DNA of 64,000 bases. Source: Tetrahymena thermophila SB210. Lineage: Eukaryota > Ciliophora > Oligohymenophorea > Hymenostomatida > Tetrahymenidae. Positions within the stretch are counted from its first letter, which is position 1; every line of letters begins with the position of its first letter. The stretch covers positions 62,001 through 126,000 of the forward strand of contig NW_002476523.1 in NCBI RefSeq assembly GCF_000189635.1. Direction: 5' to 3'. Below, in pieces: positions 1 through 64,000 of the stretch. The notes beneath the pieces are model-generated. The model saw only the letters and a list, made by a program, of their open reading frames with translations. It made no database searches and was not told the DNA's origin. Made by a program: the position numbers and the translations under genes.

Positions 1-1
1 T

Positions 2-818
2 TCAAGAAACAAAGAAAAGGGTTTCTTCTCAAATGATTTCATGAACTTAATCAACTCCATCCTTGCCTATGAACCTTAAAATCGTATTACTTTGGCTGAG
101 TTGATTTCTCATCCTTGGATGAAGGGAAAGTGCTCCAGCAATGCCGAAATCAAGGCTGCATTCGCCACCAGACACAAACAAGTTGTAGAAAAGATGGACG
201 AAGAAAAGAAAAAGAAGCAAGCTGAAAAGTAAAATAAGGACAATTAAGAAATTTCAATTGAAACAAACGACAACGAAAACAAGGATAAGCGTAATTATTA
301 TTAATAAATCAATCTATTACTTTTTAATTATAAAATAAAACCTAAATAAATCACACAAATTAATCAATAATTTTTTACTATAAATAGTTAAATAAGGAGG
401 TAACAACATAATTTATGCAGCCAAAAATAAATTCAGATCTGTTGAAGATAGCTCCCAAGCTGAAATAGACAACTTGATTGCCACTTATAACTTAAAGGTA
501 GAGAGATTTGTTGCCCCATATAATGAGCAAGAAGACTTCAAGCAAAATGATATCTTCTTAAATTTACAACCTGACTAAATTCTTTTGACTTTGTTAAAAC
601 ACCAAAACGAATTCAGTTAAAAAATAGCTCTTTCCAACGATACCTATAAGCTTAAGTGTTGCAAGACTGACTAAAACGGAGAGCTAGTTGAATTTAATAT
701 TGAAATTAAAAAGAATGAAGAATCTAACATTTCAGTAATTACATTCAACAAGAAATCAGGTGACTACTACCAATATCTTGAAATCGTCAAACAAATCCAC
801 ACCTTCCTCGAAGCTTGA
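2..818 (+). CDS. CAMK-type protein kinase, C-terminal part (5' truncated by window)
   Basis: Partial gene, 236 residues visible. Exons 2-290 and 397-818; the 106-nt intron has GTAATT..AAG ends. The first residues are the end of a Ser/Thr kinase catalytic domain: subdomain XI pattern with the conserved Arg (QNRITLAELISHPWMKG), followed by a Lys/Glu/Gln-rich linker. The last ~110 residues have alternating strands ending in an F-N-K-K-S-G-D-Y-Y-Q-Y pattern and a helix. This resembles the KA1 (kinase-associated 1) domain of SnRK/MARK/CHK1-type kinases, which binds membranes or regulates the kinase. The KA1 call is an inference from pattern. Glutamine is often encoded by TAA here, and the gene stops at TGA (816-818). 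Synonymous sites are more C-rich than in neighbours, which may reflect good expression. The catalytic core lies outside the window, so activity cannot be judged. Confidence 0.82.
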
Positions 819-1649
819 TATTTATTTTTGCTTAAACCCAAATAAATTTTCTAATTGTTCAAAATAAAATAAATATATAAATAAATAAACAAATAAACAA
901 ATAGTATTGTACTAAATAATATTTTTATAATAATCAATTAATAAATACTCTATTTCTTTCTTTCCTTTGTAATCTTTTATCATCGTATTTCTTTCTGCAT
1001 CAAAATATTTTTCTCTAAAATTAATATCTCATAAAATTTCTTTTATTTTTAAATCAAGAATTTTCATTTATTTTATTATTTGTTTGTTGATTTTTGAAAA
1101 TTATTTTATCATAAAAAATTCATCTAATTTGAGTGGAATATTTAATTTTATTTTATTAGAATCTACTTTCTTTAAATAAAAGATTGAAATGTTTGTAATT
1201 TATAAATAAATATACAAGTTAATTAACAAAGGATATTTATTTACTTTTCTAGTAAATATTTATAAATTTTCTATCAATTATTATTATCATCATTCATTAT
1301 GTTAAAAACAATCTCCATTCATAAATATTGAAAAATTAATCGATTTCAAAAACTTGAGAAAAAGCTAAAAAATCAAATATTGAATTGATTTACTTCCTTC
1401 CAATCATTTTCCCTTAAAAAAAACAAACAATTGTGAAAATTTTCAATTTATAGCAAAAAAATAAGACCAAAAACGTATTTATTTTTTATTGAATAGCTAG
1501 CTTATTCATTTATTATTTTTATCTTTTTATTATTTTAAGATAAAAGAAAAGATAAAAACAATTAATTAATTAAGGGAAATCATAAATATAACCAATAGAA
1601 CAGAATTTGAAATCTTAAAAATCTAATTTGAAAAAAATAAAAAATAAAA
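819..1649. other. Intergenic AT-rich spacer
   Basis: About 830 bp between two + strand genes. Mostly A/T with ATTTATT and AAATAAAT runs. I see no frame with coding character on either strand. It should hold the 3' end signals of the kinase gene and the promoter of the next gene, but I recognise no specific element. Confidence 0.6.
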
Positions 1650-2318
1650 ATGTATTTCATAAACTCATACTTACCATATCCCTCGCTAATTGCAAATATG
1701 TTCATATTTTATTTAATAAGCAGTGCAAATTATGATGTTTTTACTAAGTATCTTAAAACTGGAAAGATTGATTGCAAGTAATAATCTTCAATGCTGCTTT
1801 CTTATTTAGTTTGCTCTTGGGCTTGTTTTACTATAGTTTTAAATTGTCCTCCTCTCTACATATACAATCATATATATCAGTTCATCACTTTTGCGCTCTG
1901 GTTCTTGGTTTATAATTTCTAACAAAATAAACTATCTGCAGTTATTTTTAATATATTCGGATTTGCTGCTTTGATATTTGTTCTCTTGTAATTTCATCAT
2001 TTCTATGTAGGAGTATTTTCTAGCATTTTAAATGTCATCTATGTTTTAAGATCTTATTTGCAGTTTAAAAGAACTATTGAGGATTAGAAAACTAGACCAC
2101 CACCTACATTTAACAGATTACTTGGAATTTTCCATATAGTTGGATTCTTCTTCAATGCTATTCAAAACATTGAAGGAGATATCTTACACTTTCCTTTCTT
2201 ATAAGCATGTGTTTAATTTGGAGCAATAATTGCTTAAGAAATGTTAGTGTCTTAATATAATCTCTATTCTGATTCTAAATAAAAGGTTGATTAAGAGAAA
2301 AAAAAGAAAGAATAATGA
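1650..2318 (+). CDS. Small multi-pass membrane protein, family not recognised
   Basis: Single-exon gene, 222 residues, ATG at 1650, stop TGA. Reading TAA/TAG as Gln gives a clean frame. Several hydrophobic segments follow one another: near residues 11-25, 48-66, 78-95, 100-118, 120-140 and 175-195, suggesting five or six transmembrane helices. A short RPPPTFNRLLG motif sits before the last helices. The C-terminus is a charged tail rich in Lys, Glu and Gln. The layout of short loops and a basic tail fits an integral membrane protein of an internal compartment or the plasma membrane, but nothing identifies a transporter or enzyme family. It lies between two kinase genes on the same strand, with about 630 bp before the next ATG. 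Function unknown. Confidence 0.7.
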
Positions 2319-2943
2319 ATAAAAATATCTTAAATTGCTATCTTTTATTAAATAAAAGTTGTAAAAATATGTTTTGTGTAAGTATTTCGTTATTAATGGT
2401 TGTAAATTTACTATCTAAATTTGTATAAAAATTTCATTTTTTTTTCATAAATACTTATGATAAATTACAAATAACTATTTTTAGTTAATTATTTAAGCAT
2501 TTATTTACAAAAGATTTACTTAATCTTATTTCAATGAGAACACTTAAAGATTTCTTAGAATATATTTAAGAGTTTTTTAATTATTTTTAAAAATTCAACT
2601 TTTATTAAATATAAATTTATTCACTCACATATTTTATTCGTTAATTTTATTAAAATATTTTTTTTATATAAAAAATAATAAGTTCAATGAATTAATGTCT
2701 CCACTATCTACTAATAATTTTATAATTTAAGTTTACATTAAGTAAAATAAATTACTAAATAAATTACTTTTAAGATTGCGATCATAAATATAAACTATTG
2801 GTTTTTCTATTAAATTATTATTAGCGCTTTATACAAATAAAATTGAATATTAAATTTTATAAAGATTATTAGGAAAATCTAAAAATTTTTAAAATAAAAA
2901 TTCATAGATCCACTCATTCATCAATAAAATATAAAGCTAATTA
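2319..2943. other. Intergenic AT-rich spacer
   Basis: About 620 bp of A/T-rich sequence between the small membrane protein gene and the CDPK gene. No coding frame or RNA gene recognised. It presumably contains the CDPK promoter. Confidence 0.6.
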
Positions 2944-5063
2944 ATGAGTCAAGCATAGAAAAATTTAAAATTAAAAATATTACAAAAATCATTTTAGGTT
3001 AAAAATAGTGGCTATATAGCTTAGCAATACTGTAGAGCCGATGATAAAAGATTAGGAGCAGGAGGATTTGGAGAGATTTTTAGGATAGTTGAAAAAACAT
3101 AAAATCAAGATTAATCTAAAATGTAATGTTTAAAAAAAGTTAGCTAGTAAGATAGGTCTTAAGCTTTAAACGAAATAAACTCTCTTAAGATATTATCACA
3201 CCCAAATATCTTGAAATTTTATGAGTACTTTGAAAACCAAAAGAATATCTTTTTAGTTTTGGAGTATATTGAAGGACTTGATATGATTGATTTCATCCAA
3301 AAAGACAGCACATCTATTTCAGAAAAAGTTGCAGCTACGATTATGAAACAACTTTTAGAAGCTTTAGCTTACACTCATGATAAGAAAATAGTTCATCGCG
3401 ATATTAAATGTGAAAATATTATGATAATCAAATAAGGTGAAACATAAAAATCTGAAAATTCAAGTTAAGAAAATAGCAATTAGAATGCTTAAAATGAGTA
3501 GAATTTTAAAGTTAAACTTATTGATTGGGGTTTTTCATATAATTTAGGACTGATGAATTAAGAATATATTGAAAGCAAATCTCTTATGGGCACTTACTAC
3601 TATATATCTCCAGAGTAAATTTAAAAGTAAAAATATAATTCAAAATGCGATATATGGGCTGCAGGAGTAGTTATGTATTGCTTGCTAAATAAGCAATTCC
3701 CTTTTTTCAGTAACTTAAAGTTTTAAGATAGATTTATGGAATATTAGCAAGTTTCACTCTCTTAATTTCATAGGAATATGCAATTAGCAGATACACAGAG
3801 CTAAAATGAAAATGAATGTTCTGCTGCTATATAAATTAGTGCACAGACTATATCTGGTTCAACTTCAGAATAAAACTAAAATAATCAATAAAATTAGCAT
3901 TCAAATTCATAGTCCACTGTTAATCAGACTTAAGCTGAATAAAAAGACTAGAAACCAAAATTGACTAAATCATAAATGCTAAATATTTTACATCAAGCGA
4001 AAATTAAATTTGAAAATGAAAAATCTGAGGATATTTTCGATAAAATTTTAAGTAAGTTTAATTTAAAATTTTATTAATTTTATATAGTTATTTTGATAAT
4101 TTGCTAACTAAAAGAAAAGAATAAAATATGTTCTTTATTTTATCATTTTTTTCAACTTGTTGATTATAACAAATCAGTATGACTTAAGAGTTAAATTTTA
4201 TATTAATTTATTTAATATTTATTTAAATAAATAATAAAGATGAGGAACCTAGCTATGATGACAACATATTAAGTGGAGAAGCAATTGATTTATTAAGGAA
4301 AATGCTCAATAAAAACTAATCATAAAGACCATCAGCTAAGGATCTGTTGAGACACCCATGGTTTTAGAATAGCTACAATATGAATGTGGAAAATGAAAAA
4401 ATAAAAGAAAATCTGTAAAAGTTAAAAAATTTTACTTACGAAAATGAATTTTAAATGGCCGTTTGGATGTATATATCTTCTCATTTAGTAGAAGATAATG
4501 AAAAAAAGGAGTTGGAATTGATATTTAAAAAGTTAGATAAAGACAACAGTGGAACTCTTAGTAAAGAAGAGATCAAACAAGGATTCGAAGAAATGGAAGT
4601 TGAGCTAAACTAATAAGACTTGGATCAAATTTTTGATCAAATAGATACTGACAAAAATGGATTCATTGATTACAATGAATTTCTTGCCAGCACTATAAGT
4701 CATGAACTCATATCCAATTAAAATTACTTGAAAAAAGTATTCAAATTGATTGATCTCGATAAGAATGGAAGTATTTCACTTAATGAACTCAAAAATATAT
4801 TAGGGTCTCCTGACTAAAGAGTAAATGCAGCATATCAAAGTGTATTCGAAGATATTTTTTCATAGATAGACATAAACAGTGATGGTGAAATATCGTTCGA
4901 AGAGTTTGAAAAACTAATTACCTCACATATATGCTAACAATCAAAATCTACATCAAGTTAACAGCAATAAACTGATAATTAATAAATATAAAAGAAAGAT
5001 CCAAGTGATATAGAATTATAAAATAGTTAAAATTAAGAAGAAAAATCAAATTTGGCAATCTGA
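2944..5063 (+). CDS. Calcium-dependent protein kinase (CDPK) with DWG instead of DFG
   Basis: 643 residues; exons 2944-4051 and 4240-5063, intron 188 nt (GTAAGT..AAG). The N-terminal half is a Ser/Thr kinase: glycine loop GAGGFGEI, catalytic Lys near residue 64, HRDIKCEN with Asp153, SPE in the activation segment, DIWAAGV, and HPWF at the end. The metal-binding motif is Asp194-Trp-Gly, not Asp-Phe-Gly. A low-complexity Gln/Asn/Ser insert of about 80 residues interrupts the C-lobe just before the intron. After a junction helix come four EF-hands with canonical loops starting DKDNSG, DTDKNG, DLDKNG and DINSDG, then a Gln-rich tail. This is the kinase-junction-calmodulin-like order of the CDPK family, in which calcium binding relieves autoinhibition. 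All catalytic residues are present, so I expect an active enzyme; the Trp in DWG is tolerated in some kinases. The N-terminus (MSQAQ) lacks an obvious N-myristoylation glycine. Confidence 0.92.
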
Positions 5064-7037
5064 AAAATTAAAAACTTTTTATTTATAAAAGATTTTTAAA
5101 CTTTGTAATAATATTTATTTACAATTTTTCTGTTAAATTTTGAATAATTCTTATTAATAAAATTAAATTTTTATTAAGTAATAATTAAAAATAGCTATTT
5201 TACTTCCTGAAAAATTTATTTAAAGATATTTCTATTTCGTTCAATCACCAGCCAGTTAGTCAAACAAATTTATTATTTATTATTGAAAATGTTAAAAATA
5301 ATAAATTTAACTTTTTTTAGATGACTAAAAAATTTGCATAAATTTGGCTGGTTTTGTGTAAGAATTTAAAATTTGGTTTTTTTGGTGGTAAGCTTCAAAA
5401 CATTTATTTATTTATTTATTTATTTATTATAGTTAATTTTGTTTAGTATAAAATTAAAAATTAAAAAAAGCTTGGTTCTATATAAATATTTAGTTTGTTT
5501 ATTAGACTTAATTTTAGAAATTTATACTATTTCAAAGATTTGATGTATTAAAAAAAATTAGATTATTTAAATTCTATATTATTGTCAGTAAAAAAATTCT
5601 AATAAATTCTGAACTTTTTGATTCAGTTAATTCACATAGTTATTCAAGCATGATAATAATTGGCAACTATATAATAATTATAATTAAATTAGGTATAGGT
5701 ATTTTCAATCAAAAGGAATTAAGTTAGTAATATTATAATTAAAATGATATAGATAGAATTTTAATGTGTGTTTATTTATTAGAAATGCATTATTAACATT
5801 TATACAATAGAAACAAATGTTTTCTAAAATATCCTTCTCGCAAAAGTAATTTGAATGATATATCTTATTTTAAATTAATTTATGAAACTTAGAAATTAAA
5901 GCTCATCTGGTAAATAAGAGAGAGAATTTTATTTGTATATCATCAAATCTTTGTTAATTAATAAACATTTATTTATCTATTTATGTTATTTCTTTTTTGG
6001 AACTTGAATGTAATACTTTTAACTAAATTTTAAAGGGGAAGAAGTAAATTTTATTTATTTAAGAATCAAATTTTCTCAAATAATATTAACATTGTTTAAT
6101 CAATTTATCAATCAGTCAAATTATCAATCACTCAATCTATAGATCGATTGATTGATCAATATATTATTTTCTTGGGTTGTGCACATATTTAATTTTGATA
6201 AAATACATTTATTCTATTTCATGAGCTTGTTTAGCGGAATGAATATTATCTTGTTTTGTTGCTGAACCAAAATATTTAATAGACAATTATCGCTTTAATT
6301 TAAAATTAGCATAGATTAATTTTGAAATTGAATGGATTTAGGCTAAAATTTTATTAAGAAGTATTTAGAATATATAATTAAAAGAATTTGTTATTAAAAA
6401 GTGAAAGGAATGAAGAATTTATTATTTGAAATATGAGAAGAATTGTTAATATAGATAAAGTATAATATACTCTTTAGGTTATTAATTGAGACATGACTAC
6501 ATGCTTGCTTTGATAAATATTTAGGAAGAAATACGCTAAGAATTTAAACAATTATAAACGAATATATAAATGAGTGAATGGATGAGTAGAAAGAATGTGA
6601 TTTATTGAGGAGAGAAGGATAGAAAAAAGGATTGAGGAATAAATAAAGGATTAATTGAAGGTTTGATTTAAAGATATGAATTATACAAGGAATAAGGAGA
6701 ACAAAATATCAAAGAGAGAAAGAGAGGAGAATTGGGGAATGAAAAAATAATCAAAATAACAAAAGTGATTGAGAAGGAAGGAGAATGAAATAATATAAAA
6801 ATTTATCAAAAAAATTGATTTAAAGAAAAATAAAGAATAATAATAATAACGAATGATTATTTCACATCATAACAATTATTATTTAAACTACAATAGTTTT
6901 TTGCGGTGTAAGAGCAGAAATGCTCCCAGCAGTGCTGCCTTTCTTTAATACTTGACTTCAGGTTAATAAAAGGGGCTGCACTTGCTTAAAAAACATTTGT
7001 TTTTATAAAATACAAATAATGTTAGCAGTAGTAACAG
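5064..7037. other. Long intergenic region with simple repeats and a purine-rich tract
   Basis: Nearly 2 kb without a recognised gene. It contains an ATTT tandem run (about 5402-5430), clustered ATCAATC/GATTGAT motifs giving a small palindrome near 6105-6165, and a strand-biased G+A-rich tract at roughly 6520-6835 just upstream of the next gene. The tract probably belongs to the promoter or 5' leader of that gene. No tRNA or snRNA pattern seen. Confidence 0.5.
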
Positions 7038-9801
7038 ATGTGCAATGCAGATGGGGATTGCAAATAAACTCAAAGAGTCTAAGAAACTCATAAGAGTTGC
7101 TTTCCACATTCGCAACAACTGTAACTAAAAAATGAAGACAGAGCCATTGCTGGTGAGTTTTACTCATCTCTCATCCAATTCAAAATTTAAATTTACTCGC
7201 ATTACATTAGGTGAGATCGTGAATAAATTTGTGAATACCGTTGCCAGTCAGCTTTGCGAGGGCGACAACAACCTGTTTGCTGAATAATTTTTTTCAAATA
7301 TAGTAGACAGCAGCAGTAGCAGCAGCGGCAGCCAGCAAAATCACATGCAGCTATTATAATTTTGTTCTTAATGTATTACTTTATAAGTGTAAAAGTAAAC
7401 TGTGACATCCATATCAACTTCTTCGTCATGTTCCACTTCACACCAAATCTGTTCTTGTTATAATTATAATAAAACCTGTAAATCAACCTATAACTACCCC
7501 AATACAAATAACATTATCAGTAAATAAAAATAAATGTGTTATTATTGTGACCCCCTTACAACATCTCCAAATAAAATTTCCTCCCATGAAGATGTCATTA
7601 ATGAAATTTAAAAGAGAATTGTAATAACTTCTATGTCCTTTCCAAACAGTAAAACTGAAACAAATATAACTATTAAACGCTCAAATCTAAATAACATCAT
7701 TTAGTTGCAAGACATGCAGCACGTCTACGTGCATCTAAAGCCTTTGCCGTCATGCTTCCGTTCGTTTGTAGCTGCGTTAGCTTCCTCTGTAGTTTATTCT
7801 AGCATACCTTCTGCTGCTTCCTCATAGCAATTTAACGAGCAGGAGCTTAATTTCTTTGCTATCGATGATAATACTATTGATTATGATATTGATAATAATA
7901 ACCAATTTTATGAGGCACTCCCTGTGCAAAATCGCCTTTATTGCTCTTAGCCTATTCAAGATGAAGATATCTCCTTAGCAGATCACTACAGAAAGGGTGA
8001 GATCTTGGATTAGTAGCTCAATCCTTAGCAATTATCGACTCGCTCATCCTCGAAAAAAGAAAATAATCTCATGAAAGGCTATAATTCTCACCTTAGTAAT
8101 TCTTCTAGCCTAATAAACAACGCCAGAGTTCACAACAACTAAGATTTTTCATCTCATGTAAGTTTCTGCCCTAACAGCACCGATGTGAGCCTCGTCTTCT
8201 CTAACACTGAATCAGCATCGGTTGAAGTAGAAGAAGCAGAAGAAATGATTCAAGAAGAGTACAAAAATTCAAAATAAAAATGCTCCAAAGAATAAAAATA
8301 ATGCTTAAACTAATTTGAAGGTATGTTATAAAAAAGAGTCAAACTTAATTAAGATCCAATTTCAAATAGCAATAATATTCACAAAGAGCAAATACCTATC
8401 AACAATTTTAAAAAATCATCTAACACAAAAAATTAAGTTGAAAATAGAGCAAGGAATCACTCTTCATCATCCTCTTCGAATCCATCATACTTGCTATCTC
8501 CTCTCCTTAGCGCTGAAAAAATCGAAATCTCATACGAAAAATTTATTGAAGAAATAGATATTAGCAGCAAAGCTAAATGTCCAAGCTAAAATAACAAATT
8601 TAATTAACTGAAGGATTAGTAATAATAATTCTTATCAATGGATTAAGATTAGTCTGATTTGATTTTCGCTTAGAAAAACAAAAACCTTTTTACCCAAGAA
8701 ATTGAAGAAAATTAAATGCTTGTCCAAAAAAATTCTAATTTACTCAAATTTGGTGGTGACAGCAATCGTAAATTAAAAGGTGAATGTATCTTTTAAAATT
8801 TTAATTTCAATTTCGCATTTAGTGACAATCCAGATTTCCTTGGAAGTGATTCCGAATTGATGAAAACAACTCTATCACAAATTGAAACCTCATATTTAAA
8901 ACCTAATAAAAACTGCTTGCTTAACTTCAATCAACAGTCCCCCCTCTCTACTAATCAATCATAAGAATATAGATAACTCTAAACAGTGCAATAAGAAAAG
9001 GATCTTGAACAAGACTAAATGTCATTATCATAATAATAATAGAATAGATAACAAACCTCAGTTATTGACTAAACAGAGCAAAGCTATCCTATTGAACTTA
9101 AAAGAGAGCCATAACTATCCAACCTTGAATAGCTTAAGGTAGAACTTAGAGCTTAGATCTTCCTTGAAGGATCCGAAACTAATAATGACAAAAAGAAAAG
9201 ATATCTTAAAAAAATATTCTAGGACAAGAAGGTGATCAAGAAGGAAAGAATGAGCAGAATAAATGAGTAAAATATGGATTTAATCAATAAACTTGACAAT
9301 GAAATCTCCAAATTAGAAAAATTAAGACAAAGTGAATCTACTAGCTCTACTCCATATTTTGAAGACCAATCCACAAGACACACTTGTTCAACTTAGAACA
9401 AACCTTCAAGCAAATTATCCTAATATTTGAAATAACAAATTAAAATTAACAGAGTTCTTCGCTTTCTTGACGATTCCATTATAAGCAGCTCTGAAGAAAT
9501 GAAAGACAGAGTTTCCAAAAATAAAGAAGAACTCGAGTGGCTCTGCAGAATTATCTACACAATCAGCAAGCATGAAAAAATTACTTGTAAATCTTATGAA
9601 ATCTTCTTAGAATAAACGACTGAATAAATGAACAAAAAATACTTCATAAACAAATAATAAGTTGACCTTCTCTTTTAGGACTTGCTAAAAATTTTTACCA
9701 ACTGGATTGCACTTGAATAAACAAATTACGGATTGGTATTCTAAATTAACTAAAACTTCAGATTTAAGTAAGTTAGAAATTTTTTTTCGCAAAACAAATG
9801 A
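7038..9801 (+). CDS. Ser/Gln/Asn-rich hypothetical protein with a 58-nt intron
   Basis: 901 residues; exons 7038-7152 and 7211-9801. The intron (GTGAGT..ATTAG) is required because reading through meets TGA. ATG 7038 is the first in-frame Met of the open stretch, but the frame is open further upstream to a TGA at 6786, so an additional 5' exon is possible. The protein has a Cys-containing N-terminus, a poly-Ser run from AGC/AGT repeats near 7310-7335, acidic patches, long Gln/Asn-rich disordered stretches, and a C-terminal helical third (from about 9100) rich in Lys/Glu and probably coiled coil. I recognise no catalytic domain. C- and G-ending codons are more common than in neighbours in the 5' half. 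It could be a scaffold, transcription or cytoskeletal protein; nothing decides. The last codons contain GTAAGT/GTTAGA, so the stop at 9799 may be bypassed by splicing into the downstream open frame. Confidence 0.65.
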
Positions 9802-9987
9802 AAAAAAATACAAAACTAAATGATTGTCTTTAGCTAGCAAAATAATAAAAAATATAGCTAAATTATTATCAAACCATTTTTTGCAATTTTAAAATAAATT
9901 AATAAATAAACAACAAAATAAATATGAAGGAAAGAAAAAAATAAGCTAATCATTGAAAATTTAAATTATTTAAATTCAAAAAATCTG

Positions 9988-10872
9988 ATGAATGGTAAAC
10001 CGAGGATTGATCAATCAATAAATTATTTGAATATTAAACATTAGCTTCAAAAAGAGCTTAAGTTATTAAGTAAGACCCCTCCTCCATAAGGAAGGAACAA
10101 AAGGAAAAGGAGGAAGGTTATTATCAATCAATCAATCTATCTATATGATACTCACAAGAATATATTATAATCAAATCAAAAAGCTAATTTATTCTGCTTT
10201 TCTACTCCAAAATAGCAAAGCTATAAATCGTAATAAGAATTATCATCCAAACATAAAAGAGTGCTCACAAAGAATATATAATATTAAGTAAAATAGTAAT
10301 AAAACTAGCTAAATGATGTCATCCATAATATTGATATCAAATAATAAATACTAAAAATAAATAAATAAATAATATTTAAATCTAAACCAAATTAATCTAT
10401 AACATTTAAAGAAATAAATAATAATAATAAACCATCTCATAATATTTAAACCATAATAATTAAATTAATCTAAACCTATATTTAAATACTCCATCTCACT
10501 TTAACTATTTAAACCTGTAATCTAGTATTATAAATATCATAAAAGAGGGTAATATTTTAATTCCACACAACAAATTTAAATTTTTCATTAAAATTAATAA
10601 TAAAAAACTATTTAAAATATACTAATAACTATAAAAAAATTCCCTCTCATAATTTAATTATATAATTAATTTATTTACTGAAGTTAATTTTAATTTTTCT
10701 TTCCTGTAATTATATATAAATTGCATATATGTATTGCTAATTTAATATTTATTTCTCCTAAATTAAATTCAAATAAATTTATTTATCAGTTAAAAATTTG
10801 AGAAATTTCAAAGTTAATTAGCTAAAAATGTCTTTTAATTAAAAATTAGCTTAATTTAAATTTGATTTTTGA
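9988..10872 (+). CDS. Possible extra 3' exon or small separate ORF, 294 codons
   Basis: A TGA-free frame from ATG 9988 to TGA 10870-10872. The first ~130 residues look like protein: a PPPQGRNKRKRRKV basic motif and Gln/Lys/Ser-rich sequence. The 3' part (after about 10,330) has noncoding-like A/T composition. Joining the preceding gene at GTTAGA (just after 9770) to an AG at about 9950 would keep this frame, making it that gene's last exon. Alternatively it is an independent small gene. Because TGA is scarce in AT-rich DNA, the open length alone is weak evidence. Confidence 0.3.
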
Positions 10873-11506
10873 GAAGAAATAAATTTGTAGGTAGATTGGT
10901 TTGTAAATTTGTTTAATTAAATAAATAAAATCGAACTTTTCTACAATAAATTTTCATTAGAAATAAATATTAATAAAAAATATTTTATGAATATTTTTAA
11001 ATTTTTTATTGATAAATAATTTTAATTAATTTAAATATGGCATTATAAATTCTATTTAAAAATTAAAATATAAAATATTTTCTTTGTCTTTCTTGATAAA
11101 TTTTATGATAAATCAAAATTTTGAGGAGACTTTCAGTAATAAAATACGAAAAAACATTTCTTTTATTTATTTATTATTTACTTTGTCTTGAATAATTAGA
11201 AGATCATATTGATTTATTTAAAAAAATTAGATATGAGCTAGTAAATATTACTAACAAATTTAAAATTGTTCTTTGAGTTTAGTAAGTGTAAATTAAATTT
11301 CTTTAAAAAATAAATCTCTATATTAATTTAATTAACCACAAATTAATTTCTTAATTTTTTAATATACGAATACTGACAAGATAAAACAAAGGTGATTTAT
11401 TTATTTTAGATTTTCAATTTGACAACCGAGTAAAAAAACGGACTGATTAAACGGGAATATTGTAGAAGGAGTAGCTTAATAGGAAGCGAAATTTGAGCAA
11501 ATACAA
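10873..11506. other. Intergenic AT-rich spacer
   Basis: About 630 bp, strongly A/T, no recognisable coding frame. Lies upstream of the large membrane protein gene and should include its promoter. Confidence 0.5.
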
Positions 11507-14500
11507 ATGAAGAAGACCAAATAATATCTTAAAGAATACTATGTGAATAGCTTTTTCTTACTTTAATTTGCATATGACAGGAGCTAATATGTTGCAATTC
11601 TTCTACTTTTAGTTAGATAAATACAATTTATTAGTTTAATATTCACTAAAATCGTTACTGATGATGTTCTATCTTTTAAAAGTTATTTTGAGAATAGCCT
11701 AATTGACACATTAATTACTACAACGCACTACTTTAGATTAGTTCCTTTATAGTTCTCGCTTTAATCTAATAATAAAACCGAATCAACTAATGCATAAAAC
11801 ACTACAAAAACATAAAATTCCAATAATAAAAATGACTTGGAACTTTCTGTGAATTACAATTTTTTAATATTTTAGGCTATAGTGAATAGCTACCTTATTT
11901 TTTATTTGCTTATTAGACCTATTTTACTTTAGTTGCTTTAGAAGAGAAAGTAGATATACAAAACTTTAGATTTAATTTGTTCTTTTCTTATGAAGTGGTA
12001 TTCTTATTTGCTATTAATACCTTTTATTTAGGTCAGCATTTATGAACTTTTTAATGATAACGTTCTTATATTGTCTTGGTATTGTTTGATATCTACAAGC
12101 ATTATTTCAATTTTTCAGACTATTCACGAATTTAGCTACAGTTTTATACTCAAGGATTTTCTTGCTAAGAGGGATTCATTTGAGAATTAACTGGACCTAG
12201 TCATTATTTATATGTTTTCAATATTCTATGCAACTTCTATAAATTCTAAGATAGTTTTAATTGCCCACTCAATTTTAACACTCTACTAAATATATTCTTT
12301 TATTGTGAGACTCTACTTTTACAATCGCATCATTTAATGTATATTTATTGTATTCAGATTTTGTCATTTGGGACTCTCATTAATTCTTTTGCTATTTATA
12401 TTGGCTCCTGCCTTATAAAATTATTGTGATATTTAGCTGACTCTTTTAGTTAGTTTGCCAATATTGGCCAGATTCGCCTTGATAGTGAGGTCCTTAAGAG
12501 TAACAAGTTTATTACTCAGAGAAACAGGTTAGTTACAATTTTTATTTGTTTGCTTTATTTAAAATAATTAAATTAAAAAATATTCTATGAAAAGTTTCAT
12601 GAATATTTTTCAAATTATTTGTTGTAGTTTTTTATCAATTTTAACTGTAAAAAATTTCAAAATTAATTAATTTAAAAAAATATTAAGATTACTCAGATCC
12701 TTAAATACTCAATCTTTACATAAGGAATGTATTTACTCTGCTTAGAAATCTTGATATGCATGACTACACAATTATTTAGAAGGGTGTTCTTTATGAGAGT
12801 ATTTATGAAAATCATTATGATTAATGTGCTCGAAAGCAGTGCTTTTGTCATGATCTGATTAGAGAAAATGGTTTTTCATGGGAAGAACTTCATGGCCACA
12901 AATACAGAGATAGATTTTTAACTTCATATTTAACCTAAATATTTTCGGAGTTTATAACAGATAAAACAAGGCTATTAAAATCAGTAACTTATTTATATCC
13001 AGTAAAAATACATTTTAAATTTATAATTTCAAAACAGAGTGAAGAATTTCATAAACTAAGATTCAGTTTTTTATCGTTTTTGATAGAGGTTGTGAATGTT
13101 CCAACAAGTTCGTACGTTTAAGTAGTATCGATGATCAATTAGTTGATGAAGTAGAGTAATATAAAAGAATAAATGATATTTAAATCGATGGAATACAAAG
13201 CTAATCAAACTTTTTACAACTTTTTCAACAATCCTTCTGTGTTCAACCAAAGATTGCAATTAAATAAAGTTATGGAGTTTGATGATATTTACAAAGAATT
13301 ATCAATGAGAATAAAAACATGTATTTTGCTGCTAAGAGATATGTATGTCATGATGATGGAAGATTACATCAATTTAAACAAATTACTTGATCTTGGCACT
13401 AAAATTATCAAATTCAAAGAATTAATTTATAACGATTTAATGACTCTCTTTCAGTATAATCCAAATAGTTAAAGAGCTTTTGAAATGAGTCAAATTTACA
13501 GCGAAACTCTTGATCTGATGAAGAAAAAACCTAAATAGTATAAAATAGAAGTAAATTATTTATTTATATTTATATTTAGACCAGTGAACAAAAAAATTCA
13601 TACTAAAACAAAAAATTAAGGCATAATTTAGAGCAAGAAAGATCCAAATTCAAAAGAATTACTAAAACCCAGAAAAAGAAATAAATTTATTCTCATAAGA
13701 AGCGTGCGTGATATATGTAAGTCTATTAGATCCTATTGGAACAATCAAGCGAATAAGTCAGTCTACATTTAGAGTATTTGGCATGCAAGCAAAGGAGTGC
13801 ATAGGAAAAGTAATGAATTCGCTAATTAATTTTAAAAAAAAGTGTAAGTAGAATATTTTTATTTGAATTTAATAGAACTGTAATATCTTCATACCAAATG
13901 AAATAAACAAAATACATGATGAAATCTTGAACAGATTCGTTGAAGGAGGATAGCTTAAAGTCATTAGTGCTGGAGAAATCAAAATGTTTGGAGTTAAGAA
14001 ATCAGGCTTTATTTTTCCTCTTAAATTCAGAATCAGGTTAGATCCATCTTTTTCAAATGATTTTGGAGTGAGTGGGTTTTTCCAAATGTCTAATTCAGTA
14101 AAATTATATTTTTATTATATGGAAAATTCAATTTAATTATAAAATAAAAACAGGGTTCAGAGCATATACTCTTTGATTTAACAGGCAGGATCACAAATAT
14201 TTCAGAGAAATTTTTTAAATTTTACTTTTAAGATATTTTCGGAGAGAGTAACTTTAAGAAAGTAAGAGACTTAGACATTATTAAGATGCTCCCTCTTTTA
14301 GGAGGATACATTGAACAAATCAGAGATTCTAATGTAGATATGCAGAAGTTCGACTTCAACACAATATTTATTTATCCTCTTGTCAAAGATAAAGCAAAAG
14401 TCTTTGAATATGACTAGAGCTATTTTTTTAACAGTTTAACACAATTTAAAAACTTTTCCAAGACAATCAAATCAAGAAAATGTGGATTTCTAAGTATTTC

Positions 14501-17500
14501 ATTTAGAATTGGAAGGCTATCTAACTCATACACACCTCTTAAAATAGGCTTTATACAAATCGAAAAGCATAAAAAAATTTTAGATAAATATTAATGCTTA
14601 GAAGAAATCGAAATTCTAATTTCTAATCTAAAAGAAAGAAAAAAATATTTAGACATTGCAAACAATATACTAAACGAAAATGCACTGGATTAGTAAAAAT
14701 CAATTATGAATAATACAAACGATAAAAGTGTTAAATCCATTTCTCTACGTTAGCCATCATTTTTCCACAAACAGGCCTAAGAATAAAGTCCCTAGAGAAA
14801 GAGTATCATGATGAACTTTAAAAAGACTCTTAAAACCACAATGAAAGAGAGTAAATTTATTTTATACAATATTATATAGAGTAAATTCTCATCTATTAAA
14901 CCGATGTATTAAATTTTGAAAAATTATTAAGACCCAGGTAATTTTAAAATCAGGAATAGTTTTTTTTATTTTCTACTCAAGAAATAATTATTGAAAAATT
15001 GCAATACTTTATTGTTTATCAAAAAGAGAAAAAAAAAATAGATGATTTTAAACTACCATTTTTATTACCAGATTAAGAAATTGATTTATGATTTTCAATA
15101 ATATTATATTAATATATTAAATATGTGCTTTTAAGTATTATTTTAAATTAGAATAAAAATGTTTTTTAAGCTGCTGGTCTTTTTAAATAAGAAATTATAG
15201 TATAATTTTATTATTTAAGTAACAAAATTAATGACTTGGTTTAATTATTTAATAAGTTTTTCTAAAATAATTTTAAAAATGAATTTTTTGTTTTAATTTA
15301 AAATAAATTTTACAAAATAAAATAAAGTTGAAAGTTAATAAAATGGAGATTCTCAATTAAATGATGTAATGAGTAAACACACGAGCAAAAAAGCAATTTC
15401 GTAACATAATTTGGATACATATAATAATAATGTCACAGAAAATGATATCATTTATATTAACTTAAGCAAAAGTATTTTAATTTTGATTATAAAAAATTAT
15501 TAACTCGAATTTTTTTTAATAGATAGCTAGCAATAATATCAATCAACCACAGATAATCATATGGAGCTAAATTAAACTTAAAATCACTTGATAACTACTC
15601 AAAATAACTTGAATATGAATAGCATTAATAATAATGACACAGTTATTCATCTTGAAACCAGCTTTTAGCATGATAACTTTACAGATTAAAATAAAAATAA
15701 TTTGACTGCTTTTTTTAAGCAAACAGAATTTGATATTTTTGATAGTTATAACTTTGATGAATAGAGAAAGAAATTAGGAGGATTAGAGCAAAATTAACAT
15801 GGACAATATATGATTTAAGATTCAGTTATTTCTCCTAAAAAATAAAACTTATTGAATTAATAGAATTTAAAGCAAAGGGCTGCTGAAAAGCATTCTACAT
15901 CTAGTGAAGAAAAAATTAACAGTAATAAGAAAACCAAAGATAAAGAAGACTCTAATGATTCCAAGCATAACGATTTGGATTTTGAAAATAAAGTCATTCA
16001 AGCAAATATTGCTACTGATAAAATAAATCGATATAAATAAAAAGAGTAAATATTAAAATAATTAAATTATTTTATTTAAAATAAACTTTTTTATTTCAAA
16101 ATAGACTTAAAGAATAAGGAACTGATCAGACATTTGGTGCCAAATAGGAAAAATAAAATGTGAATGAAAATAATAATAATAATGGTTAGAATAAGAATTC
16201 AGAATAACAAAATAATACAAATGAAATTTAAATAGATTTAAAAAGTGAAAATTCTTCTTCATTTTTAACTGATAGTGATGAATTTGATGATTCTGATTAA
16301 GAAGGATCTAATAATGATAAAAATAAAGAATAAGATTAAGGATTAAATTACAAATTTCAAAGCAACATTAAAACTCAGTTAGATGTATTGAAAAGCTTTG
16401 TGGATATACCAAAAGGAAGGAAGAAGAATAGGAAAATGACATTGGAAGAAATACAACTCGAAGTGAGCAGTGATAGTAATATGGCAGGCTCTTAGCTTAA
16501 GTAATTTAACGATGATATCGAAGGAAATAGAGATATCATGAACTTTATCAATAAATAAGAAGTTAGTTCTGTGAATAGTGGCAAAACAGAATTTCATTCT
16601 TTCAAAACAATGTTAAGAACTGGAATTCAGTCTAAAAAAACTTCAAAAGCTATGAAATCTATGCTAATAGCAGGCTACTTAGCAATTGCTATTCTTATTT
16701 CAATCACAACATTATTCTTCGTAAGCATAAGAAATTATTTCGAAGAAGAAATAGCTTCATACAAATTAATTGTTAAAGGTAAATTTTTATACATTTATGA
16801 TAAAGAATTAAATACAAAATAAATTTATTTCAATTTTAAATAGGAGATGAAACAAAAAAAATATTCTCAAGTGTGATTACTTACAGCGAATTACTAGAAT
16901 TACACTCTATGAAAATTTTATAAACCTAGCTTTCAGATCAAAAAAGCTTGGAATACTACAATGAAAAAATGTTTTCAGTGACAAAATTTAGAGAATAAAT
17001 TTATAAATTCTAAGAAGAAGACTAAGATATTGACTTTGCTAAATATTTAACTTAAACATATCTTGCAACAACTCTATTTAATTAAAGAAACATGTCCTCC
17101 GTAGTCTATTTTTACCAGATTTATTCTTTAATTATAACTTCAGAGAACCTCTATTTTTATGCTAAAACTGAAAAAGAAGCTTTCTTAAGATACGTGTAAA
17201 TTAAACATTTTTATTGTTAAAAAAAATTTATTTTTAATTTTTAATCAGTCTTTCATAATATTTTTAATTATTTCTCAAATTAAAAAAAATATTATTGTTA
17301 TGAATAATAAATTAAATTCTTAAACATAATTTATAGAAAATAATGATTAATTTTATTTAAAAAATTTAATGAATTAAAATATTTATAAATAAATTTTAAA
17401 TAAATCTTAAAAAATAAATTTAACTTTGATATTAAACTTAAAAAAAATAATAGACTTGAAAATGAAGAGAATGCTTATGGGGTGTTTGAAGGTATTACTG

Positions 17501-18732
17501 ATTAGACGTTGAATTAATCTAATAGAATCATTACTTAAATTGATAACATTTTAGTTTTATCGTTGGTGTCTTTAGAAATTATTTGCATTTTAACTGTAAT
17601 AGTTTCATTTCCTATGTTTTACTTTGTATAGAAATAAAGAGAAGAAATATTAAAGCTATTTTGTACTTTTCAAGGCAACAAACTCATTGAAAAAATAGAC
17701 TAGTGCTTTTCTTATTCTCAGCATAATATGCTAGAAAGTATTGCAATTTATGGCAATATGATAAATAAAAATGAAGTAAATCATAATAAAAGACCAAACC
17801 ACCCTAAAAAAAGAACAACATCAAATAGCAATAATTTAAAAAAATATAACATTAGCTTAATCATAGCAACTTTTGTTATTTTTTGTCTTCTTTCTATCTC
17901 TCCCTTTACAAATTACTTTACGTCATAAGAATTTATAAATGAATTCGATATGAATATCCAAGAATTGTAAAAAATTTACTAGTTTAGGGGATTAATGCCT
18001 GAGACATATGCATTGAATTATCTTACAATTAAAGCAATAGCGTAATAAAGGACAGATTATACTTAAAAGCTAAAATTATAGCTTGATAAATTGTCTAATA
18101 TTACCAATTAAGCCACCAAAGATTTAGTTGGGCTAAATAAATACTTGCAAGTCTAAGGAAGGTATGATTATAACTTATACTAAAGTATTGTAAGGTAGAT
18201 ATTAGATAAAGAGGTTTGCTAAACATTTAAAAATAACATACAATATAGTTCTAACTCTACTCTATTTAATTTATAAAATTGCCTTTCTGTCTATAATCAA
18301 ATATGGTCAAATGGCTTTATTATTGGAGTGAAAGCTATTTAGGAAAAGTTCAAAGAGATTCGAGCTCTCTTAGATATTTAAGATCCTTAAGCTTTTATTT
18401 AAAAAATATAAGCATTTGATTAAAATTATGATCTCAATTCTTTCTAAGAATTATATTATTACTGTTAAAGTATTCCGGATTTGCTTGGAAATTTCATGAT
18501 AACATCCAGCACAAACTATTACAACGAAAGATAAAATTTCCTTCTGCAAATTTTCATTTTTGCCTTTATACTTAACTCCTGCATTTTACTATTTGTTTGG
18601 TAGGCTTTTTATAAGCATCTAGCTAAATTAATGTTCTAAACTAAATCGATATTAGGAGTTTTTTCTTATGACTTTATAATAGATAATCCATTTATTATCA
18701 GTTATGTTAAAAAAGAGTTTACTCTTACATGA
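11507..18732 (+). CDS. Giant multi-pass membrane protein with probable PAS-like module
   Basis: 2,050 residues in nine exons: 11507-12527, 12688-13841, 13876-14097, 14154-14937, 15328-15471, 15523-16045, 16105-16778, 16844-17195, 17454-18732. Order of parts: an N-terminal block of about seven transmembrane helices (11560-12520) with a Thr/Asn-rich loop; a soluble region; a segment near 13900-14220 with an F-x-L-T-G-R-I-T-N-I-S pattern typical of PAS-type sensor folds; a long Gln/Asn/Asp-rich linker; then hydrophobic segments near 16650-16740, 17540-17620, 17840-17925 and 18540-18600 that would anchor the C-terminal half. Large membrane proteins of this layout form a ciliate family. I infer a sensory role but see no kinase or cyclase domain. 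Two splice choices are uncertain: the 34-nt intron with GTGTAA donor at 13842-13875, and 14938-15327, which is 390 nt, free of TGA and could be read through. Confidence 0.72.
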
Positions 18733-19764
18733 ACGAATAAATTAATTAACTTTCTTTCTACTTGTCTATATTTTTTGTAAATATTTATTGAATAGTTTTA
18801 AGCATGTTTTATTTTGTAAATATTCATTGAATAGTTTTAAACATTTCTTAATAACATTTATTGAATAAAAAAATAAATTGCTAAAAAATTAAAAAATCCC
18901 TAATAAATTATAAATTGTTTTATTTAAATTTTTAAATAAATATAAGCAGGGATCAAAATTTTATCTTCAATTTTATCGCTTCTTTGCAATCTAAATGTAA
19001 GCTCTAAATAAGCATAAAATATAATAATTAAACCATTTATTTACAACCCTGTTTGAATTACATTATTAAAATTCATATAAAAATAAAATAAATTTTATTA
19101 ACATTTAATTTGCTTTGAATAATAGATTGATTCTATTAGAAATAAATTCGTTTTTAAAAAACATTTTTGCATGAAAAATTATATTGATAAAAATATTTGA
19201 ATGAAATAAAAAACAAATACTGTTAATAAAAAGATTATTTAAATGTAGATTTAAAATTATAATATTTTTATTATTATTAGAAAATAAATAACCAACAAGA
19301 TTGTAAATATATGAAATTATTTTAAAAAATAATTTAAATATGTAGAGGTATTTATTTATTTGTAGAAACGCTTCTAAATTTGGATTAATAAGATTTATTA
19401 ATCAACGAATTTATGAATAGAGCAAAAAGTGCAACTCAAAATATAGGGTAATAATTAACTAAATAATTAGCTAATTAAATTAATAATTAATTAAAATAAA
19501 TGATTTTGATTGACAGATATAGATTGAAATTCATTCATATTAATTCATTCATTTATTTTTTTATTATTTAATCAATTAATTAAGTTCTTTTTTTTATATC
19601 AAAATGCTTTGTATTATTTTTTATAAAACTTTCAAAGTTTCTTCATAAATTAAATAAAAGGAGCTTTAATAGAAAAATACAACATTGCGCAGTCATATTA
19701 GGAGTTACTTTAAGATTAAATCAAAAAGGAAATCTATTTTAAGCAGTTAATAAAGTGAAAGGAA
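18733..19764. other. Intergenic region with a short tandem repeat
   Basis: About 1 kb. A ~39-bp unit containing TTTTGTAAATATT-ATTGAATAG is present twice (from 18773 and 18812) plus a partial third. An ATG at 19413 opens a short peptide followed by a possible donor, but no splice gives a frame into the next gene, so I treat it as leader sequence. Confidence 0.5.
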
Positions 19765-22462
19765 ATGGTTAAATATGAGGAATTGATTGAGTATTGTATA
19801 CAAATCATTAAGACATTCAATCCTGTAATTTTGACTGTGGATTCCCACTCAGAGGAATTCATTGCAAAAAATAAAAAGAAATTGGAAGACACGGAGATAG
19901 TTTTTATTAAGCAAGTATTTTATGGTACTTTTAGGTATGAGGAATTCCTAAAAGTGTTGACTAACTCGTTGTTTAATAATTTTCCAAGCATTACGAATCG
20001 TAATGATTCAACTCTCTATCATATTTTTGGCTACTTGATTTGTTTTAGATTAGATGAATTACCTTTTAATGAATTTAAGAAAATGGTTTTTTCGCAGGAT
20101 GCTGTCAAAATGAATGTTTTTCTTTAGTTTCTGTTTGACATTGAAAAAGTAAATAAATATGTCAGGGATGGCTGGATTGAAATTTATGATCCTGGTTACA
20201 TAGATAATTAAATTATCACACAAAATCTTTAAGAAAAGCTACCAGTTGTTGCAGATTTACTTGCTCAACTCTCTCAAAAGGCTACAGGCAAAAAAAGTGA
20301 TTTGGTAAACACTATTGAGTAAACTCTTTCAGTAACTGATAAAGGAGATGATAAATAGCAAAAGAAATTCGAGCCAACTGTTCCTTAACCATTTAAGTTG
20401 ACTAAGCCAAAGCCTAAAGCTATTCCTGAGCCAATAAAAATTCCTAAAATAGTAAAAGCAAACCCCGTTCCTCAAACAATATTTTAAACAAATCTGAATG
20501 AAATTGTTGATAAAGGAAAATAAAGAAGGGATGAAATTAAAAAATAGGTATATTTTAAAATATTTTTGCATAGATTTTCTATGAATAAATAAATTAATTA
20601 TTTTATTTATTTAATATTTTAGAAACAAAAAGAGTTAGAGGATGCAACAAAGAACTAATTCAAATTTTAACTTGATAACCGTCCAAATAAATTTGAAAAA
20701 ATAAAGAAAGAAGTTGAGGAAGAAAAGAATAAACAATTACAATTCGATAACACATACTTTAGGTATAATTTTATTAGTATTCTATTTGATAAAATATAAA
20801 AAATTAAAATGCAGACCTCCTCCTACATTTGATGAAGCTGCTGAAATTAAAATGAACGTTGCAGCTATTTTAAGGGAAGACAAGCACCTCTAAAAGAAAT
20901 AAGATGATGAGAATAAAAGAATCAAGGAACTAGAGTGGAACATGAGAGATTCAGCAGAGTTTGAGAATTGGAAAGAAGAACAAAAATATAAAGAAAAACT
21001 TGAGAATATAGAATATTAGCAAAGAAAGAAAATTGAAATGGAGCTTGCAAGAGAATCAGCTATGAAAGCATATGATGAAAAAATCTAATAAAATAAATTA
21101 ACTGCTGTACAAATGAAACAAATTTCTAAAGTCAAAGAGTAAGAAAGATAAAAAAAGATAGAAGAAGAAGTCTAAGAAAAGTAGAAATTAATTGATGGCG
21201 TTTTAGCAACACGTGAAAACGCTGGAATCGAAATACAAAAGGTAATTTTTTAAATTAATAATGAGAAAGAATTTATTTATAAAATTTGCAAAATATTTCA
21301 GTTAAAAGAACAAAAGAAAGTTATTCATGATGAATCTAAGAAAGAGAGAGAAATTTTATTATAAAAGAAGAAAGAAGAGGATGAAGTAGAAAGAAAAAAA
21401 AAGGAGGATTTAATTAGATAAATCAGAGAAGCTGAAAAGTAGCCCAAAGTAAGAACAAAAGGTTATGACCCTACTGAAACTATGGGTTATGGGTTGTTAG
21501 AAGAAATGAGCATAGTTCAGTTAAGAGAAAGATTAGTACAAGTAAAAAGGCAAAGGGAGATAGAAAGAGAACAAACAAGATAGGAAAATATGAAAACTAA
21601 AGACTCGAAGTTAAACTCACTTTAATAAAAAGTAGAAGCAATAAAATAAAATAGGTATTTTTCTTTCTTTCATTTTATTTAATTTTCAAGATTTGTTTGT
21701 TTGTTTGCTTGAGTGTTTTTAAAAAATATTTTTGAATTAAAAAGAGAACAGCTTTAGAAGCAAAAACAATAAGAAAGAGAAGAAAAGAAAAAGAAGCTAA
21801 TGGAGGAAGAGCAGAAAAAATAGCAAATTAGAGAAGAGTAATTGCTCGAAGTACACTAAAAAGTTGTTGACAAAAAGAGAGCAAAGAAGAAAGAAGAAGA
21901 CAGACTTGCAAAGGAATATAGAGAAATTTAACTAAAGAGAATGTATATGAATGCAAACGCTGCAGTTGTTGAAGAGTTAGCTTGGAAAGGATAACAAGAA
22001 GGTGCTGAAAGAGAAATTAAATATAGACAAAATCAAAAATTACTTGATTAAGAATAAGTTTTAGGAGTAAAATACCATGAAAGAAAGATCATTGCAGATA
22101 ACAGTAAAAAGTTAGTTTAAGAAAAACTTGAGTTTATTGAACAATATGATGAGAATATGGAGAGAGCTAATAAAGAAAATGAAGTACTTTATCGTCAAAT
22201 TCGTGAAGATAGAAAGATATAACACCAAACAATTCGTGATTATGAAATATAACATAATAAAAACATGGTAGAAAGAGATACATTTAAATATAAAATGAGT
22301 GAAATGAGTCTAACGAATGCTAAATCTAAGCTTGAGTAATCTAAAAATTAAGCGTCAAGAGATGGAAAGAGAACATCTAAAAACTAAGAATTACAACTGC
22401 CAGGTCCTAAGTATGACTCTACCAATATTATAAAAGAATCTCATCAAGAAGACGATGGATGA
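19765..22462 (+). CDS. CFAP99: Cilia- and flagella-associated protein 99 (CFAP99)
   Basis: 806 residues in five exons: 19765-20547, 20623-20762, 20815-21241, 21302-21654, 21745-22462. The N-terminus (YEELIEYCIQIIKTFNP) and the internal EPTVPQPFKLTKPKPKAIPEP stretch match what I know of CFAP99. So does the later YDPTETMGYGLLEEMS segment, with the following VQLRERL. After residue ~250 the protein is a long, highly charged coiled coil rich in Glu, Lys, Gln and Arg, as in axonemal microtubule-binding proteins. CFAP99 is a conserved component of motile cilia. I chose ATG 19765 because an in-frame TGA lies three codons upstream and the homologous N-terminus begins here. The gene converges on the RBR ligase gene on the other strand, with about 225 bp between stops. 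Confidence 0.85.
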
Positions 22463-22686
22463 AATACTTTATTAAAAGGAATAAAAAAAATTATTGATTG
22501 AATATCAAAAGACCATTCAAAAATTGTTAAATATTTGAATTAAATTAAGAAGAAATCAATTATAATTTAAATTTGTATAAATGAATTAAAAACAAACAAA
22601 AATTAATTATTTTTGTATTTATTAATTTATAAATGAAAGTATCCAAAAATTTTTATTTTATATTCATCTTTATTAAAATAATTACC

Positions 22687-24301
22687 TCATGCATTAGTAA
22701 AATAACCTCCATGAACTTTATTTAAATGACCATAAACTTCACTTTCAGTTTTGGCTGAAAAGTAGCAAAGATAGCAATAACTTATTTTGCAATTTGTGCA
22801 TATAATTCTATTGCATCCACCTGTTCTTTACGTTAAAATTGAACAATTTGGACAAAATTTAAAACCTTATGCTTCTAGCTCTTTTCTATAATCTTTATTA
22901 TTTTCCATCTTCCATTTTTAATAATTTTCACAACTAAAACCATCATGAGTTGAATCACAATTATTAAGACAAAATTCATATTTACATTTTGTGCATTTAT
23001 GCCTGAGTTTCTTTTCTGATCTATCTTGAATAAAAGTGAAATTACAATCTACAATTATCTCATTATCTTCTAAAGGAATATTTGCACTGCCTTGCCTTTA
23101 TTTTTCTATTTATTCTTTAGGGATGTATATAACCTTTTCACTTCCTTTTTAAATCTTATATTTTCCCGGACAAACAATAAGTTCCTCCATAGAATTAGGA
23201 TTCTCTCTTTTCATTCTTTCAAACATTGATTTGATATTTTTTTATTCTAACTTTTCTATCATTTCTTTATCCTCTTGTAAGATAAAAGTGATGTCATCAA
23301 AATCTAGCACTTTTTTGCAATCTCCATTTGGACAAAAAATATTTTCTAGTTCTAAATTTATATTTTCTTTCAGCGAGTTTTATATACTATCTTTTAAGCA
23401 GCTCCTACAAAATTTACAGCCACATTTTAAAATGTAGCCATTTTAATTTAAATCTATCTCTTCTAAACAAATAGCACACTAAAATTCAATCACTTAATTC
23501 TACTTTTCTAATTCCAAAATTTATTGGTACTTCTTCTCTTTTTACTATTATGCTTCGAAATATTCAAATTGATACATTTGAACTTCTTTAGTTGAAAGCG
23601 CTTATCTAATCATTTGAATATTCACAAGATTAGAAGCACAACCTTAATCACATTAAATACACTCATTTAATAGTTATTCAACTTTTTCTAAGCTCTCAAA
23701 TTTATCCTTATTTTGAAGAATTTGTTCTCTCAAACATGCGTGATGACAGAAAAAACAACACTAACAATTTAATTTAAAAATTTGATTTTATTAGTAATCA
23801 TCTTTTTTAATCATATTGTGGCATATTTTACAAAGCACTGATGTCAACTGATTTAGTTTTACTTTAGCCTTTTACTTACATAGAAAGCTTATGGCATCTA
23901 TTGATTGTAAATATACTAATTCATTTAGTTCTAAAAAGTTTCCTTTAAATACGTTGCTTAATATGTCTTCTAATTAAAATTATTATTGATACATTTGATT
24001 TGTTTTGATTTATTCTAAATTGCTTAACTAATTTTTATGATTTATATCATCAAACAATTCTTACTAAAATTCTTTTAATAATCGATATACAGAATATTAG
24101 TTAAGTGGAAATAAAAACAAAAAGTTAGACAAATTATAAGCTGCAATATTCTAACATCTTAAAAACTTCTTAAAAATAAGTAAACTAATTTTAATTTTTT
24201 TAATTTACTTATTTCACTAAACATTTATAATTTACATACCTCCTAGATAATTGATTAATATAAAATTAACTTGATAAAATAATATTCTAGAGTTCCTACA
24301 T
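22687..24301 (-). CDS. RBR-type E3 ubiquitin ligase, copy 1
   Basis: 519 residues; exons 24301-24240 and 24184-22687, intron 55 nt (GTATGT..TTAG). Order: helical N-terminus; a first Cys-rich finger at about residues 139-195 (CKIC, CQCC, CHHAC, CIQC); RING1 from Cys257 (CAIC, CGCKFCRSC, CPNGDC); an IBR with CTKCKYEFC and a His/Cys pair; RING2 at about 460-495 with CPNC, GGCNRI, CTNC and CYLC. RBR ligases take ubiquitin from an E2 onto a RING2 cysteine before passing it to substrate. That cysteine aligns with Cys478 in GGC (codon 22815-22813), and it is present. The extra N-terminal finger is unusual. Its tandem paralogue follows on the same strand, and two ubiquitin-like fusion genes lie just beyond. 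Start codon choice rests on frame and splice and is less certain than the body. Confidence 0.85.
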
Positions 24302-24893
24302 AATTAAGAAGTCAAAATATTTATATCAGCTTCTTAAGAAATATACATTTTTTTTCAAATGATAAATAATGTGGAATATTAAAGATATTATGAATAAAAA
24401 CACAAATTTTAATAAATTTATCAAATATTTAAAAGATAAATATAAATTGCTATTGCTTTTATAATAACTCATGAATTGAAACAAATATTAAGAAATGCTT
24501 GAAATATTTACTTTTTTACAAATAGTCAAGCTATAAACTTAAAAATTACAAACATTTGCAAATGTTCAGAAAAAATAAACCAATCAATGTATTTTCTTAA
24601 TAATTTATAGAATAATAAAAAATATTGCTAAATAATATAATTTTTAAAATATTTAAAAAACAAATATAAATTTCTATTGCTTTTTTAATAAATCAGAAAT
24701 GAAAAAATAAATTAATGAATAAGTTGTATGTGAATAAAGAATTTCTTTAAAGTATCTTTTGATATTAATTCATTTCAACAATAAATTAAAAAACAAACTA
24801 ATAATTACAATCAAATATTTACAAATTTTCAGAATAAATTAATCAAATTAACTCTTATTTTTATTATTATTTATTATAAGTTGAATTTTATGA
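24302..24893. repeat. Spacer between RBR copies with diverged direct repeat
   Basis: Contains two related blocks offset by about 224 bp, beginning near 24424 and 24648; both carry AAATATAAAT-(G/T)-CTATTGCTTTT. A second matching pair follows near 24540 and 24803. Probably the trace of the duplication that made the two RBR genes. No gene seen. Confidence 0.5.
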
Positions 24894-26210
24894 TCATGCA
24901 TTGCCCCAATAACCTCCATGCTTTTCTCTTAAATGAGCATAAACTTCATTTGCAGTTTTAGCAGAAAAATAGCAAAGATAACAATAGCTTATCTTACAAT
25001 TCGAACATGTAATTCTATTACAACCGTCTGTTCTAAAAGTTAAAACACAACAATTTTCGTTTGGACAAAATCTAAAACCTTAGGCTTCAAGCTCTTTCCT
25101 ATAATCTTTAGAATTTTCAATCTTCCATTTTTGGTAATTGCTACAACTAGTATTTTCATGAGTTGAGTCGCAATTGTTGAGACAGAATTCGTATTTGCAC
25201 TTAGTACATTTATGCCTGAGTTTCTAAACAGATTTGTCTTAGATAAAAGTGAAATTACAATCGACTAGCATCTCATTTTGTTCCAAAGGAATGTTACCTT
25301 TTCCTTATCTCTATTTTTCTATTTAATCTTATGGAATTATAATTATTTTAGAATCATCATTTTTATTAATTTTATATTTTCCTGGACAAACTATAAGTAC
25401 TTCCTATATATCTGGGTTTTCTCTTTTAGCCTATTAAAAAGTAGAAATGATATTTTTATACTCTAACTTTTCTAGCAATTGCTTGTCATCTTTAAGAATA
25501 GAATTAATATCATCAAAGTCTAATACTTTTTTGCAGTTCTCCATTGGACAAAAAATATTTTCAAATACAAAATTTATATTGCCATTTAATGCTTCTACTA
25601 TACCTTATTTTAAACAATCTCTACAAAATTAGCATCCACACTTTAAAATATAGCCATTCACATTTAAATCAAGATCTTCCATACAAATTAGGCATTCAAA
25701 ATTAATGACTTATTTCTACTTTTCTAATTCTAGCTCTTTTTATTCATTTATCACCTTTTACTTCTAACTTTCAGAGTAATTAAACAAATAAATTTGGATT
25801 TCTTTGGCAGAAAGCACTTGTTTAATCATAAAGACGCTAAAAATATTATTAACGCATCCATAATTGCATTTAATATTTTAATTTATAATCTCCTCAATTC
25901 TTTCTATGCTTTCAAATTCATCTTTATTTTGAAGAATTAATTATTTTAAACATAGTTTATGGCAGTAATCATTACATTAACAATTTAATTTAATAATCTA
26001 ATTCTATTCTTAATCATCTTTACTTATCATATTTAGGCAAATTCTGCAATGGACTGAAGCTAACTATCTTAATCTCACTTAAGCCTTTTATTTACATAAT
26101 ACATCTAATGCATAAATATATTTAGAGATTTCTTGCAAACCTAGCCTAAGGTAATTGTTTTGAAATGCTTCACATAAAGTATCTTCTAATTCCTATTTGT
26201 CCTCAAACAT
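24894..26210 (-). CDS. RBR-type E3 ubiquitin ligase, copy 2 (5' end uncertain)
   Basis: 438 residues from ATG 26210 to TGA 24896-24894, no intron needed. It aligns with copy 1 through all zinc-binding modules: N-terminal finger (CRIC, CQCNDYC), RING1 (CLICMEDLD, CGCQFCRDC, CPMENC), IBR (CTKCKYEFC), and RING2 with CPNENC and the catalytic-type Cys397 in DGCNRITC, then CYLC. The glycine before the catalytic Cys is preceded by Asp rather than Gly. Homology with copy 1 continues upstream of this ATG for about 35 codons but meets an in-frame TGA at 26312-26310, so the original 5' end is broken or lies in an unrecognised exon. All zinc and catalytic residues survive, so a shorter active enzyme is possible. 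Confidence 0.8.
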
Positions 26211-27079
26211 TTTAATATTCTTATTAATTATCAAATCTTGTCTAATAGCTTTCTAAAATATACACAAATCATACAGAAAGTTAATTTTGATACTTAATAT
26301 TTTATATAATCATGTTAGAATATTTAATATATTCCTCTCTTTTCTTAAATGATCTTTTTTCTTAACATCTTTAAGTAATATTGGATATTTAAAATAAACA
26401 AGTAATCATCTATCTCTTTTATTTTGATGACTATCAAAATTTTTTATTATATTTATTATAGCAACTCTTAAAATTAAAAAATAATTTCCATTTTATTTCT
26501 TTTGCTATCAGCGCAATATAGAGAGAGGACTTATCTTATTTTATATATTAATATACAATATTTTAGAATCAGTTTAAACATTTTCAGATCAGGGAATATA
26601 CAAAATTAGTTAGCTAAAAATCATAAAAATTAAATAAAACATCACCGTCTGGACCAACACAGTTGATGATATTTAATTTCTGAATATATAAAATTAAAAC
26701 ATTATATAAAATAAATTAAATTTTAATATGAAAAAATACATTTTTAAACAACTAAATTCATAAAAAAGTACATTTTTTATACATTTAAAGAAGAATACTC
26801 ATCTTATTTGATTCTTTATTTACTTAATAAAAAAGATAAATCTCTTATAAGAAAGATATTTATTAATTATAAAAGAAAAATCTCTTATAAGAAAGATATT
26901 TATTAATTATAAAAGAAATAGATATTTTGTTATTATATTTCATCAGATTCATATATAGATAACTATAAAAATCATCCTATCTTTCATAGATACATTTCAA
27001 AAGCAAATCTGATGCGTATAAAAAATTATAATCATTATTTAAAAATAAATACACTAATTTAGTTATTAAAAAAAATTTG
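26211..27079. other. Intergenic region upstream of divergent genes
   Basis: Separates RBR copy 2 (-) from the first ubiquitin-like fusion gene (+), so it should hold two divergent promoters. It includes the 40-bp tandem duplication at 26841-26918 and, from about 26711 to 27079, a block repeated upstream of the second fusion gene. A short GC-richer stretch near 26640-26675 reads as a plausible peptide on the - strand (CVGPDGDVLF), possibly a relic exon; weak. Confidence 0.5.
26841..26918. repeat. 40-bp direct tandem duplication (2 copies)
   Basis: The unit beginning TCTCTTATAAGAAAGATATT occurs at 26841 and again at 26881, identical over 38 bp. The equivalent position upstream of the second fusion gene has only one, diverged, copy, so the duplication postdates the gene duplication. 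Confidence 0.9.
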
Positions 27080-29308
27080 ATGGAATCAGAAAAACCATAA
27101 GATTAAGGGAATAAAGTTAAAAAATTCTTTATAAACCTAAAAGAGCCAAGTGACAGTTTTGCTATTGAACTGAGCCAAGTAGAATTGCAGAACATAACCA
27201 TAATAGAGCTATTAAAGAAAGCAAATAATGTCTATAGCTTTAACCATAAATTTTGTCACATGGAGAGAATAGGAAATTAATTTTAAAATGTATCTGAATA
27301 TGATAAAAATGAGAAGTTAATCAGTTCATATTTCAATCTATTCCCTTTTTATTTTGTTCCTATAAAATTTTTTAAGATAAATGTTTAAATTTAAGAAGAG
27401 AGTTATCTCTTTGAATTACCAAAAGCAACAGATTAAAGAAAATTACTATATTATCTCTCAAACGAATTAAAAATAAATGTGAAACAGCTTTACTTACTGA
27501 GTGAATCTTAGACTTTGAAGAATCAACTTTCCTCTTATTCTTAAGTTAATCTTTTTGTAGCTAATGATAAAATATTTTATGATGAAATAGAAATATATGT
27601 AAATTTAAATTTGAAAGTAATAGATAATATCGAATTATTTAACTTTGCGCATAGAAATGACATTTATATAGGAGATTAATTAATTTCTAAAAATGAAACA
27701 TTTGCTCATTCAGGAGTGAAAAGTGGAGATAAACTCTACTCTTACTATTTTATCAAGGCTCAAATTAAAGATGTGCAAACTTAAATCAAAAGCAACTTTA
27801 CAAAATAAGAAGCAAAAGATTTATACAATAAATATTACCCAAAAGAATAAGGTAGAATCATCACTGAGATGATAGGAGACACTTTACATATCAAATTAAA
27901 TAATGATGTGGAAATGATGCTTTTTATCAAATCTTTATCAGGAGCATAATATGATATAGGAGCTAATGGAAATAATACTATTGGCTAAATAAAACAAAAA
28001 TTATCACCTTTATCAGGAGTAGAATGTGAATTTATGAAGCTTATATTTTGTGAAAGGTAGCTAGAAGATAATTTAACTTTGAACAATTATAAGATTAAGG
28101 ATGAAAGCACTATAAATTTAATTTTAGTAAAACCAACAAAAATAAAAGATAACTCAATTTTGCAAGAAAGTGAGATATCAATATAAATTAAAACTCTCAC
28201 AGGTTAAACTTTAGCCTTCAAATGCAAACTTAATCAAAAAGTATACTAGTTAAAAAACTAAATTTAAGAATAATTTTAAATTTCCCCAAGCTAGTAGAAG
28301 TTAATTTATGCAGAATAATAATTAGAAGATGACTAATAATTGTATTGTTACAATTTATAAAGTGATTGTGTTGTACATCTTGCTTAGACATTAAAAAAAG
28401 ATATAGAAATACAGTAGTAGCCTAAATAATAATCATAAAAATAACATAAATAAGAAAATAAATATATAAACATTTAAATAAAAACTATCGCTAAATCATT
28501 TTAGTTGAAGTGTAAATTGTATGATTCAGTAGAGATCTTAAAATACCGCATCTAAGATCATGAAGGCTTACCTTTAGATTGGCAAAGATTAATCTTTAAG
28601 GATAAATAAATTGAAAATGATTATTCTTTAGATATGTATGAAATAGATGATGGGGATATTATACATTTGGTACTTAAGTTGAGAGGTGGTGGATGTCCTG
28701 AAGAAAAAAAACTATTTGTTAACCTTGAAAATGAAAAATCTAAAAAAGAAGTAGAATTTTCTGAAAATGCACCAGAATATAGACAAGCTATTAAGGGATT
28801 AAATATTGAAGCTATTTGCCTTAATTCTAGTTGCAAGTACTTTAAAAAGTAAGTTATCATAAAAATAGGCTACAGCTTTGTAGAAATAGTAGCTGATAAC
28901 TAATAAAAAATAAATTGCCCAGGATGTAGTATACTTCCATAAGTAATTACATGTGGTTTCGTAAACTGTCAATATTACTGGTTTGGTTTAAAAATAGAAA
29001 ATGGAGTTGAGAGAAAAGTATAATCCAAAATACTTGAAGCACGTTATGATAAATATACTACATATGATCCAGTAAAAGAAAACGGATAATCAAATATGGT
29101 AGAATGGAAGCTTCTTTATGTATTTGCAAATTAAAGTACCCTTACATTTCCTAAATGCTATATTTGTCTAAGAAGAATATTTTATGAAGAGGAAATGACT
29201 CACTCTGAATAATGCTTGGATAAATAAAATCACAATTACCATATTGACTGTCTTTAAAGTTTATAGCATTTAGAAAAAAAATGTTTATTATGTTTAAAGT
29301 ATTATTGA
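27080..29308 (+). CDS. Tri-ubiquitin-like / Cys-rich / RING-like fusion protein, copy a
   Basis: 742 residues, single exon, ATG 27080, stop TGA. An N-terminal ~265-residue region of unknown fold is followed by three ubiquitin-like domains at about 268-351, 365-438 and 462-538. The second opens ISIQIKTLTGQTL and the third ends IHLVLKLRGG, almost the ubiquitin tail (LHLVLRLRGG). After Gly538 comes Cys-Pro and a Cys-rich module (CLNSSC, CPGC, CGFVNC with a nearby W-F-G), then a C-terminal RING-like finger (CYIC, C, HNYH, C, CLLC; about 690-740). Known ubiquitin-family precursors are cut after Gly-Gly, so cleavage here could release a conjugatable modifier from the finger domain; that is inference. 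A similar Cys module after ubiquitin-like domains exists in other protists as far as I recall. Copy b lies 3.4 kb downstream. Confidence 0.85.
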
Positions 29309-30457
29309 TTTAATTAACAATGTATTAAGAATATAATGAATGAAGAAGATTATAATATATTTGAAAGTGTTTAATTTACAGTTTGATTTTATTGTTCTAT
29401 AAAAGTAATTTAGAGGAAAATAAAATATTTTTAAATTTAAACTAGTTTTCTATTTATAAATATTTAATATCATATCAGAAATTAAGTTATTATGAAGATT
29501 TTTATGAATTATCTTTTATCAAATATTTACTTAGTGCATATATCATTAAATAAATATTCATAATTTCAAAAAAACATTACCAAAAAAAAAATTTATAAGC
29601 TAATTTTTAGAAATTTTTTTAGATAATTAATAAAGAAATAATCTTAATCTTGTGGTATATACAATTTATAAAGTTCTTTTGAATTAAAGTATTATACAAA
29701 ACCAAATATTTTTTATTAAAACAAAATAAAAATTGATATTATTTGTTAATTTATATAATATCTTTATTTTAATTCAATTATCAATTGATTTTAAGGTAAT
29801 ATTTTAAAATTTACTTTTGTTTAAAAAATAAATGATGCTTCTTATTTGTTATAATTATTTTTTTAATAAGCAATTTTTTACTATTAAAATTTACAAATCA
29901 ACTAAGTACTGTTGGCATTTTTGAAATATAAAATCTTATTAGGGTTGTTTAATTAAATATAGAAACAAATTTACTTTGCGCTCACTATTGATATTTTTGA
30001 AATATAAGATTTGGTTAGGGTTGCTTATTAATTATAAAAACAAATTAAAGTGTCTTACAACCTCAAACTTAACTAAGAAATAGATATGGTTAAAATATAT
30101 TGAATAAAAAAAAAAAATTAAATAATATATTATTAAACTAAATTTTAATATGAAAAAATACATTTTTAAACTACTATATTCATAAAAAGATACTTTTTTT
30201 ATACATTTAGTGAAGAATACTCAACATATTTGATTGTTTATTTACTTAATAAATAAGATAAATCTCTATTAAATAAGATGTTTATTAATTTCAAAAGGGC
30301 ATGATGTTTTATTGTTATATTTCATCGGATTCATAAAGAGCTAGATAAATCATCCTATCTTTCATAGATACATTTCAAAAGCTAATCTAATGTTTACAAA
30401 TAATTATAATCTATATTTAAAAATAAATTCACTAAATTAGTTATTAAAAAAACTTTG
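29309..30457. repeat. Spacer between fusion genes with a ~76-bp direct repeat
   Basis: No gene seen. Two imperfect copies of a block with TTTTTGAAATATAA and TTAGGGTTG begin at about 29918 and 29994. From about 30136 the sequence matches the upstream flank of copy a (26711 onward), marking the left edge of the second duplicated unit; 29309 to about 30120 has no counterpart. Confidence 0.6.
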
Positions 30458-32695
30458 ATGGAATTAGAAATACCATAAGTTGAAGAGAATAAAGTTAAAA
30501 AATTCTTTATATGCCTATAAGAGCCAAATGATAGTTTTACTATTTAACTGAGTCAAGAAGAATTAGAAGGCTTATCTATAAAAGAGCTATTAGAGAAAGC
30601 AAATAATGTCTATAGCTTTAACCATAAATTTTGGCGCATGGAGAGAATAAGAAATTAAATTTAAAATCTATCTAAATAAGATGAAAATGAGTAGTTAATC
30701 AGTTCACATTTCAATCTATTCCCTTTTTATTTTTTTCCTTAAAAATACATTTTTGAAATTGATGTTAAATTTTAAGAAGAAACTTATCACTTTGAATTAC
30801 CAATAGCGACAACGCAAAAAAATTTACTAGAGAATCTCTCAAAAAAATTAAATATAAATGAGAAACAGCTTTACTTACTGAGTGAATCTTAGACTTTGAA
30901 GAATCCATTTTCCTCTTATTCTTTAGCTAATCTTTTCGTAGCAAATGATAAAATATTTTATGATGATAAAGAAATATATGTGGATTTAAATTTGAAAGTA
31001 ACAGACAATATTCAATTATTTAACTTTGCACATAGGACAGACATTTATTTGGGAGATTAATTAATTTCTAAAAATGAAACGTTTGCTCATTCAGGAGTGA
31101 AAAATGGAGATAAACTCTACTCTTACTATTTTATCAAGGCTCAAATTAAAGATGTGCAAACTTAAATCAAAAGCAACTTTACAAAATAAGAAGCAAAAGA
31201 TTTATACAATAAATATTACCCAGAAGAATAAGGTAGAATCGTCACTGAGATGATAGGAGACACTTTAAATATCAAATTAAACAATGATGAGGAAATGATT
31301 CTTACAATAAAATCTTTGTCAGGAGCATAATATGATCTAGGAGCTGATGGAAATAATACTATTGACTAAATAAAACAAAAATTATCTTCTTTATCAGAAG
31401 TAGAATGTGAATTTATGAAGCTTATATTTTGTGGAAGGTAGCTAGAAGATAATTTTACTTTGAACAATTATGAGATTAAGGATGGCAGTATTATACATCT
31501 TGTCTTAAAACCAGGCGCAAAAATAAAATTTAATCCAATTTAATAAGATGGTGAGATATCAATAAATATTAAAACTCTCACAGGGTAAACTTTAGCACTA
31601 AAATGCAAACTTAATCAGAAAGTAGAGTAGTTAAAGAACTAAATTTCAGAATAACTTGAAATTTCCCCAACCTAGTAGAGGTTAATTTATGCAGGATAAT
31701 AATTAGAAGATGACTAATAATTGTATTTTTACAATTTATAAAGAGATTGCGTTGTACATCTTGTTTAGACATTAAAAAAAACTGTTGAAATATAGTAGTA
31801 GCCTAAATAAAAGTCATTAGAAAAACATAAATAAGAAAATAAATTTTTAAACATTTAAATAAAAACTCTCACTGGAAAATAAATTTAGTTGAAGTGTAAA
31901 TTGTATGATTCAGTAGAGATCTTAAAATACCACATCTAAGATTCTGAAGGCATTCCTATAGATCAGCAGAGATTAATCTTTTAGGGTAAAGAAATTGAAA
32001 ACGATTATTCTTTAGATATGTATGAAATAGATGATGGGGATATTATAAATTTAGTACTTAGGTTGAGAGGTGGTGGATGTCCTGAAGAAAAAAAACTATT
32101 TGTTAACCTTGAAAATGAAAAATCTAAAAAAGAAGTAGAATTTTCTGAACATGCACCAAAATATAGATAAGCTACTGATGGATTAAATATTGAAGCTATT
32201 TGCCGTAATTCTAGTTGCAAGTACTTTAAAAAATAAGTTATCATAAAAATAGGCTACATCTTTGTAGAAATAGTAGCTGATAAATCATAAAAAATAAATT
32301 GCCCAGGATGTAGTATACTTCCATAAGTAATTACATGTGGTTTCGTAAACTGTCAATATTCCTGGTTTGGCTTAAAAATAGAAAATGGAGTTGAGAGAAA
32401 AGTATAATCCAAAATACTTGAAGCATGTAATGATAAATATACTACATATGATCCAGTAAAAGAAAACGGATAATCAAATATGGTAGAATGGAAGCTTCTT
32501 TATGTGTATGCAAATTAAAAAGAAAGCCTTAAATTTCCTAAATGCTATATTTGTCTAAGAAGAATATTTTATGAAGAGCAAATGACTCACTCTGAATAAT
32601 GCTTAGATAAATAGAATCATATTTGCCATATTGACTGTCTTAAAAGTTTATTGCATTTGGAAAAAAAATGTTTATTGTGCTTAAAAAATTATTGA
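30458..32695 (+). CDS. Tri-ubiquitin-like / Cys-rich / RING-like fusion protein, copy b
   Basis: 745 residues, single exon, ATG 30458, stop TGA. Collinear with copy a: N-terminal unknown region, three ubiquitin-like domains, Cys-rich module, RING-like finger (CYIC, CHIDC, CLLC). The third ubiquitin-like domain ends INLVLRLRGG with Arg537 and Gly538-539, identical to ubiquitin in the last eight residues, followed by Gly-Cys-Pro. The second domain opens ISINIKTLTGQTL. Differences from copy a are scattered substitutions without frameshift, and all zinc ligands I can see are kept, so both copies look functional. The 5' flank is shared for about 320 bp. The neighbouring RBR ligases make a shared ubiquitin-signalling role plausible, but the sequence alone does not show it. 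Confidence 0.85.
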
Positions 32696-33073
32696 TTTAA
32701 TTAATTAAAAAGTATTAAGAATATAATAAAAGAGAGGAGGGTTATTTTTATGTTAGCTAATTAAAAAATTATTTGATTATGTTATAATATTTTTTAAATC
32801 AAAATTTTTTTTTGGGTAATTATTTAATAATTTCTAGTAATTTTAATAAATAAGCATTTCTTATCATGAAATTTATATTTATTTATTTCAAAAATTAATT
32901 TTTTTTAAGCTTATTTAAAAATTTTTATTTAAGAATTTATTTTTTTATTTACTTTTTATTTTAGATTTAATAAGTTTCATATGTAGTTTTAAAGAAATTT
33001 AACAAATAAATAAATTATACAAAAATATAAGGTCAACATTAATTAATTACTTCATTTTTTATAGTTTTTTATT
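32696..33073. other. Convergent intergenic spacer
   Basis: About 380 bp of A/T-rich sequence between the stops of fusion copy b (+) and the first surface protein gene (-). Nothing else recognised. Confidence 0.6.
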
Positions 33074-36000
33074 TCATAGTTAAATATTTTATTTTGATAA
33101 TTACTCATAATTTTGTTATTATTAATCTTAAAACTAATTTAAATCACTATAAGATGATTAATGAATCTATTGTTGTACCTCATATCCATGTTACTAGTTG
33201 TAACTTAATTGATTTTACTACAATTATTAATTATATTACTCAAGATTTATTTTTCTAACATCACTTAAGGTGTTTGAAGAAATAGATAATTGCAATTGAA
33301 AGTCATTATTATTATTCTAAATTATTTTTTTAAAGACAAGCTAAACTTTCTTTATATTTTTTCTCTTTTTTTCAGTGTATTTATTGTACCTTAGCGCTTT
33401 CACATATTTTTATATCCATAAATAGCATTTGTAATCTTAAAGTTTATAAAGAAAAGGCTGCATAATTGAAACACATATCTAACCTATCATATAAGCTATA
33501 AATATTAGTGACAATAAATTTGCAGAAGCTACTAATATTTAAGAAAATGTGTTGTAATAATCAATGCTTTGATTATTTTATTTTTGAGCTAAATCTTATT
33601 TTCGTAAAGAATAATGAATCATATAAGCTATCATATACAGACTACCTATTACAATTGATTTGATTTCCATCTCATTAAGCTTTTTAGTAATATAAGGATA
33701 TTTTTTTACTAGAAATATTAAATAGAGTATCAGTGCTGCAAGAGAAACAAACCCAATTAGATAAATAAATGATAGGAAACTATATACTGTCATGATTAAT
33801 ATTAATTTCAAAATAAACCTTAAATATTCCCAATAATAAAACTTTTGCTTAAAGTCAGCATACAAGAAACCTAACAAAAAGCGAAAACTGATTTTATCAA
33901 GATTCTCACGATTTTTGTAAAGAAGGTAAAACAAAATCCCTGGAATAATTATAGAGTAAACTAAAATAAACGGAACCACAAAGCTAAATAAAAAGACTAG
34001 TCGATTTGTATTATTACATTCAATATTAAAATCAAGTATTGAATATGATTGGCCATTATTAAAAGTACGGCAGAGCATTCCTGAAGTTAGCACGTCTATT
34101 ACTGGAATGCAAAAGAGATTCGTAAAACCATAAGAGATAATTAGAGATGCAGAATATTAGAAATTTTTAATGCTTGATTTGCTAAAGAACTTCTTCAAAA
34201 GACTTGGAATTATGCAAATAAAAACTATGCAAAAAGGTGTTAGGGTTACTATTGCCATCTTTTTGTACATGATTGAATCAGGGTTTTCATTTATTTTAGA
34301 TAAAAAACAATCAAAAGAAAAGAAAGAATCTGCCACTGGATTGTATAAACCATACTAAAAGCTAAAAGCTTTTGTCCATCCATAATCATTATTAAAATAA
34401 GAGGAAATATTGATAATTTAGAAATAAAAGGAAAGAATCTTGATATAAGAACCGCTTTATCCTAGTCTGTAGTATGATTTTCCTAAATAGATGATTTTCA
34501 TATCTGATAAATATTTCTTGTAAATGTAATTTTTTTACTATCTAAAATTTGTTTTGAAAATGATTAATATTACTATAAATACTAAAATTAATAGGGATAT
34601 AATCTTGATAATATTATTCGAAATATTCTCACATTTAGTGCATTAAGATAAATTTTTCCTACTATATGATCCATTACCTAACTTATTATACAGATCACAT
34701 TCAGAACACTCAACTCCAATATGACCTTCTGCGCATATAAAATCTCCTTTATATTTTAAAAAATATTTCAACATTAATTGAAGCTAATAATAATCATAAA
34801 TAATGAGGAATTTTTAAAAATGATAACTGCAGTAAAATTTCTGACCTATTAGTTCTTAAATAATTATTCAAATATAATATGGTATACTAAAAAAACTGAT
34901 TTTAATAAAAATTCAACAAATAACTGGTATTAGTTAAGTAATGATTTTACAAATAAATTATTATTTATTTATTTGTCAAAAATTTTAGATGTATTTAGTT
35001 TATTAAAAAATACAAGGAATAGTTATGAATAATGAAAATATTTAATTATAAATAAAAATAACCTGTTTTATTTCCTCCTAAACAGTTAGATCTGCTTATA
35101 GAACAAGGGAAGATTTATGATGAATCTACGGTAAGGTTTTATCTCCAAAAACCTTATTTTAATGAGGAATAGTCGGCGTAGCATGAATCAAAATAATCTT
35201 TTGAGCATGAAAGACATCTGGTTGCTATCTTATTTGCGTTATTTTAATATATTACAGAATCTAAGCAATATTAACAATATTGAGATTTTTTAAAAGTCTA
35301 TTGTATCATTCCGTTAGAGCAATTGGAAGTAATATTTGATTCTATAATAAATCCAGGTAGATAATCTATATAACTGGTATTAAAAAGAGTAAAAAGTCCA
35401 TAAAATTATGTTTCTGTACTTTCATATTATAGAGAAAAAGAAAAAAAAAGCTTGTTTATTTTTAATGGAATCGTTTATGTAGCTTATATTGGGATTTAGT
35501 TGAAAATATCCTGCCCAATCACTATTGGTGTTAGGTCATTTAAATTATGTATTATGACGTTCGGGTTTTTTATATCAAGGATCCAGTCAAGCTCACCCTC
35601 TAATTTGACAGAAAAAGCAGCAAAATAAGTTAATCCATTATACATTCTATCTGTTTGATAATCACCTTGATCAAACTCATTTTTAAAAGTATATTTCTTT
35701 ATTTGATATGGTGGTTCTAAATATTAATTATATTCAGCTATTTATGTGATTTTAATATCTGTAATAAATTTACACACGTCGTTACCTTTTATCAAGGCTA
35801 AATTATTTTCAAAAATAATACCTTCAAGTATAATTTTCTTAGTCATCAAATATATTCCACCGCCAAATAATGACTCATTCTCTTTAATAAAAACTTCTTA
35901 AGCAGGTAGAATCTTTCCTCCAAAAATAGCTCCTCCTGCAAAAAGGCTTTTATTTCCCAGAAGCAGCACCCTATTCATTTAAATAGCACAATCTAAGAAA

Positions 36001-37831
36001 AATGCTCCACCATTTTTTAATGAAGTAAAATTTGACACATAAATATCTTGCAATAAAGCACTCTAACATTGTAAATATGAAAAGGCACCATCAGCAGAAG
36101 AACTGAGTAAACCTTATGAGTAGATATGAGATAAATTAATTATTGATTGATCACCACCATATATATAAAGAATGCCTCCTTGATTTCCTGAATGTTACAC
36201 TTCATCAGAAAATTAATTTTAATAATTAAAGTAAAAATTAGATATATTAGTATTTAGTGATGCCTAGACATGAATTAAACCTCCAAACATACTTTTAAAT
36301 TAGCATGATGGATAAATAATAGCAGAAATATTAAAAATACTAACATTATTAGCATTATTAACAGTTATTAGACCACCTTAATATGATTGAAAATACTGTG
36401 ATGAAGTAATATTAATATTAGAAATAAGAACACTTTTATATCTATCTACACTTATAATTCCATTTTACCCACTAATGTAATTAATTTAAGGAAGCTCTAT
36501 ATTATTGATTTAGAGGGAACTGCCTAAATTTTAACTATCATAAAAAACAAACATTCCATAAGAATTCCATAAATTTTAAACCTTCTAATCTTTTGAGTCA
36601 TGAAACACAATTGAATCTATAAGTGTAGACTAACCGCTGTTACTGATTAATAATAAACCGTATCTGACATTATAAGAAAATACATCAATTCTTTTAATTT
36701 ATACATTTTGCATTAGAAATTCTGTGGAATCATCACAGTTTAAATCAAATAGCACAGGTTTTATCTCTATTTATTTTTTTTAAGAATAAATCAATAAATT
36801 ATAATAATTTTAATGAATTTATTGATAAATTAATATAAATACCCAGTCCAGTAAATATTGATGAAGCAGAAACCTTTTTTTATGCTACAAAAATTTTTTA
36901 GATGTTGATTTAATCAATATTAACTTTAACATTAACTTATTGAGATCTTTAGCTATTTTGATAAGAGCAAAATTATAGCAAAGATTGTTGCAGATCTTTT
37001 ACTTAAATAAGATTCAGAGTCTTCAAATAAACTTGACTGTAGCCTTGAAAAGTAACAACTGTAAGAGAGCTATATTGATTGTACTTTCCCACATAACTTA
37101 AGTCAAACTAATTAATAGAAATATTTTGAGATTCAAATATTAGCGTCGGAATACTATTTTATTCCTCATTTAAACCTAAATAGTCTATCATCAAATTTTA
37201 TTTGCTTTATAAACTTAAGTAAAGTGTTTATTGTGTATTTTTAACATTAGCTAAAAATTAAGATATTTTTATTGAATCCATGATATTTTGAAATAATATT
37301 TTAATCAATTAGTTGACATCAATTTTTATGCTAAATTCTAAATTCTAAATAGTTAAAAAGTTTACATTTTAAATATTTATTTCTTATGATTTCCATACAT
37401 CAACATATTTTTGGTATTTAATTTTTAAATTTTGTACTGTAATTGATTTTCCATTATCTATCTAAATTATTTTTTTAGAGTTGGAATTATTAATGATGTA
37501 TACTTCTTCAATAATTATTAAGGAAAATTAAATGGTATTCACATTAACAAATTATATCCCTCCATTCATCCTAAAGTTTGTTAAATTCAGCCAAATACCA
37601 GTTAAATCTTAATGATTGCAATCAGCTATAATATTGAACTATTCATCGCATTTAACTAAAAATCCTTATCCTATTAAAGCATTTACAACTTAACTATTAC
37701 AACTATCTTTTTTAAAAATTGAATAAATTTACATATTCTAATATAAAATAGTTTAAAATACCATCTTAGAGAGCTAATCTAATAAAAGATAGTAGAATTA
37801 CAGCTATTATATTTATATTTTTTATATTCAT
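33074..37831 (-). CDS. Surface protein: signal peptide, beta-helix-like ectodomain, C-terminal multi-pass domain, copy 1
   Basis: 1,436 residues in four exons: 37831-37762, 37706-36843, 36766-35063, 34746-33074; introns 55, 76 and 316 nt. The N-terminus (MNIKNINIIAVILLSF) is a signal peptide. About 850 residues follow with short beta-strand repeats rich in Asn, Ile and Ser and motifs such as GGAIF and GGGIY, as in right-handed beta-helix or Pmp-type surface proteins. Next comes a Cys-rich patch (CLSCSKDYFDSC, then CAEGHIGVECSEC, EGF-like) followed by several transmembrane segments. One contains an LLGFLYADF motif and another a YYWEYLRF motif. The tail is Gln/Asn-rich and probably cytoplasmic. 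Membrane proteins of this build are abundant in Tetrahymena. I infer a cell-surface role in adhesion or sensing; no enzyme or channel signature is decisive. A tandem paralogue lies upstream on the same strand. Confidence 0.8.
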
Positions 37832-38776
37832 CAACTTTTTCAAGATAAAGATTAATTGATATTCTATTTCTACTTCTTTTTCTATCTTTTAATTATCTAT
37901 ATAAATTTATCATCTCAGAAAATAAATAAGATAATTAAAAAAAATTAATTACTTGATAATAAAAAAAAATAACATGATATCAGTTTGTTGGATATAATTT
38001 TTGATCAGACACGAGTATTTGTTAAAAACTGTAAACACTATGTAATTAAAACTAAATATTCATAAGCCAAAATAGCTATATTCATCATACATTAAATTTA
38101 TTTAAAGGAAAGGTAAATCACTTATTTTTGTTTAAAACGAATAAAAGAAAAGAGGCTTTTAAATTATATTTCTTTTTTTTTTTTGGAAAATTTACAGAAA
38201 ATATAATAAGATTAATCAACAAATAAATAGTTAAATAAAATTTACAAATTATTTATTGTTTGTTCATAAGGTTTTAAAAACAACATAACTAAAATTATAA
38301 AAAATATATAGTTCGTACTAAAAATAATTAATTACTGGTTTATATTGATAAATTCATTGATCTACTTAATTTTTTTAATAAGAAGAGATACTAATGGTAA
38401 TTCAGTAAAAATATATAGGATTAGATAAAGAAAAATTATCTCTATCGATTTACATGGCAATAATTAAATTTAATCAATTTATAAGAGAAATTTGTGTATT
38501 TTATAAAAAAAATTTAATTGAAAATTTTTGATAGGATATAAAACAAAATAATTTTTTTATTAAATAAAAAATAAATTCTTTTAAAAAATCTAATTTTTTA
38601 AAATTAAACATTAGAAAAATAAAAAATATTTTTATATCATAAAACATAAAATATGAATTTGTTAAAAATAAATGAATCTAAATATTAATTATTAATATTT
38701 ATTGTTTTGAAGACATAAATATATTCTTTTATTTTTAACAAAAATTTATAAGATAATATTAATGTTAAATAATTTG
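37832..38776. other. Spacer between surface protein copies
   Basis: About 945 bp, A/T-rich, with poly-A and poly-T runs. It contains the promoter side of copy 1 and the 3' side of copy 2, both on the - strand. No gene seen. Confidence 0.6.
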
Positions 38777-41700
38777 TCATAACTAAATATCTTACTTCTG
38801 CAGTAATTCATAATTTTATTATTATTCCTCAATTTATATTAACTTATTTAAATCGCTGTTAGATTCTTAAGAATTTTATTTTTATGTGTATTAGTATAGT
38901 AGTTAATCATCATTATCTTTTTACTATTATTTTTCTTGTTATAAAATTGATTCAGATTCTTTAAAGCAACTTTAAGACTTTGATGAAACAAAACACTACA
39001 TTTGAATATCATTTATACTATTTTAAATTATTATTTTAAATACCATTTAAAGTTTCTTAATGTTTTTTCTTTTTCTTTCAGTGTATTTCTTGAATCTTAA
39101 TACTCTTAAATATTTTTATATAAATTTATAACATCTATAATCCTAAAGTTTATAAAGATGAGGTTATAGAATTGAGATACATATCTAACCTACCATATAA
39201 GCTATAAATAGGAGGGACAATATATTTGTGCAAACAATTAAGACTTATGAGAAGACGTTATAAGAGTTCATGCTTTAATTCTTTTGTTTTTGAGCTAAAT
39301 CTTACTCATACAGTGAAAAATTAGTCATTTAAGCTATCAAAAATAGACTGCCTATTACAATAGACTTTACTTCCATTTCGTTTAGCTTTTTGGTGCAATA
39401 AGGATATTTTCTTACTAGAAATATTAAGTAAAGTATAAGTGCTGCAAGAGAAACAAAACCAATTAGTTAAGTAAATGATAGGAAACTATATACTGTCATG
39501 ATTAATATTAATTTTAAAATAAACCTTAAATACTCCCAATAATAAAACTATTGCTTAAAGTCTGCATACAAGAAACCTAACAAAAAGCGGAAACTGATTT
39601 TATCAAGATTCTCACGATTTTTGTAAAGAATGTAAAATAAAATTCCTGGAATAACAACAGAGTAAACTAAAATAAATGGAATCACAAAACTAAATAAAAA
39701 GACTAGTCGATCTGTATCATTACATTCAATATTAAAATCAAGTATTGAATATGATTGACCATTATTAAAAGTACGGCAGAGCATTCCTGAAGTTAGCACA
39801 TCTATTACTGGAATACAAAAGAGATTTGTAAAACCATAAGAGATAATTAGTGAAGCAGAATATTAGAAATTTTTAATACTTGATTTGCAAAATAGCATGT
39901 TCAAAACACTTGGAATCAAACAAATAAAAACTATGCAAAATGGAGCTATAGTTACTATTGTTATCTTTTTATACATAATTGAATCAGTACTTTCATTTAT
40001 TTTAGCTAGAAAACAATCAAAAGAAAAAGCAGAGTCTGCCACTGGATTATAGAATCCATATTAGAAATTAAAAATATTTGCCCATGATTTCTCTCCATAA
40101 AAATAAGAAGATATATTGATAATTTAGAAATAAAAGGAAAGAATTTTGATATAAGAACCACTTTAACCTAATCTATAGTAAGATTTTCCTAAATAAATTA
40201 TTTTCATGTCAGATAGGTACTTCTTATAAATATAATTCCTTTACTATCTGAAGTTTGTTTTGAAAATAATTAATATGACAATAAATACGATTACCAAAAG
40301 TATGATACTTTTTATGATATTGCCAGAAATTTCATCGCACTAAGTACATTAGTAGATGTTTTTTCTGCAAAATGATCCATTTCCCATTTAATCGTATAGG
40401 TCACATTCAGAGCACTCAACTCCAATATGCCCCTCAGCACATATATTGTCACCTTTAAAAATTAAATAAATTTAATTGAAAAACTTTTTTAAATTTGCTA
40501 TATTTCAATAGTTATTAGATTTTTATTTAAAATTTAACAATTATTTTTTTTGATATCTTAAATAAAATTTATTAATAAAACTCATCCAATTTATTTTTTA
40601 TTTAAATTTCATAAATATGATTTAAAATAAATTAAAAATATTTTAATGAATTTTTGTAGTGATTTAATAAAAAATTACCTGTATAATTTCCTCCTATGCA
40701 GTTAAATCTATTTATAGAGCAAGGGAAAATTTATGAAGAGTCTACTGTAAGGTTCTATCTCCAAAACCCTTATTTTAGTGAAGAAAAATCTGCATAGCAT
40801 GATTCAAAATAATCTTTAGGGCATGAAAGGCATTTTGTTGGTATTTTTTTACTTTAATTTTGATATACAACAGAATCAACACAATATTAACAATATTGAG
40901 AACCTTTAAAAGTCTATTGTATCATTCCATTAGTACAATTAGAAGTAATATTTGATAAAATTGTAAAAATTAAGGTTTTAGGTTACTAAGTAGTGTTAAA
41001 AGGAAAAAATAGTCCAAAAAATTATGTTTGGCTGCTATCATATTAAAAAGAAAAAGAATAGAAAAATTCATTTGTTTCTAATGGAATCGTTTATATAGAT
41101 TAGATTGGTGCTTGATTGAAAATATCTTCACCTTATATTTAGGGAGTTAAGTCATTCAGTCTATTTTCTAAAACAAAATCATTTTATGTATATTCAATCC
41201 AATCAGATTCATCTTATATACGCATTGAGAAAACAACAAAATAAGTCAGTCCGTTATAAACACTATTTACTATATACGATTCACCATCATCTTAATATAA
41301 TAAAGTATAATTCCTGATTTGGTATGGTGGTTCTAAATATTAATTATATTCAGAAAATTACTTTATTTTTATTTCAGCAATATATTTGCATGTATCATCT
41401 CCTTTAATATATCCCAAATTAGACTCAAATTTTATATCTTAATAATAAGAAAGCATATTTGCTAAATAAATTCCTCCTCCAAATAATGATTAGTTTTCTT
41501 TGATAATTACGTCTTAAGCTGAGGCAATTAATCCGCCAAAAATAGCTCCTCCTGCAAATTAGCTTTTATTTCTAATCAGCTAAACGTTAGTTAATATAAC
41601 TTAACAATCTAAGAAAAATGCTCCGCCATTTTTTAATGATGTAAATTCTGAGATAAAAATATCTTCCAGTAAGGCATTTATACATGATATATATGCAAAT

Positions 41701-43421
41701 GCTCCATCAGCAGTAGAAATAAATTCACCTTAAGCTTTAACTTCTTAAAGAGCTAAGTATGATTAATTATCAGTATAAATATATATTATTCCTCCTTATG
41801 TTCCTTAATGTTGAACCTCATCTGAAAATTAATTTTAATCATTAAAAGATAAATTTGTGATTTCTGTATTTTGCGAAGTTTTTATATAAATCAAACCTCC
41901 AAACATGCTTTTAAATTAGCACGATGGATAAATAGTAGCAACAATATTACTAATTTTAACATTATCAACATTGTTAATCGTAAATAAACCACCTTGATAG
42001 GATTGAAGGTGTTCTGATGAACTGACATTTACATTAGAAATCGACAAAGAAGAAAATTAACTCACACTTATGAGGCCATTCTATGCACTTACAAAATTTA
42101 TTTAAGAGAAATCTATATTATTGATCTCTAATTAGCTATTAGTTTATGAGCTACCCTGAAAAACGAACATTCCATTAGAATTCCATAGATTAAATACTTT
42201 TTAATCTTATTAATGAAAAACAATTTGATTAATAACTGTATTTATACTGCTGAAACTGACCATGAATAAAGCATTTTAGATATTATATTAATAAACATCA
42301 ATTCTTTAAATATTTAGATTTTGTTTATATGCGTTGCTTATGCCAGTACAACTTAAGTCAAAGAGAACGGGCTTTCCCACTGCTATTTAATATTTAAAAT
42401 GTTAATTTGTTTGTTTTTTATTTTAAAAATATACCATAATCATTCTCAATAGACTAGATAGATGTTTTTTGTTTCCCTCTTGAAAAATTTTAAACTACAA
42501 TTGAGTCTATACTAATATTATTAAATTATGTTGCATCTTTACTTTGATAAGTAGAACAAAATTAAAATAGAGATAACTATAAATCTTTAACTTAAATTAT
42601 ATTTATTGTCTTTATATTAATTGATTTGTAGTCTTAAAAAATATTTACAGCAGAACCTACATAACTAAGAGTATTAGATATAACTTTTATATCAAATTAG
42701 CCAATCTGTATATTTTAAGAACTAAATAAAAATTAAATCACTTAATTCTATTATATTAAATTTAAATTATCTATTGCAATACTATTAGTGCTTTTAATAC
42801 CTAAATCCACAGATCCTAACTTTGTTTAAACATTAACATTTAATTAAGATATCTTAATTTAATCTTAGATGTCTAAAATTAAAAAATTAAATGTAGCATT
42901 TGTTTCACTATTTTCAGTAATACTATAATTTTATATTGTTAATATATTTATGTTTTTAATCTATATCATTTAGGTTTAACCAGAATAAGAAAGCTTTGTG
43001 TATTTGATGATAAAGTTTTAAATTGTGATTATGTTACCATTATCTATACAAAATAAACCCATAGAATTTGACTAATTGCTCATATATGTATCTTGAATCT
43101 AAATTAGCGAAAACTAAATGTTATTGATATTAACAAATTAAATTCCACCTCTTAGGTTTAAATTTGTTAAATTCAACTAAATATCATTCATATCCTTGTG
43201 ATTGCAGTCTGCTATAATATTTGATTGCGAATCGCATGTAACTTAAAACCCTTATGTTATTAAATTCTCCACTATTTCTTAATTGCAATTATCTTTTTTT
43301 TATTTTAAATTATTTAAATTTGTAACAAAAATGGTTAAAAATAAATACCATTTTAAAGAGTTGATGCTATTATAGTCAGTAGAATTATAACTATTTTAAC
43401 AATATCCTTGATCCTTATCAT
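38777..43421 (-). CDS. Surface protein: signal peptide, beta-helix-like ectodomain, C-terminal multi-pass domain, copy 2
   Basis: 1,436 residues, the same predicted length as copy 1, in four exons at matching positions: 43421-43349, 43292-42435, 42382-40679, 40452-38777. The third exons are both 1,704 nt. Signal peptide MIRIKDIVKIVIILLTIIA, then the Asn/Ile-rich repeat ectodomain with GG-I-(F/Y) motifs, the Cys-rich patch with GHIGVECSEC, and the membrane domain with the MLCRTFNNGQSYSILDFNIEC segment nearly identical to copy 1. The membrane domain is better conserved between copies than the ectodomain and the Gln-rich tail, as expected if the outer part diversifies. Intact frame throughout, with TGA stop. 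Function unknown; same inference as for copy 1. Confidence 0.8.
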
Positions 43422-44778
43422 CAATATTCCTATTTAGATATTATATTTTTCCTTCAATATTATGTATATGTCCTTAGAGTTTAAATGAAATATTATCTAT
43501 AATAATCTAAATATATTAAATTGCCTTATTAAATTAATAAAAGAAATTTACACAAGAAATATATTTAATGTTTTTGATCAGAAATAAAAACAACCTAATA
43601 ATGATTTATAGACCTTGTAGTAATTTTAGAGTTAAATAAAGTAATATAATAACAATAATAGTTTTTATTAAAACAATTTATAACTTTATTACTTAACTCC
43701 AACTTAGATCAAAGTATGGAGTTATTTAAATACTTGATGGAAAGGTGTTATTTTTTTTTAAAAATAAATAAATTATATTTAAAAATATATATTATTAGCT
43801 CACTACTATAGTATAGTTTACAGTGCGATACTTAGAAAATAATTTTAAATAATATATAGCTTGCGAGATCTGCTTTCCCAAATAACATGTATGTACTTCA
43901 ATTCTATAAATTCTAGATGTAGGGATTGGATTAATCTCTGTTTTAAGAATATTTAAGAAAAAAGTTAAATTTAGCTAAAATGAAGAAAACTGAGAAAAGA
44001 TAATAAAAATAAATATTAATTGTATAAGAAGCAATTTTATAAATTCACTTTATAATATACAAAATTAATTTTATAATTTATGGTTTTCATAAAAAATATT
44101 TTAATTTTTATTCATTCAAAATTTTAATAAAGCTCATCCTAAAAATTAATGAAAATTAAATTACTTCTTTAAAAATTACTATATTTTTTCTTAAAAAATC
44201 ATATATTTTGTTCAAGAGATAGATCAAAAAAAAATATATATATCATAAAGATTTATAATAAAGTAATTCTTACATTTTTAATAGATTAAATTCTAAAAAT
44301 AATTAACTTATTAATATTTCTAAATATAGTCTGTACAAAAACAAAATGAGTCTTAGGGTGTTAGTTCAAATCTTTATGTAAAAATATAAAACTATTAAAT
44401 TAAAGAAACCTGTAAATATTATTTATTATGTTTTATATATTATAAGAACTAAGTATTTATTAAATAAAATAAAACAAATTGAAAAATTAGTTAAAATCTG
44501 TAGCCTTATTTAAATTAAAAAAAGTAGATAATTATTGAAAAATATAATTAAAATCATTTGCCACCTTAGTATAAAGAGCAAGGAGAATTTAATACATGTA
44601 TAACTAAGCATCTAGATATCTTTTGATAAATAATAATACAGTAGAGATATTTAGATTAACTGCCTATTTAGATAATAGAAATCCAATTTAATATCAATAA
44701 AGTGAAAAGAGATAAATAAAATGCATTTTAAGAATTAACAACATTATTTGGTGATAACCTAAATATATTAATAAGAAG
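43422..44778. other. Intergenic region with a short coding-like ORF
   Basis: About 1.35 kb between divergent genes. A + strand frame from ATG 44596 to TGA 44752-44754 (52 codons, opening MYNQASRYLLINNN) has coding character and sits directly upstream, in the same frame, of the next gene's ATG, separated by the TGA. No splice I tried removes that TGA and keeps frame, so it may be a lost 5' exon or chance. Rest: A/T-rich, with a TATATA run near 44236. Confidence 0.4.
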
Positions 44779-46265
44779 ATGTCAGTTACTGTAGGTATAT
44801 ATATATGTAGGAATAATTCTCAATATTTAAGAGAAGATTTAAAGCTAACTCCCTATAAAATTTAAATCTTCTAAATTCTAATAGAAGATGATTAAGAAAA
44901 AAGAGTTCAATTTGCATAATTGTATATAAATTTAATTAATGATGAACTTAATTATATTTTTAGGGTGAATTCATATTTTATTTTTATTTAAACGTAAATA
45001 AGTAGAACTAAAGAATTTAATCAATAAATAATTATTTTAACTCCCTCTATATATGTGTATATTATGTTTGATAGTAATGCAAAAACAAATATATAAACTA
45101 TAATAGTAAACTCTGTTTAATAATTAAAAACATCATTAATTTTTCTATACTATTTTAAATTCTTTTAGAGTGGCTAATTATAACAAACAAACATATGTTT
45201 AATCTTCTAATAATAAAAATTTAGGACTCTTTTTAATATTTTGTCATGATTAAATATCTCTCATTCAATATTAATCAATGTATTTTAAAATTTATTTTCT
45301 AACTATAGTTTCATAGACTCCTTATAATCTTGTAATTTTTATTATTAAATTGATTATTTAGCAGCTTCTTCTTTTATTTATTGGTGATATTTATTTTTTG
45401 GCAAGTTTCTCAAAAATTGTTATTTTATAACTATTATAAAATTTTTTATATATTAGTTTTTGAAAATTTTAAATACTTTAATATCTAATTATTATAAAAA
45501 AATATCTCTATCTTTTGTAAAGAAATTTATCATGCTTAGTTATAAGGTCTGGAATAAAAATTAAACATTTAAAAATTTAGGCTCACTCAGTAATTCCGTC
45601 CTTAGCGCTTATCTGGGGTATAGGGTAGCGTTTATGATTAGAATATCAATATCACTTAATATGAAATTTTTTATTGGATCTCTAATTTAGAACCAAATAA
45701 ATATGTTAATTTTCTCCTAATAAATAGTTGGATGGTTTTTTATTGTGTAAATTATGGATATTTATTCTATTTAATCAATAATTCTTGTTTGAATAATTTT
45801 TTAATTTCAAGCATAAAAGTTAGAAAAACTTAATCAATCATTTAAAATTATTCGTTTATAAAAATAACTAAAGCCATTTTTAAATCTCTAGCCTTTCCTC
45901 AAATTAATGCTTAAAAATAGAGGATATTTATTTAGTGTGGAATCAAAATAAAGCCTAAAATAGATTTTTTTGATCTTCATTAATGTGGAGAGTTAGTTTA
46001 ATTGCTTTTATTCCTTTTTAAGCTACTATTTTATTCATCATCTTTAAATAATTAATTTACTAATTTAAAAATAACAATTCTTTTTATTCAGCTTTTAATT
46101 TTTAAATAGGTTTATGAAATTTAAAAAATATGCCTATTACTACTATATTAGATAAGTATGCTTTATTTACCTCCATTTTTATTAATCTTTCGTTGGATTT
46201 TATGTCAAGTATATATTTTTAAAATTTAAATAAACTATATGGTTGTATCTTTAAGTTAAAAATGA
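44779..46265 (+). CDS. Putative membrane protein, family not recognised
   Basis: 430 residues by my reading; exons 44779-45056, 45169-45279, 45362-46265, introns 112 and 82 nt. The last exon is open for 300 codons. The N-terminal part (VTVGIYICRNNSQYLRED) looks soluble or extracytoplasmic. Hydrophobic stretches lie near 45200-45330, 45365-45480, 45680-45780 and 46000-46220, the last rich in Leu, Ile and Phe with a YLPPFLLIFRWI motif. Several frames stay open in this region because TGA is rare, so the exon model is tentative; a competing frame exists at 45532-45792. A short stretch at 45583-45645 is unusually GC-rich for the window and falls inside the chosen frame. I cannot assign a family or function. 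Confidence 0.45.
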
Positions 46266-47568
46266 TAGTAACAATAAAAAGACAAAAAGTAAATGATATT
46301 ATTTAATAATTTTACTAATTATATAAAAGAATTATAATATAAAAGTGTTAAAAATAAGATATATTTTAAAAATTGAAGGAAAATATTTAAATGAATATAT
46401 TGATTAGTTTTACAATAGGCATTGATTTATTTTTCAAAAATTAAAAGAAGGATTAGGTTTTAAGAAATAATCAGATTAATTGATTATTAACTGTAATTAT
46501 CTAATTATTTTTAGTAATAATAATAGAATGATTCATCAATATTAATTCTCAAAAATAAGAAACACTAGAATTGAATTATATGTATGGCATATTATCATAA
46601 TATATTAGGACCAATGCTTAATTGCAGATTTATAATTATTTTAATCATAAAATAATGTTTTAAAAATGAGCGGAAATTATTTAAATCAATATATTTATTT
46701 TTTATGTAATAGCTACAGCTTTATTTCAAAAATTAAAGGTTGGATTGGTTTTAAGAAATAATCAGAAAATCGATTTTTATCTGTAATCATCAAATTCTTC
46801 TTCTTAATGATGATAATAGATTCTTTACCAAAAATTAATTTTTTCAAAATATATGAGAACTATGAATTATATGGTTTTGTAGCTAATATAGATAACTTAA
46901 ATTTATTTTTTTGTTTGTAACAATTTTTAACACATTATTTTATGAGAAGGTTTAAAATATAGATATATTATGACTATTAGGGTGCTAATACGGTTTATTT
47001 GAAAATAATTGCAATTAAAATGTTATTTTAAGTATTAATTTAAATTATAAATTATTGAAAATGTTTTATGTATACTAGTTTAAAAGCTTGTAGATATCCC
47101 ATAAGATGAAATGATGGGTAATAATCTTAATAATGAACCAAATTAATTTACTATTTTTTGATTGATTAAGGATTGGAATAATGAGTGGCTTTTAATTTTA
47201 ATTTGGGTAGAAGTAGTTTGTTACAATCTTAATTTGAATTAAAATACTCTGTAATTATAGAAAATAATGAGCGGCTTAAAGTCGAAGGCTTCCAACTATT
47301 TACTGCTACTTTTAAATCTCCAACATTTCTAATAAATATCTCACTTAATAATATGGTTATTTTTAAGATTCATACATCTAAAAACCGTTTTAGAGGGGTT
47401 TATTTAGTTAAATTAAAATCTAAGCTAAGATAAATTCAAATGGCATTAGTTTATTTTTTATTATTTGGTAACTAATATTAGAATACTCACTTTTAAATGG
47501 TATAAAAGATCAATTAATCTTATAAATTTAGTTAATCAAAAAAAATTATTAATCTAAATTTCCTGAAA
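46266..47568. other. Ambiguous region: diverged direct repeat, open on both strands
   Basis: Two related ~150-bp blocks begin near 46389 and 46679 (shared GGTTTTAAGAAATAATCAG). On the + strand a frame runs from 46426 to TGA 47056-47058 and includes both blocks at protein level; the first copy carries a TGA (46423-46425) where the second has a sense codon. A - strand frame is also open for about 600 nt over 47370-46762. This looks like remains of a duplicated gene, but I cannot choose the strand. From about 47270 a + strand frame also looks coding-like. Confidence 0.35.
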
Positions 47569-50500
47569 ATGAAATTAACAACAAAAACTTAGAAAATCAG
47601 AATGTTTCTTTTGATTATTTTACAAAGTGAAATTTTTGATTGATATTTTATGTAAAAAAAATTATTTATTTCAATAATTAATTAGTCATAAAACACTTAT
47701 ATGCTGTTCCTATTTACGATTGCTCAACTAATGTGAATATTGATCATTAGAATCCTCAATGTAAACTTATTATGAATTATTTATTTAATTATTAATTCAT
47801 TTTTATAAACTTAAGTTAGACTTTGCTTAATTAATTACGGAGGTCCCGCAAATCAATCTGATTAAAACACCATGAAATAATATTTCTAAGATACGTATTG
47901 CTTAAATTCAGAAAAATATTCATATGACTAACAATACTACTTAACAGGTAGTAGTTGTACTTCAAATAGTGAGATAAAAATACAATATAACTCGTAAAAA
48001 AATTATTAATAAAACATATATTATTTTAGCAAGATATTAATCTTTTCTTAATCAATATTTCAAATTAATTTATTTTTAATATTAAAGAAAATTCACAATT
48101 GTTTTTAAGATATTAATTTGATATTTATAAATTTTTATACATAAATTAGGACTAGAAAGATATATTCCTACTTTTTACTTTATTACCTTTATACATAATA
48201 TCCTCCAAACGATAATTTAAAATCTATATTCGAAATAAATAATGTCAGTAAACTAAGCGCTATGGGATATATTGATTAATTTAACTAGGTTTATTCTTAA
48301 AATTATTAATCTGTGTATTAAGCAGGCTTATATATAAATAGCTTAACAATTAAAATAACTCCATTTAATATGAGCTTTGATAAATAATATCAAATTTATC
48401 TTAACTAATTTTTTCTAAGCGTATAATTGGTAAATTTAATTATTAAATTTATTAATATAATGAGGCATAATATAACCTTGGTTAATTAATTAAAAAATAA
48501 ATAATATATAAATTAAAATTATTAATAGACCAAATAAGTATTTTTAGAAAAAGCATAATAAATTTTTTTTGATTTTAATTTTAAAAAAATATTTTTCTGA
48601 AAATCTGAGCTGATTTTTTAAATTTTAACCAAGCAAAATTTTAAAAATTATAAATATGATTTACACTAAAAAACATTAACTTAAAATTTATAAAAAGTGC
48701 TAAGATAATTGTGACTCATGTGATTATAATTAAATATGCTAATAATGTTCTCTTGGGTTTTATTATTAGCATGCATCAAATTAGTGTCTAATTTGTGATA
48801 AGAACTGTGCAAGTTGTAATGGTCCTAGCTCAAGTAATTGCTTAACGTGCAATCCAGGATTATATTTTGATAATACCTTAAAATAATGCATCATTTGTGA
48901 TCCAACCTGTAAAACTTGTGATGGTTCAAGTTCTAATAATTGTTTATCTTGCAATATTGGAATTTATTATAACTAATCTACAAAACAATGTATCTGTGAT
49001 CCAACCTGTAAAACTTGTGATGGTCCAACATCTAACAGTTGTTTATCTTGCAATATTGGAATTTATTATAACTAATCCACAAAACAATGTATCTGTGATC
49101 CAACCTGTAAAACTTGTGATGGTCCAAGTTCTAATAGTTGTTTATCTTGCAATATTGGAATTTATTATAACTAATCCACAAAACAATGTATATGCGATCC
49201 AACCTGTAAAACTTGTGATGGTCCTACTTCTAATAGTTGTTTATCTTGCAATATTGGACTTTATTATAACTAATCCACAAAACAATGTATTTGTGATCCA
49301 ACCTGTAAAACTTGTGATGGTCCAACTTCTAATAGTTGTTTATCTTGCAATATTGGACTTTATTATAACTAATCCACAAAACAATGTATTTGTGATCCAA
49401 CCTGTAAAACTTGTGATGGTCCAACTTCTAATAGTTGCTTATCTTGTATGATTGGACTTTATTATAACTAATCCACAAAACAATGTATTTGTGATCCAAC
49501 CTGTAAAACTTGTGATGGTCCAACATCTAATAGTTGTTTATCTTGCAACATTGGACTCTATTATAACTAATCCACAAAACAATGTATCTGTGACCCAACC
49601 TGCAAAACTTGTGATGGTCCAACATCTAATAGTTGTTTATCTTGCAATATTGGAATTTATTATAATTAATCCACAAAACAATGTATCTGTGATCCAACCT
49701 GTAAAACTTGTGATGGTCCAACATCTAACAGTTGTTTATCTTGCGATATTGGAATTTATTATAACTAATCCACAAAACAATGTATTTGTGATCCAACCTG
49801 TAAAACATGTGATGGTCCAACTTCTAATAGTTGTTTATCTTGTATTATTGGACTTTATTATAACTAATCCACAAAACAATGTATTTGTGATCCAACCTGC
49901 AAAACTTGTGATGGTCCTACATCTAATAGTTGTTTATCTTGCAACATTGGACTCTATTATAACTAATCCACAAAACAATGTATTTGTGATCCAACCTGTA
50001 AAACTTGTGATGGTCCTACTTCTAATAGTTGTTTATCATGCAATATTGGAATTTATTATAATTAATCCACAAAACAATGCCTTTGCGATTAAACCTGTAA
50101 AACATGTGATGGTCCTACTTAATATAATTGTTTAACATGTAACTCTGGATTATATTATTAGTAAGCTTCAAAATAGTGTGTATAGTCTTGTAATAACAAC
50201 TAATTTGCTAATTTATTACTCCAATAATGTGAATTATGTGATAATAGTTGTGCAAGTTGTTATGGAAAGGACTCTAACAATTGCTTAAGTTGTTACCCTA
50301 ACAGCTTTCTCTACAACAAAAATTGTATTAACCCTTGTCCGAATGGGTTTTAAAGTAATTTTACTTCACTAACATGTGATTCATGCTAATATTATTGGAG
50401 CCTATAATGCAATCCCTGCTACCCAAGCTGTTAACTATGTGATTAATCATAGATTTTAAATAAATAATGTAAGACTTGTTATAAAGAAACAAGAATATTA

Positions 50501-53500
50501 GATTCAAATAATCATTGTATCTGCTAAAATAAAAATGATTAAAGGGATATATTTTACTAATGCAGCTATAAAAATATTGCCGTAATTGATGCAAGGTTAA
50601 GTGCTTATTCTCCATCGCTTACTATCGATTTTGGATCTCCTTTGGTGAGTATCATATCAAATACACCTTAGTCTTTGTGCTCACAGATATTTGAATAATC
50701 AACTTTAGACATGCTTGGGTTAGATTCTTAATGCCAAATAAGTGGAAATTAAATTTAGGTTAATTTAAGTAATTTAATTTTATAAAATATTCAATTCAAC
50801 TCATTAAATTTATAAAAAATTTAATTTAATTTTTATTTTAAATTTAATTTAATTTGATAAATAGGCGACTCTTCAAAAATAATGGAAAATAATTCTATTA
50901 TTTTTTTACCAAATAAGCTGCAGTTTATAGATTACAGTACTGATTTCATTAATGTGTTTTATAGAAATACTACTTTCTAAGATCCCCCAGGAGTTCCTTA
51001 ACTTTTATTTAGCTATAATCACATAGAAAACAGTTGTAATTCTATAAATATAACTCTTTATAATCTTTAATATGATGCAGGAAGAAAATTTATGAGTCTA
51101 AATTGGACTTTAAATCAAATAGTAGGCTCTATAAGCAACGAACAGTAAGAGGCTATAAAGTAGATATTATAAAAAGCAAGCTAAAATAAAAATACTTCTT
51201 TAATTATAAATTCTAAATACATACCTCCTAACATTAATATTACAATACAGTTTAGTTATTTACTTAAGGTTAACTAAACTGGTTCTTAAACATTCACCAT
51301 TATTTATCAAAAATAAAAATTTATAAGAGCCAACTATTAGCAATCTAAGTATCCACCAATTTATAGGTTGATTTTTCTCTATAATGAATGAATTATATTT
51401 ATAATTATTATTTATTCTTAAAAAAATAAAAAGATCTATGAGTTTGAGCTTCTACTTTTAGTTTTATGTTGAGATCTGTGAGTTAGGCCAAATAACTTAT
51501 TTTAATGAGCCTGTAGATTTACAACTAGTTTCTAGTCAGCTTTAAAATCAAAGCCTAAGTCAATATAATTAATCAAGCTTTCAATATGATATTCTTCCTT
51601 ACTCCTTAGCATCTAACTAAACATTTAATATGAGTGTAAATTTTTTATAAATATTTTTATGAAACAATCATTAAAAATTTGAAACTAATTTATCAAATAA
51701 AGTTTATTTTGGTAGATATAAATAATATTTCTAAAAATTTTTAATTAATTTTGCAATAAAAGAAATTATTTTTTATTATAAAAAACATAATTTTAAAAAA
51801 TACCTTCTAAATATTGAATAACATTCCCATATTGTTAACAAAATGATATTAAATTTTAATATTCAAATTTAAAATATATTTCTTCAAAATGTTCAAATGT
51901 TATTTTAATTTTTCATTTGGTTTTAATTCTTCAATTTAAAAAATAGCTGATTTTGAATTTGAGTTCAGATAGTAAGATTACTGCCATCCAAAATATATCA
52001 GTTAATATTTAAATTACAGATTTATATTTGCAAATTATAGGAGGCTCAAGTCTTGTTTTAGGCTATCAAAATAAGATGGTCTTAAATACAGATTCGAGGG
52101 ATTATGAGATGTATGATCAAAATTCCTCATAAAATATCAACTTTAGTTGGAAGTGTTTTAGTCTATCCTCTATTGACCATATTTGCTATGATTATTAGAA
52201 TAAATAGATTTAATTGCCACAAGGAGCCAGTAATATTACTTTTCCTGCTAAAACATTTTAGCCATACACTGCAATTTAGATTACTGTAGTTGGATAAAAA
52301 GATAATAGGCAATCAAATTTCACCACTACATGTATATTCACAGAATTAGATATTCCACCACTAAATGTTTTATAAACAGCAACAAGCACTAACAGAAAAA
52401 TTAATTTGAATGATGATCTTAATTTTTAAATAGTTTATGGTGAAAACATTTCATCAGATTATTTGTCTTATGCAGGAGCTATTTTATATGATAATAATCC
52501 AGTTGCAGCAATCAAATTTGATTATTTCCAAGTTAGATTTAGAATTTGGAACTATTTTTAGAATATAGATCCCTCAAAGCCAACACTTTAAATAAGATTT
52601 TCTGTGTATAATCCATTATTTGTTATGCCAAGCTTGTCTACAATTAGTATTTAAATTAATATTCCCCCTCATAATTGTGTTCTAAATATAAATCCCTAAT
52701 AAGGTATAGCCCTAGAAACCATCTTCTAAATTTAATTCTTGAATTGTATAGATGAAGATCTTCCTCTAACTTACTAGTTCTTCTATTACAATAGTGCAGA
52801 TGATGCCAATCTAGAATTAATTTCTCCTTGGAATATATTAAGAAGACAAATATAAGATTAGACAATAAACAGCTCAATTTAAACAGTACTACCTAAAGGA
52901 AATCTAGTTATTATGGCACAGGTTATGGACTCTTACCTAGGAGTTTATAATACCTCTTCTATAATATAAGTTTAAGCTTAGAATAAATCAGCTGACGAAT
53001 ATTATAAACAGGTAAATCAACTTACTTCATTAGCTTTATAGAGCTCAAATATTTAAATAACTAACTAACTAGTAACTTTAAGTATTATAGCAGAAGACAT
53101 CAGTAAAAGCTATTAACTTTCAAATCAATTGAATGATTTAATAAGCCTATTGATATAAAATATATAGCAATTGTCTTTATAAATACCTAAGTTCTCTCTT
53201 TTATCTACTTTTGCTAACAAAGTAACTGCCTAGTTATCATAAGTACTCTTTAGCTCATCATACTAAAATAATGTTTCCACATAGAAAAATAAAATATTTG
53301 ATTAACTATAAACAATAATACAGAATACTAATTCAAGCATACAAAGTAGTAATCTTAGTCATTTACAATAAAATAATGATGTTCAAATTTAAAATATGGT
53401 AGATTCTTTTAAAATCTTAAACTCAAGTGTTAGTTTATAAAGTAATAACTCATAGAATGATTTTGAGTCCTACGATAAAATATCAATTTAGATAGGAAAT

Positions 53501-55210
53501 CTGCTTAATAATGTTAGTTTACCAAACTAAGGATAAATTATTCTAGATGGCAGCTTGTCCACACTTTTATCAGATAAAGTAACATAAAAAAACCTATTTT
53601 AATATGTTCTAACTGTAAATAATGACAATTCTGTGAATTAGACTAGTGTATTTAGTATTTCAAGAAATAATTATAAATAAAATATTTATGAAAATACTTC
53701 AGATTTTTAGGTGTATACATAGCAATTCAAAAATGTTAGTTAAAACTTCACTTACTCTAAGAATGAATTAATATCACCATAGATTTATAATTTTTCTTCT
53801 TCTTCTTAAACAGTTTTAAACCAGTCAAGTATTGTTTACTAGTTTGATAATACAAATTCTAGTAAGTTGTATAATATGACATGTATATAATAAAATAATC
53901 TCTCATGGAGCAAATCAAATTGTGATATCCATAAAATTACTTAAAAGAATTACATGTGCTTCTGTGAATCCTAAAAACCAACAACTATCATTGAAGATAT
54001 TGATGATTTACTCTTAAAAAATAAAAATCTGTAGACAGCATTTGGAGAATAAGGGTTATTAAATATAGCAAGCTTTGAGAATTTTTATATGTATATAGTA
54101 TTTTGGCTATTGTTAATGTTCACATTGGTTGAAATTTTTTTATTTATAATTGGAAAATTATTAGATAAATAAACAGTAAAAAAATAATACTCAAAAGTTC
54201 ATAATCAAGAATAATAATAAAATGAATTATAACAAATTGTATAAGAGTAGTAATAATAATTGAATGAAATTAACTAAAACATTTGTGAAAATTCTTAAAT
54301 GATAAATAACGATATATTCTAGAACTCTCCTTTTGCTTATTAACTTAAAAGTCATGAAAATATATAAGCAGAAATTTAGTAAAATCAATAGGTTTTATAA
54401 CCATTTGATCAAAAAATAGGTAGTTATTTTAATAGAAAAAGAAAAAGATAAAAATTCCTCAACCTATAAATATAGCAAACCCGAAAAAACTTGAAGCAAG
54501 TAGAGGAACAAAATATTTAAATGAAGAAAGAGAAGGCTGAATCTAATTAATTACAAGTAATTAAATAATAATCAAGTTCTAAAAGTGATGAAAAAATCAA
54601 AACTCAAACATCTTCATAAACCTAAATAAAAGAAGTTTAAGATGAAAATGAATCTTAAAAAATCATTGTTTATTTGTCACTTCCTAAAGCGAAAAAGGTA
54701 GCAATTTTTCATTAATTTTTTAGTATTTTTTACATTTTTGATGAAATCCTTTAACGACCATTAAGATTCACTATGCTTTATCTAAAAACAGTACACACAT
54801 TAGTTATTTCAATATTATTCTAAGGTTATAATATGCTCATTTAGCAGGTAATAATAGCCATTATTAACAGCTCATTAATGAAGATAGTTTTTTTTGGAAT
54901 TATATTTACATTCAAAAAAGGCTCAATAGGTAAAACAGTATCTCTAATTTTGCAAATAGGAATAAGCTTGGGTTATTACTATGTCATTTTAGCAGTATCT
55001 AGTGGTAAAACTCCAAGTGAGTCTAATTAATTTATAATCCTATTTATAGTATCTTTTCTAACTGAAATGGTTTTCATAGAGTTAATCAAATCATTTTGCA
55101 TGATCTTGCTGATTCAAAAATACATTAAATGCAATCAACCCAAAAGCATTTTTGGTAAATTGTATAATTTATTTGATTTAAAATAAATAATACTTAATAT
55201 TGATGTTTGA
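47569..55210 (+). CDS. Receptor-like protein: furin-like Cys repeats, REJ-like region, GPS-like motif, C-terminal membrane segments
   Basis: 2,185 residues, eight exons: 47569-47626, 47686-47760, 47816-47993, 48150-48429, 48770-50768, 50865-51366, 51434-51635, 51947-55210. The fourth exon may instead start at 48030, also in frame. A signal peptide (hydrophobic MFLLIILQII) leads to an N-terminal ectodomain, then Cys-rich repeats: 13 units of 33 residues with CxCDPTCKTCDGP and CLSCNIG. About 1,200 residues follow with REJ-type features (WTL, SWKCFSL, PPNINITIQF). Near 53880-53960 a C..W..C..C-F-C pattern resembles the GPS cleavage motif of GAIN domains. A transmembrane helix follows at about 54076-54150, then a Gln-rich cytoplasmic stretch and about four helices (54760-55150) starting after an RPLRF motif. 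This is the order of polycystin-1/REJ-type receptors, but I see no PLAT domain. Likely a surface receptor or adhesion protein. Confidence 0.78.
48896..50182 (+). repeat. 13 tandem 99-bp units coding Cys-rich (furin-like) repeats
   Basis: TG(T/C)GAT.. starts recur exactly every 99 bp at 48896, 48995, 49094, 49193, 49292, 49391, 49490, 49589, 49688, 49787, 49886, 49985 and 50084. Each unit encodes 33 residues with six cysteines. Units 2-12 are nearly identical at the DNA level while unit 13 and the flanking degenerate units differ, as expected of recent unequal crossing-over or replication slippage in the middle of the array. Being a multiple of three, copy changes keep the frame. Confidence 0.93.
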
Positions 55211-56198
55211 GCCAAATTTCTATTTTTATATTTTTTGTTTGTTTAACACTTTAAAAATATCACCTTTTATAATTATTTGTTTTAAAATTACACATTTTTT
55301 TAATTGAGCTAGTTTTTATTTATTATAATCTATTTATATTTAAAATAATATTACTGTTAAGTTTAAAATGTTAATTTTCTCAAAATTTCCTCTTAAAAAA
55401 GTCAGAAAAAAGATTTTATTTTGAAAAATAAAAAATTTAATAATATTTTTCATACCTGGAATTAGGAAATATCTGAGGGTTTGAGAAAATGCGATATTTT
55501 AATATTATTGTTCGAAAATCAAATGTTAAAATATTTAATTTTTCACAACTCTAAGAACGGATTAATTCGAATTCATGATATTTTCTATTGTTTTTTTATG
55601 ATACTATCTAAATAATAGAAAATTTATTTAAAAACTATTCAGAAATATTAAGATCAAATTACTTGTCATTATTCTACTTTAAAATAGTAAAATTTATATT
55701 TAAATTTAAATTGTCTATTTTTTATTTAATTATATCAGAATCCAACAAGCATAAACTTTCATGCTGAAATAAAAACTCACTTTAATTGAATCATATTAAT
55801 TAACAATAAATTATTTTATTTATTCATTTATTTGCATCATTTTAAAATAATTAATTCTAATATTTAATATCTAAACAATGTTATTGAAAATCTAATTACA
55901 ATTTATAATTCTAATATTTATAATAATTATTGCAGTTTCTCAATTTATTCGAAAATGATATTCGAGCAATTGTAAGATAATATAAATAATATTAAATATC
56001 TTGTTTTGAGTCAAAAAATAGCTAGTTTCTCAATTTATTGGAAAACTATATTCGAGTGTGAGATCATATAAATAATATTAAATATCTCGTTTTAAGTCAA
56101 AAAATAGCTCTTTAAAAATCAAATTATATTTAATGAATTAATTACGATATTAATTAAAATATCGATTTCAATACCTAAAAAAACATATTTTATATCAA
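55211..56198. repeat. Intergenic region with a 90-bp tandem repeat
   Basis: Two copies of a ~90-bp unit (55934-56023 and 56024-56109) share AGTTTCTCAATTTATT at the start and AGTCAAAAAATAGCT at the end. The remainder is A/T-rich with no recognised gene. The repeat ends about 90 bp before the next ATG, so it may lie in that gene's promoter. Confidence 0.7.
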
Positions 56199-57278
56199 AT
56201 GAATAGTAATAATAATAACAATAATATTAATAATAAAATAATTGACTAAGAGTCATAAGGTTTTGAAAATCAAACCAGCCAAAATAAATATTCAGATTTT
56301 TCTAAACAAAGCGCTGCTTTTTCGCAAACCTATGAAAGATAACATCCATATTAAATTGGGATATGTGATGATAAAATTCAAAATAATTTCTTCTAAGATA
56401 TGTCTTCAAAATAATTTAACATATGTCAAGATGCAAAATAAGAAATGATTGAAATAGTAACTATTCATAAATAATAAGACAAAAACTAACCAGAAATATA
56501 AATTAATGCAAATTAAGATAAAAGTACATAAGAAAATTAATAATAATAGTAATCTGATTCATCAAACAAAAATAGGGATTATTATTTAACTCAAAGAAAA
56601 TCCTACATTTATTTGAATTTTAATATTTAGGTACTTGATCTGTTAACCTATATACCCAGTTTAAAAATTAGTAATAATATATCCCCAAAAAACATAGAGG
56701 AACTTTTATTTATATTTATTGGACTTGAATTTTGCGCATATTTATTCAGCTTAATCTTTATTTGTTCTAAAAAATAAAAAATATTAATAGCCTTATTAAT
56801 ACTTTTTATTGGGTTTAAATTAATTAGAACTTAGCTTCTTTGTCTGTATCTAGAATCAGTAGAAATATTTTTTGTTAATTAGATAGTGCATGTTATAAAT
56901 TCCATAATAATTATTATAATTATGAAAGAAAAAGCTACTATTATTGGATGTTTAGTACTTAATTTGAAAACTATAGGTGGAGCTTTAGCTATTTATTTTT
57001 GCTATTTTAAAATTAAATTAGTTTCTACTTAAGGACTAATTATTCTAATAATAACAATACTCACTTTTATTTGTTTAGTCTAGCAGACAGGTGTTTTTTC
57101 ATAGAAATAAAATTTCATCAAGCAGTATCTGTTATCTCAAATAGGGATTGTCTATATTATTTTTTGTCGCAAAAGTAAAAACAATAATAATAATGATTAA
57201 GGTGGTAATGAAGGAGACAGTTGTGATTCTTGTGGAAGCTGTCGTAGCTGTGGTAGTTGTGGTAGCTTTGGTGATTGA
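56199..57278 (+). CDS. Multi-pass membrane protein with Cys/Gly/Ser-rich C-terminal tail
   Basis: 359 residues, single exon, ATG 56199, TGA 57276-57278. The first ~140 residues are Asn/Gln-rich and probably disordered and cytoplasmic. Then come about six hydrophobic segments (roughly residues 145-160, 172-195, 199-212, 225-250, 255-280, 290-305) with basic loops. The C-terminus is a short Asn run followed by Asp-Gln-Gly-Gly and a tail of CGSC-type repeats (CDSCGSCRSCGSCGS), with six cysteines in about 20 residues. Such a tail could be palmitoylated or bind metal; both are inference. No family recognised. A GTACTT after TAG at about 56631 could be misread as a splice site, but reading straight through keeps the frame. 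Confidence 0.72.
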
Positions 57279-58419
57279 TTTAATGCTGAAGGCATTTTTT
57301 ATTTTTTATAATAAACCTCAAATAAAAATTATTCACTTTTTTTATAAATTTTACTTATTGTTATAATTATTTAATTACTTTAAAGAAATATTAATTTTTT
57401 ATTTTTACTATAATTTAGATTTTTAAAAATAAAAATGTGTTTTTTAAATATTGAAATATCTTTCATAAATACATAATTTGATTGAAAAATTATTATATTA
57501 TTGATTTTAAAAGAAAAACCGTGGTTAAAAATATATTAAGTTACAAAAAATTATCAATTTATTTTGAAAAAAATTGTTAAAAAAAAAGCTCGATAGATGC
57601 TTTTGATTAAAAACTTATTATTAATTTATTCTATGATAAATAAGAATTATTAAAATTTTTTTACAATAAATATGAAAAATTTAAGAAATTTTTTTGATAA
57701 TTAATAACTTAATATTTCTCTCAAATCAAGAGGTTTTTTAATTCATAAGATAACTAACGTTTTCAAATTGAAAAAGTAGAAATTTAAAGAATATTTAAGT
57801 TCGTTTTTCTTTTAATTTTATCAAAAGTAATAAAATATTGATGTTTTGCTTCAAAAAATACAGATATTAGATTATTATTTTGGTTAGAGTAAAGTATTCA
57901 CCGTGATATTAATATAAATTAGTCTTAAAATCTTATTTTTTAGTTAATTTTCTAAATATTCTAAAAAAATATTTCTATATTTTAATAAATATAAAAATTT
58001 TGATAAAAATTAACATCAAAAAAATAATAAATTAAATTGATAAAATAATTTGAAATACTATCAAATATTATAACAAAATTAGTAATACTCTTATGCAGGA
58101 TAACCAACCTATTTTATAAAAATTACATTAAATCGTTCAACAATATATAAAACTTAAGAATATACAAGATGAATTTTTTTTAGAAGAAATTTTAGATATT
58201 TATTTCAGTAGACATATAAAATAGTTTTTTTATTCCAATATAAATAATATATTTATTATTATATTAATTTTTTTACAGAATGTAAAAGAATTTTTAGAAT
58301 TTAATGCTATTTTTTTTATTTTCTATCAATTAAAAATTAAGTTTAAAATAATTTAAATTTACTTTTTTATTTAAAATTAATATAATTTTTATTACTTAAT
58401 AAATAAATAGAAAAAAATA

Positions 58420-58930
58420 AATCGGATTATCAGGTTTAAGTTCTTTAGGTTCTTTAGCAAATTGCTCAAAATTATCTACTTTAAAGTTCACTTTCTAGTA
58501 AATTTATAACTATCAAATTAAAAAAATATATTAAAATTTAATAAATCAAAGATTTATTTATTTATTATTCACAACTATTCAACATAAGACAAATAAAATT
58601 ATATTTATATTTATTTATTGAATCAGCGATTTTGATGAAGAATGTATCAAAGTTTTAGTTTCTTAACTTGTAAAATTCTCTAGGTTAACTGCATTAATAG
58701 TGGAATTAAGGTGACAATTATTTATTTATTTTATTTTTCTTAAAGATCACATTAAATAAAATAAATTCAGATTAATAAATACTACTTTTTTAAAATATTA
58801 AAGCAATTACTTTTTCTTTTAAAAAATATTCTTGAATCTTTGGTTTTGCAATTAAAATTTATTTATCTTCTTAAAATAGGGGTTATGAAGGTAGTCGTCT
58901 GTAATCTTAATTAAATTTCAAAAAATAACT
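58420..58930 (+). pseudogene. Relic of a ciliate leucine-rich-repeat gene
   Basis: Three short + strand fragments match the ribonuclease-inhibitor-like LRR repeats common in Tetrahymena proteins (NQIGxxGxxxLGSxLxxCxxLxxLxLxL pattern, from memory). Near 58420-58500 the reading is QIGLSGLSSLGSLANCSKLS. Near 58648-58710 it is LVSQLVKFSRLTALIVELR. Near 58862-58925 it is YLSSQNRGYEGSRLQSQL. The spacing is irregular, the fragments are in different frames and each runs into A/T-rich noncoding sequence, so this is a decayed gene rather than a spliced one. Family assignment is by pattern only. Confidence 0.5.
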
Positions 58931-59390
58931 CAAAAAAATAAAAAGATTAGTAACCTATTCTAAAAATTGATTCTATCTAGTTTTACAAAATCATAATAAG
59001 GTAAATCTTAATATGTTAAATCTATAAAAAATTAAAAATGTTTTATTATTTGTGATTTATTAATTATAAGAGCTATTCTAAGTATTTTTTGATGCGGTTT
59101 TCTATAATTTTGTATTTTTTAAAAAAAATTATTTAAATAAATAAATAAAATTTAAATTTATTATATATATTAAAATATTAATGTAAAGAGCTTTTTGCCA
59201 TTTATTTTTTACATTTATCCTTTAATTAAATAATAAAAATATTTGATAATGAGCTTTAATAAATAAATTGGCTATTTTTGATATTTCTTAATAATAATAG
59301 ATAAAATTTAATGTTAAATATTATAGATAAAATAATTTTTGTAAAAATAATTAATGAAATATAATAATTTATATAAATAAATTTGATGTG

Positions 59391-59450
59391 CTTTGTTTTG
59401 AAAAATACAATTATTAAAAATTTTGTTTTGAAAAATACGATTATTAAAAA
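59391..59450. repeat. 30-bp direct tandem repeat (2 copies)
   Basis: A unit with TTTGTTTTGAAAAATAC and ATTATTAAAAA is found at 59391-59420 and 59421-59450 with two mismatches. Simple local duplication upstream of the next gene. Confidence 0.85.
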
Positions 59451-59704
59451 TAGATATCTAACATAGAGTCAAAAAAATATTATTTGAAATAGATAATAAA
59501 GATAGATCATACATTCAGTATTTAAAACTGAGTCAAAAAATTTTAAATAATTTAATCCTTATCTCAAAATAAATTTAATTATTTATTTTGTTTTTAAATA
59601 ATTAAGAACTTAAATACTTTTTATTAAAAATTATAATTAAAAAAAGTGATAAAAAAAATAAAAACAAAGAAATTCATTTTAGAAAATAAAAAATATTAAA
59701 ATTT

Positions 59705-62110
59705 ATGGAATTTACAAGCTTAGATTTATTTCAAAGTTAGTTTAATTTTTATGTAAGAGGATCTAAAAGAGGAAAGGGAACAATAACAGGCTCACTAATA
59801 TCTATAGTAATTGTTCTTACGATATTCTCTTATTTTGTTTATTGCCTTTTACAATTTACTAATAATCAAATAGAACCGACTTACAGGTCTTAAATTTTAT
59901 TAAACAATAAGACAGAATCAATAGATTTTACTACTAATCCATTCGCTTTCAATGTAAAATCTAGATCTAAAAGCCTTTATAATTTGAATTATTAAGTTTT
60001 TGTTACAGCATTATTTTAAAACGAGACAAAAACCTAATCAATTGGAATTACCTTTTAAGCTTGTTAGGATCCTGATTTAATTGATTACTATTGCTTAGAT
60101 TAGCTAATGTTTGATGGTGAAATCGAAGAAGAGTAAAAATTAGAATTATACAACAAGGATTACAATTACAAGTTAAACACCATTATTTTTAATGTGGGTA
60201 ATTGCTTTCCAAATTTTTAGTCAGATTGTTATTTACAAGACGAATTGGATTAAATCATGAATAGTGGAGTAATTTCAATAAAATTGCCAATATCTCAGTT
60301 TAACATATAATCTAAAGATATGGAGTGGTCATATCAAACTTTTACTTTTTACACTTCCTCTAATTTAGTTAACTAGCCAACAATCGGGATGTAAAAATAA
60401 TATGTCTTTGTAAAAGATGGAATGTTTATTCAATCCTAGCATGTTTATTAGTCTCCTGTGAGCTATAGAGTTGATAATTCAAATATAAATAGGACATATC
60501 TGGTAGAAAATAATAAGTATGCTCCTTATTTTAACTTGGAATTAGAAATAGATTAAAAATATCAAAAGATAAATATTTAATATCCAACTTTACCTTCCAT
60601 TTTAGCATAAGTTAATAGCGTTTTCAATCTTTTAATGGTTGTTGGTATTATATTGAGATACATTTCATTTAAATCTATTAATTAGTACTTCTTTATGATT
60701 GCTTTACAGAATATGTTCTAGGAAACATACTTGTAACTATTAAAATATAACAAAATTTGCTAGCATTTACCTTAAAATAATTTAAAATTAATTAAAAAAA
60801 GCTGTATTACTCAAAATTAAAGTGGAAAGTATTAAAGAGATTAAAAATAATCTATATCCTAAGCAAAGTATTTCGAAGATAACTAAATAAAAGAAAATTT
60901 CTAAAAATAATTTTAGATAAAATAGAATTTAAAAAACTCAAATGACTAAGAAGAGAGCTAAGAAATAAATTTAGAAAATTATGAGAATTAATCAATCTAC
61001 TAGAACCAATTTAAAGAAACTTAAAATGGTGTTTTTGGACCAAAAATTGTCAAAAATTAAAATGGAATCTCATAAAATGGGAATTTGTGTCAAGTAAAAA
61101 GATAATCTTAATAAAATTAAGAAACTAAAAACGAGCTTGATATGTTTATGATAAGCTTTTAGGATATAAAGACAGATGAAAATTAATGCATAAAGGAAAA
61201 AATTAATCTTTAAAAATAAAATTCAATATATTCTCAAAAGCAAATCTAAGTAATTAACACCGATTCAATTAAAATACTCTTCAAAGATATTTAACCAGCA
61301 GCTAATTTCTATAACTAACTAAAATAGAAAAATAAATCCTCACCTAAACAAACACCTAAAAACAAGTTAAAGTAAATTAGTAACACCTTAATTCAGACAT
61401 AGTCAACAAATCTCAGATCTACTTAAAATGATTATAAAGCATAAAAAAGTGCTTAAGATTCATAAAAAAAGCAATGTTGCCCAAAAAAAGAAAAATAATA
61501 GAAAATATTGGAAAGAATCCTTTTTGGTTTTAAGTAATTTAAACTTAAAAAAAAAATATTTCTAATTTAAAATATATATTTTAAATAAAGGATGTTTAAC
61601 AAGAAAGAACAATTAGAATCAAAAGGTTTTTCTTTGAGAGACAAAAATAATATTTAAGAGCTAGTTGAAAAAGATTTAGACATATATTAATTCTATAAAG
61701 ACATAATATTTTTAAAAAAAGCAATAACGATTCTTCTAACACATGAATAATTAGCTTCTCTTCATCTGATAGGGTGTTCAACTAATTTATTTGAATTAAC
61801 TAAGAAAAAAACTGGCAGCTAAATTTTAGAAGGTAATCAATCAATTAATCAGCCATTATTTATTTATCATAAATATATTCAATCATTTATTTTTTGTTAA
61901 TTTTTTTCATTATTTGATTTTATTTAATTAATTAATAAAAAAGAATTTGAAAGTAGTAATCATTTTGAAAAATAATATGCAATCTTATTATCAGAAGAAC
62001 TCTAATAAATATATATTCAAAATTTTATATAAAAATGTTCTAGCTCTGAAAATCTTAATGAAATAGATAGTAGAATTTTATCATCGATATGCAAAAGCTA
62101 TTTTTATTGA
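59705..62110 (+). CDS. Two-helix membrane protein of a ciliate family with long Gln/Lys-rich tail
   Basis: 764 residues; exons 59705-61832 and 61944-62110, intron 111 nt (GTAATC..AAG). The N-terminus (DLFQSQFNFYVRGSKRGKGT) precedes a transmembrane helix at about residues 30-52. A ~250-residue beta-rich luminal or extracellular domain with conserved Cys pairs (CQDPD..YYC, CFPNF..DC) follows, then a second helix near residue 300 (VFNLLMVVGIILRYISF). The rest is a hydrophilic tail rich in Gln, Lys, Asn and Ser. The last segment, from about 61591 (MFNKKEQLESKGFSLRDK), is a compact helical module that is duplicated as a pseudogene 1.2 kb downstream. Proteins with this arrangement form a large Tetrahymena family of unknown function as far as I know. 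Frame intact, stop TGA. Confidence 0.75.
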
Positions 62111-63050
62111 ATCAAATAATAGCATGAAGTCTTTAATCATTTTATTTTTTTATTTTTATATCAATGTAACAAATTTTATTTTTTAAATAATAAAATCAAT
62201 TTTATTCTTAATTTTTACAAATTTTACTCTAAATTGTTTATATATCTAACAGTTTAAAAAAAATTTTTAAATTAATAAAAATAATTTTATTTAATTAGTA
62301 TATTAAGGTTAAAAATAAAAATGGAATGCACTAAAAAAATAATAACTATAGTAAGTATTTATGATAAATAAAAAACACAAATAAAACAATTTTAAGTGTG
62401 CAAATTTTCAGTAAATTTTAATCATTAGCTATTTTTTCTTAAAATGAATGAGATATAAACTCACAAATTAATTTTATTTTAACCTTTTAGTAATTTCTCT
62501 TCAGTAAAACATCTTTAAAAATTTATATGTTTATTTATATGAATTAAAAATAAAAACAACAACAATAAAAAGACAATTATTATAATATAATCATTGAATA
62601 ACTAAAATTGCTTTTATAATTTTAGATATAAAATTAATTTAAATTTTGACTTTAGAGGATCTTAAAGTAGTAAGTTAACAATTAATTTTATTAAAAGGCA
62701 CATAAATATTGACAATTTTTTTCATTATAAACCTATTATTTAAATTAAGAGGTAACTAACTATCTAACCAAAGAGTCAACTAAAATATTTTTTAATATAT
62801 TTAGCAATATAGAAACTTTACATAATAAAAATAACATTTAAATAAATTCATTTTAATTTTACCTATAACCTAAACAAACAAGCTGAAAGCAACTTAATTT
62901 AATTAAGTATATCAAGCATGCTATTAATAGAAAAAAAAGACCATATCTAACTAAATTAAAATTTAAAAAACTAAAAGACATTATAAAAAATATTTTTATT
63001 TATTTTAATGATTACTTATCTAAACCTGATTCATTTAAAAAAGGATTTTC
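62111..63050. other. Intergenic AT-rich spacer
   Basis: About 940 bp between the two-helix membrane protein gene and its broken partial copy. A/T-rich, no intact coding frame. Possibly contains part of the duplicated segment that has diverged beyond recognition. Confidence 0.5.
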
Positions 63051-63310
63051 ATGGAAGATGAGTCCTTAAAATCAAAAGATTTTTCTTTAACTAATAAAAA
63101 AATTAAAGAGTAAATAGAAAAAGATTTAAATATATTTAAGTCGATAAAGATTTATTTGATATTCTTAAATAACATGATCCTTCTAACACATGAATGATTA
63201 ATTTTGTTCCTTCTAATTGATTGGGTGTTTGTTCAGCAAATTTATTTATTATTTCTAACAAAAATAAAATACTAAAAGCTAGAAATAAGAAGGTAATTAA
63301 TTAATTAACT
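63051..63310 (+). pseudogene. Broken copy of the last coding segment of the 59705 gene
   Basis: From ATG 63051 the frame reads MEDESLKSKDFSLTNKKIKE.. and matches the parent at 61591-61830, including ILLTHE. There the parent has a TAA glutamine codon while the copy has TGA (63195-63197), and later the alignment shifts frame. The homology extends to the position of the parent's intron donor (AGAAGGTAAT versus AAGAAGGTAAT, near 63285). The upstream two-helix domain is absent. It is therefore a partial gene duplicate that has decayed, not a functional gene, although a 48-residue peptide remains open. Confidence 0.65.
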
Positions 63311-63970
63311 CCTTATTTTATTTAATCTAATAAATTTTATTTGATTTTACTCATCTTTAAATAGAACTATAGAATAATTGTCATCTAACTAGAAAAATCT
63401 TTTAAGATTAATTTGTCTAAAGAGCTGTATGTAATAGATATATATTTTATATTTATAAAAAGACATGCGCGCAAATTCAGAGAGAGAGTATGAACGAAAT
63501 TGCTAAAATATTTTATTTAAAAAAGCTATCTATTATCTATATAATAAAGGAAGAAAATTATTTATTTGTTATGTAAGAAATTTATAGCATAATTTGTATT
63601 TTTTTTAAAACAGAATTGAGCTTTTAATAAGATTTTCTCTTGCTTTATCAATTAATGCATCATCCTTCTTAATTTTATTTGAATTTATAAAATGTATATT
63701 ACTAAAAAGAAAGAAAGAAATGCTGTAATTAAATTCTGTAAAATTAGAAACTTGCTATAAAATTTTTTTAATGGTAAAAATCAAGATTTGAAGATTTACT
63801 GAATAATATCTAAATCTATAAGCTTACAATATATTTGTATTAATTTTTACTAATCCCTTTCCTTAAAATAATTAAGTATAATAAATTTATTTGATTAAAT
63901 TAGATAATTTTTGTAAAAACTATAAAAAAAAGTAAAATTAATTATCATTAAGAATAAAAATAAAGATATA
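63311..63970. other. Intergenic AT-rich sequence
   Basis: Noncoding-looking A/T-rich sequence to near the window end. A short AGAGAGAG-like purine patch occurs near 63478. No telomere-type repeat, so the window end is not a chromosome end by sequence. Confidence 0.5.
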
Positions 63971-64000
63971 TACACATATATATATATATATATATATATA
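63971..64000. repeat. (TA)n microsatellite at window end
   Basis: An alternating TA tract preceded by ACACATA runs to the last base of the window; its full length is unknown. Confidence 0.95.

Follow-up and report, generated by a model that had tools for sequence, protein, structure and literature searches.

Tandem Tetrahymena genes joining ubiquitin-like domains to a Cys module and a RING-H2-like finger

Two neighboring genes with a common layout

The window analyzed here is a 64,000-nucleotide stretch of the Tetrahymena thermophila SB210 genome (contig NW_002476523.1, positions 62,001 to 126,000), and all coordinates refer to it. Two adjacent genes on its + strand, copy a (27080..29308, 742 aa) and copy b (30458..32695, 745 aa), are each a single intact ORF under the ciliate code (NCBI table 6), ending in TGA and requiring no intron. 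The copies are 81% identical and share one layout: ~280 N-terminal residues come first, then three ubiquitin-like domains (UBLs), then a module with six Cys and finally a RING-H2-like tail, all likewise on the + strand.

The N-terminal region, left without description in the first-pass annotation, occupies 27080..27913 in copy a (residues 1-278), where it contains no known domain and is conserved in two paralogues described below, and 30458..31294 in copy b (residues 1-279). In copy b, pairwise scores against ubiquitin, a UBL profile and hhalign gave no signal of hidden UBLs in this region, with z values of 1.1, 0.7, 0.0 and -0.2 for the four stretches scored against ubiquitin. A full-length structure model had a mean pLDDT of 27.5, with all residues below 50. 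Of the three UBLs, UBL1 (27914..28132 in a; 31295..31513 in b) and UBL2 (28172..28396; 31553..31777) lack Gly-Gly, and this ending is found only in UBL3 (28466..28690, residues 463-537; 31847..32074, residues 464-539). Its tail is LVLKLRGG in copy a, with Lys at ubiquitin position 72, and LVLRLRGG in copy b, where the final eight residues equal those of ubiquitin; both tails, and the Gly-Cys-Pro directly after them, are exactly as the first-pass annotation had read them. The Cys module begins immediately (28691..29140 in a; 32075..32527 in b, with Cys at 582, 587, 615, 618, 627 and 632), and the finger lies close to the stop codon (29156..29293, residues 693-738; 32543..32680, with candidate ligands C696, C699, C715, H721, H724, C727, C738 and C741).

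Copies a and b are recent tandem duplicates: the unit containing copy a (26712..29317, + strand) has its partner at 30134..32704 (+ strand), the unit containing copy b, at a spacing of ~3.4 kb. Synonymous divergence between them is 0.147 for the complete gene but 0.048 within the Cys module (Fisher p 0.005, from rounded counts), and gene conversion across the UBL3 junction and the Cys module is likely. Because of this history, the two copies do not constitute independent evidence for the features discussed below.

Ubiquitin-like domains and the Gly-Gly tail in a small family

A search of the host assembly for paralogues yielded a family of five members: copies a and b, two diverged paralogues (p31 on C22 and p32 on C172) and a distant fifth member (p44). 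The diverged paralogues each carry one UBL, the RGG, the six module Cys and the eight RING ligands. Among the four UBL-bearing genes, whole-alignment identity to copy b falls to as low as 35%, and conservation extends both to the C-terminal part and to the N-terminal region that precedes the UBL. In the fifth member, the RING and a portion of the Cys module are present, and Pfam gives no ubiquitin match; kinship of its N-terminal region is weak (hhalign E of 0.003 in one comparison, with a probability of 9.6%). From this RING without a UBL, we infer that this family of RING proteins can do without the UBL. A conserved pairing of the family with two RBR-like genes that neighbor copies a and b was considered and rejected, because no RBR protein match (E<=0.01) flanks either diverged paralogue within ~9 kb on either side.

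The presence of three UBLs in each tandem copy, proposed from inspection of the sequence, is borne out by the Pfam ubiquitin model, which matches three stretches in each (E of 1.4e-48 for a and 8.8e-56 for b). UBL3 of copy b is identical to human ubiquitin at 40/76 positions in a gap-free alignment and retains Arg42, Arg72, Leu73, Arg74, Gly75 and Gly76, while that of copy a is identical at 34/76 with one residue deleted; on these alignments, UBL3 most probably adopts the ubiquitin fold. Identity to ubiquitin is concentrated in the tail: the final eight residues match at 8/8 positions in copy b, versus 32/68 in the remainder of the domain (p 0.002), and at 7/8 versus 27/68 in copy a (p 0.008).

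The four UBL-bearing genes all retain RGG, and in each it abuts the same Cys module. The residue at position 72 is R in copy b and in p32, K in copy a and C in p31, whose tail reads LVLCQRGG and thus carries both R72C and L73Q. In ubiquitin, Leu73 and Arg72 are read by deubiquitinases and by E1. Gly-Gly is followed by Gly in two of the four genes, by Val in one and by Ala in one, and in none by Pro. Gly-Cys-Pro itself is special to the two tandem copies, as the paralogues have VTA and ATA after RGG. Ciliate orthologues without Gly-Gly had been named as a refutation of the proposed arrangement; within this genome, the UBL-bearing paralogues all keep it, and the fifth member lacks the entire UBL. 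Ile44 is likewise common to these four genes.

The host's own ubiquitin, whose gene reads as a ubiquitin-eL40 fusion, is identical to human ubiquitin at 74/76 positions, whereas the family UBLs match it at 34 to 53 of 76. Identity to host ubiquitin is 70% for the UBL of p31, 58% for that of p32 and 53% for UBL3 of copy b, versus 39 to 49% among these three domains themselves, and in the tree ubiquitin sits on a zero-length branch.

The Cys module and the RING-H2-like finger

In both tandem copies, the finger has the spacing C-x2-C-x15-C-x5-H-x2-H-x2-C-x10-C-x2-C, with eight putative ligands in the C3-H2-C3 order of a RING. When the last 60 residues were shuffled 100000 times, a loose form of this pattern appeared never in copy a and twice in copy b. 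None of the eight ligands varies among the five family members found. Four members have five residues between the third Cys and the first His, and the fifth has one; in ordinary RING-H2 fingers this gap is shorter than five. The ligand pattern of the RING-like finger in the first-pass annotation is confirmed in a and b; Pfam RING profiles match the two copies below the cut-off (E 3.4-8.4). No Pfam RING model matches p31 or p32 at E<=10, and the fifth member, with ordinary finger spacing, matches zf-RING_2 at E 0.001, which is also below the Pfam cut-off.

A four-sequence profile of the C-terminal part was compared with the PDB, and the 16 matches at E<=10 (best E 0.013) are all RING E3s by name, including EL5, which we take to be a RING E3. 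When the fifth member is added, 21/22 matches are RING E3s, the best being RCHY1 at E 1.4e-4 and RNF165 at E 2.6e-4. An AlphaFold model of the finger (61 residues, pLDDT 74.7), built from only two alignment rows, had no RING among its eight PDB fold matches (best E 4.5). In the module, none of the six Cys varies among the four UBL-bearing genes, copy a included, and four of the six stay constant once the fifth member is added. Similar Cys modules occur in other protists and in fungi.

Built-in domains, precursors and known fusions

The first-pass annotation had offered two readings, a ligase carrying built-in UBLs or a self-processing source of a modifier. The former is better supported by the ligands invariant in 5/5 members, the profile matches to RING E3s and the UBL-less member, and we favor, with modest confidence, the view that copies a and b are RING-H2 E3-like proteins with built-in UBLs belonging to a small ciliate family. 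Its general plan would be an N-terminal region, zero to three UBLs, a Cys module and a RING-like finger, with the UBLs derived from a ubiquitin that was fused in behind the N-terminal region and ahead of the Cys module. The finger, presumably zinc-binding, would recruit a charged E2, and the N-terminal region and Cys module may select a substrate or a place. The built-in UBLs would act unconjugated, either by binding partners that recognize the Ile44 surface of ubiquitin or by assisting the finger in the way that a free ubiquitin assists the RING of Ark2C/RNF165. Further points in favor of this reading are the lack of Gly-Gly in UBL1 and UBL2, the altered tails of p31 and copy a, and the separate host gene for a near-invariant ubiquitin. 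Against it are the RGG in 4/4 genes and the ubiquitin-like tails, which a never-cleaved domain would not need, as well as the weak Pfam RING scores, the two-row finger model that is not RING-like and the drop to 4/6 module Cys with the fifth member.

Alternatively, the proteins may be precursors of the ubiquitin-eL40/eS31 type, in which a deubiquitinase would cut after Gly-Gly and free a Cys-module/RING protein of 205-206 residues, the UBL acting as an aid to folding or as a tag for expression and not as a modifier. We consider this a possible but lesser explanation. As described in the available part of PMC8122580, such ribosomal precursors also join a ubiquitin fold ending in RGG directly to a Cys-bearing partner, and ubiquitin fusion precursors are quickly cut. 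In the ciliate family, the consistent abutment of RGG on one module, a following residue other than Pro, and the lack of Gly-Gly in UBL1 and UBL2, which do not abut the module, all fit a cut at this site. By arithmetic on identities of 53, 44 and 40 of 76 to host ubiquitin, the chance of both Gly being kept in three lineages is ~5%, and of Arg-Gly-Gly ~1%. Unlike eL40 and eS31, however, the partner matches no ribosomal protein, the UBL is diverged, and there is an extra N-terminal region, whose conservation along with the C-terminal part suggests one working polypeptide. Gln and Cys at positions 73 and 72 of p31 and the existence of the UBL-less member also speak against cleavage, and the family UBLs are not near-identical to ubiquitin, for which the survey in the accessible portion of PMC8122580 sets a limit of 80%. 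The same tail could instead be a relic of descent from ubiquitin, neither cut nor conjugated and without a role. The three UBLs compared (p31, p32 and UBL3 of copy b) are each closer to host ubiquitin than to one another, and the p31 tail is already altered, both as such descent would leave them; yet RGG survives in 4/4 genes in which 30 to 55% of the domain residues have changed, and we regard a relic as improbable.

For the modifier source, RGG in 4/4 UBL-bearing genes is favorable, while R72C/L73Q, R72K and the divergence from host ubiquitin are not. In its fullest form, one precursor would supply both a conjugatable modifier of three UBLs and the E3 belonging to it, the two being cut apart and then cooperating. 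The ubiquitin residues retained in UBL3 of copy b, with an E3-like finger next to them, are what such a precursor would have, but 463 extra N-terminal residues would be unusual for a modifier, and LCQRGG in one paralogue and Lys72 in copy a argue against a conserved conjugatable modifier; we find this arrangement very unlikely. Equally unlikely is the reading that a deubiquitinase cut yields an E3 C-terminal part and a conjugated multi-UBL fragment ending in LRGG, with modifier and ligase supplied one-to-one from one gene.

Fusions of ubiquitin to RING fingers have been described elsewhere. In Bigelowiella natans and Guillardia theta, one or two ubiquitins are in-frame with a zinc RING finger, according to the available text of Sibbald et al. 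2019 (PMC6332867). The fusion in a and b is a variant of this type already reported in two algae, alike in having a ubiquitin part joined to a RING-type finger in one chain. The algal proteins, compared here by description rather than by sequence, measure 145 to 273 aa and carry one or two ubiquitin domains (PMC6332867, same text), whereas the ciliate family has three (or one) diverged UBLs, preceded by the ~280-residue N-terminal region and separated from the finger by a six-Cys module. If the algal fusions prove comparable, the family adds a ciliate case to them. It also represents a natural experiment, with ubiquitin apparently fused into a RING-type protein and now present three times in one lineage, beside a UBL-less member, and it offers a direct test of how a covalently attached UBL affects a RING ligase. 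Why Gly-Gly persists in each of the four genes with a UBL, though the domains look unfit for conjugation, is testable here.

Outside the genome, no relatives were found in viral contigs with a two-row profile (27 pattern matches), a five-row profile (49) or DNA patterns, and plasmids gave no match. Sixteen viral-contig pattern loci were translated and searched by tblastn, and the best match to the C-terminal part (L019, E 0.005 in a 22-locus database) was taken as chance; six loci from a pattern scan of genome contigs had translations with stops and no likeness past the pattern, the best match being E 0.003 over 19 residues (L001). Literature searches in an open-access library turned up no paper naming the ciliate family, which does not show that it is undescribed, and it is unmentioned in the available portions of a Tetrahymena proteogenomics paper (PMC12615304) and a ubiquitin review (PMC11354881).

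RNF165/Ark2C and Arkadia, both RING-H2 E3s, are among the best PDB matches of the C-terminal profile, with a likeness limited to the finger. Ark2C is not known to have a built-in UBL. An additional ubiquitin activates its RING, as reported in the accessible text of PMC7594095, and one PDB chain (7r70) is named "Ubiquitin,E3 ubiquitin-protein ligase RNF165".

Parkin and HOIL-1L, which are RBR E3s, also combine a UBL and an E3 finger in one chain; they differ in having a RING-IBR-RING set, whereas a and b have a single RING-H2-like finger and no Pfam IBR match at E<=10, although the two RBR-like neighbor genes do match IBR. Ciliate BUBL proteins are long and contain several UBLs, one ending in LRGG. 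The tandem copies resemble them in these UBLs and the LRGG end but lack the Hint/intein (BIL) domain, the absence of which had been noted at first sight: neither copy has a Hint match at E<=10 in the Pfam library, and the same library matches both Hint and intein models in a BUBL-type gene elsewhere in the host genome (L034).

Domain anatomy and duplication of the two genes

The window DNA reads with the ciliate code (TAA and TAG as Gln, TGA as stop) and contains two neighbouring genes, copy a (27080-29308) and copy b (30458-32695), both intact single frames, of 742 and 745 aa respectively. In both, an N-terminal region is followed by three ubiquitin-like domains (UBL1-UBL3), a Cys module (six conserved Cys) and a finger of the C3-H2-C3 type, which bears out the first-pass annotation of tandem genes combining three UBLs, a Gly-Gly tail, a Cys module and a finger. 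All UBLs align to human ubiquitin with z-scores of 24.6-35.3 (300 shuffles each), with identities for UBL1, UBL2 and UBL3 of 26/72, 32/74 and 40/76 in copy b and 26/71, 28/74 and 34/76 in copy a. The Gly-Gly occurs in UBL3 only. Positions 69-76 of the copy b UBL3 equal ubiquitin throughout, while that of copy a has Lys at position 72 and is also altered at positions 40 and 47. No match to residues 1 to ~279 of copy b was significant, whether in Pfam (SecDF_P1_head, E 0.07), NCBIfam (E 0.19 and 3.4) or PDB (E 1.5 and 1.9), and the Cys module had no significant match in Pfam or PDB profile searches.

The two copies are tandem duplicates in units that include upstream sequence and are spaced by ~3.4 kb, with 81% protein identity, a dS of 0.147 and a dN of 0.096. 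Most of the gene is 83-91% identical between the copies, with 98% in the single interval 27700-27849, whereas 28600-29199 of copy a is 94-96% identical to copy b. This tract spans the Gly-Gly junction and the Cys module. Synonymous divergence in the Cys module (0.048) is below that of other gene parts (Fisher p 0.005, rounded counts). The simplest reading of the tract is that it likely reflects gene conversion, in which case the common tail of the two copies should be treated as approximately a single observation.

The family in the host genome

Within the host assembly (101 Mb, 445 contigs; the window corresponds to C50:62001-126000), searches whose counts are lower bounds returned, beside many ubiquitin places, two further full relatives, p31 (contig C22, 564 aa) and p32 (contig C172, 591 aa), in each of which one UBL is joined to the same Cys module. 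When queried with the C-part (Cys module plus finger), the assembly gave at least five places, the fifth being weak (contig C439, E 1.5e-4) and corresponding to p44, a 533 aa open frame with no ubiquitin match in Pfam. Compared against a database of nine loci, this frame aligns to p32 across 211 columns (E 2e-7). As a query against the assembly it finds itself together with two weak matches, copy a at E 5.8e-4 and p31 at E 0.025. The p32 C-part recovers the four UBL-bearing genes without p44, and the p32 N-terminal region likewise finds these four; that of p44 shows weak kinship to the family. None of the six module Cys or eight finger ligands varies among the four UBL-bearing genes, while p44 has ordinary C-x-H spacing in its finger and a partial module (4/6 Cys invariant in the five-row alignment). 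Because p44 combines a finger and a partial Cys module with no ubiquitin match, the UBL is, judging by sequence, not essential to the family core; with p44 as the single outgroup, it may have been either gained in the four genes or lost in p44.

PMC6332867 reports ubiquitin-RING finger fusions from two algae: a 273 aa protein with two ubiquitins in Bigelowiella natans, and proteins of 145 and 199 aa in Guillardia theta. PMC8122580 and PMC11354881 mention ubiquitin fused to other zinc-finger partners; the general arrangement is thus already known. Compared with the reported algal fusions, the genes here have diverged UBLs, an N-terminal region, a Cys module and a family graded in UBL number (0, 1, 1, 3 and 3).

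The Gly-Gly tail, the finger and possible functions

All four UBL-bearing genes keep R-G-G, as well as Ile44, Lys48 and Arg42. The Gly-Cys-Pro noted earlier after the Gly-Gly holds for copies a and b but is not a family feature, since p31 and p32 have VTA and ATA there. Tail positions 72-73 are RL in copy b and p32, KL in copy a and CQ in p31. Identity to the genome's own ubiquitin is 70% for the p31 UBL, 58% for that of p32 and 53% for UBL3 of copy b, above the 39-49% among these three. A ten-row UBL tree places ubiquitin on a zero-length branch, with only the three a/b pairs well supported. These sequences would fit an origin in which genuine ubiquitin was fused once or several times and the fused domains then decayed independently. 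At UBL change rates, the chance of keeping both Gly in three lineages is ~5%, and of keeping RGG ~1%, so the Gly-Gly is probably, although not certainly, under selection.

Pfam RING models match the finger of copies a and b only below cut-off (E 3.4-8.4), as they do that of p44 (E 0.001), and none matches p31 or p32 at E<=10. Against PDB, the copy b finger alone gave three matches, all named E3 ligases (E 0.46-3.1), two of them RING proteins and the third annotated simply as E3 ubiquitin-protein ligase. With C-part profiles, RING E3s made up 16/16 PDB matches for four rows (best E 0.013) and 21/22 for five rows (best E 1.4e-4), the remaining match being an unrelated fly protein (E 0.11). These profile matches include EL5, a RING E3, and the RNF165 RING is among the best. 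An AlphaFold model of the finger (two rows; pLDDT 74.7, pTM 0.56) had no RING in eight fold matches; we consider the sequence evidence stronger because the model rested on two near-identical rows.

The first-pass annotation had proposed either a self-processing modifier source or a ligase with built-in UBLs. The PDB profile matches and the UBL-less p44 favor the latter, and copies a and b are most likely RING-H2 E3-like proteins with built-in UBLs. The rival reading, a precursor cut after the Gly-Gly, draws on the retention of RGG, but the p31 tail and the conservation of the N-terminal region together with the rest argue against it, and least likely of all is that the product is a conjugated modifier. 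For an E3-like protein, PMC7594095 reports that an extra ubiquitin bound to the Ark2C/RNF165 RING primes transfer; by analogy, a tethered UBL might serve the finger in this way permanently.

Neighbouring genes and other loci

Two tandem RBR-type E3-like genes (22687-24132 and 24894-26267, minus strand) adjoin copy a on the opposite strand. They are 64% identical to each other, with IBR matches just under Pfam cut-offs; the best PDB relatives of the first include ARIH2 (best, E 5.4e-9) and RNF31, and at least 11 places in the host genome are related to it at E<=0.001. Their adjacency to copy a is probably incidental because p31 and p32 are without RBR-like neighbours within ~9 kb.

Elsewhere in the host genome, a BUBL-like gene (L034:203-3685, plus strand, contig C91) has five stretches resembling ubiquitin and two Hint/intein-like domains. 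At one Hint start, Cys-Phe-Val comes immediately after an LRGG, and the C-terminal part of the protein matches ADP-ribosyltransferase (E 2.3e-6). An apparent polyubiquitin gene array of ~20 kb (contig C169:503815-523278) accounts for 40/66 of the matches in one search of the host assembly.

Within the window, 33074-36932 and 38777-42704 (minus strand) hold two tandem sets of open frames with translations similar by eye and a multi-pass membrane-like part; two frames tested from these sets had no Pfam match at E<=0.001. A Cys-rich protein at 48656-50857 (plus strand) has ~12 near-identical CDPTCKTCDGPTSNSCLSC-type repeats and matches the Giardia VSP Pfam model (E 2.2e-11). Finally, 2695-5063 (plus strand) encodes a kinase domain and EF hands over two overlapping frames, and is probably one gene for a calcium-dependent protein kinase in which an intron separates the two coding parts.
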